From positions 1 through 50,135 of the forward strand of contig JAKACM010000025.1 in assembly GCA_021821465.1 (NCBI GenBank): 50,135 nt of DNA. The letters are read 5' to 3'. Source of the stretch: Bacillota bacterium. Lineage in GTDB: Bacteria; Bacillota; Sulfobacillia; Sulfobacillales; Sulfobacillaceae. Positions 1 through 50,135 of this stretch are shown here, one piece after another (within the stretch, counting starts at the first letter, position 1; each line of letters opens with the position of its first letter). The notes under the pieces were generated by a model that worked only from the letters and a program-made list of their open reading frames with translations, was not told the origin of the DNA and ran no database searches. Made by a program: the position numbers and the translations under genes.

Positions 1-518
1 AATTCCATGGCTATTCGCGCGGCCGCCATATTGGGAATAAAGGCGGGAACAAAAAATGGGGACAGTCTTCCCCCATTTTCATAGGTTAAAGTACCGGACC
101 GAAAGGTGCCAAGACCGCCGACCGCATTGCCGATGACCACGCCAATGCGGTGAGATGGCACAGAGGTGTCAGAGTGTCCAGATTCGTTCCAAGCTTCTTG
201 TGCCGCTGTCAAAGCGAAGTGCACAAAACGGTCGGTCTGCTTCAACACCTTGGGTGTGATACCGGATGTGACCGGAAAATCGATCGGAGCCCCCACTAAA
301 GGCTTAGGGGACAATCCCGTCACAGTCCGCAAGGCTCTTTTTCCGGACAACAGTGCGTCCCACAGCGTGTCGACTCCAAAGCCGTAGGGTGTTACGGCAC
401 CCATTCCGGTTATCACAACATTTGGCCGCCGTCTCGAATCCCGGCGAGAGGCTATAGAGCCTAGTCGCGGCGAGGTGTCTAGGATTTTGCCCTTGAGCCG
501 AAACACGTTTTGGTGCAT
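1..518 (-). CDS. Beta-ketoacyl-ACP synthase (FabF-like), 5' part only
   Basis: This open frame enters from the left edge; only the first 172 codons are visible. The start ATG at 518 follows a good ribosome site (GGGGAGGA, about 9 nt away). Residues 1-33 are a basic, poorly conserved extension. The thiolase-fold N-terminus then begins with VVITGMGAVTPYG and continues through WDALLSGKRAL and IGVVIGNAVGG, as in FabF/KAS II enzymes, which condense malonyl-ACP with acyl-ACP in fatty-acid elongation. The catalytic Cys and both His residues lie beyond the edge, so activity cannot be judged. It is divergent from a hotdog thioesterase at 941. A polyketide or specialised KS is also possible because no other fab genes are visible. 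Confidence 0.8.
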   Translation of the reverse strand, partial: MHQNVFRLKGKILDTSPRLGSIASRRDSRRRPNVVITGMGAVTPYGFGVDTLWDALLSGKRALRTVTGLSPKPLVGAPIDFPVTSGITPKVLKQTDRFVHFALTAAQEAWNESGHSDTSVPSHRIGVVIGNAVGGLGTFRSGTLTYENGGRLSPFFVPAFIPNMAAARIAME

Positions 519-940
519 GATGGCGCATCCTCCCCAGGTGGCATAATACGGAAAATATTTATACGAATCTTGCGAGTGATGCCGGAGCCATGCCAACAAG
601 ACAGATTTGTGAAAGAGATCCACATCAATATCTCAGCGTGCTGTTATACCCTCTTCGACAAAAAGGGTCTGTCCTTAAGGTCGGAATCCCCAAGCCTTTT
701 ATCACAACTCGGGTACTGGGCACCGATTCCCGGGCAGCACACAAAAGTTTGAGCCAAAGAATTGTGACCAGCTGCCGTTTTTATAGAACTTTTGACAACT
801 CTTGAACTCTTGACATCACTCACGATCTTTTGTCATTGTTTTCTTAATTCTTAATGACCCGCTTATTATAACTTATGTTAAGAATAATCGATGCGGTTCG
901 GCGAAGAATTCAGCGAGAAACGAAAGGGGCATTATCAATC
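519..940. promoter_or_regulatory. Divergent control region between the ketosynthase and the thioesterase
   Basis: No credible gene lies in these 422 bases. Two TTGACA boxes occur at 792-797 and 810-815 inside a short direct-repeat-like stretch. An 8-bp inverted repeat, ATTCTTAA (847-854) and TTAAGAAT (878-885), flanks a TATAAC -10-like box (867-872). This looks like a promoter with an operator for the plus-strand thioesterase, but the -35 for that box is weak. No ketosynthase promoter was identified with confidence. Confidence 0.35.
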
Positions 941-1399
941 ATGGTTCCCTCTGCCAAACGAATTTTACAGTGGGAGGGCAATGTCTGTTATGTGTGCCGA
1001 CAGAATCCCGGCATTTCCGAAGGCTTTCCCATAAGTTATTGGGGAGATGCCGAAGGAGTCCAAGCCTGCTGGATCGCCCCCTCATGGAGCGTTAACCAGC
1101 AAGGGTTCGTACATCCCGGGGTTATTGCCAGTATTGTGGACGATGCCATGGGCCATGCCATTTATCATTCCAATAAGGTTGCATGCATGACCGCAGATAT
1201 CACCATTCATCATCATGGCGCCGTTTTCCCGGATCATCCCCTGCAAATTCAAGGTTGGGTAGAAGTCCCGGACCGGCGCATCATCCACGCCTTCGCTCGC
1301 ATCGTTACGGCGTCGGGAACAACTGCCGTCAGCGCTTCAGGCAAATTCATCCCGGCTCCCGACCCCATGCAACCGCCGGCACCGTCCCTGTACTTTTGA
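941..1399 (+). CDS. PaaI-type hotdog-fold acyl-CoA thioesterase
   Basis: This 152-residue protein is about the usual size of a single hotdog domain. The visible core is GFVHPGVIASIVDDAMGHA (near residues 60-78), which matches the hotdog helix with its His-Gly and Asp positions. It is followed by TADITIHHHGAVFPD and a strand like LQIQGWVEVPDRRI. Such enzymes hydrolyse acyl-CoA or acyl-ACP thioesters in the cytoplasm. The start at 941 is preferred over an upstream in-frame ATG at 875, because GAAAGGGG lies upstream of 941 and the ATG at 875 has no ribosome site. Divergence from a ketosynthase suggests a lipid-related role. The substrate is unknown. Confidence 0.75.
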   Translation: MVPSAKRILQWEGNVCYVCRQNPGISEGFPISYWGDAEGVQACWIAPSWSVNQQGFVHPGVIASIVDDAMGHAIYHSNKVACMTADITIHHHGAVFPDHPLQIQGWVEVPDRRIIHAFARIVTASGTTAVSASGKFIPAPDPMQPPAPSLYF

Positions 1400-2175
1400 A
1401 GGATGGACGCGGCCTTAATAATCTGTCTCAGGAGACGTGGGCGTTTTCAGCTCTCAGTCCGGCCATCGGTCCACTCAAATGGCCAATTGCGAGACCTCCC
1501 GCATTCCCTTTTCTGAGTTTATCATTACCCGTACTACCAATAACGTCCAGACAGTCGGGTAGATGACAGTCGAGCCGGCCGGGATCAGTCCGTGGTTAAG
1601 AGCGAATCGAAACAGCAGAACCCAATTTTAGGATTCACCAATGCCCCGTCGCGTCCCGAACGGGTTGAGCTTTAACCCAGATCAAATTTGGATGGATCCC
1701 GTGGAGCGAATCGAATTCTCATAACGCTCCAGTGTAATTCCCGATAGCCTAGCCATGGCGTTTTCACATCGGGATCGCCATCGCTAGCGCAGCCAATAAA
1801 ACTCCCGAGTTTTGCCATCCTATTAATCGCCTTCAATAAGGTGAGGCGATGATGGGGATCCACCGGGCCGGACCAGGAACCCTTTCGGGGAAAAGCACGG
1901 CTATCAAGGCCAGAAGGTCCGTTGAATCTAATGGATTACACGTTGAAAAGTCTTCTCCCGTTTATTGGGTTCGGGTTCCAATACGGATATAATGAGTGGG
2001 GTTTTGGTCGTCCTCGCCAAAATATTCCTTGTATTAGTAGGGACACGAGGACGCGAATTTTCTTGTTAATTCTAACACACTTGTTCGACTGTGACGGGTC
2101 CGTCATCACCCATAAAGATCGATTGTTGCGATTAAGAAAAGTTAACTTATTGAATACTGTTTCGTCCCCCAGCAT
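1400..2175. other. Gene-poor, decayed stretch
   Basis: No intact gene is visible between the thioesterase and the DUF2283 gene. Apart from the transposase C-terminal remnant at 1672-1863, the open frames here (for example at 1922-2179 on both strands) lack ribosome sites and recognisable motifs. Confidence 0.5.
1672..1863 (-). pseudogene. C-terminal remnant of an IS4/Tn5-type transposase
   Basis: The 63-codon frame contains INRMAKLGSFIG, then SDGDPDVKTPWLGYRELH. This closely follows the C-terminal signature of IS4-superfamily DDE transposases, in which an 'ARLGGF' stretch precedes 'SDGEPGVKVLWRGW'. Nothing of the catalytic core (DDE region) is recognisable upstream (higher coordinates), so only the tail survives. 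There is no ribosome site at the nominal start. The assignment rests on remembered family motifs and was not checked by a search. Confidence 0.5.
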
Positions 2176-2382
2176 TTAAGACAATGTGATCTCAACAGGT
2201 TTTTGCCCGCGAAAAGTGCTCGCATGTAAAACGGAGAAGCCAATCACGGTCCCCTTTTCATCAACCTTTTCCATAACCTGTTCCTGGGCTGTTTCGCGAA
2301 AATACCCGCGGGCATCCGAAAACATGACTTTAAGAAAGCCGCCTTCCCTATCGAACCAAATGCGTACCGTCTTCTGGTTTAT
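2176..2382 (-). CDS. DUF2283 family small protein (unusual or lost start codon)
   Basis: The frame reads VRIWFDREGGFLKVMFSD, then QVMEKVDEKGTVIGFSVLHAS, about 68 codons. This is the whole DUF2283 fold: strands 'v.y.D.e.d.lyv.f' followed by 'D..G.v.GieilhaS'. No ATG, GTG or TTG exists at the expected N-terminus. The frame opens after a TAA, and the first candidate is an ATA that overlaps the stop of the upstream gene (ATAA), about 11 nt after AAGGTGGG. It may use a non-canonical start, or the start may have decayed. It pairs with the nuclease-like fragment upstream, an arrangement seen with toxin-like partners. The function of DUF2283 is unknown. Confidence 0.55.
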   Translation of the reverse strand: MNQKTVRIWFDREGGFLKVMFSDARGYFRETAQEQVMEKVDEKGTVIGFSVLHASTFRGQKPVEITLS

Positions 2383-2573
2383 GAAGTGCCCACCTTATGT
2401 TTATCAGTCAAATACGCCGTCACAACAAACCCGTCGTGTCCATTGTCCTCCACCGCCGTACAGAGCCGCTTTGCTCCCACCACGGTCTTGGCATACCAGC
2501 AATAATAAAGGTTTTCATAGCGAGGTCTTGCATTGGTGAATGATTGCCAATATGCCGGATCCACTCTATTCAT
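2379..2573 (-). CDS. Truncated nuclease-like protein (PBECR-type C-terminus), partner of DUF2283
   Basis: The 64 residues end with NLYYCWYAKTVV, then GHDGFVVTAYLTDKHKVG. The 'fVvTAYLTD..K.G' end is typical of small phage-associated Barnase/EndoU/ColicinE5/RelE-like nuclease domains (PBECR type). Family members normally carry an N-terminal half with an 'HPE' element, which is absent in frame. In the adjacent frame a short open stretch (KHP...RRVDE) ends just at this start, so a 5' frameshift or truncation is likely. The ATG has only a weak ribosome site. Its stop overlaps the DUF2283 frame by 4 nt, which suggests an original two-gene unit. Probably inactive. Confidence 0.45.
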   Translation of the reverse strand: MNRVDPAYWQSFTNARPRYENLYYCWYAKTVVGAKRLCTAVEDNGHDGFVVTAYLTDKHKVGTS

Positions 2574-2629
2574 CCACGCGTCTCAATGAAGTATTAACGG
2601 GAACAACTCGCCTCAGAGCATATTGCGAG

Positions 2630-3055
2630 TTAGGGTGCTTCGATCATGAATTTGAGTAGGGTAAGAACGGTTCCCCAGTTTGCAACAAATGCCTGCTCAT
2701 CCTCTGGTCGCGAGTGGTTGTCTTCCAGGCTTATCGTCAGGATTGTCACGTCATTGCGGTTCTCGAGCGCGTACGTCATGATCGCGCAATTATTACGTGC
2801 CCCTTCGTTGCCAGAGCCGGACTCAAGAACGGAATACCGAATCAGCTCGTAGGGCACGACCTCCAACACCTTGCCTTGCATATCGTACACCTCACCGAAC
2901 CAGTCACTGTGGAAACGAATATCCCGGCCGACTCGCCAATCTGTTTCGAGCACGCTACCCCACTGCCATTGTTTGACCAGAGCCGGCTTGGTCAGGCCTT
3001 CCCACACAAGAGAAGGGCGTGCCCGAATGGAAATTTGCGCAGTGTGTTGTGCCAC
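2630..3055 (-). CDS. SRPBCC / AHSA1-like domain protein
   Basis: This 141-residue protein has the START/Bet v1-like pattern. It begins with ISIRARPSLVWEGLTKPALVKQWQWGS, followed by GRDIRFHSDW, GKVLEVVPYELIRYSV and the C-terminal helix WGTVLTLLKFMIE. Such single-domain proteins bind small hydrophobic ligands or act as accessory or stress factors; the ligand is not predictable. The GTG at 3055 is chosen because GGGAGGGG lies 5 nt upstream. The longer frame to 3103 adds a basic leader without a ribosome site. It stands alone on the minus strand. Confidence 0.7.
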   Translation of the reverse strand: MAQHTAQISIRARPSLVWEGLTKPALVKQWQWGSVLETDWRVGRDIRFHSDWFGEVYDMQGKVLEVVPYELIRYSVLESGSGNEGARNNCAIMTYALENRNDVTILTISLEDNHSRPEDEQAFVANWGTVLTLLKFMIEAP

Positions 3056-3563
3056 ATCGGCCCCTCCCAGAAATCTCTGTCTTCTATGACACCGTGCTGA
3101 CAATTAATAGTGTATCACCAGGCCGGGGAAGCTGGGCACTCAAGGTCACTGACGTCTCATTAATGTCCAAAAATCCCTAAATGTTACAAAATATAGACCA
3201 ATCCCGTTCTCGACCAAAAACATTAACATTTTGTATGAGAAACCATAAACTATTAACCAGCGAGATCTTAAGCCGACTTAATGTGAGGGTGAATGATGTC
3301 GTTCAGCCCTCACATCCTGCGTGTTAAATTTTCATGACTCCTTACAGATCTTTGATTGGCCTCATCGGATTTTCTGGTCTGCAAACAACCATTTCTTCAA
3401 CAAGGCCGGCAGTATCAAGCTTTTTTGACAGTGATGTAAAGTGTCCCAACCTCTGAACGATGCCCAAAAACCAAGGACTTCCGGTGGACACACCCCAGAG
3501 CGTCTGATATTCTCGTAAAATACACCTGGTGTCAGGTGCATACCAAGAGCGAGGTGATAGCCA
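3056..3563. other. Intergenic region with two hairpin-forming repeats
   Basis: About 500 bases without a gene. A 9-bp inverted repeat ATGTGAGGG (3281-3289) and CCCTCACAT (3307-3315), with an inner GAA/TTC pairing, is not followed by a T-run and so resembles an operator or small structured RNA more than a terminator. A second dyad, CACCTG-gtgt-CAGGTG (3533-3548), sits just before the start of the small membrane protein gene and may control it. Confidence 0.35.
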
Positions 3564-3776
3564 GTGACATTGGAAATTGTTGTGATTCTGGGCTTGCTTT
3601 TTTGGGTCGGCATCTTTGTGCGTTGGTGGCTAAGCCAGATGCTCTTCATGGAACGGGCCAATAAGAAAGTGCCGAAAAAATGGCATATTGTCCGTTCTGC
3701 GAAATCCCGGCGTTTCCACCAATGGTTCGAGGACTACCCCTACGATAAATTTGATTCCGATTCTTCCTCCAGGTGA
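3564..3776 (+). CDS. Small single-pass membrane protein
   Basis: This 70-residue protein has one hydrophobic segment (residues about 4-20, EIVVILGLLFWVGIFVRWW). A basic, aromatic-rich stretch (KKVPKKWHIVRSAKSRRF) and an acidic, serine-rich tail follow. GTG at 3564 is the start, with GAGGTG about 7 nt upstream. It converges on proA, whose stop is at 3806. I recognise no family. The layout fits a small inner-membrane protein with a cytoplasmic tail. Confidence 0.55.
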   Translation: MTLEIVVILGLLFWVGIFVRWWLSQMLFMERANKKVPKKWHIVRSAKSRRFHQWFEDYPYDKFDSDSSSR

Positions 3777-3805
3777 TCTCCAAGCATTCACTCAAAAACA
3801 ATCGT

Positions 3806-5038
3806 TTAGGTGCGAATTTGGCCTTGACCTCGGGCAATCCACTTCCAGGTTGTCAGAGCTTCCAGTCCCATGGGTCCCCGTGCATGAAGTTTTTGGGTTG
3901 AAATACCGATCTCTCCGCCCATTTCAAACTCATATCCGTCGGAAAACCTGGTCGAGGCATTCCAATACACGACGGCAGCATCTACGGCATTCAAAAAAAG
4001 TTCTCCGTGTGGATAGTTATTGGTCACGATCGCTTCGGAATGCTTGGTACCGAAACGTGCAATGTGGCCAAGGGCTTGATCCAGGTTGTCAACCACTTTC
4101 ACGGCAAGGTCTAAACTGAGATACTCCTTGGCAAAATCTTCTTGTGTAGCGTCCACAGAAACCGAAAGATAGGGCCGAGATCTGTCATCGGCATGAAGCA
4201 CAACATCGTGACGACTTAGTTCTTGTTCCAGAGCCGGCAAGAATTCATGAGCAATGTTCCGGTGAACCAGCACGGTTTCCGCAGCGTTGCACACTCCGGG
4301 ATTCGATACCTTCGCGTTACTCACAATGCGCACGGCCATCGGGATATCGGCGCCGTCATCCACGTATACATGGCAATTCCCCACTCCGGTTTCGATGACC
4401 GGCACTCTTGCCTCTTGGACAACTTGTTGAATCAGAGTCGGTCCTCCCCGTGGTATCAATAAATCCAGGCCTTCCAAGTGCATCATGTCTGTGACATACT
4501 GACGATCCGGATCCAAGACGGCTTGAACAAGATTTCTATCGAATCCGGAGGCCCCAATCGCATCTTGCCAACACTCCACAATGACCCGAATCGATTCTGC
4601 AGCTTCGTGTCCTCCCCGTAAGATCACGGCGTTACCGGACTTCACAATCAATGCGGTGGCTTCGATGGCGACTCCGGGTCGACTCTCAAATATCAGTCCA
4701 ACAACCCCTAAAGGCACATGCACGGCTTCAAGAGTCAATCCGTTAGCTAACCGTTTTTGGCCCCCGCCCCGACCCAAAGGATCGGATTGTCTGACAACCA
4801 TATGGATTCCGTCCATAAGGCGGGCAATTTGGGGCGCATCGAGACCTAATCGTTTTCTTAACGATGGCGTCAAGTCTTCAGAGTTATTCAAATCGATCTG
4901 ATTAGCCGCGATCAGTAAAGATTGCCTCTCCTTCAATAATTGCGACATGTTCTCCAAAATCTTATTCCGTTGAGAAGCATCACTACCCGCCACAGCTCTT
5001 TGGGCTCGGCGTCCATTCTCTAACATGCTCCGTAACAT
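3806..5038 (-). CDS. proA: Gamma-glutamyl phosphate reductase
   Basis: ProA (410 residues, normal length) reduces gamma-glutamyl phosphate with NADPH to glutamate-5-semialdehyde, the second step of proline synthesis in the cytoplasm. The aldehyde-dehydrogenase-like fold is clear: PLGVVGLIFESRPGV, VILRGGHEA, the catalytic Cys region SNPGVCNAAETVLVH, and FSDGYEFEMGGEIGIS near the C-terminus. The start ATG at 5038 follows GGGAGG by 6 nt. It lies 21 nt downstream of proB in the same transcript and should share its T-box control. Confidence 0.95.
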   Translation of the reverse strand: MLRSMLENGRRAQRAVAGSDASQRNKILENMSQLLKERQSLLIAANQIDLNNSEDLTPSLRKRLGLDAPQIARLMDGIHMVVRQSDPLGRGGGQKRLANGLTLEAVHVPLGVVGLIFESRPGVAIEATALIVKSGNAVILRGGHEAAESIRVIVECWQDAIGASGFDRNLVQAVLDPDRQYVTDMMHLEGLDLLIPRGGPTLIQQVVQEARVPVIETGVGNCHVYVDDGADIPMAVRIVSNAKVSNPGVCNAAETVLVHRNIAHEFLPALEQELSRHDVVLHADDRSRPYLSVSVDATQEDFAKEYLSLDLAVKVVDNLDQALGHIARFGTKHSEAIVTNNYPHGELFLNAVDAAVVYWNASTRFSDGYEFEMGGEIGISTQKLHARGPMGLEALTTWKWIARGQGQIRT

Positions 5039-5059
5039 CGGTGTCCTCCCTCGAAAATA

Positions 5060-5884
5060 TTAAACGTCATCCCCCAAAGCGACCTCCACATCCGAATCTT
5101 TTTGCATTTTTGATTCGAAGGGGCTATCCGGTTGTGACAAAAAATAAGTGGCAGGCATGATATCTCCTTGAATTAAGTGCGGGAGAATTCCCGGTGTCGA
5201 ACTATGGGCCAACACCGTACGAATACCGCATTCTTGCGCGATGCTGGCGGCCTGCAACTTTGTTCGGATTCCCCCGCTACCAAAACTGCCTGCATCCGTG
5301 CCATGGCGACTTAAAAGGTCACCGGAAACCCATTGCACCATATCAATATGCTTCGCTGTGGGAATCTTCCGGGGATCATCGGTGTATAACCCATCAACAT
5401 CAGACAGCAAAATTAATAAATCTGCCTTTATCAACCCAGCTACGCGAGCCGCTAGAGTATCGTTGTCGCCAATGCGAATTTCCTCATGCGCCACCGTGTC
5501 ATTTTCATTGACGATAGGCAAGGCCCCCCATTCCAAGAGACGCTCCAGTGTGTTTGCAGAATTGGTGCGAGGCCTGGAATCTTCAAGATCTTGTCGTGTC
5601 AACAAAACTTGCGCGAGAAGAATGTCTGGCAGATGCTTTTGATAAGCATGCATGAGATACGCCTGACCGATGGCGGCCAAAGCCTGTTTTTCCACCACTT
5701 CCGAGGGTCTCTTGCCGCTATGGCCAATGCCGGCACCGACCGCTCCTGAAGATACCACTACCAATTCGTGACAATTCCGCCGCGCCCATGCCATCTGCGC
5801 GGCAAGATTCTTGATTCGGTCATCAATTAACAGACCGTTTTCCCCACACAAACTGGACGTTCCGATTTTCACCACGAGCCGCAA
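5060..5884 (-). CDS. proB: Glutamate 5-kinase, short form without PUA domain
   Basis: ProB phosphorylates glutamate with ATP, the committed and usually proline-inhibited step. The amino-acid-kinase domain shows VVKIGTSSL, VVSSGAVGAG, PIVNENDTVA, FGDNDTLAA-like RIGDNDTLAA, LLILSDVDGLY and GSGGIRTKLQAA. The protein ends about 30 residues after the kinase fold, at 274 residues. The C-terminal PUA domain found in many ProB proteins (about 365 residues) is absent. I chose the TTG at 5884, which has GGGAGG upstream. The in-frame ATG at 5905 sits directly on the U-run of the leader terminator without a ribosome site. It is the first gene of proBA. Confidence 0.92.
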   Translation of the reverse strand: MRLVVKIGTSSLCGENGLLIDDRIKNLAAQMAWARRNCHELVVVSSGAVGAGIGHSGKRPSEVVEKQALAAIGQAYLMHAYQKHLPDILLAQVLLTRQDLEDSRPRTNSANTLERLLEWGALPIVNENDTVAHEEIRIGDNDTLAARVAGLIKADLLILLSDVDGLYTDDPRKIPTAKHIDMVQWVSGDLLSRHGTDAGSFGSGGIRTKLQAASIAQECGIRTVLAHSSTPGILPHLIQGDIMPATYFLSQPDSPFESKMQKDSDVEVALGDDV

Positions 5885-5905
5885 CCTTAAATCCTCCCAT
5901 TTCAT

Positions 5906-6150
5906 AAAAAATCCGCCCTCAGAGAGGACGGAATAAATGTTCCGCGGTACCACCTCGCTTGCCTCATTCAAGGCCGCTCCCGAGCCTATAACGGCGGCAC
6001 CGTCTTGTTTTGTCACAAGAATGCTCCAAAGTGGGTAAGATTCTTCCCCATACCGGCTTCCACGTACCCCGGCTTTCTGGTGATGGGAAGTGAATCCATG
6101 GCTTCTTCATTGCACAGCATGATAAACTTCTGAACCGTTCCGACGGACTT
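5906..6150 (-). promoter_or_regulatory. T-box leader of proBA (likely proline-specific)
   Basis: Read on the minus strand, the T-box core GGTGGTACCGCGG lies at 5954-5942. It is followed by the terminator hairpin CCGTCCTC-tct-GAGGGCGG (5931-5913) and a U-run (5912-5906), immediately before proB. Upstream, AGAAAGCCGGGG...GUGGAAGCCGG around 6080-6050 resembles the stem I 'AGAGAG...GGUG' region. The sequence UUACCCACUUUGGAGC then places CCC (6035-6033) in the specifier position. Uncharged proline tRNA would bind and stabilise the antiterminator, so proBA would be induced by proline starvation. The core and terminator are seen directly. The stem I boundaries and specifier are inferred. Confidence 0.8.
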
Positions 6151-6370
6151 ATCCAAGCCTGATAATTCTGGATCAAACTTGTCGCCATCTTCTTGCCTCA
6201 TCGTACCACCGCTTCTTAGAGCCGGCCGGTCGTCAACGGAAGGGCACTCTGTAAGCTTTTCGCCGTAGGGATGGAGTTCGGCGGAACCCGCCGTACCATA
6301 CGCTCTCGCCCCGCCAGGGTGCGGGACTTACGTCATCCATCGTACCGGCAACCACCTTCTAGACAGGATA

Positions 6371-6399
6371 ATTATACAATAATGTTTAATCATAGCCAA
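6371..6399 (-). promoter_or_regulatory. Sigma-A-type promoter of the proBA leader
   Basis: On the minus strand, TTGGCT (6399-6394) and a perfect TATAAT (6376-6371) are separated by 17 nt. Transcription would start near 6364 and give a 5' leader of about 480 nt before the proB start. Between the promoter and the T-box, roughly 6160-6360 is GC-rich with several small hairpins, for example CGGCGG-gtt-CCGCCG and CCCGC-caagggt-like arms. That part is not explained by the T-box. Confidence 0.6.
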
Positions 6400-6841
6400 C
6401 GTTTAACGAGACGGTTTCGGTCCTTTGTGAATCAGCCACTTTCAATGGCCGTCACCTTTGCGATCCATTGTGTGACATGGCTCTTAGGAACTCTTAGGGT
6501 ACAAGTTGTGCTGTAGACGCTGGAGATATTAGGGATTTGCCAACAGATGAAAGCGTTGGCGAATCATGCTCCAAGGCGCAGAGCTTACCAAATAGTAAGG
6601 AACTCTACACCTCAGAAGACGAAATCCGTTAACGACTATCTACTCCAATCATAGCAGACATAAAGATATCCTGGGGTCAAGCCCAGACACCAAACGCGGT
6701 ACCACAGAGCTCATCACGAGCGAGGGGCTAGCGGGTTTGTTGGCACGACCCTTATTTGACCAGAGCTCTTCTTTAAAAGGTTGCCTCAGAAAAATCCTTC
6801 GCCAAGGGTGGAAACCCATAGACTCCGAGTGTGGCGAGTGA
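6400..6841. other. Gene-poor stretch with a possible transposase N-terminal fragment
   Basis: No intact gene is present. On the minus strand about 6837-6649 reads GFHPWRRIFLRQPF, then ELWSNKGRANKPASPS and VPRLVSGLDPR. This vaguely resembles the N-terminal 'ly..rGRp..pp.ll...ll..l.glsdre' region of IS1182/IS5-like transposases. It overlaps the end of the MFS gene in another frame and has no ribosome site. If real, it is only a remnant. Confidence 0.25.
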
Positions 6842-8248
6842 TCAGTCTGATCCATTGTCTGAACCGTTAGTGGTTTGCGATTCCACGGCAGCCGCCCATT
6901 CTTTATCCGGAATGGATCTGTGAGCCAGGGCCATACCAAAAAATCCCGCTACCGCCATCAGGGCAAAGCTCTCCCGAAAGCCTCCGGAATGACTCACCAA
7001 TCCCCCAAACAATGCCAAACCGAGGGTGCCCCCCACGAATGTCAGCATGTTGAAAATTCCCAAGGCGATCCCTTTGATCTCTGCCGTGAGGGTAAAGCTC
7101 ACGGCGGTCATTGAGGCACTTTGCACAAATCCAAAGCCGATTCCCAGTACAATCAAGGATCCGATCATGAGGGGGTTCGCCACATTTCCCGGCCATCCCC
7201 CGATAGCGACGGATCCGATGGCCGTCAAAAACATCCCTAGAGCGACAATGCGCCGGCTACCATAGCGATCGCTGGCGCGACCGGCCCAGGGAGCGGAGAC
7301 CATCATACTGAGCGGCAGGGTCAATAACCCGAGTCCCGCTGCCGCCGGGGTTGCATGCTGAGTGGTTTCCCAATAAATCGGAAGCAAAAATAACACCCCA
7401 TAGAGGACGACCATTTGGAGGGCACGCACGCCGGAAATTCCCCGGAAACGGCGGTGATGCCATAAGGTTCCCGGAATAAAGGGAACGGTGGCCCGACGAC
7501 TTTGCCATCGGTAGCCCCAAAAGACCACCACGACTACCCCTCCCTCCACCCAAGACGTTTGACTGACCCAGCCTTGAGTGGACGCCGTGCTCAGCCACAT
7601 CATCAGAAGAATCACCCCGGCAGTAAATAAGGTGGCTCCTCCCCAATCGATTTGCAGGGGGTGTTTTCGCCCCACTCGCTCCGGTAACCGAGAAAAGGTC
7701 CTGAGACTGACCCCAACTCCAATAAGGGCTAAGGGTGCCGTCACCCAAAACATTGCGGGCCAACCCATCAGGTGCGTCAATACCCCGCCTAAAGGAGCTC
7801 CCAGAGCCGTCGACCCGGCCACCACCATGCCCAGGATCCCCATGGCCCGGCCGCGTGACTCCGAATCAAAATGCTCAGCAATAATGGCCATGGCAGACGG
7901 CAGCGCCGGGGCAATACTCAAGCCTTGCAGCGCTCGGGCCACAATCAGCCACAGTATGGTCGGAGAGAGAGCACAAGCCACAGAGGCCACGGAAAATATG
8001 CTGAGGCTCAGAACGTAAAGCCGCGAATGCCCCAGACGGTCTCCCAATTTGCCTAGAAGCGGCATGGACGTTGCAAACAACAAAATATAAATGGTGAGAA
8101 CCCAGGTACCCTGGCTGAGGGACGTATGCAGAGTCTTCACGAGGTGGGGGAGCCCCGCATTCGGCATAATGGCCTCCAGGTTGCCCACAAAGCTTCCAAA
8201 CAGAACAGCCACCAAAATTCGATTTTGACGCGGCGGTGTGCTTAACAT
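6842..8248 (-). CDS. MFS drug-type exporter (DHA2-like)
   Basis: This 468-residue, strongly hydrophobic protein starts MLSTPPRQNRILVAVLFG and shows multiple membrane helices. The loop 2-3 motif LGKLGDRLGHSRLYVLS and the later RASDRYGSRRIVALG are MFS signatures. GGWPAMFWVTAPLALIG-like MGWPAMFWVTAPLAL is typical of DHA2 (EmrB/QacA) exporters, which extrude drugs with protons. The ATG at 8248 follows GAAAGGA by 11 nt. The longer frame to 8368 is hydrophilic and lacks a ribosome site. It stands alone on the minus strand. The substrate is not predictable. Confidence 0.85.
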   Translation of the reverse strand: MLSTPPRQNRILVAVLFGSFVGNLEAIMPNAGLPHLVKTLHTSLSQGTWVLTIYILLFATSMPLLGKLGDRLGHSRLYVLSLSIFSVASVACALSPTILWLIVARALQGLSIAPALPSAMAIIAEHFDSESRGRAMGILGMVVAGSTALGAPLGGVLTHLMGWPAMFWVTAPLALIGVGVSLRTFSRLPERVGRKHPLQIDWGGATLFTAGVILLMMWLSTASTQGWVSQTSWVEGGVVVVVFWGYRWQSRRATVPFIPGTLWHHRRFRGISGVRALQMVVLYGVLFLLPIYWETTQHATPAAAGLGLLTLPLSMMVSAPWAGRASDRYGSRRIVALGMFLTAIGSVAIGGWPGNVANPLMIGSLIVLGIGFGFVQSASMTAVSFTLTAEIKGIALGIFNMLTFVGGTLGLALFGGLVSHSGGFRESFALMAVAGFFGMALAHRSIPDKEWAAAVESQTTNGSDNGSD

Positions 8249-8450
8249 GAGGTGTGTGTCCTTTCGGCGGGATATAGATTGGCATCTCCATCCGAACATT
8301 CCTGTTCTTTGATGAACCTGGACCGATCCACTCTGTGAACGGGCTTCTTCGAATCCCATCGGGTTCATTAATCGACTATATTGAGTAACCCATTCAAGGA
8401 ATTTGACGAATTGAGTGGGTTTAACCGGGGGATGCGAAGCGAGTTATCAC

Positions 8451-8492
8451 TTTTGTGTAAACCGCGGATCAGACAGCGCAGTTTACACAAAA
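8451..8492. repeat. 12-bp perfect inverted repeat
   Basis: TTTTGTGTAAAC (8451-8462) and GTTTACACAAAA (8481-8492) are exact reverse complements separated by 18 nt. The spacer can pair a little further through GCG/CGC. No T-run follows on either strand. It lies about 200 bp upstream of the MFS exporter start. It could be a repressor operator or the relic of a mobile-element end. Confidence 0.5.
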
Positions 8493-9330
8493 AAACGGCG
8501 CTAAACAAGATTTGGTTTGAACGTCCGCTAAAGACGATTCATAGTACCGTCGCATGCCGCACTGAGACGGATCACCGTGTGTTCGAGATCAAGAACGAAG
8601 CCATCGATATTGTCTGTCGGTTGGGGGTCTTAGGGCCTGGATTGCCGCAGACCGGCACATACCACGGTCGAGCCACACATGCCTAATTCCTTGAACAAGA
8701 CAATAGTCAATCAATTGACTTATTATTAATATAAATGGTGTACTGTCTGATGTCAACTGCGGCCAAACACCAACGCTTGCATTACGGGGAGCAAAACAAA
8801 AATTTATTGCGTATTGCGGTGGCAGCTTGATAGGTACCAAGGACGATGAGTGAGCAATACTATTGCACGATGGTTTTTTTGGAACGAGAACGCTTTTGGG
8901 AGCGGGCAGCAAAAGATGGGCTGTCTCCTAAAATAAATTCGGCTCACACCTTTCGTTTTGATGTCGGTGACTCGAAACCTTCTTTAGAAACATTCACCAT
9001 ACTAATTTGGGTGAGTTGATGCGAAAAAACTGCCGGGCAACAGGTAAGAAAAGTCCAATTCCTTTGACCATAAGTCCACTCGAAAGAAAAGGGAACACAA
9101 TGGGTGGAATTAAATAAGAATGAGGACTAGAAGGGGCGCTGCGCCGGATTGCTAACAAAGGACTTGTCATTAAAACCGAATGACCTAACGCAAGTCGCAA
9201 AAAAGATAGTAGTTCTTGAACGGCAAAAGTTAAACCAGACTTTGTGAGAGACAGAAACCATCCCCAAGGAACTTAGGATTGGTATGTTCTCCCTAGCATC
9301 TTCACAGCATCATATCCTGAAAATCGAAGA
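8493..9330. other. Gene-poor region with a possible regulator relic
   Basis: No intact gene is evident. A 7-bp dyad AGTCAAT-ca-ATTGACT (8705-8720) precedes a 26-codon frame at 8750-8830 (MSTAAKHQRLHYGEQNK...). Its shape recalls the first helix of a TetR-type repressor, but the frame stops at once. A 57-codon frame from about 8845 has no recognisable motif. The region may hold a decayed regulator of the neighbouring exporter; this is weak inference. Confidence 0.25.
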
Positions 9331-9370
9331 CAAGGCTTCCTCCTTCGTTTAGACCGAGGAAGAAGCCTTG
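9331..9370 (-). terminator. Hairpin terminator of the PrsW gene
   Basis: Arms CAAGGCTTC (minus strand, from 9370) and GAAGCCTTG pair perfectly, and further TCC/GGA pairs extend the stem to the loop. The hairpin begins about 20 bases after the prsW-like stop. The downstream T-content is modest (TCTTCGATTTTC), so termination efficiency is uncertain. Confidence 0.5.
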
Positions 9371-9389
9371 AGATCAAAGATGATAGGTA

Positions 9390-10337
9390 CTAGGATGACG
9401 GACCGGCCAAGCGACGTCGACGACCGTTCAATAGCAAAGTTAAAAACACCAAATAGGACAGGGCCACATCGATAATGGACATATCGCCATAACTTAAAGA
9501 GGCATCGTATATCCCATGAAACACCGCCGCCACTAAATAGGCTCCCACGGCAAGATGCCAATCCCGGTAACCGCGCTGGGCCACAACCCCCAGTCCATAA
9601 GCCACAATACCCGCCCAGATGGCATGAAGAAAGGGTGTATAAAGTGCACGGGTTAGGGCGGTGATTGTACCCAATCCGGCCCCGTGATACAACACGTCGA
9701 ACGAGATCCCGTGCTGCACGTAGGAGATATTCTCCACCGCAGAAAATCCCAAGCCGGAACTGATGCCCACCATCATATATGATAGGGGGCTCCACACTTT
9801 CTTCTTGGCCCGATTAAACCAGAAGATCAGAAGAATAAAAATTTGTTTCGCAAATTCTTCGGTCAGACCGATAAACAAAATATAACCAATCGACGATAAT
9901 GCTAAGATATGCGAATTCAAGAGAAGGTTTGCCCCATGACTAATCCAAAACGACTCGACAAACAGTGCGAAAAGCACTCCCACAGTTCCGGTAAAGATAT
10001 AGGCCACAATATCAAGCAAAATGGAACGAAAACGAAACTCAGAAGCCATCAACGGCTGGAAAATAAAGAACCAGAACAATGAAAAATACACCATCATTCC
10101 GTCAACAATGTTAAGATGCACGTCGGCCAGTAAAATCGGAACCGTAGCAAAGACAAACAATCCCCAAAACAGCCGCGACTTGAGAATTGTCAAGACATAC
10201 AAAATGGAGTTGTTTGGCAGAGGTCGGTTAGCCACGGCGAACAATCCAGACTGGCGATTCCGACAACTCTCGCACAAAACCTCTTCAACAGGAGCCCCGC
10301 AATTTTCGCATTGATGACGATAAGGAGGAAAATTCAT
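9390..10337 (-). CDS. PrsW-family intramembrane metalloprotease with N-terminal zinc ribbon
   Basis: This 315-residue protein begins with a zinc-ribbon-like pair CENCGAPVEEVLCESC (residues about 10-25). Then come about eight hydrophobic segments with PrsW/glutamic-type protease motifs: GLTEEFAKQIFILL, GLGFSAVENISYV, TPFLHAIWAGIV and AAVFHGIYDASL. PrsW in Bacillus cuts the anti-sigma factor RsiW at site 1; here no sigma/anti-sigma pair is adjacent. The ATG at 10337 follows GGCGG by about 9 nt. The zinc ribbon suggests an extra binding module at the cytoplasmic side. The substrate is unknown. Confidence 0.85.
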   Translation of the reverse strand: MNFPPYRHQCENCGAPVEEVLCESCRNRQSGLFAVANRPLPNNSILYVLTILKSRLFWGLFVFATVPILLADVHLNIVDGMMVYFSLFWFFIFQPLMASEFRFRSILLDIVAYIFTGTVGVLFALFVESFWISHGANLLLNSHILALSSIGYILFIGLTEEFAKQIFILLIFWFNRAKKKVWSPLSYMMVGISSGLGFSAVENISYVQHGISFDVLYHGAGLGTITALTRALYTPFLHAIWAGIVAYGLGVVAQRGYRDWHLAVGAYLVAAVFHGIYDASLSYGDMSIIDVALSYLVFLTLLLNGRRRRLAGPSS

Positions 10338-10481
10338 CAAAGAAATCCGCCTTTCAATATGATGTCCTGATGTGTCATCAGAAAAAAATACCCCCGAGGA
10401 ACAGTCAATCGAAAAACGAGGCTATGCCGTGTGAATAATACCCGATTGTAAGAACATCATACACAACATTTATTGTCTTGC

Positions 10482-10826
10482 CTAATCCTTGAACACACCT
10501 TCTTCCCATGCCTGATCAATCTGAGTATTCCACGTTTCCCATGCCCCTTGCGGTTTTTGTTGCCCCACAACCCATATGGCATACCACAAAGTTGCTCGGA
10601 GTTCTCTTTCGCTCACGTGAACCTTTTCGGCTATAGAATCGAAGGGAATCAATTCTTCGATCTTTTTCAGCAATTCCGCCGCGGGCCGTCGGGATCGGCG
10701 GGCATAAGGCTCTTGGTCACACTCAACCGGACTGTGTCCAATTTCCCTGAAAATAACCCACAGGGGAAACTGAGGGTTCGATCGGGTATCAATCCAGTAA
10801 TCCAAACGCAAAGACTCTTCATCCAT
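10482..10826 (-). CDS. Hypothetical protein with DUF433-like helical C-terminal half
   Basis: A 114-residue soluble protein. The first half (LDYWIDTRSNPQFPLWVIFREIG) has no recognisable match. The second half, AAELLKKIEELIPFDSIAEKVHVSERELRATLWYAIWV, is shaped like the helix-turn-helix of DUF433 proteins ('...dfPhlt.e.v.aal.ya'). The ATG at 10826 follows GGAGGG by 7 nt. A hairpin CCTCC/GGAGG with a short T-run lies in its leader at 10870-10885. It is divergent from the giant glucan synthase. Function unknown. Confidence 0.6.
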   Translation of the reverse strand: MDEESLRLDYWIDTRSNPQFPLWVIFREIGHSPVECDQEPYARRSRRPAAELLKKIEELIPFDSIAEKVHVSERELRATLWYAIWVVGQQKPQGAWETWNTQIDQAWEEGVFKD

Positions 10827-11093
10827 CGCAGTGCCCTCCTCTGTATTCTTTCATTTTTTCCCGCAAAAGCCTCCTGATCGGGAGGTCCCGCTCCAGCCCC
10901 GGCATTGTTGCCGAGAAATTCCTAGACTTAATCCATTATAGATTATTGACATGGCAGCCAAAGGGCATCGTGAATGTCAACTTATCGCTCCTTTCGGCTG
11001 CTCCCGTCGGAAAGGGTATAAGTTCGCACCATTTCGGAGACATTTTCCTGGCGAAGACTTCGTCCGTACACACTCTTCATTCGGGAGGACTTC
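10827..11093. promoter_or_regulatory. Divergent leader region of the hypothetical gene and the glucan synthase
   Basis: The 267 bases hold a small hairpin (10870-10874 with 10881-10885). On the minus strand it is followed by CTTTT, so it could attenuate the hypothetical gene. On the plus side a strong GGGAGGACTTC ribosome site precedes the ATG at 11094. No convincing -35/-10 pair or known riboswitch was found. Confidence 0.35.
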
Positions 11094-14000
11094 ATGAGAC
11101 GGAATAACACCCAACTCCGCATCCAGGCTCGCGAGTTGGCCTTACGGAATGACGTAATAACTCGTCATCCCAGGACTCATAGATTTTGGCATGCTTTTAA
11201 GCGGGATATGTTGAGCCTTCAGTCATTCGCCGTACACCTCTCTCGGACACGTGTTTTGTGCGCCCAAAGTGCCGAAGATTGGCTGGTCGACCACATAGCC
11301 TTTATTCAAGTTCAATCCCAGGCCCTGGTTCGTCAGATGCCTCGGAGGGTGTTTCAACGTTTGCCCCTTCTTCGAGAACAGCGGATGCCTCGTATTTATG
11401 CTATCTGTGACGACTATTTGAAGCATACCGAAGGGCATTATGATCCCCTCTCCTTCGAGCAATATTTGGAAGCCTATCAGGAAGTATCCGTGCTCACCAC
11501 CTTGGAATGTTGGCTCTTTCCCGCAATGATGCGGTTGGTCATCATCCGTCGCCTGGCCGAGAATATGCAAGAAGTGCGCCTAAGACATGAAGCCTGTGCG
11601 CGCGTAAATGCCGTGTTAACTCCTTTCAAGTTGTCTTCCCCATCCCACAAGGCCATTTCCGCCGCCTTGAACGACATGGTCCGCAAAAGAAATTTGAGTT
11701 CCGCCGAGGTTGTGCACTTGGTGCGTCATCTCAACGAATGGGAACCGGAAATGACCATTGTGCGTGATTGGCTTAGTACTTATGTCGACAGTCGGCACAT
11801 GAATCTCGAAGCACTAGCCTCGTTTGAGCGCCAATTCGCATCGCATCTACAGGTCATCGTAGGAGATTTGGTAACCAGTCTGCACGCCGTAGAACGTCAA
11901 CCTTGGTATAACACATTTGTGAAAATATCCCGGGTAGATAAAATTTTTAGGGAGGATTTCCATTCCGGCTATTCCCGGTTAGATCGTTCCAGCCAAGACT
12001 TGTTACGCAACCAGGTAGAAAAAATTGCCAATCGATTACATTTACCTGAGACATTGATTGCCCAAAGAGCCATTGACATGGCCCAAAGCATGCGAAAAGG
12101 AACTCCTATTCACGGTGGCAACGAAACGCACCGCCACGCTCATCCTGCGTACTACCTTTTGGATCCCCAAGGTATCCGCCAGTTGCTGAAGGATTTATCG
12201 CGCACCAAACACTCGGGATGGCACCCGGCCTTGACAGTCCGTCTCCATGCATTTCCGGCCTATGCCCTGAGTTTGACCGTCTTGTTTATGGGTTTAATGG
12301 TCGCGGCCAGTTTTTGGATCACTCATGGCTCCACTTTCCGGGACTGCTCATGGATCATCATTCTTGTTATCCTGTCCCTTCCCGTCAGTGAATGGGCACT
12401 GACTTTAGTGCATATGGCGATTATGCGAGGATACCCTACTAGGCTTTTGCTGCGATATGACTTTTCCACCCGCGTTCCCGGCGAAGCCCGTACCATGGTG
12501 GTTATGCCCGTCATTTGGTCTCAGACGGAAGACGTCGACGATGTCATAGGCCGCTTGGAAGTTCATTTCTTAGCCAATCGCCAACCGCATATTCATTTTG
12601 CCATTTTAGCCGACTTTGAAGACCGGCATACTGAAACGACACCCGAAGATCAAAAATTAGTTACATATGCCCTAAGTCAAGTCAATCGGCTGCGTCAGAA
12701 ATACGGCAGTGACCGCTTCTTCTTGCTTCACCGCTCTCGACGCTTCAACCCCTCAGAAGGAGTTTTCATGGGATGGGAGCGCAAACGGGGCAAACTCGTG
12801 GAATTGGTCGAGCTCTTATCCGGTCACTATGACACCAGTTTTACGACTATCCACGGAAACACGGAAATATTCCGTGATATTCATTATGTGTTGACAATCG
12901 ATCACGATACCATTTTGCCCATCGGCGCAGTGGCGCGACTAATCGGGACCATACATTTTCCCTACAATCGGCCGCGGCTCAACGCCAAAGGAAGTCGCGT
13001 TATTGAGGGATTTGGCTTGCTGGAGCCTCGCATCGCAGTAAGTTATGATGCTGCCCATCGCTCACTCTTGGGAGCGATATGGGCGGGAGAACCCGGGATT
13101 GACCCTTACACCATGGCACTTTCTCACCCATATCAGAATCTCTTTGGCGAGGCGACTTTTGTCGGCAAGGGAATTTTTGACGTCCAAGCATTTCTCAAAA
13201 CCGTGGTCGAAAGGGTGCCGGATAATGCCGTACTGAGCCATGATTTACTGGAGGGAGGGTTTTTACGCACCGGATTGACTCCGGACATTGAAGTGATAGA
13301 AGACCATCCCAGTTCTTTTTACTCTTATCAACGACGCAGTGATCGCTGGATACGCGGCGACTGGCAATTGTTGCCGTGGTTGGGACCGTGGTATCAAAAC
13401 CGCCGAGGTCGACCTGAACAAGTCGACCTCAGCCCTTTAACCAGGTGGCAAATTTTCGATAACTTGCGCCGCAGTTTGGTCGCTCCCGCGCTCTTTTTGA
13501 TTGCATTATTCAGTTTGTCGATATTACCCGGCCATCCGGATGTCTGGGAGGAAGTGGTCTTATTGACTCTCTTCTTGCCATTATTGCAAGCCGCCCTAGG
13601 AAATTTATGGAGAGGAGTGAGATGGAAACAGATAAAACTCGCGACGGCTCAAAGCCTGGTACAGTTTATGACTCTCCCATTTATTGCGATTGGGAATATG
13701 ATGGCCATTTGGCTGACACTCTACCGTCTTCTCGTTAGTCGCCGTCATTTATTGGAATGGGTTCCCGCATCTAAAACCAACCGTGGGAAGGATTACCACA
13801 TCTTTATTTACGAACCTCAGGGAAAGATTGCCATTGTCCTCTTTGGTGCATGGGCGTGGTGGGTCACATCTCCCAGGGATCACGTCATCGGTACCATTTT
13901 ACCCGCCATTTGGCTCTTGTCAGGCGTTGTCATCAGATATATGAGTCGTCCGCTGACTGTGAATGAATCCCAATGGATCCAAACCGCTAAACCAGAGTTG

Positions 14001-17000
14001 GCCTCGTGGGCTCAGCAAATTTGGTCATTCTTTGAACATTATGTGACCGAAGAGGAGTCATGGCTTCCTCCCGACAATGTTCAGTTTCTCGACAACGAGG
14101 TGATAAGCCACAGAACATCGCCCACCAATATTGGCCTATATCTGGCTTCGGTGGTGGCTGCCCGTGATCTGGATTTCATTGATACTCCTCTTCTCATAAA
14201 ACTGTTGGATTCTACCTTAGAAACACTGATGGTCATGGAAAAATGGCATGGGCACTTGTTTAATTGGTACGACACCCAAAGAGCCAAACCCTTGGAGCCC
14301 AGATATGTATCCACAGTAGATTCGGGAAATTTCGTCGCCTATTTAATGGTGGTACAACGCTCATTACTGGAACGACGTCAATCTGAATCCTCTTGGGCCC
14401 GTCCAATTCACGTGTTGGAAGAGAAAATTGAGCAATTGATCGCCGGGACAGACTTTAGAGTCTTGTTCAGCGCCGATGAACACCTCTTTACGATTGGTTA
14501 CAGTGTCAATCGCAATCAAAGGGACTCCACCCTATACGACTTATTGGCCTCCGAATCCCGGCAAACCAGCTTTATTGCCATTGCCTTGGGACAAATTCCC
14601 GTATCTCATTGGTTTGCCTTAGGGCGCCCTATGAGTGTTTTTAGCGGACGCAAAACCCTGTTGTCGTGGTCGGGCTCCATGTTTGAATATTTCTTGCCGC
14701 ATCTGATATTGCGCACCTACAAGCCGTCTTTATGGGACTCGACCTGTCGCGGCGCCGTGGATCGCCAGCGCCAATACGCTGCCCAATGGGAGGTACCCTT
14801 CGGGATATCGGAAAGCGGATACTATTCTTTTGATTATCAATGGAATTACCAATATCATGCATTTGGAGTGCCGGGTCTAGGCATGGATCCCCACCTCGAC
14901 GAAGACTTAGTTGTCGCCCCCTATGCCACAATCATGGCATTACCTTATGCCAACAGGCATGCTTTAAACTCTTTGGCTCAGCTCGAGACTTTAGGAGCCA
15001 AGGGTGTGTATGGATTTTATGAAGCTCTGGACTTTACTCGGCGTCGTCTGCCACCAGGGGACGCCTGTCAGGTGATTCAGAGCTTTATGGCTCATCATCA
15101 AGGCATGAGTCTCTTAACCTTAGTCAATCTTCTTCGACAAAACGTCATGATAGAACGCATGCATAGAGAACCGCATGTGCGGGCTGCGGATTTGTTGCTG
15201 CAAGAAAAGGTTCCCGACAATGCCGCAATCACGAGTGTACCTCTGGGACTTGCTGCCGGTCCCGATCCTATGGCAAATCCCTTGGAAAAGGCCTTTCGCC
15301 GCTTTAACACTATAGACACCACAGCTCACATCAATACCGCGTCCAATGGCAGATTAACCAGTGTGATTGAAGATGACGGCAGCGGCTTTTTGCGCTTCCG
15401 GGGAATCGATGTCACCAGGTGGCGTCCGGATCCACTGATTAGTACTTCCGGACAAGCTGTCTATTTGCATGACGTCGAGACGGATCAAACATGGAGTGTC
15501 AGCCGTTATCCCACTCGGCGTGAATCGGCTATAGAAACGACATTTCGCGTCAACCACACCCATTTTGAGGGCCGGTATCAGGCGTTGACATGGCAACTGG
15601 ATGTGACAGTTCACCCCGATTTGAACGCCGAAATAAGGAAACTGACAATCTCCAATGAGTCGCAAGAGATGCGAACAATAGAGATCACCTCCTTTTTAGA
15701 ACTGTCCCTGGCTCGTCCCCAGTCCGATCAGGCCCATTCGGCATACAGCAAATTGTTCGTGGAGACATTTTATGATCCGGATCAGGAATGCCTTTTCGCG
15801 CACAGGCGATCGGGTCCCCAGGAGAAAATGAGTCTGTGGGCCGGGCACCGGATGTACATATCCAAACAAGCTACACCCTATGAGTTCGAAACCGACCGCG
15901 GTCAATTTTTGGGACGTAATCACACCTTAGCCGCACCTCAGGCAATTAACCGGCCACTGACAGAGTCCCAAGGAGCCGTGGGTGATCCCGCATTTATCAT
16001 GCGCAGGCGAATCAAAATGAGGCCCGGGGAGTCCCTTGATCTATACTTTGTCACCGCGGTGGGGGAGAGCCGGGCTCAGGTGAGCGAGATAATCCAGTGG
16101 CTTAAAGAACCGTCGCAGGTGGAGCAAGGTTTCCGTCTTGCAGCCATGAGAAGCCATATTGATTTGCATTATATGGCGCTGACAGCGGATCAGGCATTGG
16201 ATGCCCAGGATTTGGCAAGTTGTCTCCTCTTTCCGGCACCTCTGTCCAAGCTCAGACAAGATGCGATAGCCCAAAACTCACTCTCTCAGTCCGGACTATG
16301 GTCTCTTGGCATCAGTGGGGATATCCCCATCGTTGTCGTTTCCCTCGCCAACTTTGCCGACATGCCCTTTGTAACCTTACTGGCCCGACAACTGTCCTAT
16401 CTCGAAAAACTGGGTACCGTGAGTGCAGATCTGGTCATTCTTCAAGAATCCGAGCATTCACCCCAAGACACATTGGAGGAACTGAAAAATCGCATCAAAG
16501 CTCGCGGAACAGATACCATAGGCCACATCACAGCCTTTCAGGCCTCCAAGCTTCCCCGCGAAATCACAATATTGCTTCGTGCGGCAGCCATGGTGTGGCT
16601 CAACGCCCGGGGACCCCGTATCACAACCCAACTCCATAAAAGGCATGATCACCCCCTGATTCGGGGAATCTCCCACCGCAGCCGGAATAAAACTCCAAAA
16701 GTGTCTCACGATAAAATCACAGGGGAATTCTTCAATGGTCGGGGAGCTTTTGTCGAGGATGGCCGAGCTTATCACTTGACCGTACAGAAGTCCCGTCCCT
16801 TGAATCGCCCCTGGAGCAATGTTCTGGCCAACCCTGCCTTCGGCACACTCGTCACCGAACTGGGAACGGGCTACACCTGGGGGAAGAATGCTCGGGAGTT
16901 CAAGTTGACTCCATGGTCCAACGACCCGATATTGGACCCTCCCGGAGAATGCCTATACTTACGGGATCTCGACACCCAAAAATTATGGTCGGCCACACCC

Positions 17001-19226
17001 TCTCCCGCCGGCGGCAGTGACACCTTTTACGTAACCCACGGATTTGGGTTTACTCGAATCGAAAAACGTACCGGAGAGTTGACCCACAAAATGGAGACCA
17101 TTGTCCCTCCTCACGACTCGGTAAAATTCATTCGATTGCAATTGCATAATCACTCGAAGCGGGCCCAAAAGATTGCCGTAAGTTATTATGCCCAGTGGGT
17201 TCTCGGAGTTCATTCGGAGCGTGAATCGCCGTTTGTCATCACATGGTGGGATGATGATGGCCAGATCTTAATGGCTCGCAATACCTATCAAGAGACCTTT
17301 CGCGACCAAATCGCCTTTTTGCATATGGCCGCACCCATAAAAAATGGTCACGATCTTTCGTGGACGGGAGATCGTGAGGAATTCATCGGTCGGGAAGGGT
17401 CCTTGGAAGAACCCGTCGCCTTAACGCAAGAACGTCTCTCCGGGCATGTCGGGGCTTTTCGCAGTTCGTGCGGAGCTGTGCAAAGGATCTTAGATCTACC
17501 GCCCGGTACCGATGTGAGCCTAGTGATCCTAATGGGATCGGCCCCATCATCCCTAATGGCCCGGGATATCGTGTCCCGTTTGGGTCATGAAACCCTATAC
17601 CAAGAAATTAAGCATCAAGTCACCCAAAACTGGAACAATGTTACTTCGCAAGTCAGTGTAAACACTCCGGAGCGTGCCATGGATCTGATGCTTAACGGCT
17701 GGCTTCTCTATCAAACATTAAGTAGCCGCCTATGGGCTCGTACGGCCTTTTACCAGGCCGGCGGCGCTTTTGGCTTTCGTGATCAACTTCAAGATGCACT
17801 TTCGCTCTTGCATGCCGACTCCTCCATAGCCCGGGATCAGATTCTATTACATGCCGCGCATCAGTATGAAGAAGGTGATGTCCAACACTGGTGGCATGAG
17901 GAAATCCACAAGGGCATTCGTACACGCATTTCGGACGATTTGCTGTGGCTGCCTTACGCCGTTATGCGTTATTGGGAACATACCCAAGATGTTGGCATTT
18001 TCAACATCACAGTCCCCTATCTCCACAGTTCTCCTCTTTCACAGGGCGAGAATGAGCGTTACGAAAACACTCAGATCTCGGATAAAACCGGTACCCTGCT
18101 CGATCATTGCTTGCGGGCAATCTTCCATGCCCTCCATTTTGGTCGGCATGGAATTCCCCTTATCGGGACCGGGGATTGGAATGACGGTATGAACCAAGTT
18201 GGATTGGAAGGTCGGGGAGAAAGTGTGTGGCTGGGATGGTTTTTAGTGGATGTCTTGAAGCGATTTGTGAACTTAAGCCGCAGCCATCCCGGGATGTTGA
18301 AGGTTGAAATGACAACACAATTCGAAGAGATCATAACCTCGCTGGAGACCCACATCAATCATTTCGCATGGGACGGAAAATGGTTTCGGCGAGCCTACAC
18401 GGACTACGGCAGATGGCTTGGCACAGAACAGGCCGAAGAAGGGCGGATAGACGCCATCGTTCAATCTTGGGCGGTGATTTCTCAAGGCACTTCAAAACTT
18501 CGACAACACAGGGCTATGCAGTCCTTTGATCGCGAATTAGTGGACCGAGATTGGCACCTGGCACGGCTATTAACTCCGGGTTTTGACCAAACCCCCAAGG
18601 TGGGATATATTCAGGCCTATCCTCCCGGCATTCGCGAAAACGGAGGACAATACACCCATGGTGCGGTATGGAGCATTATTGCCTGGACTATGCTGGGGCG
18701 AGAGGATAAGGCTTGGGAGTTATTTTCTCTCATGAATCCGATATTAAGAACAGCTTCTCCTTTCGCAATAGAACGTTACCAGAACGAACCTTATGTCATG
18801 TCCGCGGATGTCTACTCAGCCCATTGTTGCCCGGGACGGGCAGGTTGGTCATGGTATACAGGTTCCGCAAGTTGGATGTATCAAGCCGGCTTGGAAGCTA
18901 TTCTCGGAATTAAACGCCGAGGCCATCAGCTCTTCATTCAACCCTGTGTTCCTCGTAAGTGGCAGACTTTCACTCTGAACTACCGATTTCACAGTGCGAC
19001 ATATTGCATTGAGGTCAAATTTCATAATGCGAACCGGGCGGAAAGCCAGTGCGTCATTGACGGAGTGCAGCACACACACAATGGATACTTAACCTTGCTC
19101 GATGACGGGCTAACCCATAAAGTCACATTTTTCGCAAACCGGGGGCGAATCGCAAGAAGAGTTGCCGATTATCACCCTCGAAAAAAAGTGCTGACCTCGG
19201 GTTTTCCGAAGACTCCCACATCATAA
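11094..19226 (+). CDS. Cyclic beta-1,2-glucan synthase-like protein (GT84 + GH94)
   Basis: At 2710 residues it is close to NdvB/ChvB-type enzymes. Residues 1-380 are soluble and helical, followed by two or three membrane segments (about 384-450). A GT84 glycosyltransferase region follows, with VVMPVIWSQTEDVDDVIG (about 466), LTIDHDTILP (DxD-like, about 600) and RGDWQLLPWLG (about 756). More membrane helices lie at about 796-950. A glycoamylase-like module has GVYGFYEALDF and FMAHHQGMSL (about 1306-1340), and two sugar-binding-like regions follow. The C-terminal GH94 phosphorylase domain carries YQAGGAFGFRDQLQD (about 2216), GTGDWNDGMNQVG with the acidic catalytic residue (about 2360) and YPPGIRENGGQYTHGAVW (about 2507). 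It should make and process a beta-1,2-glucan at the membrane; cyclisation is not provable here. The ribosome site GGGAGG is strong. Confidence 0.9.
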   Translation: MRRNNTQLRIQARELALRNDVITRHPRTHRFWHAFKRDMLSLQSFAVHLSRTRVLCAQSAEDWLVDHIAFIQVQSQALVRQMPRRVFQRLPLLREQRMPRIYAICDDYLKHTEGHYDPLSFEQYLEAYQEVSVLTTLECWLFPAMMRLVIIRRLAENMQEVRLRHEACARVNAVLTPFKLSSPSHKAISAALNDMVRKRNLSSAEVVHLVRHLNEWEPEMTIVRDWLSTYVDSRHMNLEALASFERQFASHLQVIVGDLVTSLHAVERQPWYNTFVKISRVDKIFREDFHSGYSRLDRSSQDLLRNQVEKIANRLHLPETLIAQRAIDMAQSMRKGTPIHGGNETHRHAHPAYYLLDPQGIRQLLKDLSRTKHSGWHPALTVRLHAFPAYALSLTVLFMGLMVAASFWITHGSTFRDCSWIIILVILSLPVSEWALTLVHMAIMRGYPTRLLLRYDFSTRVPGEARTMVVMPVIWSQTEDVDDVIGRLEVHFLANRQPHIHFAILADFEDRHTETTPEDQKLVTYALSQVNRLRQKYGSDRFFLLHRSRRFNPSEGVFMGWERKRGKLVELVELLSGHYDTSFTTIHGNTEIFRDIHYVLTIDHDTILPIGAVARLIGTIHFPYNRPRLNAKGSRVIEGFGLLEPRIAVSYDAAHRSLLGAIWAGEPGIDPYTMALSHPYQNLFGEATFVGKGIFDVQAFLKTVVERVPDNAVLSHDLLEGGFLRTGLTPDIEVIEDHPSSFYSYQRRSDRWIRGDWQLLPWLGPWYQNRRGRPEQVDLSPLTRWQIFDNLRRSLVAPALFLIALFSLSILPGHPDVWEEVVLLTLFLPLLQAALGNLWRGVRWKQIKLATAQSLVQFMTLPFIAIGNMMAIWLTLYRLLVSRRHLLEWVPASKTNRGKDYHIFIYEPQGKIAIVLFGAWAWWVTSPRDHVIGTILPAIWLLSGVVIRYMSRPLTVNESQWIQTAKPELASWAQQIWSFFEHYVTEEESWLPPDNVQFLDNEVISHRTSPTNIGLYLASVVAARDLDFIDTPLLIKLLDSTLETLMVMEKWHGHLFNWYDTQRAKPLEPRYVSTVDSGNFVAYLMVVQRSLLERRQSESSWARPIHVLEEKIEQLIAGTDFRVLFSADEHLFTIGYSVNRNQRDSTLYDLLASESRQTSFIAIALGQIPVSHWFALGRPMSVFSGRKTLLSWSGSMFEYFLPHLILRTYKPSLWDSTCRGAVDRQRQYAAQWEVPFGISESGYYSFDYQWNYQYHAFGVPGLGMDPHLDEDLVVAPYATIMALPYANRHALNSLAQLETLGAKGVYGFYEALDFTRRRLPPGDACQVIQSFMAHHQGMSLLTLVNLLRQNVMIERMHREPHVRAADLLLQEKVPDNAAITSVPLGLAAGPDPMANPLEKAFRRFNTIDTTAHINTASNGRLTSVIEDDGSGFLRFRGIDVTRWRPDPLISTSGQAVYLHDVETDQTWSVSRYPTRRESAIETTFRVNHTHFEGRYQALTWQLDVTVHPDLNAEIRKLTISNESQEMRTIEITSFLELSLARPQSDQAHSAYSKLFVETFYDPDQECLFAHRRSGPQEKMSLWAGHRMYISKQATPYEFETDRGQFLGRNHTLAAPQAINRPLTESQGAVGDPAFIMRRRIKMRPGESLDLYFVTAVGESRAQVSEIIQWLKEPSQVEQGFRLAAMRSHIDLHYMALTADQALDAQDLASCLLFPAPLSKLRQDAIAQNSLSQSGLWSLGISGDIPIVVVSLANFADMPFVTLLARQLSYLEKLGTVSADLVILQESEHSPQDTLEELKNRIKARGTDTIGHITAFQASKLPREITILLRAAAMVWLNARGPRITTQLHKRHDHPLIRGISHRSRNKTPKVSHDKITGEFFNGRGAFVEDGRAYHLTVQKSRPLNRPWSNVLANPAFGTLVTELGTGYTWGKNAREFKLTPWSNDPILDPPGECLYLRDLDTQKLWSATPSPAGGSDTFYVTHGFGFTRIEKRTGELTHKMETIVPPHDSVKFIRLQLHNHSKRAQKIAVSYYAQWVLGVHSERESPFVITWWDDDGQILMARNTYQETFRDQIAFLHMAAPIKNGHDLSWTGDREEFIGREGSLEEPVALTQERLSGHVGAFRSSCGAVQRILDLPPGTDVSLVILMGSAPSSLMARDIVSRLGHETLYQEIKHQVTQNWNNVTSQVSVNTPERAMDLMLNGWLLYQTLSSRLWARTAFYQAGGAFGFRDQLQDALSLLHADSSIARDQILLHAAHQYEEGDVQHWWHEEIHKGIRTRISDDLLWLPYAVMRYWEHTQDVGIFNITVPYLHSSPLSQGENERYENTQISDKTGTLLDHCLRAIFHALHFGRHGIPLIGTGDWNDGMNQVGLEGRGESVWLGWFLVDVLKRFVNLSRSHPGMLKVEMTTQFEEIITSLETHINHFAWDGKWFRRAYTDYGRWLGTEQAEEGRIDAIVQSWAVISQGTSKLRQHRAMQSFDRELVDRDWHLARLLTPGFDQTPKVGYIQAYPPGIRENGGQYTHGAVWSIIAWTMLGREDKAWELFSLMNPILRTASPFAIERYQNEPYVMSADVYSAHCCPGRAGWSWYTGSASWMYQAGLEAILGIKRRGHQLFIQPCVPRKWQTFTLNYRFHSATYCIEVKFHNANRAESQCVIDGVQHTHNGYLTLLDDGLTHKVTFFANRGRIARRVADYHPRKKVLTSGFPKTPTS

Positions 19227-19254
19227 AAAAGGAGCCGAAGAAAATTCGGCGTCC
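19225..19254 (-). terminator. Rho-independent terminator of the sulfur-oxidation cluster
   Basis: On the minus strand GGAcGCCGAA-ttttc-TTCGGCtCC (19254-19231) forms a stable stem followed by TTTTTT (19230-19225). It sits about 65 nt after the stop of the GAF gene and just after the stop of the convergent glucan synthase gene. Confidence 0.8.
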
Positions 19255-19318
19255 TTGTGAAAGCCGTCGTCCCCCTCGTCCTCTCGACTGGCACTGAAGG
19301 GGGAAAAACACTTTTTGT

Positions 19319-19771
19319 TCAACTGAGCGCCTGGGCAACTTCTCCCAGCCATTCTATCGCCTCCAGGTTCATGCCGTCGACTTTCGGAGACTGGCAATCC
19401 AGCACGGCATAGACATGACTCTGGCGTATGATTGGGAGCGAGACTTCCGAGTGTGTCTGCGGAACCGCCGCAATATAACCCGGAAATTTCTTAATCGACC
19501 CCACAATTTGCACGGCCCTCTCTGCAGCACAAGAACCGACAACTCCCTCTCCCCAGGCAATAATTAAAGGAGAAGGAGGGCCGCTAAACGGCCCCACCAT
19601 TAAATCTTGACCCAAATGCCGAACACGATAAAATCCAATCCAGGTCCACTCAGGCCATAAGAGGCGGATTTGCGCCACAATATTGGCCATAATCGCCACA
19701 TCCTCCGGACCTTGGCGTGCCCATATGCGGATTTCTGCCAATGCAGATCCCCAATCCCTGTTTTCTTTCAT
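19319..19771 (-). CDS. GAF-domain protein related to free-Met-R-sulfoxide reductase, catalytic Cys missing
   Basis: The 150-residue protein is one GAF domain with the fRMsr/YtsP layout: WTWIGFYRVRHLG, LMVGPFSGPPSP, WGEGVVGSCAAE, KKFPGYIAAV, HSEVSLPI and VYAVLDCQSPKVD. In active enzymes three Cys lie in 'PAC', 'GVCG' and 'IACD'. Here these are PSP, GVVG and IAAV, so reductase activity is unlikely; a nearby Cys in GSCAA is not in a known catalytic position. It may be a ligand or redox sensor. The ATG at 19771 is chosen, with GAGG 6 nt upstream. It is the last gene of the cluster, 11 nt after dsrE. Confidence 0.8.
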   Translation of the reverse strand: MKENRDWGSALAEIRIWARQGPEDVAIMANIVAQIRLLWPEWTWIGFYRVRHLGQDLMVGPFSGPPSPLIIAWGEGVVGSCAAERAVQIVGSIKKFPGYIAAVPQTHSEVSLPIIRQSHVYAVLDCQSPKVDGMNLEAIEWLGEVAQALS

Positions 19772-19782
19772 TTTTCGCCTCA

Positions 19783-20163
19783 CTAAAAGCTTATGACCAC
19801 CTGGGACTCCAGTGCCATGTCATTCACGGCGCTGCCTCCTACCACTCCTTCGGTTTCGATGAGATCCTCCAAAGTACAGTCATTCAAGTCGAGACTGGGG
19901 GCACAGACATAGAATTTGACACCGGCTTCGCGAGCCTGGTCAATAAAAAATTGCAGTCGGGCACCATCGCCCCCTTCTTTAACCGTCAGTTCCTCGGCCA
20001 CTCCGTGCTTTAACAACTGAGTCGCACGGATCGTAAAAACCATCGAGACATCATGATCCATCAGAGCGGCTGTAGTTGCCAAGAAGAACGGAGATGCCGC
20101 TCGATACGAAACTTCCGGTCCCGTCGTAAGAATGTACAAGAATTTTTTGGCCTCTGAAGACAT
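19783..20163 (-). CDS. dsrE: DsrE-family sulfur carrier / sulfurtransferase
   Basis: This 126-residue protein begins KKFLYILTTGPEVSYRAASPF and shows the DsrE/DsrF fold with the conserved Cys in VKFYVCAPSLDLND, plus a second Cys six residues on. DsrE3A-type proteins next to tusA and shdr genes carry sulfane sulfur in the cytoplasm and exchange it with TusA. The start at 20163 follows AAAGGAGG ideally; the upstream in-frame ATG at 20184 would place the ribosome site inside the gene. The order tusA-dsrE and its position after lbpA fit sulfur delivery to sHdr. Confidence 0.88.
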   Translation of the reverse strand: MSSEAKKFLYILTTGPEVSYRAASPFFLATTAALMDHDVSMVFTIRATQLLKHGVAEELTVKEGGDGARLQFFIDQAREAGVKFYVCAPSLDLNDCTLEDLIETEGVVGGSAVNDMALESQVVISF

Positions 20164-20187
20164 GCAATTTCCTCCTTTCGACAACCG

Positions 20188-20436
20188 CTATTTGGTCCGA
20201 CGAATCATAAAACGAAAGACTTCACCCTCTTGTTCAGCAAGCAACAACTCGTGTCCGGTGGACTTGCTCCATGCCTTAAAATCCGCCATGGATCCCGGGT
20301 CCGTACTGAGAATTTCAACGATCTGGCCTATTTCAACACCCATAATGCCTTTTTTGGCTCGAATGACGGGCATCGGACATTTGAGTCCGGAAGCATCAAC
20401 TTTGAGATCGGCTTCAATAGGAGTATTCATCTTCAT
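20188..20436 (-). CDS. tusA: TusA-family sulfur carrier protein
   Basis: An 82-residue TusA/SirA-type protein with the sulfur-binding motif LKCPMPVIRAKKGI (Cys at about residue 19) and the later TDPGSMADFKAWSKSTGHELL. It accepts persulfide sulfur on the CPxP Cys and hands it to DsrE and probably to the sHdr/LbpA machinery. ATG at 20436 follows AAAGGA. A gap of 247 nt separates it from lbpA upstream and holds no gene. An internal promoter there is possible, but I see no convincing boxes. Confidence 0.92.
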   Translation of the reverse strand: MKMNTPIEADLKVDASGLKCPMPVIRAKKGIMGVEIGQIVEILSTDPGSMADFKAWSKSTGHELLLAEQEGEVFRFMIRRTK

Positions 20437-20683
20437 GACACATCCTTTCAAAAATGATTAGGATAACCTGTGTGCTCGTTCCGATTCTTTTCACACCCGG
20501 GACCGGATTGGAAAAGGCCGCCTAAGATTATGAATTCACTTCTCAAAAGGTCTTCAGCCTGGGTCATCCACTCAAAAGGGAAAGCCATCCCGTCTCGATT
20601 TCTCACGCCAAGCTGTCATCTCCCACGCTGGGGGTCATACCTACTCTACTCCAAATTGTAGACAAGACCCCACTCTCTTCTCT

Positions 20684-21166
20684 TCAAAATGCGTCGTTGA
20701 AGCGTTCCGGCGAATCACTATCCACAGGCTCACAGCGTATACACGTAATGCCTTCGTCTTTCAGCTTATTCCGGTAAAAAGGAGCCACATCGACCCCTTT
20801 GATCAAGTGTGGACTGGGCCACGACGTGCCGGCCCGAAACTCAACGATCCATCCTTCACCGTAAGGATCTCGGTTGATGATGTTGGGATCGGCCGACACC
20901 TTCTCGTTAACCCCAACGATACTCCCCTCGAAAGGAGCCGGAAAGGGGCCAACCCATTTGGCGGATTCGATGGTTGCGACGTTTTTTCCTTCTTTAACCG
21001 TCTTGCCCGCCTTAGCCCGCACATGCAGGATCCGTCCGGACCGGGTTTGGGCCGGATCCGTCATCCCCAAGCGCAAAACCCCGGACGGAAGAGGAAATAT
21101 CCAAACATCTTTGTCCACATCAAACCAAAAATCGTCGGGGAATTCACAAGCAAAAACCTGCGCCAC
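20684..21166 (-). CDS. lbpA: Lipoate-binding protein, GcvH-like (second copy)
   Basis: This 160-residue protein resembles the glycine-cleavage H protein. DVWIFPLPSGVLRLGMTDPAQ is followed by GKNVATIESAKWVGPFPAPFEG, where the Lys of ESAKW is the predicted lipoylation site (about residue 69), and then DPYGEGWIVEF. A C-terminal extension of about 50 residues, YRNKLKDEGITCIRC, ends in extra Cys. No glycine-cleavage genes are adjacent; the sHdr context makes it an LbpA, in which lipoate is thought to carry the sulfur being oxidised. GTG start at 21166 with a G-rich ribosome site. It is 15 nt from the first lbpA. Confidence 0.88.
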   Translation of the reverse strand: MAQVFACEFPDDFWFDVDKDVWIFPLPSGVLRLGMTDPAQTRSGRILHVRAKAGKTVKEGKNVATIESAKWVGPFPAPFEGSIVGVNEKVSADPNIINRDPYGEGWIVEFRAGTSWPSPHLIKGVDVAPFYRNKLKDEGITCIRCEPVDSDSPERFNDAF

Positions 21167-21181
21167 GAAAGCTCCCCCCCT

Positions 21182-21619
21182 TTATTGGGCACATTTTATG
21201 CCGTCTTGTTGAAGTTTTTCACGGTAGGATTGGACCCCCTTCTCGCCGGTGGCCAGGAGGATTTTGTCCTCCTCCCAATTTGATGGCTTGATTTTTAACA
21301 GCCAACCCTGGCCGTACGGATCGTCATTAACCAGACCGGGATTGGCCTTCACGGCCTGATTGACCTCTATCACCTCCCCTGCCACAGGTGTCGGAATGGA
21401 TCCGACCCATTTTCCGCTCTCCAAAGTCCCCCCACTCTTGCCACGAGCCAAGGTTTTCCCTGTTGCCTTTAAATTGACCACGATGATCTTGCCCGCTAAA
21501 CTTTGAGCGACATCGGACAAGCCGATCAACACCACGGTCTCCTCTGATTTCACCCAGACGTGCTTTTCAATCCAGTAGTACAAATTCTCCGGAATATTGC
21601 ATCCTTCCACTTCGGCCAT
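21182..21619 (-). CDS. lbpA: Lipoate-binding protein, GcvH-like (first copy)
   Basis: This 145-residue H-protein-like LbpA has HVWVKSEETVVLIGLSDVAQ, GKSGGTLESGKWVGSIPTP with the predicted lipoyl-Lys in ESGKW (about residue 71), and DPYGQGWLLKI. The C-terminus YREKLQQDGIKCAQ parallels the second copy and also keeps a Cys. Known LbpA proteins are dedicated to sHdr sulfur oxidation rather than glycine cleavage. The ATG at 21619 follows GGGGAG. The two copies differ enough to be old duplicates. No lipoate-protein ligase or LipS-type gene is in the window. Confidence 0.9.
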   Translation of the reverse strand: MAEVEGCNIPENLYYWIEKHVWVKSEETVVLIGLSDVAQSLAGKIIVVNLKATGKTLARGKSGGTLESGKWVGSIPTPVAGEVIEVNQAVKANPGLVNDDPYGQGWLLKIKPSNWEEDKILLATGEKGVQSYREKLQQDGIKCAQ

Positions 21620-21638
21620 TATCTCCCCGCCCTTTCGA

Positions 21639-23636
21639 TCATTTTACGGCCACGGCAGATTCCGGAACACTCAGTCCGACTGCTTGGGCCAAAAGTTCCG
21701 CGACGTCCACGACTTTAATACGGTCTTCGCTGCCGGTTGTTTGCACGGCTGCCGAAAACATGGACATATCCTTGGGACACGCCACGACAAAATAGTTCAC
21801 ATTATCAAGCGTCAACGCCTCCCGGATCCGGTTGTCGGCCGGTCGCTCCTTAATCCCCACTTCCTCCATCCATATCCGTCCGCCTCCCGCTCCACAACAA
21901 AAACTGTTGGCACCATGACGAGGCATTTCCACCAGCTCGACTCCCATCTTCGTCAACAATTGACGGGGAGCTTCAAATACCCGGTTCCAACGCCCTAAAT
22001 AACAAGGGTCGTGATAAGTGACACGAATAGACAGGGGTGAGGGGGAGAGCCGGCCTTGTTCGATCAGGTCCAAAAACGCTTGGGTGTAGTGCCTTATCGG
22101 CTTTTCAAATCCCAATTTGCCATACTCGTTGCGCAGTGCGTTAAAAGAATGGGGATCGGTGGTAAAGATCTGGTTATATTCCGCTTTGTCCAGCCACTTG
22201 AGATTTTTTTGAGCCAAGGTCTCAAATAACCCGAATTCCCCCATACGTAACGCTTCGTTCCCGGCATTGACTTCACCTTCGTACAAAATGCCAAAATCAA
22301 TTCCGGCTTGTTGCAAAATTTGGGCCACCAGTCTTGAGAGTTCTTGCAAGCGGGGATCATAGGAGGCAAAGTCTCCGACAAACCACAACCAGTCTATCTT
22401 TTCCTTGCGTGCATCTTTAATCGGTGTATCCAAAGCTTTAGTCCAAGACGGACGTTTGCGGGGCGGCTGCCCGAAGGAGTTGCCTTGACGATCCCAGCCC
22501 ACTAACACCTTTTGACTGTTTTTGTCGACTTCCCCCTCTTCCATCAACGCCGCCCTCAATCCGGCGATTTTGGGAACATGTTCAATAAATACCGGACACG
22601 CCTCTTGACATGCACCGCAAGTGGTGCAAGACCATAATTCCTCGGCCTTAACAACTCTCCCGGCCAAAGGTTCGACTTCTTCACCTCCGAGTTCCCGGCG
22701 TAAAGCATCCCGCAACTCCAAAATAACCATTTTGGGAGACAAGGGCTGACCCGCGGCATAAGCGGGGCAAACCGCCTGACACCGGCCACATTCCGTGCAG
22801 GTGAACAGATCCAAGACATCTTTCCAGTTCATGTCACTAAATGTCTTAATGGCCATCGCCTCCTCCTCTTTTAAGGGAGGCACCAACTCTCCGTGAGGAC
22901 GCGTTTTGTGAAGAAAAATGCTGGGGACAGCCAAAAAGATGTGCAAATGCTTAGATGTCGGCAAATAAGCCATGAACATAAACACCATGCCGATATCCAA
23001 AAGATAGCCCAGAATGTATCCCCCCTCTGCCACCGAGACGTTAGAGGCTACGTGGGTTGCTATCCACAAATGCCCCAATTCATATCCCACAAATCCCCAG
23101 GGGTTCAGGGTGGCATGGACATGAAATAGATAGGGGGATGCAAAAGGATAAAAGGATTCATGGAGAAAGATCCCGATCATAATCACCGCGATCATCCCCA
23201 AAATGAGGTAACCGTCTCTTTCGTCGGATCCATGATAGCGTTCCGGTTTCACGACGACCCGTTGGTAGACCGCCAAAACAATCCCCACCAACACAAGCAG
23301 TGCCCACAAATCGACCACAAAAGCCAGAGGTGCGTCCAAAGTGACATGGGGATCGAAAATCTGGGCAATAGCCGACACCACATCAATCAACAGCACCACA
23401 AATCCGCTGAAGATAAAGAAATGAAGTATCCCGGATAACCGAAGCCGCAATAAGCGTTTATGCCCAAAGACCTGGCCCAGCATGAAGCTGAGCCGTTTGG
23501 GCCAGTGGTCTAAGCGGTCGGTGGAGCGGGCCTTTTGCATCACTCGAAAAATAGGGAGCATTCGATAGACGAAGTATCCCGTCGCCGCCAAAAACATGAG
23601 GATGGTTAAGAGCACCAAAATGTCTTGACCGATCAC
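21639..23636 (-). CDS. emo: Membrane ETF:(methyl)menaquinone oxidoreductase-like Fe-S protein (EMO type)
   Basis: A 665-residue fusion. Residues 1-250 hold about six membrane helices with a NarI/cytochrome b-like pattern. Two [4Fe-4S] motifs follow, CTECGRCQAVCP (about 279) and CTTCGACQEACP (about 337), then a two-part HdrD/GlpC-like region. The second CCG part is complete (DPCYLGR about 541, CCGAGGGR about 580). The first lacks its Cys: it reads GEVNAGNEALR where the sister fusion protein at 25390 has EEKCAGDSQR. Proteins of this type take electrons from EtfAB and reduce menaquinone. Directly behind etfA (1 nt gap), it should link cytoplasmic sulfur oxidation to the respiratory chain. Confidence 0.85.
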   Translation of the reverse strand: MIGQDILVLLTILMFLAATGYFVYRMLPIFRVMQKARSTDRLDHWPKRLSFMLGQVFGHKRLLRLRLSGILHFFIFSGFVVLLIDVVSAIAQIFDPHVTLDAPLAFVVDLWALLVLVGIVLAVYQRVVVKPERYHGSDERDGYLILGMIAVIMIGIFLHESFYPFASPYLFHVHATLNPWGFVGYELGHLWIATHVASNVSVAEGGYILGYLLDIGMVFMFMAYLPTSKHLHIFLAVPSIFLHKTRPHGELVPPLKEEEAMAIKTFSDMNWKDVLDLFTCTECGRCQAVCPAYAAGQPLSPKMVILELRDALRRELGGEEVEPLAGRVVKAEELWSCTTCGACQEACPVFIEHVPKIAGLRAALMEEGEVDKNSQKVLVGWDRQGNSFGQPPRKRPSWTKALDTPIKDARKEKIDWLWFVGDFASYDPRLQELSRLVAQILQQAGIDFGILYEGEVNAGNEALRMGEFGLFETLAQKNLKWLDKAEYNQIFTTDPHSFNALRNEYGKLGFEKPIRHYTQAFLDLIEQGRLSPSPLSIRVTYHDPCYLGRWNRVFEAPRQLLTKMGVELVEMPRHGANSFCCGAGGGRIWMEEVGIKERPADNRIREALTLDNVNYFVVACPKDMSMFSAAVQTTGSEDRIKVVDVAELLAQAVGLSVPESAVAVK

Positions 23637-23637
23637 T

Positions 23638-24588
23638 CTACTCCCCCCTTAACCTTTCTGTTAAGGCCGGCATCAAATCTAACATATCCACCGTGCTCCC
23701 ATAATGGGCAATGTCCATCATGGATGCGTTTTCATCGGTGTTCACGGCAATAATCAGATCGGCATCCTTCATTCCTTGCTGATGCTCCGGAGCTCCCGAA
23801 ATACCAAACGCCATATATACTTTCGGTTTTACCGTTTGCCCGGATTTTCCGACCTGACGGGATTTAGGCAACCATCCGGCATCCACCACCGGCCGCGAAC
23901 AACTGAGCACGCCTCCGATAGCCTCTGCCAGTTCTTCGGCCAAGGGTAAATTATCGGGATTGTCTATTCCCCGCCCGACACTGACCAAAATCTCCGCCTT
24001 GGTAATGTCCACATCGCCTTTTTCCGGTTCAATCAATTGCAAAATCTTCATACTTGAGGGGAGATCCAAAGACATCCGGTCGATTGGGGGATCCCCTCGG
24101 TCGGTATCCTGAGGCCATTGACCGGGCATGACACTGATCACGGCACCAGACTCTGGCACAACGATTTCCGCCATCAGCTTGCCGGCAAAAACTGAAGATG
24201 TTGCCAGTACTTCCTGGCCCTCAACCGACAATTGACTGCAATAGGCTATCAACGGCAAAGAAGCACGTGCGGCCAAACCCGCTCCCAGATCCATGCCCAT
24301 GGTGGTATTTGCCACTAAGGTTAAAAACGGTTGGTCCTTTTGTAAAACTTGGGCCAGGGCCTTTTCATAGGCTTCGGGATGGTATTGCGTCAATTCCGGA
24401 TTGGACACAGCTATGACCCGGTCTACGGAAAGACCTTTCAGATTTTTTTCGGCCTCGCTCCCAAAGCCTATCGCGACCGATGACATCCCGAGGGCCTTGG
24501 CTATGTCTTTGGCTTTTGCGATAAGTTCTTTGCTGGAATCAACAAAACCGCCTGTCCCGTTTTCCATCACAACCAGTATGGATCCCAC
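23638..24588 (-). CDS. etfA: Electron transfer flavoprotein, alpha subunit
   Basis: The 316-residue EtfA binds FAD in its C-terminal domain. Visible are ILVSVGRGIDNPDNL, SCSRPVVDAGWLPKSRQVGKSGQTVKPKVYMAFGISG (the conserved SR..vd.gw....qVGqtGk.v.P.lYia.GiSG region) and IIAVNTDENASMMDIAHYG. It pairs with EtfB and shuttles electrons between the sHdr complex and the EMO-like protein. GTG at 24588 is the start: the last codons of etfB (AGG AGG TAG) form its Shine-Dalgarno site, 7 nt away, so translation is coupled. Confidence 0.92.
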   Translation of the reverse strand: MGSILVVMENGTGGFVDSSKELIAKAKDIAKALGMSSVAIGFGSEAEKNLKGLSVDRVIAVSNPELTQYHPEAYEKALAQVLQKDQPFLTLVANTTMGMDLGAGLAARASLPLIAYCSQLSVEGQEVLATSSVFAGKLMAEIVVPESGAVISVMPGQWPQDTDRGDPPIDRMSLDLPSSMKILQLIEPEKGDVDITKAEILVSVGRGIDNPDNLPLAEELAEAIGGVLSCSRPVVDAGWLPKSRQVGKSGQTVKPKVYMAFGISGAPEHQQGMKDADLIIAVNTDENASMMDIAHYGSTVDMLDLMPALTERLRGE

Positions 24589-24593
24589 AACAT

Positions 24594-25367
24594 CTACCTC
24601 CTCAACAAGTTTCGCTCTTGAAGAATCTCAATGATCCGCCCCGCCACTTCTTCCGCATCTCCATCGATCATCTCTGCATGGCCCGAAACAACCGGTTTAT
24701 AAAAACGACGCACCGTCAAAGCCGGTACTTCCGCCGGCTGGGTTTCGACTTCTTCAATCTGACGGCTTTTGGCAATCTGCCGCACTTTGGCAATGGAGGC
24801 ATAACGGGGAGGCTTGCGGGCGGCTTGAATACCCACGATGACAGGGGTGGCACCTTCGATTTCGGCTATCAGCCCTCCCGCGTATTCTTGGCGCAAGACA
24901 ACCCCCTGCCCCTTAACCTTGACTTCGGTGACCACGGAAGCATGCGGCCATCCCATAAGGCCCGCAACCAAGCCGGGAATCTGCCCATCGACGTCGTCTA
25001 TGGCCTGGACTCCCGACAAAACCAAATCAAATGACCCTTCGCGCACATAGTCGGCGAAAATTTGCGCCCGTTGCCGATTCGTTAACGAAGAATCATAATC
25101 ACCTGTCAACTTCACGGCTTGATCGGCACCTTTGGCCAGTGCTGTAAAAAGCATATTGTCGCTGTCTTGCGTGCCATCAATGGCAATGGCAGTGACTTCC
25201 GCCTCTGATTCTTCTTTTATCAACAAAGCTTCCTCGAGAGCCTGATCATCCCATTCACTGGGCACATAGGTCATTTCATCGAAGAGTATTTGGCCCACCT
25301 CTTCATCCAGCGCAATATCCTCTACCAGATCCGGCACCGACTTCATTAAGACTGCAATGCGCAACAT
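24594..25367 (-). CDS. etfB: Electron transfer flavoprotein, beta subunit
   Basis: This 257-residue EtfB begins MLRIAVLMKSVPD and has MTYVPSEWDDQALEEAL, FDLVLSGVQAIDDVDGQIPGLVAGLMGWPHA and the signature-like stretch around GATPVIVGIQAARKPPRYASI. It binds AMP or FAD and forms the heterodimer with EtfA. It lies between the fused shdrC2B2 gene and etfA with short gaps and has a strong AAGGAGG ribosome site. This position, absent in sHdr clusters without Etf, argues that sHdr electrons are passed to ETF here. Confidence 0.92.
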   Translation of the reverse strand: MLRIAVLMKSVPDLVEDIALDEEVGQILFDEMTYVPSEWDDQALEEALLIKEESEAEVTAIAIDGTQDSDNMLFTALAKGADQAVKLTGDYDSSLTNRQRAQIFADYVREGSFDLVLSGVQAIDDVDGQIPGLVAGLMGWPHASVVTEVKVKGQGVVLRQEYAGGLIAEIEGATPVIVGIQAARKPPRYASIAKVRQIAKSRQIEEVETQPAEVPALTVRRFYKPVVSGHAEMIDGDAEEVAGRIIEILQERNLLRR

Positions 25368-25389
25368 CGTCTTGTTCCTCCTTGTCCGC

Positions 25390-26673
25390 CTAATTGGCCA
25401 TGACTAACGAATCCACGAGTCCCATCGAATAAGCCAGTAACTCTGCGATATCCATCACCGCCAGTTTGCCGGCATTTCCCGTGGACTTTACCGCATCTTC
25501 AAAGCGCGGCACTTCATAAGGGCACGTTACCGCCAAAATATCCGCGCCATATTCCACGGCCTCTTTGACCCGACGTTCCGAGAGCCGTTCACTGGCATAA
25601 TCCCGGGTGAAACTGTCGAGCCACATGCCCCCTCCGCCACCCCCGCAGCAGTATGAGCTCTCACGGCAATGGCCCATTTCTATCAAATCCACTCCCGGCA
25701 GGGCCTTTAAAAGCTGACGGGGTGCCTCATATTCTCCGTTGTGCCGTCCCAAATAGCAGGGGTCATGAAATGTTACCCGATAAGGGATCTCGTGGGTACA
25801 ACGGATGTCCGTCAGACGTTCGGACAAATATTGGGTATAGTGTTTGACAGCGTACTGCCCTCCAAATTTGGGATACTCGTGAAGAAATGCATTGTAGGCA
25901 TGAGGATCTGTCACCACAATCTGATTAAAGGAGTATTTGGACAACATCTTAATGTTGTGCTCGGCCAGCATCTCAAAGAGACCATGCTCCCCTGCCATGC
26001 GCTGGGAATCGCCTGCACATTTTTCCTCGTTTCCCAAGATGCCAAAGTCGACATTCAGCGCATCGAAAATGCGGGCCAGAGCGGACGACGCCTCTTTGCC
26101 ACGGGGATGATACGAAGGATAGCATTCCACAAACCACAGCACATCGACCGGTGCCTTTTTCTGAGACATGATGGAAATCGGTACACCCGCAGACTTCGTC
26201 CACTCTGCGCGCTTTTTAGGGGGATCCCCAATAGGATTACCGTAGCGCGCCGTATTTTCGAACGCTTGCAGCAATTCCTCGGGAGCATTTCCCTCCAACA
26301 CCGCTTTTTCTCGAACTGCCGGCATAATGTCAATCATATTCACTTCTTTAGGGCAGACTCGAAGGCAATTTCGGCAGGTTGTGCATAACCATAAGTCCGG
26401 AGAGTCCATAAGAGAAATGCCCAGTTGTGTGCGGCGAAAGATTTTTCGGGGAGAATAGTCCCCCACCGTGTCTACCGGGCACACTCCGGTGCATTTCCCG
26501 CACTGATAGCAATATCCCAAGGATTCGGCCCCCGGAATGGCAGTGATTTCATCCAGGACCGAAAGATCATATTCCGATATGGTTCGTGGCTCAAACATGC
26601 GATTCCAGGATCCTTTTAGTTCAACCCCGTTAACCACAGCCACGTCCAATTCAATCGCTTTCGCTTTTTGCAA
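25390..26673 (-). CDS. Fused sHdrC2-sHdrB2-type subunit (also called sHdrB3 type)
   Basis: A 427-residue HdrC-HdrB fusion. The N-terminal ferredoxin part has CYQCGKCTGVCPV (about 54) and CTTCRNCLRVCPKE (about 97). The C-terminal part has two CCG domains: ECYPSYHPRG with EEKCAGDS, and FHDPCYLGR (about 302) with SYCCGGGGGGMW (about 341). CCG domains in HdrB bind the non-cubane [4Fe-4S] clusters that carry out disulfide chemistry. Start TTG at 26673, with GGGAGGGG 7 nt upstream; it overlaps the end of the preceding gene by 23 nt, which implies coupling. Clusters with this fusion plus etfAB and emo correspond to the second sHdr type. Confidence 0.88.
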   Translation of the reverse strand: MQKAKAIELDVAVVNGVELKGSWNRMFEPRTISEYDLSVLDEITAIPGAESLGYCYQCGKCTGVCPVDTVGDYSPRKIFRRTQLGISLMDSPDLWLCTTCRNCLRVCPKEVNMIDIMPAVREKAVLEGNAPEELLQAFENTARYGNPIGDPPKKRAEWTKSAGVPISIMSQKKAPVDVLWFVECYPSYHPRGKEASSALARIFDALNVDFGILGNEEKCAGDSQRMAGEHGLFEMLAEHNIKMLSKYSFNQIVVTDPHAYNAFLHEYPKFGGQYAVKHYTQYLSERLTDIRCTHEIPYRVTFHDPCYLGRHNGEYEAPRQLLKALPGVDLIEMGHCRESSYCCGGGGGGMWLDSFTRDYASERLSERRVKEAVEYGADILAVTCPYEVPRFEDAVKSTGNAGKLAVMDIAELLAYSMGLVDSLVMAN

Positions 26674-27364
26674 CGCTGTACCCCTCCCATCTTCCAATCC
26701 CTAGTAAATTGGCCACCACTTTCGGAAAAGGGGGCAAGACTTGAGTAAATTCATCGGTTAAACGCCACGATGCCAAGGTAAAAAGATAGACTGCATAGAC
26801 CATTGCCAAGCCAACCATATGACGATAGGGCGAATCAATGAGAGAAGGACGATGCCATCCCTCGAGTACCTGTTCCGCAAAACGGCCTGCCTGAAGAATT
26901 TGTGCATATAAAGGACGTAATGGCACCATTAAGCAATGGGGATCTGTCAGCACCAAGGCTATTGCCCCGGTCTTGCTATCCGCGCGGTACATCCAGCGCG
27001 ACCACCACACATACTCTTCGGGATAAGCGTTGGCAAGCCAAAATGTTCCCCACTCCCAGAGCCACGGTGGCGCATCGAATCGGGCTAAAATTTCGATGAC
27101 CTGCTCGGGGTTATTGTCTTCCACGGCCTCCCGGATGGGAGTTTCAACCTTCTGCCATATCTCTTTTTGTTCTGATTTGATACGGGCCGTTGACGGGACC
27201 ACGCGCAGACATTGATCGGAATCACGCAGAGGCAGAAAGATCTTTTGGGAGCGACGGGTTAGCACTTTGTTCCAATACTCGTATTCCTCATGGGAGACCA
27301 TGGATTCCCCTTTATCCAGAAATTCAGCCATGGCCTGGGCATCAATCACTGGAGCTGTCATCAC
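26651..27364 (-). CDS. Conserved hypothetical protein of sHdr clusters (sHdrH-like)
   Basis: A 237-residue protein with no cofactor motif that I can see. It is Trp-rich (WLWEWGTFWLANAYPEEYVWW) and otherwise helical. In published sHdr clusters a gene of this size and place, between shdrA and shdrC2/B2, is labelled 'hyp' or H and is conserved but of unknown role. It overlaps the end of shdrA by 4 nt (ATGA) and the start of the fused subunit by 23 nt, so it is made together with them. It is probably a structural or assembly partner of the complex. Confidence 0.75.
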   Translation of the reverse strand: MMTAPVIDAQAMAEFLDKGESMVSHEEYEYWNKVLTRRSQKIFLPLRDSDQCLRVVPSTARIKSEQKEIWQKVETPIREAVEDNNPEQVIEILARFDAPPWLWEWGTFWLANAYPEEYVWWSRWMYRADSKTGAIALVLTDPHCLMVPLRPLYAQILQAGRFAEQVLEGWHRPSLIDSPYRHMVGLAMVYAVYLFTLASWRLTDEFTQVLPPFPKVVANLLGIGRWEGYSVAKSESD

Positions 27365-28419
27365 ACATGCAAGGCGGAGCGGTTTAAAACACCGACCGCT
27401 TTGGCCGCTGCCGCCGCTCCCATGGAAACGGAATCCTCGATATCTTTAGGCCCGGCAGCGGCGCCCGCCACAAAAATTCCCGCCACAGGTGTGGATACCG
27501 TATCCAAAGGCCCGCCCACAATTTGGAGAAACCCATGCTCTTCCCGCGGAATCTGAAGAACGCGGGACATTTCGATGGTGCCCTTCGAAGCTTCCATCCC
27601 CACAGATAAAATAACCAGGTCCATCAATACCTCCATAGGTCGCCCCATTGTGGTATCTTCGCCTTTCACCAGTAACTTGTCGCCTTTTTTGATCACTTCG
27701 GTCACGATTCCGCGAACGTAATTGACCTTATATTCCTCTTGTGCCTTCCAGTAAATCTGGTCTTCCCAAAAGCCATACATCCGCATATCGATATAGAAGA
27801 TAAAAACTTTGGCATTAGGCAGCATCCGCTTAATTTCTATCGATTGTTTGGATGCAATGCCGCAGCACACCTTAGAACAGTATTTGTTACCGATTTGGCG
27901 ATCTCTGGACCCGACGCACTGGATAAAGGCCACCTTTTCGGGGGGTTCTTTGGTGGAGGGACGGACAACTTTTCCTTCTTTGAACATTTTTTCGGCATCG
28001 ACCAAGGTGATGACGTCATCATATTCATAATATCCGTACATCTGAGTTTCCCGGCCGGGATCAAAATGTTGAAAACCTGTCGCCACCACAATGGCCCCTA
28101 CGTCTTCCGCAACTTCCGTCCCGTCATGGGACAAACTCACATGAAAGGATCCGCTTGTTCCTTCGCTTTTCACAACTCGGGTATCGAGCCTCACATCCAC
28201 GGCCGGATTTTTCCGTACTGCCTCCAACATATGTCTCATACTTTCTTCCGTGTCTTTTAAATCCGGCGTCAAGGTGGCATAAGAGGCATAAGGCGTACCG
28301 CCTAATTCTGTTTTAGCCTCTACCAATAGCGCTCGCTTTCCCAATTCCGCCACCGTTCTCGCTGCTTCCAACCCGGCCGGTCCTGCTCCGACAATCAATA
28401 TGGTATCCGCGTTTGCCAT
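27361..28419 (-). CDS. shdrA: sHdrA, FAD-binding HdrA-like subunit
   Basis: The 352-residue HdrA-like flavoprotein starts ADTILIVGAGPAGLEAA (dinucleotide-binding GxGxxG, about 11). It has GAIVVATGFQHFDPG, the HdrA signature FIQCVGSRD (about 169), NKYCSKVCCG (about 183, Fe-S or Cys motif) and the FAD-binding end GIFVAGAAAGPKDIEDSV. It is shorter than methanogen HdrA because it lacks the ferredoxin insert, as expected for sHdrA. It should be the flavin hub of the complex. It is separated from shdrB1 by 29 nt. Confidence 0.92.
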   Translation of the reverse strand: MANADTILIVGAGPAGLEAARTVAELGKRALLVEAKTELGGTPYASYATLTPDLKDTEESMRHMLEAVRKNPAVDVRLDTRVVKSEGTSGSFHVSLSHDGTEVAEDVGAIVVATGFQHFDPGRETQMYGYYEYDDVITLVDAEKMFKEGKVVRPSTKEPPEKVAFIQCVGSRDRQIGNKYCSKVCCGIASKQSIEIKRMLPNAKVFIFYIDMRMYGFWEDQIYWKAQEEYKVNYVRGIVTEVIKKGDKLLVKGEDTTMGRPMEVLMDLVILSVGMEASKGTIEMSRVLQIPREEHGFLQIVGGPLDTVSTPVAGIFVAGAAAGPKDIEDSVSMGAAAAAKAVGVLNRSALHV

Positions 28420-28448
28420 CTGTTCGATCCCTGCCTTTCCCCTCTAAG

Positions 28449-29648
28449 TTAGAGAACGTGTTCCCACGTCAAAAACTCCATTTCCCCTTGTTTCACTTTG
28501 TCGACATCTGACTGAAATTCCGACCACGCCTGATCAACATCGATACCCATTTTTTCGAGAAGAGGTCGGTAATCTACCGAATGCCAATGGAGTTGCGTCA
28601 CTCGGAAAGGGTGAGCTCCCAAGGCCAGGGCAGCAAACTGAGATTCCGACATCACGGGCACGCCCACATTCTTACCATGAGCTTGGGCCGCAAACTGGCT
28701 TTTATCCAGTGAGGTCACACATCCGGTATCGTGTGTTAGCACGACATCGGGATTGGCTTCTTGCTTCATCACTTCGATTTTGCGAATGGTGGCGAAGCTG
28801 CGGGTAAAGTCGCGTTGCACCAAAATATGCCGAAACCCAAATCCACAACAGTCATACCAAGTGGAATAATCGGCAACGTTAGCACCCAAAGCCTGAACCA
28901 CTCCGGTCACCGCGGCCGTGCGTTGCCCGCCGTAAATTTCGGGATCATAAATGGCGTCACCCGTTTGCAATTTGTAGTAGTGACAGGCGGGATGAACTGT
29001 GGCTGTAATCCCTGACACATCTAATTGACGCCGCTTTTCCAGCTCTTCTCTTACGGCATACATCCATTCACTGTAGTGCACGATTTCTTCCGGCATCACA
29101 AACGGCCGTCCCAGCTTTTCAATGATGGCGCGAACTTGACGGCGCAACTTCGCGTCATGCACCAATTCATGGCGCACTTCTTTGTAATGGCCAAAACTCG
29201 TTCCGCAATGGATCAAAGGGAAATATCCCGTTTCGTAAGCGGCAGAAAAGTTTCGCATCGCTACCGCCGCTTGTGCGGCTTGGTTGGAGGTGGCGGACGC
29301 ATAATAATTCCAAGCAGTGCAGGAAGTTTGATCGCGAGGGTCGAAGTAGTCATATCCCAAGAGCCGATTCAGCCAAAAGATTGAGGTGGAATAACCGGGA
29401 ATGTGTCCGCATTGTCCGCAACTCTTGTGATGCCAGGTGTGTTCCAAGGGAATTTTCTTGAGCCGTCCGTATTTTGTAGGAGCGCTATAATAGGGCTTTG
29501 GAACCGGCTGAACAATCCATTCACCTTCACGACCCAGTTCCCATATAGCTTCCCGGAGATCCTCATCATGAACACTCTCGGGATCCCGCTCGAATTTCCG
29601 GGATGTTTCAACCTTCGTTCCGTTAACCCGTACATCCATTGATTCCAT
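28449..29648 (-). CDS. shdrB1: sHdrB1, HdrB-like CCG-domain subunit
   Basis: A 399-residue HdrB-like protein, longer at the N-terminus than methanogen HdrB (about 300). The first CCG part has HKSCGQCGHIPGYS, TSCTAWN and LIHCGTSFG. The second has TVHPACHYYKLQTG, YDCCGFGFRHIL and LTHDTGCVTSLD. These Cys sets are expected to bind a non-cubane [4Fe-4S] cluster at the sulfur-processing site. The start at 29648 follows AAAGGAGG by 8 nt. It lies 33 nt after shdrC1. Confidence 0.92.
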   Translation of the reverse strand: MESMDVRVNGTKVETSRKFERDPESVHDEDLREAIWELGREGEWIVQPVPKPYYSAPTKYGRLKKIPLEHTWHHKSCGQCGHIPGYSTSIFWLNRLLGYDYFDPRDQTSCTAWNYYASATSNQAAQAAVAMRNFSAAYETGYFPLIHCGTSFGHYKEVRHELVHDAKLRRQVRAIIEKLGRPFVMPEEIVHYSEWMYAVREELEKRRQLDVSGITATVHPACHYYKLQTGDAIYDPEIYGGQRTAAVTGVVQALGANVADYSTWYDCCGFGFRHILVQRDFTRSFATIRKIEVMKQEANPDVVLTHDTGCVTSLDKSQFAAQAHGKNVGVPVMSESQFAALALGAHPFRVTQLHWHSVDYRPLLEKMGIDVDQAWSEFQSDVDKVKQGEMEFLTWEHVL

Positions 29649-29681
29649 CGTGCTTAACCTCCTTTTGAGTTTGACGAATGG

Positions 29682-30368
29682 CTATTCCGCGATCAGGCCG
29701 CTTTCTTCCAGTGCATCGTCCATAATCTCCTCCATGATGTCATGGAGTCCTTGGTCAAGCTCCCCAATCATGTCGAGAGTACCGGTCATTTTCCAAATCG
29801 CGTAGAGTTCGTGCATCGTCCGCTCCTCCACCTGCCAAGACAGTCCGGTGGTATGCAAGGTTTCCGGCGGAAGCACACGCCGCCAAACGTCCAAATTGTC
29901 GGATACGGCTTTGACCTGGGGTCCCCAATCAGGAAAGGCATCTTCTTGCAACATGTCGGGGGATACCTGTGTACCGGTTGTCATAATCTTGTAAATAATC
30001 CGGGTATAACCTGCTAAGGCCTCTTTTGTGGTGCGAAGACCATTTTTAACCGCTACTTCACGCATTACGGTAATGAGTCCGCCGGGGCTGTTTTGTCTGG
30101 GGCAGCGATTGCAAGAAAAACACTGAGAACAATTCCACACATCGTCATTTAATTGCTCGTAAAAAAGTTCGACATCTTCCCGTGCCAAAGTTTGGGTGAT
30201 CTTGCGGGGGGAAAAATCGTAAAACCGCGCCGAAGGACAAGCAGCCACACAAATTCCACATTCATAGCATCCATACAGATACGTCTCGTACCGTGCATCT
30301 GCCTTGACCTCGTCAAACAATCGTTGCTTTTCTTCCAATGCCACGTCAGTGTACCGATCAGAGGGCAT
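29682..30368 (-). CDS. shdrC1: sHdrC1, ferredoxin-like HdrC subunit (first gene of the cluster)
   Basis: A 228-residue HdrC-type protein. The first cluster motif CYECGICVAACP (about 33) is canonical. The second, CSQCFSCNRCP (about 78), has Cys spacings of 2, 2 and 2 rather than 2, 2 and 3. The rest is helical with an acidic C-terminus. It should pass electrons between sHdrB1 and sHdrA. The ATG at 30368 follows AAGGAGGT by 6 nt. Upstream lies a 500-bp intergenic region shared with a divergent hypothetical gene. Confidence 0.92.
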   Translation of the reverse strand: MPSDRYTDVALEEKQRLFDEVKADARYETYLYGCYECGICVAACPSARFYDFSPRKITQTLAREDVELFYEQLNDDVWNCSQCFSCNRCPRQNSPGGLITVMREVAVKNGLRTTKEALAGYTRIIYKIMTTGTQVSPDMLQEDAFPDWGPQVKAVSDNLDVWRRVLPPETLHTTGLSWQVEERTMHELYAIWKMTGTLDMIGELDQGLHDIMEEIMDDALEESGLIAE

Positions 30369-30629
30369 TATCGTACCTCCTTAGCCTGTCTAGCTGAAGA
30401 ACACAAACGCACATGCCGTCCCTCTTTATGGGCCGATTTGTAAAGTCCTCGGGACCGAAAACAAAGAAGGAAGCAGTTTATCTACGGAATGGATACCGAC
30501 CATGAACCCCATTACTTCGTCATCGAATTCCGGAATGGTTCCAAGTATTCAATCTGCCGCATCAGTCGTCGCCCAAGAGGACAAGTCTCAGTCATCCTTT
30601 TGTACCATCACAAGTAATGATCGGAATAA

Positions 30630-30658
30630 ACTATAGATGAGCCTCTTGTATATGACAG
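30630..30658 (-). promoter_or_regulatory. Candidate promoter of the sHdr cluster
   Basis: On the minus strand CTGTCA (30658-30653) and TATAGT (30635-30630) are 17 nt apart, which gives a leader of about 255 nt before shdrC1. Each box has mismatches to consensus. The surrounding 30369-30892 interval holds no gene and is AT-rich toward the divergent hypothetical gene. No sHdrR/ArsR-type operator was recognised. Confidence 0.3.
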
Positions 30659-30892
30659 AATCATCACTTTTTTTGAGCTATATTTTAGTTCTGATCCCCC
30701 TCCTTTCCTAACACCTCTAACCCATCTCTTTGTGTCTAGTTAATTCGACTGCATTAATGATATAGTGTTCAAGAATAAAATACAATCCATTATATTTTGT
30801 GAATCAAATAACTTGTTTTCTTTAAACAGAGTTGTTCACATCTTAACCAACGGTAGCTTAGCATAGAACCGAAATTGAAAGGAGCAGGATAC

Positions 30893-31267
30893 GTGAAAGT
30901 TCTTGGCATCAGTCTGTCTCGGCTTGATGAGTGGATTCCCGGACTAGGTCGAACCTTAAAAGAGGTTAATCACGCTTTACGTAATATTAACCGCGGTAAG
31001 ATGGATTTTTTACCTTATAGCAATTCGATTGACACTTTGGAGTGGTATATGGAGGCGCGCTTAATCCCTCAAGGACAGAATATTCCTCCGGCTGTGGGGC
31101 ATTGGCAAATCCACATTCTGCAAGGAGAGAACAAGCCGGATATTATTCTCCAGGGAAAATCACGACAAGAAGATGAAAGGGGTCTCTTAGTATTTCATTG
31201 CGAAAAGACATCTTGGGAGGATAACGCATCGAACTGGTCAGACACTGACGAGGATTCTGGAGAATAA
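30893..31267 (+). CDS. Hypothetical protein divergent from the sHdr cluster
   Basis: A 124-residue soluble protein: KVLGISLSRLDEWIPGLGRTLKEVNHALRNINRGK, a middle with EWYMEARLIPQGQ, and a very acidic C-terminus (SWEDNASNWSDTDEDSGE). I recognise no family. GTG at 30893 follows AAAGGAG by about 8 nt; the frame upstream to 30875 would start inside the ribosome site. The N-terminal third is basic and helical and could bind nucleic acid, but this is only a guess from composition. Confidence 0.6.
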   Translation: MKVLGISLSRLDEWIPGLGRTLKEVNHALRNINRGKMDFLPYSNSIDTLEWYMEARLIPQGQNIPPAVGHWQIHILQGENKPDIILQGKSRQEDERGLLVFHCEKTSWEDNASNWSDTDEDSGE

Positions 31268-31472
31268 AAGCCAGGAAATGAGAGCGTCCGAACTTCTACC
31301 GATCTCATGAGGCCTTTGCCGAACTTCACAAGAGGGCTGAAAAAATGTCCTCAGAGTTCTGTGTTCTCTGGGCCCATGTCTGATAAGTTCCGCATTATTC
31401 AATTGCCTCTCCGCATAAGGGAGGATAGGGAATTCGCCTTGCTTTCGGGGAACATGCCGTTCTTGAGTGGAT

Positions 31473-32462
31473 CTACCTATTTGAAGTCTGGTCGGAAAGG
31501 GACAAAGGATGGAGAAAAATAACTGGGCCTGACGCATTAGTCATAGCACATGCCTGACCATAGCCGTTAAGCACAATAGCGTCCGCGGGAAGTGTTGGGA
31601 TCGTTCTCTGGAATTTTTTATACTGCCAGTGCCCTCTTTGACGCCAGACAGCAACATTGTCGGTGTTTAAGTGCCCCAGTGGCAATGACGGCCTCTTCGG
31701 AGAATTCAGTCCTTGAAGCAATGTGAGATGATGGAAGGATTGCAATACCCCGAGGCGAGTATTGCCGTTTTTCCACCTTATCCAGCGCTTTGTCAACCAA
31801 TTTGAATGAGAGATACTCGGCGGCAAATATAAAGGGGTATAAAGCACATGATCAATATTGAAGGCCAGAGCGCTTTGGATATGATCCGCCGGCACCAACA
31901 GTCCCATGCCCCCTTGGCTCCACGACTGGGCTTGAACCCATACGGCAGCTTTTTCCGCGTTATGGGCAATGACTGACGAAGAGAAAAATGTCCTGCCACT
32001 GAGTGCTTGACTGATGGGCCCCAGGCCCGCCCGATTACCCGCAGCCACCCAATAGGTGTAGTGACGTCCCGGGGTCAGGGAAAAATCGGCAAAGGCAATT
32101 TGAGAGGTCGACTGACTGAGTTGGCCAATCACTTGCGCATGGGAGTATCCCAGATTCCCCATACTTCGGTATACTGTGTAGGTTTTCGCGCCGGCAACCC
32201 GTGTCCATGTCAATAGAACCTGGGAATTTCCCCAAGTCGCCCGGAGTTGAGGAATTCCGGTCGGCGGTTCTTTGGAACCGGATACCGGTGGGGCAGCGAC
32301 TTTTGGTTGAGCGTGGCCGAGTTGCGTCAACACCGGACGGATTTGGCTTAAGTCGGCCATCCATCCCGCAAAAAATGCGAGTGGTAACGATACCGCCAAG
32401 ACGATGCCAAAAAGAAGGTAAAACGTCCTTGTTTGTGTGCGTTTACGGGAAATATTTATCAT
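31473..32462 (-). CDS. Membrane-anchored fibronectin type III domain protein
   Basis: A 329-residue protein. An N-terminal basic tail and one membrane segment (about residues 15-35, FYLLFGIVLAVSLPLAFFAGW) precede a Pro-rich linker and one FN3 domain (about 70-155: LRATWGNSQVLLTWTRVAGAKTY, then YTYWVAAGNRAGLGPIS). About 170 residues that I cannot assign follow. They are Trp-rich and mention no catalytic motif. It is likely an outward-facing anchored protein. The start at 32462 has GAGGTTAG upstream. Neighbours on both sides face away, so it is a single-gene unit. Confidence 0.7.
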   Translation of the reverse strand: MINISRKRTQTRTFYLLFGIVLAVSLPLAFFAGWMADLSQIRPVLTQLGHAQPKVAAPPVSGSKEPPTGIPQLRATWGNSQVLLTWTRVAGAKTYTVYRSMGNLGYSHAQVIGQLSQSTSQIAFADFSLTPGRHYTYWVAAGNRAGLGPISQALSGRTFFSSSVIAHNAEKAAVWVQAQSWSQGGMGLLVPADHIQSALAFNIDHVLYTPLYLPPSISHSNWLTKRWIRWKNGNTRLGVLQSFHHLTLLQGLNSPKRPSLPLGHLNTDNVAVWRQRGHWQYKKFQRTIPTLPADAIVLNGYGQACAMTNASGPVIFLHPLSLSDQTSNR

Positions 32463-32737
32463 GTCTTGCTAACCTCATTCATCCTGTAGAAAATTGTCCC
32501 CTGCTGTCGAGTTTTTTGATGAGACAACACAATCAGTATACTACAATCCCCCGAATTGCTGTTTTAACCGAAGGGCAGATCTCCGTCCGGCCAGAAAGGC
32601 TTTGATCATAATTCTGAAATGCTTTACACTTTACGGAACCGAAAAAATCCATTCATCGTGACAGAATGCATCATGGCAACCCCAAATCTCTATGGAATGT
32701 GCTCCCACTATACTGACCCAAGGAAGTGACAAAATCA

Positions 32738-34327
32738 TTGATACCCACTCGAATCCAGCTTTATGACACCACACTTCGAGACGGCACGCAACGTCGCGGC
32801 ATCTCGCTGTCTGTAGAAGACAAACTGCAAATTGCCCAGCTGCTGGATGAATTTGGTTTTGATTATATTGAAGGTGGGTGGCCCGCCTCCAACCCCAAAG
32901 ACACGGCCTTTTTTCAAGCGGTTGGGCCGGTTGTAAAACATGCCAAAGTGACAGCATTCGGCAGCACCAGACGACGAGGCGTCTTTGTTGACACAGATCA
33001 CAACTTACGAGCTATTTTGGATGCCCAATGTCCGGTTGCCACCTTATTCGGCAAATCCTCTCTATTCCAAGCCACTAAGATCCTGGGCTTGACTCCTGAT
33101 GAAAACCTGACCCTCATTGAAGAATCGGTTCAATATCTTGTGAGTCACGGACTGGAGGTCATTTTTGATGCCGAACACTTTTTCGACGGATGCGAGGAAG
33201 ACAGTGATTATGCGCTGAAAGTGCTGAATGCCGCAGAACAAGGTGGCGCATCCTGGATTGTCTTATGTGACACAAATGGGGGCAGTCTGCCGGGGCAAAT
33301 TGAAACCTATCTCAAAAAATCCCAGTCATTAACCGACATCCCTCTCGGAATCCATGCCCATAATGACAGTGGTCTCGCGGTCGCCAACTCCCTTATGGCG
33401 GTCCAGACCGGAGCCATGATGGTGCAAGGCACAATCAATGGTTATGGGGAACGTTGCGGCAATGCTAACTTGTGCACGATCTGGCCCAATCTTGTGCACA
33501 AAATGCATAAATCTGCGGGCAACGAAAACATGATTCAAGAGCTGACCCGACTCTCACGCACCATAGCGGAAATCGCCAATTTAATTCCGGATGATTCGGC
33601 CCCCTTCGTCGGAGATAATGCCTTTACCCACAAAGCCGGGGTCCATGTGGGGGCGGTACGCAAATATGCCGCAGCTTACGAGCACATACGGCCGGAACAA
33701 GTCGGTCAAACACGCCGTATCTTGGTGTCCGAACTCGCGGGACGATCAAATTTGTTGTACCATTTCCAAAATCTCGATGCTTCATCCGAAACGGTCAAAG
33801 AACTGGTTCAAACCGTCAAGCGTATGGAAGCCCGTGGTTATCAATACGAAGATGCTCCCTCGTCCATGAAACTCCTTGTGGAGCGATCATTAGGGCATGT
33901 TCCCGACTATTTTGAAGTGGACCGCTTCCATGCCTCCGTTACTCATGACCAAAGAACCATTGCCGAAGCCACAGTGCGTATCATCGTCGGCGATTCGCAT
34001 TTCGTGGAAGTGGGAGAAGGAGACGGTCCGGTTCATGCACTGGACGTGGCCTTGAGACGTGCCTTAACCCGGATTTATCCGGTTATCGCCGGACTGCGTC
34101 TGCAAGACTACAAGGTTCGGGTGATAGACGGACGGGACGGTACTCGTTCTCAAGTGCGTGTGTGGAGTCTCTCCGAGTTCCGCGAAGAACCAGTCCACAC
34201 TGTCGGGGTATCACGCAATATCCTGGAAGCGTCATGGCTGGCATTGCTGGATTCGGTGAACTACGCACTGTGGACAGCCCATAGCGTCCCCGCGACCATT
34301 GTCGGTCCCAAGGCACAGCCTCTGTGA
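32738..34327 (+). CDS. cimA: (R)-citramalate synthase
   Basis: CimA condenses pyruvate with acetyl-CoA to citramalate, the threonine-independent entry to isoleucine. At about 529 residues it has the LeuA/CimA fold. LYDTTLRDGTQRRGISLS and EGGWPASNPKD open the TIM barrel. GIHAHNDSGLAVANSL and GTINGYGERCGNANL carry the metal-binding His and the end of the barrel. A C-terminal LeuA dimer/regulatory domain (GPVHALDVALRRAL) follows. The family, rather than LeuA, is indicated by GGWPASNPKD and length. TTG at 32738 is preferred: AAGGAAG is about 10 nt upstream, whereas the in-frame GTG at 32726 touches that site. No other ilv/leu gene is nearby. Confidence 0.9.
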   Translation: MIPTRIQLYDTTLRDGTQRRGISLSVEDKLQIAQLLDEFGFDYIEGGWPASNPKDTAFFQAVGPVVKHAKVTAFGSTRRRGVFVDTDHNLRAILDAQCPVATLFGKSSLFQATKILGLTPDENLTLIEESVQYLVSHGLEVIFDAEHFFDGCEEDSDYALKVLNAAEQGGASWIVLCDTNGGSLPGQIETYLKKSQSLTDIPLGIHAHNDSGLAVANSLMAVQTGAMMVQGTINGYGERCGNANLCTIWPNLVHKMHKSAGNENMIQELTRLSRTIAEIANLIPDDSAPFVGDNAFTHKAGVHVGAVRKYAAAYEHIRPEQVGQTRRILVSELAGRSNLLYHFQNLDASSETVKELVQTVKRMEARGYQYEDAPSSMKLLVERSLGHVPDYFEVDRFHASVTHDQRTIAEATVRIIVGDSHFVEVGEGDGPVHALDVALRRALTRIYPVIAGLRLQDYKVRVIDGRDGTRSQVRVWSLSEFREEPVHTVGVSRNILEASWLALLDSVNYALWTAHSVPATIVGPKAQPL

Positions 34328-34410
34328 TAACGTCACATTCTGCGTGATTCACATATACGAGAGATTTGTCACGACTCGATCCATTCACTATTGCCAAGGA
34401 GTATGAAATT

Positions 34411-35223
34411 ATGGACCCCATTCTAGAGCTCAGTCAGATAAACTTTGTTCGCGGCGGTTCTGCGATTCTCCGCGATATATCCTGGACAATCGGCCCTGAC
34501 CAACATTGGGCGCTCATTGGCACCAACGGATCAGGCAAGACCACCTTGTTGAAAATCATCACAGGATATTTGTGGCCTTCATCCGGACAAGTACGGGTTC
34601 TCGATCACACCTTCGGACAGGTGGATCTGCGTGAATTACGCAAGCAAATCGGCTGGGTCAGTGTCTCTTTGGGAGAGTGGTTTACCTCGCATCACGGTGA
34701 CAATACCGTATTGCAAGTTGTCGCCTCAGGACAAGATGCGTCCATTGGCGCCTCGTACCGCAATATATCCCGAGAAACCGAGACAAAGGCGCGCCGAGCA
34801 CTGGAAACAGTCCGTCTGGACAGCAAAGCAGCCCAAGCATATCGCTTGTTATCCCAAGGAGAAAAACAACGGGTCTTACTGGCGCGAGCTTGGATGGCAT
34901 CATTACGTTTACTGATTCTTGATGAACCATGTTCTGGCTTGGATATTCCCTCACGCGAATTGTTGCTCGACGGAATCGAGCACTTATCCCATGATTCTCA
35001 CATTAACCTGATATACGTCACACATCATGTCGAAGAATTGCGTGATATTTTTTCTCACGTCCTGCTATTGGCCAATGGCCGCGTTTTGGGACGAGGCACG
35101 CTGGAAGAAATCATTACCGACCATTCTCTAACTGATGCCTTTGGGCTGCCAATTGAAGTACAATGGGATCATGGTCGTCCCTGGGTTAAAGTTGCTCGCA
35201 CGACAACGTCCCTCAAAAAATGA
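34411..35223 (+). CDS. Orphan ABC transporter ATP-binding protein (ModF/YlmA-like)
   Basis: A 270-residue ATPase with one nucleotide-binding domain: Walker A GTNGSGKTTLLK, signature LLSQGEKQRVLLARAW, Walker B LLILDEPCSGLD and the switch His in YVTHHVEEL. The Q-containing signature and overall look resemble the YlmA/ModF group often annotated for metal or molybdate uptake. No permease or binding protein is adjacent, so the substrate is open. The ATG at 34411 is chosen because AAGGAG lies 9 nt upstream; an upstream extension to 34366 has no ribosome site. Confidence 0.82.
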   Translation: MDPILELSQINFVRGGSAILRDISWTIGPDQHWALIGTNGSGKTTLLKIITGYLWPSSGQVRVLDHTFGQVDLRELRKQIGWVSVSLGEWFTSHHGDNTVLQVVASGQDASIGASYRNISRETETKARRALETVRLDSKAAQAYRLLSQGEKQRVLLARAWMASLRLLILDEPCSGLDIPSRELLLDGIEHLSHDSHINLIYVTHHVEELRDIFSHVLLLANGRVLGRGTLEEIITDHSLTDAFGLPIEVQWDHGRPWVKVARTTTSLKK

Positions 35224-35299
35224 GGATAAACCCAGCTAGATTAGAGAGTAAGGAATTCATGCCAATGTAGCCCACTACTGATTAAAGGAGTCATTTCCA

Positions 35300-36397
35300 A
35301 TGGCGAGTGTAGTATTAGAGCACGTGACGAAGCGTTATGGGGCCGTGGAAGCCGTTCACGACGTGAATCTGAATATCAAAGACCAAGAATTTTTGGTTTT
35401 TTTGGGTCCGTCCGGCTGCGGCAAAACGACAACGCTCCGTATGGTAGCCGGTCTAGAGGAATTATCTGACGGTGATATCTTTATCGGTAGCGAAAACGTC
35501 AGCCAAAAACCCCCTAAAGATCGCGACATTGCCATGGTTTTTCAAAATTATGCCCTCTATCCTCATATGACAGTCTATGAAAATATGGCGTTTGGTTTAA
35601 AACTGCGTAAAACGCCAAAACCAGAAATTAACCGACGTGTTAAAGAAGCCGCCGAAATCTTGGGCCTTGGTCAACTCCTCACCCGCAAGCCCAAGGAATT
35701 ATCCGGAGGTCAGCGCCAGCGAGTGGCTTTGGGCCGGGCCATTGTCCGGGAACCCAAGGCCTTTCTTATGGACGAGCCGTTATCTAACCTTGATGCTAAA
35801 TTACGCACGCAGACCCGAGTAGAATTAAAAAATCTGCACCACCGCTTGGGAGCCACAATCATCTACGTGACCCATGATCAAACAGAAGCCATGACGATGG
35901 GCACACGGATCGTGGTTATGCGCGATGGGCTGGTGCAACAAGTCGATACCCCGGACAACATTTACAACAAACCCGCCAATCAATTTGTCGCCACTTTCGT
36001 AGGCACTCCGGCCATGAATCTCATTAAAGGCACTCTAAAGACTCAAAACGAAAATCGGATCTTTCACGTAGGTACTCAATCTTTCATCGTGCCGCCCGCC
36101 ATAGCCCATGCCTCGTCGGCTTTGCTCAACGATAATCTGACGGTTGGCATCCGCCCGGAAGACATTTTTCTCCACAATTTTCCGGAGACTGCATCAGCTG
36201 TGAAAGCCACTGTCCAAGTCATTGAGCCTATGGGCCACGAAAACATCGTCTATCTGGACCTCGAAGGGCAACCTTTAACGGCACGCACCGACAACTCTTG
36301 GGACGCCCATGTCGGGGAAAGTGTTACCATGGCTATCAATTTACCACGATTGCACGCATTTGATCCATCTACGGAACTCTCGTTGCTTTATTCCTAA
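35300..36397 (+). CDS. MalK/UgpC/MsmK-type ABC sugar transporter ATPase
   Basis: A 365-residue ATPase with Walker A GPSGCGKTTTLRMVAG, Q-loop MVFQNYALYPHMTV, signature LSGGQRQRVALGRAI, Walker B FLMDEPLSNLDAKLR and YVTHDQTEAMTMG. A C-terminal TOBE/OB-fold region (TVGIRPEDIFL, VIEPMGHENIVYLDL) follows. This type energises carbohydrate importers and is often shared by several permeases, which fits the absence of permease genes here. The start follows AAAGGAGT by about 9 nt. It is followed by a clear terminator. Confidence 0.9.
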   Translation: MASVVLEHVTKRYGAVEAVHDVNLNIKDQEFLVFLGPSGCGKTTTLRMVAGLEELSDGDIFIGSENVSQKPPKDRDIAMVFQNYALYPHMTVYENMAFGLKLRKTPKPEINRRVKEAAEILGLGQLLTRKPKELSGGQRQRVALGRAIVREPKAFLMDEPLSNLDAKLRTQTRVELKNLHHRLGATIIYVTHDQTEAMTMGTRIVVMRDGLVQQVDTPDNIYNKPANQFVATFVGTPAMNLIKGTLKTQNENRIFHVGTQSFIVPPAIAHASSALLNDNLTVGIRPEDIFLHNFPETASAVKATVQVIEPMGHENIVYLDLEGQPLTARTDNSWDAHVGESVTMAINLPRLHAFDPSTELSLLYS

Positions 36398-36411
36398 AGT
36401 TTTGCAACCTG

Positions 36412-36440
36412 AGCCGTCCTTGTTAAGGGCGGCTATTTTT
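36412..36440 (+). terminator. Rho-independent terminator of the MalK-type ATPase gene
   Basis: AGCCGTCCTT-gtt-AAGGGCGGCT (36412-36434) forms a 10-bp stem with one G-U pair, followed by ATTTTT. It begins 15 nt after the stop at 36397. Confidence 0.85.
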
Positions 36441-36553
36441 ATCACAATTTAGGTATCAAATAGCAATAAATTGATTGAGGACTTATCAGCATTCTGAGAG
36501 AATTCCCTGATGCGTTAACGGGCCGGACTGTGCAATTAGGCTGGGAGAGCACG

Positions 36554-36739
36554 TTACGCTTTTTTAAGTAACGTACTTGCCCGTTCAATGGTCGTAATGA
36601 CGTTTTCTCCAAACTCAACGTGACTACCAGGCAAAAATGTGTTGGGAAACTTTTTTTGATGAACTAAGAGAACGTATTCATGTTCAATGATTACAGCCCT
36701 CGCAAGATAGTGAACAGGGTCCTTATCGATACATAACAC
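36554..36739 (-). pseudogene. Truncated NUDIX hydrolase
   Basis: The frame reads ARAVIIEHEYVLLVHQKKFPNTFLPG, then SHVEFGEN, the usual beginning of a NUDIX domain. The NUDIX box itself (G-x5-E-x7-RE-x2-EE) is broken: after HVEFGEN the sequence runs ITTIERASTLLKKA and stops. About half the family length (about 140 residues) is missing. A perfect AGGAGGTGTT ribosome site leads to an ATG that is out of frame (stop after three codons), so the 5' end is also shifted. Confidence 0.6.
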
Positions 36740-36840
36740 CTCCTGTGAATGGTTTGATCATCGCATATAATTATTGTTAAAGGGTTTTAACAGTTTGCTA
36801 AAAGTTTACCGATGGTTACCCATTATTGTATAATTTAGCG

Positions 36841-37266
36841 ATGAATCGAAAACGTGTTGGCATTCGAGAAGCTGCAGAATTTTTGGGAGTCACCCCATCG
36901 ACATGACGCCGATGGGAGCATGAAGGCAAGCTGGTACCGGATGACCGCACGGCGGGTGGGTATCGGCGTGACGACTGGGCCCGGTTGCGACCTGAGCCGT
37001 GTCCCCGGCTCAGCCCGCCTCGCAAAACCGTGGCATACGCCCGTGTGTCGCGTCACGACCAGAAAGACGATCTAGACCGACAAAAGCCGGTGTGGGAGCT
37101 GTATTGTGCCCGTCAAGGATGGACCTGCGAGAGTGTGGCCGATCTTGGGTCCGGGATGCACTATCACAAAAAGGGACTCAAAAAACTCCTCCATGACATT
37201 CTGGCCGACCGGATCGGTCGACTCGTCATCACGCACCAGGACCGTTTATTCGTTGTCCGATACTGA
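36841..37266 (+). pseudogene. IS607-family serine recombinase (TnpA) remnant with in-frame stop
   Basis: From the ATG at 36841 the frame reads NRKRVGIREAAEFLGVTPST, the MerR-like N-terminus of IS607 TnpA. It then meets TGA at 36904-36906 where family members have a sense codon, and continues in frame with RRWEHEGKLVPDD, TAGGYRRDDW, KTVAYARVSRHDQKDDLDRQ (serine-recombinase catalytic Ser region), YCARQGW and IGRLVITHQDRL. It then stops prematurely with FVVRY. About 50 C-terminal residues are missing, and no TnpB partner or IS end was recognised. A TATAAT box lies 7 nt before the ATG. Confidence 0.85.
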
Positions 37267-37314
37267 AAAGCATTAATCTACAGGAGTATTAGTTGTTCAT
37301 GTGGCCGTAGTGTG

Positions 37315-38454
37315 TCAATCATGTGTCGCGGAGTGATGTGTCATCGGCATCCCCCAAATGGCCGGAATGGTAGCGACCGTCAGTATACTTAGGATTCCGA
37401 TAGTTGTAGCACTCCCATCATGGGCGGCAATATAGGTGAGCGGAATGATGATAATGGCACCCACTCCATTCGCTAATCCCAAAGCTATACCTGAACCCAA
37501 AGCCGGGTTTTCCGAAAAAACATCCTGACCGATAAGCATACTCGTTGAAGCAGAGCCAAAGAGCGCGATGCCCATAACGGCGATTATGGGCCAAATCCAA
37601 ATGCCGTGTAACGTCCCAAAACCCACGAGAGATATTGTCGCCAAGACACTGGTGCTTAGCAGAACAGCACGTTTTCCAATTCGATCATTCATCGTCCCAC
37701 CTAAGATATTACCTACCAGGCCCACCCCAATTAACACGGTCACCAAAGCAGCTCCGGTGACTAATGAGCCTCCCCTTTGATGCCACATGATGGGCGCTAA
37801 CGTCACAATTTCATAGATCGTTGCGGATCGCACAAGACTATAGGCCAAAAGAGAGGAAGCCGGTTGGATATGACGCCGCCATTGTAAGGGTGCCTGGGCT
37901 TTTTGCGAACGAGGTTGAGCGGGAATGGTTCGACTAATCCACAGATAGGTGAGCAGTAGCGGGAGCGCCAACACCCAAAGCCATGGGAGTCCATAACGAC
38001 TTACAACAAAACCGGCGGCTAGGGGACCTAAACTCCGCCCAATCTCACCTCCCGCCAGAAAGATCGACATACCCAAGCCCTGTCGTCGCCCGATGAAGGT
38101 CCGGGTAATGGAGAGCGCCTGAGGGTGAAACGCGGTGTTGCCGATTCCGGTCAATAGCAAAAGTGACATAATGAGCCAGATCGGATGAGCGAAGCCTAAT
38201 AGGGCCGCGCTCAGTGTGCTAAGAGCGACACCGCCCAAAACCAGTAAGCGCCCGCCGATGCGATCAGCAATCCAACCAGATAAGGGTTGTAATCCCTGGG
38301 CTAAGAGCAGGGCCGTCATAAAGGACCCGGCGAGCGCTACCGATATATGACGCTGGATGATAATAAATGGTAATATGCCCGGTAGATAATTAGCCACCCC
38401 ATCGTTTAGAAAGTGCGTCCATGAAAGCCCGCTCAAGATGGTTATCGGTGACAT
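37315..38454 (-). CDS. MFS transporter, fosmidomycin-resistance (FSR)-like
   Basis: About 379 residues and 12 hydrophobic segments. SWTHFLNDGVANYLPGILPFI at the N-terminus is typical of the FSR-type 'hf.nD.....l.P.l' signature. LSGWIADRIGGRLLVLGG (loop 2-3) and GTMNDRIGKRAVLLS (loop 8-9) are MFS motifs. It probably exports a small molecule; the substrate is unknown. The start is uncertain: ATG at 38454 has no strong ribosome site, and an in-frame TTG at 38487 would add 11 residues but sits directly on GGTGAGA. It is a single gene next to IS607 remains. Confidence 0.8.
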   Translation of the reverse strand: MSPITILSGLSWTHFLNDGVANYLPGILPFIIIQRHISVALAGSFMTALLLAQGLQPLSGWIADRIGGRLLVLGGVALSTLSAALLGFAHPIWLIMSLLLLTGIGNTAFHPQALSITRTFIGRRQGLGMSIFLAGGEIGRSLGPLAAGFVVSRYGLPWLWVLALPLLLTYLWISRTIPAQPRSQKAQAPLQWRRHIQPASSLLAYSLVRSATIYEIVTLAPIMWHQRGGSLVTGAALVTVLIGVGLVGNILGGTMNDRIGKRAVLLSTSVLATISLVGFGTLHGIWIWPIIAVMGIALFGSASTSMLIGQDVFSENPALGSGIALGLANGVGAIIIIPLTYIAAHDGSATTIGILSILTVATIPAIWGMPMTHHSATHD

Positions 38455-38487
38455 CGATTCTGCATTTGTTGACGAATTGTTTAGCAA

Positions 38488-39081
38488 ATCTCACCAGCCC
38501 TCCGCTTTATTTTCGTATCCATGCCACATGAGGTGCGCTCCGAAAAGCCCTTTTGCGAGGGTGGGACAAGAAATTAGGAGTCGTTCCTGTTGTGCGCGGC
38601 CTGGTGTCCATCTTCCACCGAGTAACATCAGAGAAGGCCCATAATCCTTGCCTGTGTTCAAGTCGAATGCCATGGTCGCTGGCCAAGTAGGCCAATGGGC
38701 TCGGGTGATTGCCCACCAATACAGAATGTGACTCAGCATCATCGACTTCTCAGTCCCCACTATTATAAGCCACAGACCAACTGCCGTGCGCCGGATATTT
38801 CAAGATACCACCCTTTTCTTCGTAGAGCACGTTCAGTAATATCCGCTGCCCGGTTCCCTTAAATCCTGTCAATCCATGTGCAATGGAACTGCCGATTATC
38901 CCATCTCGGGACGCCTAAGTTCTCTCGCTTCGGCCATTGCCATCCATATGGCCTCTAGGATATGAGCTATCCTGACCGAAGGAAAGAGAAACATCCCCGA
39001 TGGGATGCTGATAAGACACAAGCTCCCCTTCTCGAAGAGGCGCAAGCGAGAGCAGTTGACAAGGCTTGTTCCTAATATGGA
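38488..39081. other. Intergenic stretch without a recognisable gene
   Basis: About 590 bases between the MFS gene and murQ. Open frames on both strands (for example 38491-38760 minus) lack ribosome sites and family motifs. The only visible structure is small dyads such as GGCCAT/ATGGCC and AGGAT/ATCCT near 38930-38970. It may be decayed coding DNA. Confidence 0.4.
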
Positions 39082-39981
39082 CTACAAGAGTTTATTCAAA
39101 TTCCCTTCCTGTTGAAGCAATAAATCTCTGGCCTGCATCGCGTCGATCTTCAAAAATTGCATTAAAATAGCTGTTTTCACTTCGTAGTCTGATTCCTCCA
39201 ATAAAGAAACCGCCCGCGTGTAATCTACTTCCGCCGCCAGCATAACCATACGGTGTGCACGCTCTTTCAATTTCAAATTCGTGGCTTTCACATCAACCAT
39301 CAAATTGTGATAAGTCTTACCCAATCGAATCATCGCTCCGGTTGACAACATATTCAAAACCAGTTTGGTAGCCGTGCCCGCTTTCAAACGGGTGGAACCC
39401 ATAATGATTTCGGGACCGGTGGGAACGACGATAGCCACATCAGAATACCTGGCCGCTTCCGGATCGGGGTTACAACTCACGGAAACGGTAGGAGCTTGAA
39501 TTTCTTGGGACTTTTGCAATGCCCCCAAAACAAAGGGGGTGCGGCCCGACGCAGAAAGGCCGACCACGACATCTCTGCCGTCAATTCCGTAACGCTCCGT
39601 AACTTTGGTACCCGCTGAAAAGTCGTCCTCGGCTCCTTCGACAGCCTGCTGCCAAGCCTCTTTTCCGCCTGCCATAATCGCTTGTATCATGGACGGATCC
39701 GTGTTAAAAGTCGGAGGGCATTCGGCCGCATCGACAATGCCCAACCTTCCACTTGTTCCTGCGCCCACATAAAATACACGCCCGTGCCGTCGCAATTGTT
39801 CCACGATGAGATCAATCGCCTTGGCAATTTCCGCAATCTGTTCACTCACGATTATTGGGACTAATTGATCTGCCTGATTAATTGCCATCAGCATCTCTTC
39901 GGTAGATAAGGCTTCCAACCAAGGTATGGACGGATCCCATATTTCTGTATCTAATCGTTCAATCGACTTGTTGGGTTCCAT
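39082..39981 (-). CDS. murQ: N-acetylmuramic acid 6-phosphate etherase
   Basis: MurQ (299 residues, normal length) cleaves the lactyl ether of MurNAc-6-phosphate to GlcNAc-6-phosphate in peptidoglycan recycling. The SIS domain is clear: VFYVGAGTSGRLGIVDAAEC contains the family signature with the catalytic Glu. PTFNTDP, AGGKEAWQQAVEGAEDD, VVGLSASGRTPFVLGAL and STRLKAGTATKLVLNMLS follow. A short UBA-like helical C-terminus ends the protein. ATG at 39981 has AGGAG only 3-4 nt upstream; a TTG at 39999 is the alternative. No transporter or kinase for MurNAc is nearby. Confidence 0.93.
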   Translation of the reverse strand: MEPNKSIERLDTEIWDPSIPWLEALSTEEMLMAINQADQLVPIIVSEQIAEIAKAIDLIVEQLRRHGRVFYVGAGTSGRLGIVDAAECPPTFNTDPSMIQAIMAGGKEAWQQAVEGAEDDFSAGTKVTERYGIDGRDVVVGLSASGRTPFVLGALQKSQEIQAPTVSVSCNPDPEAARYSDVAIVVPTGPEIIMGSTRLKAGTATKLVLNMLSTGAMIRLGKTYHNLMVDVKATNLKLKERAHRMVMLAAEVDYTRAVSLLEESDYEVKTAILMQFLKIDAMQARDLLLQQEGNLNKLL

Positions 39982-40496
39982 ATGCTCCTGCCTTTCCAAA
40001 CATAGGCAAGCATGGTCAAGTTCCTAAGCCTGCCTTCAATAAAATGAACATCAACTTTTCAATCAGAATCACGCCTCAGAACTCGGCCTCTTCTCACTGT
40101 TGCGAGTGCCACAGTCCCCTTGAATCCCAACAGAAAAGCCGACCCTTAAGATATCATGGCGATCTGGCAGATTTTTCGCCCGATATCTCCCAATAAGGGA
40201 TTCCGCTCCAATGGACACAGTTCCTTTCCTTGTCGTTCTTGGTTCCCCGTGCTGCGAACGGAGTTGTGCAAATTGACCATGATGCTGGGGCACTACCTTA
40301 TCATACACGAATGACTGACAGCTGAGATTTGGACCAGAAGTCTCTTCCCGAATCCGACATGGTCTAATATTCAAATAATTTTCCCGATGACTTGCTCAAA
40401 TTATTTTGGCTGCATTATCTCTGGCCCATTCAGTCACTATCGAATGCCTACAGATATTGGCCCAAAGCGCTAAGTTCCGGCATTCTCCAACGATTA
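39982..40496. other. Intergenic stretch without a recognisable gene
   Basis: About 500 bases between murQ and cysQ (downstream side). A 101-codon minus frame at 40069-40374 has no ribosome site and no motif I recognise. No hairpin with a T-run was noticed on the minus strand. Confidence 0.35.
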
Positions 40497-41306
40497 TTAG
40501 CGATTAAATACGTCATGAGCGGAAAAATAACGGGACCACGTGTTCCAATCACCCACAACCACAAATCCGTTATTATGCAAATCGGCTTTGTTATAGGACA
40601 AAGGTTGGCCGTGAAAATCGACTACCTGCCCTCCCGCCTCGGCCACTAAAATATGTCCCGCTGCGCTATCCCATTCCATATTTGGAGTAAGACGGGGATA
40701 AATGTCGTTGCGAGCTTCCGCTATGCGGCAAAATTTTAAGGCACTGCCCACATAGTCTACCGATTCAATATCGAGATCGCATCGACGCACCCACTCCAGT
40801 TCGGACTGCCTGTGTGAGCGGCTGATAATCACCTTGACGGTTGGAGAAAATTGGCTTCCATAGAGTCGTGTTGTCACGCCCCGTTCGATGCGATATGCGC
40901 CTTGCCCGTAAATCGCCAGATAGGTGATATCCCCTACGGGCCAGTCAATAATCCCGATCACGGGTCGATGCTCTTCTATCAATGCCACATTGATGGTAAA
41001 TTCCCCGTTGCCTCGCACAAATTCCTTGGTTCCATCCAAGGGATCGATCATCCATAAGCGTGGCCAACGAGAGCGTCCCTCATAAGCCCCATCAGCCATC
41101 TCTTCAGAAACCACGGGCACCAACGGGTCGATGGATTGTAATTTTGTCAACAACGCCGCTTGGGACGCTACATCGGCATCCGTCACCGGAGAATGATCCT
41201 TTTTGTATTCCACGGCATAGGCACCACTCATAACAGCGAATATCTCCATTCGCGCTGAATGGACAGCTTCCAACGCGCCTTGAGCCAGGACATTCCAATC
41301 CGTCAT
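40497..41306 (-). CDS. cysQ: 3'(2'),5'-bisphosphate nucleotidase / inositol-monophosphatase family
   Basis: A 269-residue member of the Mg-dependent, Li-sensitive phosphatase family. Metal-site motifs are PVTDADVASQ, VVSEE, WMIDPLDGTKEFVRGNGEF and EWDSAAGHILVAEAGG. The 'DPLDGTKeF' form with KEF is characteristic of CysQ, which hydrolyses PAP/PAPS-type nucleotides from sulfate assimilation; simple IMPases have DPLDGTxNF. A role in sulfur metabolism would fit the organism. The usual start at 41306 is kept. Single gene, divergent from the methylcitrate operon. Confidence 0.85.
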   Translation of the reverse strand: MTDWNVLAQGALEAVHSARMEIFAVMSGAYAVEYKKDHSPVTDADVASQAALLTKLQSIDPLVPVVSEEMADGAYEGRSRWPRLWMIDPLDGTKEFVRGNGEFTINVALIEEHRPVIGIIDWPVGDITYLAIYGQGAYRIERGVTTRLYGSQFSPTVKVIISRSHRQSELEWVRRCDLDIESVDYVGSALKFCRIAEARNDIYPRLTPNMEWDSAAGHILVAEAGGQVVDFHGQPLSYNKADLHNNGFVVVGDWNTWSRYFSAHDVFNR

Positions 41307-41678
41307 TATGCACCGCCTTTGGATCCGCTCGTATTCCGGTTAAGTCTCCTTGTGGACTCGAATGCTGCGAGCCATCCAACTAATCGACTTCCTATCTCAT
41401 CATATCCGGAACCTTCGCGTCAGGAAAGTCATCCCACCCTTTTATCGTCCATCTCCGCGACAGGCAAAGTCCCGGCCAAGCGGCAAATCCCTTCACAAAA
41501 CAGTAGATTTTGGATCCCCATCCCGCATTTTATCCGCCCTCCTAGATTGAATCCCCGGACCTCCGAAATCCCTCTCACCTGTTTGTGGTTTGAATTCCCA
41601 TAAATAGATGACTGCTCGCTCAATTTCGTCTATTTCTCTCCATAGGAGATTGTGAAATAATTGCTGTGGTATGTTGTT

Positions 41679-41701
41679 TATGGTACCTATATGGGACCAT
41701 A
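41679..41701. promoter_or_regulatory. Operator-like dyad before the methylcitrate operon
   Basis: TATGGTACC-tatat-GGGACCATA is a near-perfect palindrome (8 of 9 pairs) ending 26 nt before the start of the first gene. Its position fits a repressor or activator site overlapping the transcription start. No adjacent regulator gene is present, so the cognate protein is unknown. Confidence 0.45.
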
Positions 41702-41727
41702 TCTATCAGGGAAGGGCGTGAAGAAAA

Positions 41728-42843
41728 TTGGCAGATAACACCTATCGGCCAGGTTTAGAAGGTATCATCGCAACAGAAACCTCGCTGTCATATCTTGATG
41801 TGGAGCATGAACAAATTGTGATCCGAGGTTATGATCTGATTGAACTGGCCACCAAAGTCGATTACCTGCGCGTTGCATATCTGCTGGTTTCAGGACATTT
41901 GCCCAATGATGAGGAATATGAGAACTTTGTCCGACAGCTAAACGAGCTCCAAAATATTCCCAAACAAATCTATAGCATTATGGGTTCTCTCGGAAAGCAT
42001 GTTCAGTTGATGGATTCTCTGCGCACCGCTCTCTCCGCGCTGGCGAGCTTTGATCCTGCTGTGGATCATCGTGATCCGGACAATCTCTGGCACCAATCCC
42101 TCGTTCTGTTGGGCACAATGCCCGCCATTGTCGCCAACAGTTACCATATCAAAAATCACGAGCCGGTTATTGAAGCAGATCCCAAACTCGGTTACTCGGC
42201 AAACTTTCTCAAAATGATCACCGGAAAGGTTCCTGATGAGACCGAAACCCGAGCTTTTGACCAATTGCTGACAGTGTATATTGAGCATGAAATGCCGAAT
42301 TCGACCTTCGCAGCCATCGTTATTGCCTCGACTTTGTCCGACATGTATGGAGCCTTGGTGGGAGCCGTGGCCTCTTTGAAAGGAACTTTGCATGGCGGAG
42401 CCAACGAAGCCGTGATGAAAATGCTCTTGGAAATGCAAACCCCGGATCAGGTTGAACCCTATTTGAAGGATAAACTGGCTCGCAAAGAACGCATCATGGG
42501 CTTTGGTCACCGAGTCTATATGAAGAAGCCGGACCCTCGCGCCCTATTAATGAAAGCGTCCCTAAAGCAATTGGTTGCGATAAAGGGCCATGCCGATCTC
42601 TATGACATGTGCGTCAAGGGAGAAGAAGTCATGCAAAAAGAAAAAGGACTTTTCCCGAACTTGGACTATTACGCGGCTCCGGTTTATTATCTCTTGGATG
42701 TACCCATCGATTTATATACCCCTATCTTTTTTGCTGCCCGCACCGCGGGGTTGGTTGCCCATGTTCGCGAACAATACGAACATAACAGATTGTTCCGCCC
42801 CCGCGTTTTGTACACAGGCCAACAGGGGCTTCATCCCCAATAG
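41728..42843 (+). CDS. prpC: Citrate / 2-methylcitrate synthase
   Basis: This 371-residue citrate-synthase-family protein has LEGIIATETSLSYLDVE at the start, GSLKGTLHGGANEAVMKML (here ASLKGTLHGGANEAV) with the oxaloacetate-binding His, IMGFGHRVYMKKPDPRA with the second His, and FAARTAGLVAHVREQYEHNRLFRP near the end. Sequence alone does not separate citrate from methylcitrate synthase. Its place directly before prpD and prpB makes 2-methylcitrate synthase (propionyl-CoA + oxaloacetate) most likely, though dual activity is common. Start TTG at 41728 with AAGGG about 11 nt upstream. Confidence 0.85.
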   Translation: MADNTYRPGLEGIIATETSLSYLDVEHEQIVIRGYDLIELATKVDYLRVAYLLVSGHLPNDEEYENFVRQLNELQNIPKQIYSIMGSLGKHVQLMDSLRTALSALASFDPAVDHRDPDNLWHQSLVLLGTMPAIVANSYHIKNHEPVIEADPKLGYSANFLKMITGKVPDETETRAFDQLLTVYIEHEMPNSTFAAIVIASTLSDMYGALVGAVASLKGTLHGGANEAVMKMLLEMQTPDQVEPYLKDKLARKERIMGFGHRVYMKKPDPRALLMKASLKQLVAIKGHADLYDMCVKGEEVMQKEKGLFPNLDYYAAPVYYLLDVPIDLYTPIFFAARTAGLVAHVREQYEHNRLFRPRVLYTGQQGLHPQ

Positions 42844-42908
42844 TAGTGGGCACACTGTCCGCCTGGTCTCTAATGACTGAATACGCTGTGTGGAAAGGAC
42901 TGTTGTGA

Positions 42909-44351
42909 TTGACACAGACTCATCATAACGCGCCGAGAAACCCCGACACAATATTGACGGACATAGTCCATTATGTAATGGATGCGGATTTGGCAAGTCA
43001 GGAAGCCTACCGAATGGCCCGGTGGGTACTGTTTGACGCAATGGGTTCCGGGATTCTGGCCCTAAATTACCCCGAATGCCGAAAGTTAATCGGCCCGTGG
43101 ATCCCCGGAAGTTTAGCTCCCGGCGAAGGCTGTCCCATTCCCGGAACATTTTTCGAACTTGACCCCATTCAATCCGCGTTCAGTATAAGCTGTATGAATC
43201 GTTGGCTTGACTATAACGATACCTGGCTGGCACAGGAATGGGGACACCCGTCAGACAATATCGGCGCTGTATTGGCCGCAGCCGTATGGAAAAGCCGACA
43301 AGAGATGCTGGTCGGACGCTCGGGATACACCGTCAAAGACGTGTTGACCGCAATTATCAAAGCCCACGAAATTCAGGGAATCCTTGCTCTGGGAAACAGT
43401 CTCAACCGAGTCGGTTTAGATCATGCTCTCTTTGTTAAAGTTGCGTCCACCGCAGTAGGATCCCATTTGTTGGGGGCAAACCCCACTCAAATGCTGAACG
43501 CACTCTCTAATGCCTGGCTTGACAACGGAGTTCTGAGAACATACCGCCACTTTCCCAACACGGGGTCCCGCAAATCGTGGGCTGCCGCCGATGCTGCCAG
43601 CCGTGCCCTCTGGTTGGCCTTTATGGCATTACAAGACGAAATGGGCTACGACACGGCTCTGACGGCTGCCCAATGGGGTTTCAATGACGTGGTCATGCAC
43701 GGACAGGCCATTGCATTGGTGCAACCCTTGAATTCTTATGTGATTGAAAATGTTCTCTTCAAAATCTCCTATCCCGCCGAATTTCATGGTCAAACCGCAG
43801 TGGAAGCAGCGATTACACTTCATCCCGCCGTCATAAATCGCTTGGCGGACATCGATCGCATCATCATTGATACCCAGGAATCGGCCATGCGTATTATCAA
43901 CAAGACCGGTCCTCTGCGCAATCCCGCCGACCGCGACCACTGTTTGCAATACATGACAGTCGTTGGATTATTAAAGGGTACCTTAAGTGCCGACGATTAT
44001 CTTGATGAGGCAGCCTCCGATCCGCAAATCGACCGATTGCGCGAGAAAATGATAGTGCAAGAGAATCCACAATTTTCCCGTGATTATCTTGATCCCCAAA
44101 AGCGATCCATAGCCAATTCTGTCCAGATTTATTTTACGGATGGAAGTTCAACACCTAAACTCAGCGTGGAATATCCTCTGGGACACCGCAACCGTCGTCA
44201 TGAAGCCGAGTCCCCTTTAAAGAATAAGTTTCGTGCCAATCTTGAATCGTGGTATGTCGCGGATAAGGTTGAACGTCTCGTCAAATTATTTGAGGATCCC
44301 ACACTGGAAGACATGAATGTACTCGATTTCATAAAAAGGTGGGCATTATAG
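42909..44351 (+). CDS. prpD: 2-methylcitrate dehydratase (MmgE/PrpD family)
   Basis: A 480-residue PrpD/MmgE protein dehydrates 2-methylcitrate to methylaconitate. Family features are ARWVLFDAMGSGILALN, MNRWLDYNDTWLAQEWGHPSDNIGAVLAAA (the 'D.nD.....  hPsd' region), KAHEIQGILALGNSLNRVGLDH, SYPAEFHGQTAVEAAITLH and YMTVVGLLKGTL. Start is TTG at 42909 behind AAAGGACT; the overlapping GTG is out of frame. It lies 65 nt after the synthase and 37 nt before prpB. Confidence 0.92.
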   Translation: MTQTHHNAPRNPDTILTDIVHYVMDADLASQEAYRMARWVLFDAMGSGILALNYPECRKLIGPWIPGSLAPGEGCPIPGTFFELDPIQSAFSISCMNRWLDYNDTWLAQEWGHPSDNIGAVLAAAVWKSRQEMLVGRSGYTVKDVLTAIIKAHEIQGILALGNSLNRVGLDHALFVKVASTAVGSHLLGANPTQMLNALSNAWLDNGVLRTYRHFPNTGSRKSWAAADAASRALWLAFMALQDEMGYDTALTAAQWGFNDVVMHGQAIALVQPLNSYVIENVLFKISYPAEFHGQTAVEAAITLHPAVINRLADIDRIIIDTQESAMRIINKTGPLRNPADRDHCLQYMTVVGLLKGTLSADDYLDEAASDPQIDRLREKMIVQENPQFSRDYLDPQKRSIANSVQIYFTDGSSTPKLSVEYPLGHRNRRHEAESPLKNKFRANLESWYVADKVERLVKLFEDPTLEDMNVLDFIKRWAL

Positions 44352-44388
44352 TTGGCAATCGCTGCAATAAAGAGGAGGTGGTGTCTTA

Positions 44389-45318
44389 ATGGCTTGGCTT
44401 TTCCAAGAACCGTCATCCCAAAAGGATTTGGCTGCCAAATTTCACAATTTGATGCTCGGTAGGCACATTTTAAAGATCCCCGGAGCTCATGATGCGATGG
44501 CAGCACTAGTTGCCAAATCCGTAGGATTTGAAAGCCTATATCTTTCGGGGGGAGCCTATACGGCCAGCCGAGGGCTGCCTGATATTGGCCTGGTGAGTTC
44601 ATACGAAGTCGCAGCCCGAGCATTGGACATTGTTCGGGCCACAAACTTGCCCTTATTGGTTGATATCGATACCGGCTTCGGCGGAGTTATCAATGCCGCC
44701 CGTACAGCCAAGGAAATGGCAGAAGCGCACGTCGCAGCGGTTCAAATTGAAGATCAAGAGCTGCCCAAGAAATGCGGGCACCTCAACGGCAAGACCCTAA
44801 TCGGACTTGACGAAATGGCCGCAAAAATCCATGCCATCAAGCAGACCGTACCGGATATGATTGTGGTCGCGCGAACCGATTCTTATGGTGTCGAAGGACT
44901 TTCCGAAGCCGTTACCCGTGCCAAGCGCTACATTGAGGCCGGCGCGGATGCGATATTTCCCGAGTCTCTGGATTCTCAGGATGCATTCCAAAAAATGGCG
45001 CAAGAAATATCGTCTGTGCCGTTATTGGCCAATATGACCGAATTCGGTCGGACGCCCTATTTTACTGCGGAAGAATTTGAACGATGGGGATACCACATGG
45101 TGATCTTTCCGGTATCATCGCTGCGGATGGCTGCGAAGGCTTACGAACAGCTTTATCGTGCCTTGGCCGAGAGGGGTACTCAAGTCGATCTCTTGAATCA
45201 GATGCAAACCCGGAAGGAACTTTACGAGCTCATCCGCTATTGGGATTATGAATCACTGGATGCCGATATTGCCCAAAGCATATTGCCTACAACCCCGGAT
45301 AATCACGCAAAAGGTTGA
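44389..45318 (+). CDS. prpB: 2-methylisocitrate lyase
   Basis: A 309-residue PEP mutase/isocitrate-lyase superfamily enzyme that splits 2-methylisocitrate to pyruvate and succinate. Visible are LKIPGAHDAMAALVAKSVGF, LYLSGGAYTAS, LLVDIDTGFGG (Mg-binding Asp residues), IEDQELPKKCGHLNGK with the catalytic Cys of KKCGH, VVARTDSYGVEGL and ADAIFPESL. A strong GAGGAGGTG ribosome site precedes the ATG at 44389. It is the last gene of the operon; its stop codon is inside the bidirectional terminator. Confidence 0.94.
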   Translation: MAWLFQEPSSQKDLAAKFHNLMLGRHILKIPGAHDAMAALVAKSVGFESLYLSGGAYTASRGLPDIGLVSSYEVAARALDIVRATNLPLLVDIDTGFGGVINAARTAKEMAEAHVAAVQIEDQELPKKCGHLNGKTLIGLDEMAAKIHAIKQTVPDMIVVARTDSYGVEGLSEAVTRAKRYIEAGADAIFPESLDSQDAFQKMAQEISSVPLLANMTEFGRTPYFTAEEFERWGYHMVIFPVSSLRMAAKAYEQLYRALAERGTQVDLLNQMQTRKELYELIRYWDYESLDADIAQSILPTTPDNHAKG

Positions 45319-45341
45319 CTCTTCAAGGGTCAACCTTTTGC
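45307..45341. terminator. Bidirectional terminator between prpB and pntB
   Basis: GCAAAAGGTTGAC (45307-45319) and GTCAACCTTTTGC (45329-45341) are perfect 13-bp arms around a 9-nt loop, with an A-run and T-run at the outer stem ends. The prpB stop TGA (45316-45318) lies in the left arm. It lies between two converging operons and can serve both. Confidence 0.85.
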
Positions 45342-45375
45342 CAATCCTTCATTGTCACGAAACCCCAATTCCCTG

Positions 45376-46767
45376 TTATACTTCATCTAATTCCCGAAGA
45401 AGGTGAGCAAGAGACGCTTTAGCGTCACCAAACAACATCGACGTCTTCGGATTGGTGTACAGCGGATTGTCAATGCCGGCAAATCCCGGATTCATGCTTC
45501 GTTTTAAGACGATGACTCGCTGCGCTTGATCCACGTTTAAAATGGGCATACCGTACAGAGGGCTGCCGGGTTGGGTGCGTGCCGCAGGATTGGTCACATC
45601 ATTGGCACCGATAACCAGCACCACATCCGTCTGCGGAAATTGCGGGTTAATAGCATCCATTTCGTACAAACTATCGTAAGGCACATCCGCTTCTGCCAAG
45701 AGCACATTCATGTGTCCCGGCATACGACCCGCCACAGGGTGAATTCCGAAGCGCACGGTGACTCCTCGTTGGCTCAACTTTTCCATCAGTTGCCGCACTT
45801 CTTGTTGCGCACGGGCCACCGCCAGTCCATAACCGGGAACGACTACCACATTGCGGGAATAGGCCAAAATGGTCGCCACATCCTCCACGCTTGCAGTCTG
45901 TACGACCCCATCAGTGTCGGCTAACGCTCCGCCGCCTCCTGAGACCGCCTTACCGAATGCCCCAAAAACAATGTTTTGAATGGGACGATTCATGGCACGG
46001 CTCATCGCCTGAGTCAGAATGGTTCCGGAAGCTCCCACCAATGCGCCGGCAATAATCAGTACATTATTGGCCAGCAAAAATCCCGTTGCCGCTGCAGCCA
46101 AACCCGTGAAGGCGTTCAAGAGGGAAATAACCACAGGCATATCCGCACCGCCAATAGGTAATACGACCAGAACACCCAAGACGACGGCAATAATCACGTA
46201 GAGAGTCAGCATAAGAAAGTCGTGGCTTCCGCCGGAGATCACCATCGCCAACCCCAGGATAACCGCAATGGCCAATAATATGCCGTTCACGAGTTTCTGA
46301 GCACCGAAAGTGATGGGACGGCCGGTAATCAACTCTTGTAATTTAATAAAAGCCAGAAGACTGCCGGTAAAACTAATAGACCCAATCAGAATGGTTAAGA
46401 GCGCGCTAATGGAACTTCCCGGCGTGGATATCCCATGAGACCAAGTGGAGTGCAACGCCCCAATAGAGATAAGGGCCGCCGCGCCACCCCCCATTCCATT
46501 AAATAACGCCACCATCTGGGGCATCGCTGTCATCGGAACTTTTTTTGCGGCATAGGTCCCGACAATTGCCCCCAGAATAAGGACCACTCCGATCAAAAGC
46601 CAGGAAAAGGAATGATACTTCAGCACCGTAACGATAAAGGCGATGGCCATACCGGTGGCCGCAGTCAAATTGCCGGAACGTGCCGTAGAAGGAGATCTCA
46701 GACGCATCACACCCAAAATAAATAACACGGCAGTGATGAGATAGCCGACTTCTAAGAGAGTATTCAT
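45376..46767 (-). CDS. pntB: NAD(P) transhydrogenase, beta subunit
   Basis: A 463-residue PntB. The first two-thirds are about nine membrane helices (domain II) that conduct protons. The C-terminal domain III binds NADP(H): VVVPGYGLAVARAQ, VRFGIHPVAGRMPGHMNVLLAEA, DVVLVIGANDVTNPAAR and IVLKRSMNPGFAGIDNPLY are textbook. The enzyme uses the proton gradient to make NADPH from NADH. Third gene of the operon, 7 nt after the small alpha-2 gene. Confidence 0.95.
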   Translation of the reverse strand: MNTLLEVGYLITAVLFILGVMRLRSPSTARSGNLTAATGMAIAFIVTVLKYHSFSWLLIGVVLILGAIVGTYAAKKVPMTAMPQMVALFNGMGGGAAALISIGALHSTWSHGISTPGSSISALLTILIGSISFTGSLLAFIKLQELITGRPITFGAQKLVNGILLAIAVILGLAMVISGGSHDFLMLTLYVIIAVVLGVLVVLPIGGADMPVVISLLNAFTGLAAAATGFLLANNVLIIAGALVGASGTILTQAMSRAMNRPIQNIVFGAFGKAVSGGGGALADTDGVVQTASVEDVATILAYSRNVVVVPGYGLAVARAQQEVRQLMEKLSQRGVTVRFGIHPVAGRMPGHMNVLLAEADVPYDSLYEMDAINPQFPQTDVVLVIGANDVTNPAARTQPGSPLYGMPILNVDQAQRVIVLKRSMNPGFAGIDNPLYTNPKTSMLFGDAKASLAHLLRELDEV

Positions 46768-46774
46768 CGACTGT

Positions 46775-47077
46775 TCACTCCTTAGGCCGTTCGGCAGATT
46801 TTATTTTAAACATGCCTAATATTCTGTCGGTCACCACATACCCTCCCACAACGTTCAATGTGGCCAAAAACACCGCCGCCACCGCAATGCCTATGTCAAA
46901 GGCGCCATGAACCGACGAAGCCAAGGCAATAGCTCCAACTAAAATAACACCATGGATGGCATTGGTCGCTGACATAAGCGGAGTATGTAATACCGAGGGG
47001 ACTTTTGAAATGAGCTGGAAGCCGACAAAGACAGCCAGCACAAAAATGTAAACTTGTATTAGCAAGTGACTAAGCAT
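46775..47077 (-). CDS. pntAB: NAD(P) transhydrogenase, alpha-2 membrane subunit
   Basis: The 100-residue protein has three membrane helices. VLHTPLMSATNAIHGVILVGAI is the conserved PntA-C region, and VAAVFLATLNVVGGYVVTDRIL ends it. It represents the membrane part of PntA as a separate polypeptide, as in the three-subunit enzymes (for example Rhodospirillum). It lies 10 nt after pntAA and 7 nt before pntB. Confidence 0.93.
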   Translation of the reverse strand: MLSHLLIQVYIFVLAVFVGFQLISKVPSVLHTPLMSATNAIHGVILVGAIALASSVHGAFDIGIAVAAVFLATLNVVGGYVVTDRILGMFKIKSAERPKE

Positions 47078-47087
47078 TTATTATCCA

Positions 47088-48251
47088 TCAACTCCTTACT
47101 TGTTCCATACGTTGGGCCAGCACTTCATGACGAACTTGCCCATCATGGAGAATCATGGTTCGGGAGACGATTTCATCCTGCATATCCAGTTCTTTCTCCT
47201 CTTCTCCCAGTCCCATGGTGAAAAGATGGTTCAGGAAATTGAACACATTACGAGAATATAACTGGCTTGCATGCGGCGCTAACTGAGACGCGATGTTAAG
47301 AGGAGCGTCTATCGTAACGCCGTTCTCCGTTACAATGCGCTGCCCTGGCTGGCTTAATTCGCAGTTCCCACCCGTTTCCGCAGCCAAATCCACAATCACC
47401 GAACCGGCACGCATGCTCGCCACCATCTCCTTTGAAACCAATAAAGGAGCAGGTTTTCCCGGAATAAGAGCGGTTGTGATGACCACGTCCGCCTCGGCCA
47501 CGGGTTTCGACAATAGAAGAAGCTCCTGTCGATGAACATCTTCCGCCAAAGCTTGGGCATATCCTTCCGACGTCTGCTGGGTCTGAATCTCTAAGGTTAG
47601 GAACGATGCTCCCAGACTCTCCACTTGTTCTCGCACAACCGGCCGTGTATCGAAAGCCTGAATAATCGCGCCCAATCGGTGAGTGGTGGCAATAGCCTGT
47701 AGTCCGGCCACCCCCGCGCCGAGGATGAGAACACGCGCCGGGGTAATAGTCCCGGCTGCCGTCATCAACAAGGGAAACAGGCGAGGAAGCTGGTCGGCTC
47801 CCATGATGGCAGCGCGATATCCGGCTATTGTGCTCATCGATGAAAGAACATCCATGCTCTGCGCTCGGCTAATGCGAGGCATAACATCCATACTGAAGGC
47901 TGTCAGTTTATTCTTAAGCAGAACTTCGAACATTTCCGGGGGGGAAGACAATGGTCCCAGCATCCCAATGATATAAGTACGCTCTTTCAAGGATGCATAA
48001 GGAGATGAAGCACTGAAGTCCGTATTTTGAACAGTGACGACAAGATCTGCCGGTTTCATCCAATCCCTTTCGAATTTTGCTACTTCGGCTCCGGCGTCAC
48101 GGTATTGTTGATCCGAAAACCCAGACGCCACTCCCGCCTCTTCTTCCACAAGAATCCGGTGATTCATTTGAGTGAGTCGAGCAACTGTCTCCGGGACAAG
48201 CGAAACACGGCGCTCCCGAGGATCCCGCTCACGGGGCACAGCAATAAGCAT
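47088..48251 (-). CDS. pntAA: NAD(P) transhydrogenase, alpha-1 NAD-binding subunit
   Basis: A 387-residue soluble domain I protein. RERDPRERRVSLVPETVARL opens the AlaDH/PNT N-domain. VLILGAGVAGLQAIATTHRLGAIIQAFDTRP is the NAD-binding fold. VIVDLAAETGGNCELS and VTIDAPLNIASQLAPHAS follow. It lacks membrane helices, which are on the next gene. The ATG at 48251 follows GGAGGT by 10 nt. As first gene it sets the operon start; its promoter should lie in 48252-48460. Confidence 0.94.
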   Translation of the reverse strand: MLIAVPRERDPRERRVSLVPETVARLTQMNHRILVEEEAGVASGFSDQQYRDAGAEVAKFERDWMKPADLVVTVQNTDFSASSPYASLKERTYIIGMLGPLSSPPEMFEVLLKNKLTAFSMDVMPRISRAQSMDVLSSMSTIAGYRAAIMGADQLPRLFPLLMTAAGTITPARVLILGAGVAGLQAIATTHRLGAIIQAFDTRPVVREQVESLGASFLTLEIQTQQTSEGYAQALAEDVHRQELLLLSKPVAEADVVITTALIPGKPAPLLVSKEMVASMRAGSVIVDLAAETGGNCELSQPGQRIVTENGVTIDAPLNIASQLAPHASQLYSRNVFNFLNHLFTMGLGEEEKELDMQDEIVSRTMILHDGQVRHEVLAQRMEQVRS

Positions 48252-48460
48252 GGGCCAAATTACCTCCAGACCGCATTTGCGTTAAATTGGGAAATACTTT
48301 CAGGAATATTATACAATTTATCTCCGATTGAGAACTTCCTGTCAACATCAAGAACATATAATGGCAGAATAATCAATCCAATTAGACAGCAGATTATTCA
48401 ACAGCTAAAACGATAGCATAAGGGTTCGACTCTGGCAAATCCCTACCATCATTACATCAT

Positions 48461-48490
48461 TACTGGGATCACGACGTCGTGATCCCAGTA
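48461..48490. repeat. Perfect 30-bp palindrome
   Basis: The half-site TACTGGGATCACGAC is followed at once by its exact reverse complement, with no loop. There is no T-run on either side, so it is not a normal terminator. It lies 210 bp upstream of pntAA and at the edge of the insertion-sequence remains. It could be an operator, a recombination or resolution site, or a mobile-element boundary. Confidence 0.75.
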
Positions 48491-49238
48491 CGCGAGTTCC
48501 GGATCCGACTGAGAATGGCCTCATCCTAAGCAGTGTACTGAAATCTGCTGAATCTTAATGCATAAAGTTCCGAGAGCTCTCCCGGTACCTAGCCCAGCAA
48601 GCCTTTGCACTACACCCGTTCATTTGATGGGCACGATGAGTGAGAGTTTGGTCCCGGTCACCCGTTTCCCCAGATGAGAAAATCAAGATGCCACTACCGA
48701 AGAACGCATGCACCTCCCCATTTCTTTCACATTTCCGAATAGTTTCGGTGATCCCAACGCGCCGTCTTGCCCAAATTGCCTTGGATGTTGGTGTCTTCTT
48801 CTCATCTCTTAGTAATTGTGGCCACAATGAGCCGGCAGTCGGCGATGGCTCACCCCATTACTATGAAGGCCAAACGGAGGATCAAGGAGGAGTTATCGGT
48901 GGGAATTTTGGCATGGACATGGTCATGGCCCAAGATCATTGGATTTCCATGTTCCTGGGGATACCCGAGATGCAGATTTCTGTAAAAAATGCATCCCGTC
49001 CCAATGAAGTGCGTAGACGGCTGTTCAGAATTGGTGGGGAAACGAGAAGGAACCCGTTAGGTGATCACATCTCCCATACTCCGCTCCATACGGGTGGGAA
49101 TCAGTGCTGGAATTTTCCGGCGAAAGTCCGTTGGATAGCGCCATAATGTGCGCCAGACCCAAAAGGGAGAGCGCGACCAGGCGTGCGCCAATTTAATGAG
49201 AGCATCGGGTGCACGTCATCTTTCGGATCGGCCCCATC
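48491..49238. other. Decayed DNA between the palindrome and the transposase remnants
   Basis: No intact gene. Long but unrelated open frames occur on both strands (48640-49146 plus; 48555-48827 minus), without ribosome sites or motifs. The minus strand may continue the broken IS4-type transposase from the right, but I could not match its sequence to catalytic motifs. Confidence 0.35.
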
Positions 49239-49575
49239 TCACGGGATCAGAGCTTCCCGGGTATCCCCCAGGATATAGCGAATCCCATCACCCTGAGCGA
49301 TCTCCCTGTCCAAACCGGCATGGCCCACAAAGCGATCCACGCGCTTAATCGCATATTTCGCCTTCTTATCGGGATCGTGGTAAGCCATCGCTAATCGGTG
49401 TCCAATTTTGGCAATCCCTAACAAGGGATTCGACGACGAGAGCAACGCCCAGACCATCGTAGCCAAGGTCGTGCGTGGAGAGCGCCGTCACGGTCCGGGC
49501 GTGTGAAAAAAACTGGTGAGAGACTCTAATCGAACCATCGGGATCCTCCGCGTGATAAGAATGTCGTACAGTCAA
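49239..49575 (-). pseudogene. Frameshifted N-terminal part of an IS4-type transposase
   Basis: One frame gives SHQFFSHARTVTALSTHDL, and the next continues in another frame with ATMVWALLSSSNPLLGIAKI, KAKYAIKRVDRFVGHAGLD and YILGDTREALIP. Together this matches the N-terminal layout of IS4-superfamily transposases ('LA.mVWgll...s..l..Ia..l......r.kRvdRFl.n..vd'). A frameshift near 49460 and loss of the DDE core make it non-functional. Confidence 0.55.
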
Positions 49576-49636
49576 TCTCTTCGACAGCGGATCCCGATTT
49601 TCCTTGGCATCCCGATATTTTTTTCATCTCGACAAT

Positions 49637-49841
49637 TCATTCTATTCGGACAATAAAAACTGGGGATAAGCTAGGGTGGTCATGGTAGACATAATGGTGC
49701 GCACCGGGCAAACCCAAGGGTTTGCCCCAGATACTGCCACCCCGCAGCCTGGTAGGTCGTGCCCGCAAACCGTTCCGCACTGACAAACGTCTCGACCAAG
49801 ACGACGGGATGTCCGTACACGGCCTGCCAACCCGCCGCTTA
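49637..49841 (-). pseudogene. DUF4338 (DruA-like) fragment, frameshifted
   Basis: From about 49841 one minus frame reads GWQAVYGHPVVLVETFVSAE, then RFAGTTYQAAGWQYLGQTLG, the central DUF4338 motif ('.YGhrpvlLEtFVd..rf.GtcYraAnW..lG.T.G'). The frame then breaks at an exact 10-bp inverted repeat (GGGCAAACCC at 49706-49715, GGGTTTGCCC at 49718-49727). The expected continuation GAHHYVYHDHP appears in the neighbouring frame. DUF4338 proteins occur in insertion sequences and in Druantia defence loci. Here only a fragment among transposase remains is present, so a defence role is not supported. Confidence 0.6.
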
Positions 49842-49845
49842 GGAC

Positions 49846-50135
49846 TCACGACGAAATAACTTCGTTATTTAGGGACTGAGGTTTAATGATGTAATTCCAC
49901 TCACCATGGAATGATTCCGGTACTAAGTCCAAATGCGCCAAGGTCTCATCGTCGACCGGGATGCCGGTCGGATAGGACCCCGTGTCGAGTTCGGCTTTCA
50001 CGGTCAGCCCTTTCTCCGTTCGGGTATTGGCAATGCAATTCACCACCGTTTCCCACGTGCGCAGAACTCGACCGCGCCAGTTGAGGCTGATAAACGAAAA
50101 AAGTCGGTGCTCAATTTTGTTCCATTTACTCGTTC
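49846..50135 (-). pseudogene. ISAzo13-family transposase, C-terminal part, cut by window edge
   Basis: The minus frame entering from the right edge reads SKWNKIEHRLFSFISLNWRG, then TWETVVNCIANTRTEKGLTV and PTGIPVDDETLAHLDL with ESFHGEWNYII. These are the conserved C-terminal blocks of ISAzo13 transposases. The frame ends at 49846 with a few extra residues (KPQSLNNEVISS). The N-terminal catalytic part lies outside the window, so completeness cannot be judged; adjacent decayed fragments suggest a relic, but it could be intact. Confidence 0.7.

Follow-up and report, generated by a model that had tools for sequence, protein, structure and literature searches.

How does an sHdr system hand on its electrons? 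To our knowledge this is an open question of microbial sulfur oxidation, and it is raised by a gene cluster in a 50,135-nucleotide stretch of a Sulfobacillaceae contig (JAKACM010000025.1, positions 1 to 50,135, called the window below). The host is a relative of acid-mine bacteria. Type II sHdr genes suggest an answer, namely a conserved ETF and a quinone oxidoreductase. It is likely that the cluster encodes a type II sulfur-oxidizing system with a dedicated electron exit to quinone via EtfAB and the membrane oxidoreductase EMO.

The original prediction listed thirteen same-strand genes, and their order was confirmed. Thirteen open frames run from position 30368 down to 19319 on the minus strand, twelve of them with Pfam support. 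The cluster begins with shdrC1 (29682..30368; 228 aa, two [4Fe-4S] clusters), shdrB1 (28449..29648; 399 aa), which encodes a CCG protein with eight cysteines conserved across types I and II, and shdrA (27361..28419; 352 aa), which encodes an FAD protein with four conserved cysteines (168, 181, 185 and 186; CxGSRD...CSxxCC). The fourth gene (26651..27361; 237 aa, ATG start at 27361) encodes a hypothetical protein without a Pfam match, yet it was recovered in 21 type II loci of the family. By its position it is the H of shdrC1B1AHB3. It is followed by shdrB3 (25390..26673; TTG start at 26673), etfB (24594..25367; 257 aa), whose product has the ETF beta subunit 1o94_C as its best PDB match, and etfA (23638..24588; 316 aa, GTG start). 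The emo gene (21639..23636; 665 aa) encodes a putative DgcB-type membrane ETF:quinone oxidoreductase with heme b, two cubane clusters and one modified CCG site. Two genes for GcvH-like lipoate-binding proteins come next, lbpA1 (21182..21619) and lbpA2 (20684..21166), and the lipoyl lysine is kept in 20/20 sequences of each. Beyond a 247-nt gap (20437..20683) lie tusA (20188..20436; ATG start, CPxP cysteine present), dsrE (19783..20184 as the longest frame, with an alternative ATG start at 20163 behind AGGAGG; two conserved cysteines) and the gene for a GAF-domain protein (19319..19783), in which no cysteine is common to 90% of 10 relatives.

Two of the three couplings that had been claimed between these genes hold. 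The 23-nt overlap of the fourth gene with shdrB3 is there if the latter starts at the TTG, behind GGGAGGGG, and the end of etfB (AGGAGGTAG) sits at the expected ribosome site of etfA, which starts with the GTG at 24588. An ATGA overlap between shdrA and the fourth gene is not what the letters give; the junction reads TGATG if the fourth gene begins at ATG, and GTGA if it begins at GTG. Because of the 247-nt gap before tusA, the tusA-dsrE-GAF genes may form a separate transcript. Scans for promoters and terminators (positions 19000-31000, both strands) returned 16 hits against 11.2 +/- 3.7 in shuffled sequence and 15 against 13.6 +/- 4.0, respectively, which is near the shuffle level.

The same gap undermines the description of the cluster as complete. 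A gene for an LplA-type protein of ~360 aa lies between lbpA2 and tusA in all 15 type II loci of the family that were read at this spot, and PF21948 was found in the three lplA genes tested. A search of the window's gap left no LplA match; lplA appears to have been lost here. A lipoate-protein ligase gene is kept by 16 of 22 family genomes.

Any suggestion that the layout is new finds no support, as the cluster is of a known kind. Type II sHdr is defined by shdrC1B1AHB3 plus etfAB in the accessible part of PMC11582611, and in the window all five of these shdr genes are syntenic, with etfAB in the same cluster. Judged by gene content, the window's fused gene would be the B3 of this definition. 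The gene set and linkage are those of the type II systems in that source and of 'Group III' of Cao 2018, for which the accessible text gives two or three LbpA genes (PMC6067878); the window has two. An 'hdr cluster II' was reported for all Sulfobacillus genomes by Justice 2014, as far as the available text goes (PMC4378227), and the AMDSBA1 and AMDSBA4 contigs of that work are loci L090 and L092 of the present survey. The long hdrC described there, with six transmembrane helices and CCG domains and located beside etf, fits an EMO of the window's type, but is not called an ETF:quinone enzyme in the accessible text. Linkage of hdr-like genes to etfAB has thus been published since 2014 and 2018. 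The type II definition, in the part available, names etfAB and not emo (PMC11582611). As far as the literature search shows, what the window seems to add is a constant EMO, an EtfD-type B3, a DgcB-type EtfBA-EMO module, the lack of an EtfA arginine and the local loss of lplA. No paper pairing emo with sHdr or ETF was found in this search, which covered mostly open-access papers.

Is EMO really part of the system? The claim that shdr, etfBA and emo are one conserved unit was borne out by their co-occurrence across type II loci, and among these loci no relatives were found in which shdr and etfAB-emo never co-occur. The named survey consisted of the best 80 of 558 matches, all type II, with at least 11 of the 80 loci being the same contigs as family loci. 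Within these best 80 of 558 matches, B3 is present in 67/67 loci with at least 3.6 kb after shdrB1, etfB plus etfA in 55/57 with at least 3.0 kb after B3, and EMO in 49/49 with at least 400 nt past etfA. Some of the 49 show only a short EMO start; all were reconfirmed with trimmed queries, with self-hits excluded and with only the DNA behind etfA searched. One of the two loci that miss etf, L158, ends 4.5 kb after B3. The other, L108, was rejected as a counterexample because the B3 end, etfB, etfA, emo and two lbp genes are on another contig of the same genome. Ten loci were at first read as lacking EMO (L115, L127, L135, L140, L143, L148, L149, L153, L157 and L166). Seven of them end less than 400 nt behind etfA, and an EMO start was found in L127, L143 and L149.

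The family tells the same story at the level of genomes. A cluster-type EMO (at least 61% identity) occurs in 21 of the 22 genomes with a type II shdrB1 and in none of the 12 without. The etfBA-emo trio stays linked to shdr despite its differing position, between B3 and lbpA in two family genera and Alicyclobacillus and behind dsrE/GAF in others. Contig C64 of the window's genome holds a separate EMO and also the one EtfA that this genome has outside the cluster. Among the best 80 of 558 matches, shdr and EMO/ETF are found together in bins of Bacillota, Chloroflexota, Actinomycetota, Bacteroidota and other groups. Because EMO genes adjoin etf genes outside sHdr loci too, a neighborhood of etf and emo by itself is generic; only the tie to shdr is specific. 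The genomic pattern indicates that the membrane EMO belongs to the type II sHdr gene set.

What, then, is B3? Its product starts with a C2-like N-terminal extension, followed by a dicluster ferredoxin and a CCG half of the EtfD/EMO type. The gene had been called a fused C2B2, and this does not apply to the C-terminal half. Alignment with C2 is limited to ~120 residues at the N-terminus, and the CCG half has an hhalign score of 615 against EMO and 52 against the HdrB2 of type I, so a true C2B2 fusion was rejected. The predicted model of B3 also has EtfD as its best match (9ojn; E 1.1e-25, TMq 0.76). Cys581 and Cys584 of the N-terminal CCG site are absent in 93/93 B3 rows (82 distinct), and Cys712 is replaced by Glu (CPxE) in 92/92 readable rows. 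A catalytic HdrB-type protein would have complete CCG sites, with both cysteines of each last CxxC, and B3 differs from it in this respect. Since its CCG half lacks cysteine ligands of an Hdr site, B3 looks like an electron relay.

The anatomy of EMO points to the other end of the path. Its predicted model has the fold of EtfD from Mycobacterium smegmatis (PDB 9ojn; PMC13083937), which is the best match (E 1.6e-36, TMq 0.88). Compared with this structure, the heme residues His78/His241 and the quinone residues Phe85/Phe230 are kept in 65/65 EMO rows (55 distinct); the two cubane [4Fe-4S] ligand sets are kept as well. With the residues for heme b and menaquinone conserved from the solved structure, the anatomy of EMO gives good support to quinone as its predicted acceptor. 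Which clusters of B3 and EMO would pass electrons is suggested by this structure, at 30% identity. All four cysteine ligands of the linear [3Fe-4S] cluster D1 are replaced in the window's EMO (D, N, D, S), and Asp stands in place of Cys712. These ligands are not general to the EMO/EtfD family, because FadF and DgcB also lack them according to the available text of PMC13083937. EtfD serves beta-oxidation, in the part of PMC13083937 available, whereas the window's EMO sits beside shdr.

A closer likeness is found in DgcB-type oxidoreductases from plasmid loci of Shinella, Cupriavidus and Paraburkholderia. These are 45-48% identical over 64-96% of EMO, share its D/N/D/H/S and CPKD residues, have etfB and etfA within 3 kb and form one clade with the sHdr EMO and EtfA. 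In two of the three loci an OYE-type dehydrogenase gene lies upstream, where the window has shdr. EtfBA-EMO appears to be a DgcB-type module and not the beta-oxidation one. The name 'DgcB-type' is based in part on what we presume to be the logic of such operons. Its other basis is a remark in the accessible text of PMC13083937. The first tree had beta-oxidation EMO as its only outgroup and gave no answer on whether B3 and EMO are sisters; a later tree was midpoint-rooted. In the latter, the sHdr EMOs are interspersed with DgcB-like proteins of Proteobacteria, and for this reason the window's EMO seems not to be specialized in sequence for sulfur. The idea that its residue pattern is unique to sulfur oxidizers was rejected, the pattern being common to DgcB-like proteins.

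From gene content and order, co-occurrence, residue conservation, predicted fold and clade, we infer the direction, partners and substrate of the following path. DsrE and TusA would hand sulfane sulfur to the sHdr core (C1, B1 and A) and lipoylated LbpA, where it would be converted to sulfite, a step taken from work on other sHdr systems. Electrons would leave the core through B3, which combines a C2-like N-terminus with what is the soluble half in an EtfD/EMO-type enzyme. By relaying them, B3 would reduce EtfAB, a probable DgcB-type ETF without key bifurcation residues. EtfAB would then reduce EMO, a membrane protein with a soluble half of the same fold as B3, and menaquinone would receive the electrons from EMO by way of its two cubane clusters and its heme b.

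What if EtfAB and sHdr formed an electron-bifurcating or confurcating module, with part of the electrons going to NAD+ or ferredoxin? Hdr-type enzymes of methanogens bifurcate, and EtfA has its four best PDB matches among the large subunits of complexes that we take to be bifurcating. In addition, 11/18 sHdr EtfB, though not the window's, retain the Arg in the column of the RXGV motif, so the weight of the residue-based case against bifurcation falls on a single EtfA residue, R140. This Arg of RPXFGG is Ser or Cys in 18/18 sHdr EtfA (Ser in the window), and its loss abolished bifurcation in EtfABCX of T. maritima. The full RXGV is found in 0/18 EtfB, although this motif mattered less in that mutant study. 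With neither the EtfA Arg nor the full EtfB motif, the residues of a Group 2 bifurcating ETF are missing; the Arg that EtfA lacks is one that bifurcation requires in another system. The best match of EtfB is 1o94 at 117 bits, with 5ol2 second at 72, and EtfA groups with DgcB-linked EtfA in the midpoint-rooted tree. Bifurcation is therefore a very improbable reading.

It is somewhat easier to imagine, yet still unlikely, that sHdr reduces NAD+ or another soluble carrier, as perhaps in type I, while etfBA-emo serves another substrate (e.g., that of a methylamine or sarcosine dehydrogenase). The closest non-sHdr EMO and ETF do include two beside OYE-type dehydrogenase genes. However, none of the thirteen genes was identified as a further dehydrogenase gene, the trio is present or absent together with shdrB1 within the family, and it follows shdr, in two gene orders, in the record titles of about eight phylum-level groups among the best 80 of 558 matches. 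Hdr chemistry is reversible in principle, so quinol might also power the reduction of a disulfide or sulfur compound by sHdr. A sulfate reducer has a similar arrangement of etf genes and a long hdrC, according to the available text of PMC4378227. Against this reversed chain, which we consider the least probable of the three, Sulfobacillus oxidizes sulfur (same text), the accessible part of PMC10332631 presents LbpA as essential to oxidizing sHdr systems, and B3 is without a complete Hdr-type site. The preferred reading remains an oxidative path to quinone.

The proposal that quinone is the sHdr acceptor via ETF is supported, by EMO anatomy and co-occurrence, for type II only. The type I cluster of the same genome (C1B1AHC2B2; L058) has homologues of C1, B1, A and the hypothetical protein, with B1 55% identical, and 19.9 kb read there contained neither etf nor emo. 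It encodes separate C2 and B2 proteins, B2 with ten conserved cysteines, whereas the window has a single B3 with a C-terminal half that is not B2-like. The type I sample is one family, with nine loci in which C1 to B2 are present and one cut short (L060); outside the family, a search of plasmids yielded a single type I B2 match, from a cyanobacterium, at 36%. Perhaps, with about an even chance of being right, the two types are different enzymes. In type II, the C2 and B2 pair with its two intact CCG sites would have given way to B3, in which a C2-like N-terminus carries the soluble half of a DgcB/EMO-like ETF dehydrogenase. EtfAB would shuttle between sHdr and the membrane, docking on B3 at one end and on EMO at the other through two homologous faces. 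The sulfur chemistry would all take place in B1, A and LbpA, and every system with B3 would have quinone rather than NAD+ as its acceptor.

Should B3 act as a relay on which ETF docks, and not as a second catalytic HdrB, type I mechanisms are not simply transferable to type II, and type II sulfur chemistry is to be sought in B1, A and LbpA. In metagenomes, B3 with CPxE and EMO with CPKD, both beside shdr, could serve as a marker of quinone-linked sHdr. By description, a similar cluster exists in Thermomicrobium roseum, with hdrABC, etfAB, three lbpA, tusA and two dsrE, and with emo not named in the accessible text (PMC6776052). The authors of that work suggested that ETF might provide the connection with the respiratory chain, and the 19-gene hdr-etf-lbpA cluster was up a mean 45-fold during persistence (PMC6776052, as available).

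As the original prediction stated, thirteen open frames are read on one strand, here the minus strand, at 19319-30368. Their order is shdrC1, shdrB1, shdrA, a hypothetical gene, B3, etfB, etfA, emo, lbpA1, lbpA2, tusA, dsrE and a GAF gene. The first ten are closely packed, with a 247 nt gap then lying ahead of tusA. Pfam assigns the expected families to 12 of the 13 (NCBIfam matches all fall under the curated cut-offs); the hypothetical fourth gene has no Pfam match and is found again in 21 loci of the family, which is represented by 34 genomes. The lipoyl Lys is kept in all family copies of LbpA1 (20/20) and LbpA2 (20/20), and the TusA Cys, two DsrE Cys, four shdrA Cys and eight shdrB1 Cys are kept in at least 90% of family rows. 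Just downstream of the GAF gene is the end of a 2710-aa plus-strand frame (11094-19226), a putative cyclic glucan synthase. Beside the cluster, at 32726-34327, HMGL-like and LeuA dimer domains mark an enzyme of the citramalate or isopropylmalate synthase type.

The cluster itself is a member of an already published type, type II sHdr (shdrC1B1AHB3 with etfAB). Among the best 80 of 558 shdrB1 matches, the named loci nearest to that of this 4.96 Mb assembly belong to Bacillota bin TL1-4.bin53 (96%) and Sulfobacillus benefaciens AMDSBA1 (94%). The AMDSBA1 and AMDSBA4 genomes come from Justice et al. (2014; PMC4378227), the available text of which reports both menaquinone pathways and a cluster II with electron transfer flavoprotein genes in all Sulfobacillus genomes, and gives the longer hdrC of cluster II six transmembrane helices and CCG domains. 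What the present analysis adds is the constant EMO (membrane ETF:quinone oxidoreductase), the recognition of B3 as EtfD-type, the relation of the exit module to DgcB and a lost ligase. No published statement of these four points was found in literature searched without most subscription-journal papers.

The predicted co-occurrence of shdr, etfAB and emo across relatives is seen among type II loci. In named genomes the best 80 of 558 confirmed shdrB1 relatives were used, at least 11 of which are the same contigs as family loci. They are type II in every case that allows a judgement, and are labelled as Bacillota, Chloroflexota, Actinomycetota, Bacteroidota, Calditrichota, Gemmatimonadota, Rokubacteria and Deltaproteobacteria bins. 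Among those of the 80 with enough sequence, B3 is present in 67 of 67 loci, etfB and etfA in 55 of 57 and EMO in 49 of 49. The EMO matches were repeated with trimmed queries, excluding self-hits and using only DNA behind etfA; a few are short starts at the locus end. One locus missing etf (L158) stops 4.5 kb after B3, and in nine related loci etfB starts 4.5-5.1 kb after B3. In the other (L108, Chloroflexi CSP1-4) different genes follow B3, and another contig of that genome (L203 of G429) carries the end of B3 followed by etfB, etfA, emo and two lbp genes. The frame next after B3 in L108 is, by eye, sulfate adenylyltransferase-like.

Within the family, cluster-type EMO occurs in 21 of the 22 genomes with type II shdrB1 and in none of the 12 without, the sole miss (G428) being cut by a contig end. 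For one of the 12 (G420), B3 and two lbpA lie on a 3.5-kb contig, and neither shdrB1 nor cluster-type EMO was found in its assembly. In two genera and Alicyclobacillus the etfBA-emo trio separates B3 from lbpA; the remaining family genomes have it behind dsrE/GAF. Therefore, the trio has moved without loss. In the close relative G415 (L066, ~10162-13947) shdrA is split by an insert of ~3.8 kb, the surrounding genes up to emo being present. Besides its in-cluster copy, the relative G404 encodes another cluster-type EMO (63% identical) on a short contig (L175, C103:1631-3442).

The only strong solved relative of EMO is EtfD of M. smegmatis (9ojn, E 1.5e-92), whose ligand positions follow the available text of PMC13083937. 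The EMO alignment has 65 rows (20 family and 45 named, from the best 80 of 558; 55 distinct sequences). Heme His78 and His241 are invariant, as are Phe85, Phe230, Arg137 and Arg306; Arg150 is variable. Every readable row retains the cubane Cys. None of the linear-cluster ligands survives: there is Asp at 503 (63/63 readable rows), Asn at 538 (60/61), Asp at 581 (60/60) and Ser, Thr or Ala at 584 (60/60). The second CCG site keeps Cys637, 672, 673 and 709 and His583, and has Asp, not Cys, at 712 in all 53 readable rows. The two other EMO-like proteins of the window's genome (C64 and C16) keep Cys503, 538, 581 and 712; C16 is without Cys584. The non-sHdr EMO-like proteins (36 rows, 35 distinct genes, mostly Bacillota) have Cys at 712 in 36/36 rows and at 503 in 32/36.

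Plasmids of Shinella, Cupriavidus and Paraburkholderia encode three DgcB-like proteins (45-48% identity, 64-96% of the EMO covered) that show the sHdr residue pattern, and two of the three loci have an OYE-type dehydrogenase gene upstream. In a midpoint-rooted tree sHdr EMO, the DgcB-like proteins and one haloarchaeal protein form a single clade (UFBoot 99), inside which the DgcB-like rows are interleaved among sHdr EMOs; B3 and its qmo-side copies form a separate clade (UFBoot 100). The EtfA tree sets 18 sHdr and 3 DgcB-linked EtfA against 23 others (UFBoot 100). The two trees agree, so the exit module (EtfBA-EMO) is, as judged from sequence, a DgcB-type module and not one of the beta-oxidation kind. 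According to the available text of PMC13083937, FadF and DgcB likewise are without the linear-cluster Cys and ETF might feed the second site directly, which fits the EMO described here.

B3 had been read as a fused C2B2. However, its C-terminal half matches EMO (hhalign 615) but type I B2 only marginally (52, over 75 columns). For the N-terminal part, type I C2 aligns from the start onward, including an extension of ~50 residues before the first cluster, and the score (hhalign 147) equals that against the EMO dicluster domain (147). The best match of the predicted B3 model (pLDDT 87.9) is EtfD (E 1.1e-25, 429 columns, 30% identity), with LutA and HdrB behind. The B3 alignment comprises 93 rows, 82 of them distinct: 21 family and 72 named rows, the latter from 69 loci (of the best 80 of 558) and including three qmo-side copies. 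Cys581 and Cys584 are absent from all 93, Cys503 and Cys538 are each present in 55, and position 712 is Glu in 92/92 readable rows. Type I B2 is different, as it keeps ten Cys in 9/9, a number that suffices for two complete CCG sites. Each noncubane site of HdrB is closed by a Cys that is bridging and displaceable (available text of PMC13083937), and motif order would make position 712 the counterpart of this Cys. Because Cys ligands are missing and 712 is Glu, B3 should be an electron relay and not a site of disulfide chemistry. Upstream of the type II cluster, three loci have a second B3-like gene and HdrA-like genes (L106 8491-9717, L116 7630-8835, L157 6419-7675). The second B3-like genes group with B3 and, with the HdrA-like genes, are presumably qmo-like. 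B3-type subunits may have a role in the sulfite/sulfate branch too.

In the proposed path, sulfane sulfur would pass via TusA/DsrE to LbpA and sHdr, and electrons from sHdr via B3 to EtfAB and then via EMO to menaquinone; we infer both this flow and its direction. As for bifurcation, mutating R140 (motif RPXFGG) of T. maritima EtfABCX abolished it (available text of PMC10734219). The aligned EtfA residue is Ser in the window and Ser or Cys in 18/18 sHdr EtfA. Among 23 further EtfA from EMO loci, 21 have Arg at this position (including L239, where this stretch is poorly aligned) and 2 have Lys; Arg is also seen in 2/3 DgcB-linked EtfA. Since Arg is so widespread in other EtfA, it is the lack of Arg, not its presence, that carries information. 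In the small subunit, the complete RXGV motif is found in 0/18 sHdr EtfB. Its Arg alone is kept in 11/18, not including the window's, and therefore this motif says little on bifurcation.

The same genome has a type I cluster (L058, contig C2:9000-28900) with C1, B1, A, Hyp, separate C2 and B2, LbpA, TusA, DsrE and an LplA-type ligase; close by is a frame for HMG-CoA reductase. In the nine type I loci spanning C1 to B2 (L058, L081-L088; 10-20 kb each) etfA, etfB and emo were not found, and a tenth (L060) ends inside shdrA. Type II shdrB1 (at least 81% identical to the window's) occurs in 22/34 family genomes and type I shdrB1 in 10/34.

The description of the type II cluster as complete needs correction, as 16 of the 22 family genomes that have type II shdrB1 carry, in or beside it, an LplA-type gene (~350-360 aa) which is missing in the window. 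This gene lies between lbpA2 and tusA in the 15 loci read, and in G415 ~1 kb past emo, outside the locus read; 3/3 tested match PF21948. The gene is absent at the type II cluster of five genomes (the window's, G409, G411, G412 and G402), and G428 is truncated here. Faint traces of the gene persist in G409 (E 0.002) and G412 (E 0.001). Each of the five genomes has a type I cluster that brings an LplA of its own (45-50% identical), whereas only three of the 16 keepers (G413, G414, G415) have type I shdrB1; G410 (61% complete), also a keeper, has a type I-like LplA. This distribution suggests that lipoylation of type II LbpA has passed to the type I ligase, although the five losses are not all independent, four of them falling in a single genus. 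Elsewhere in the window's genome (C199:59455-61852) are two adjoining LplA/LipM-like frames, 30-34% identical to type II LplA and possibly general lipoylation genes.
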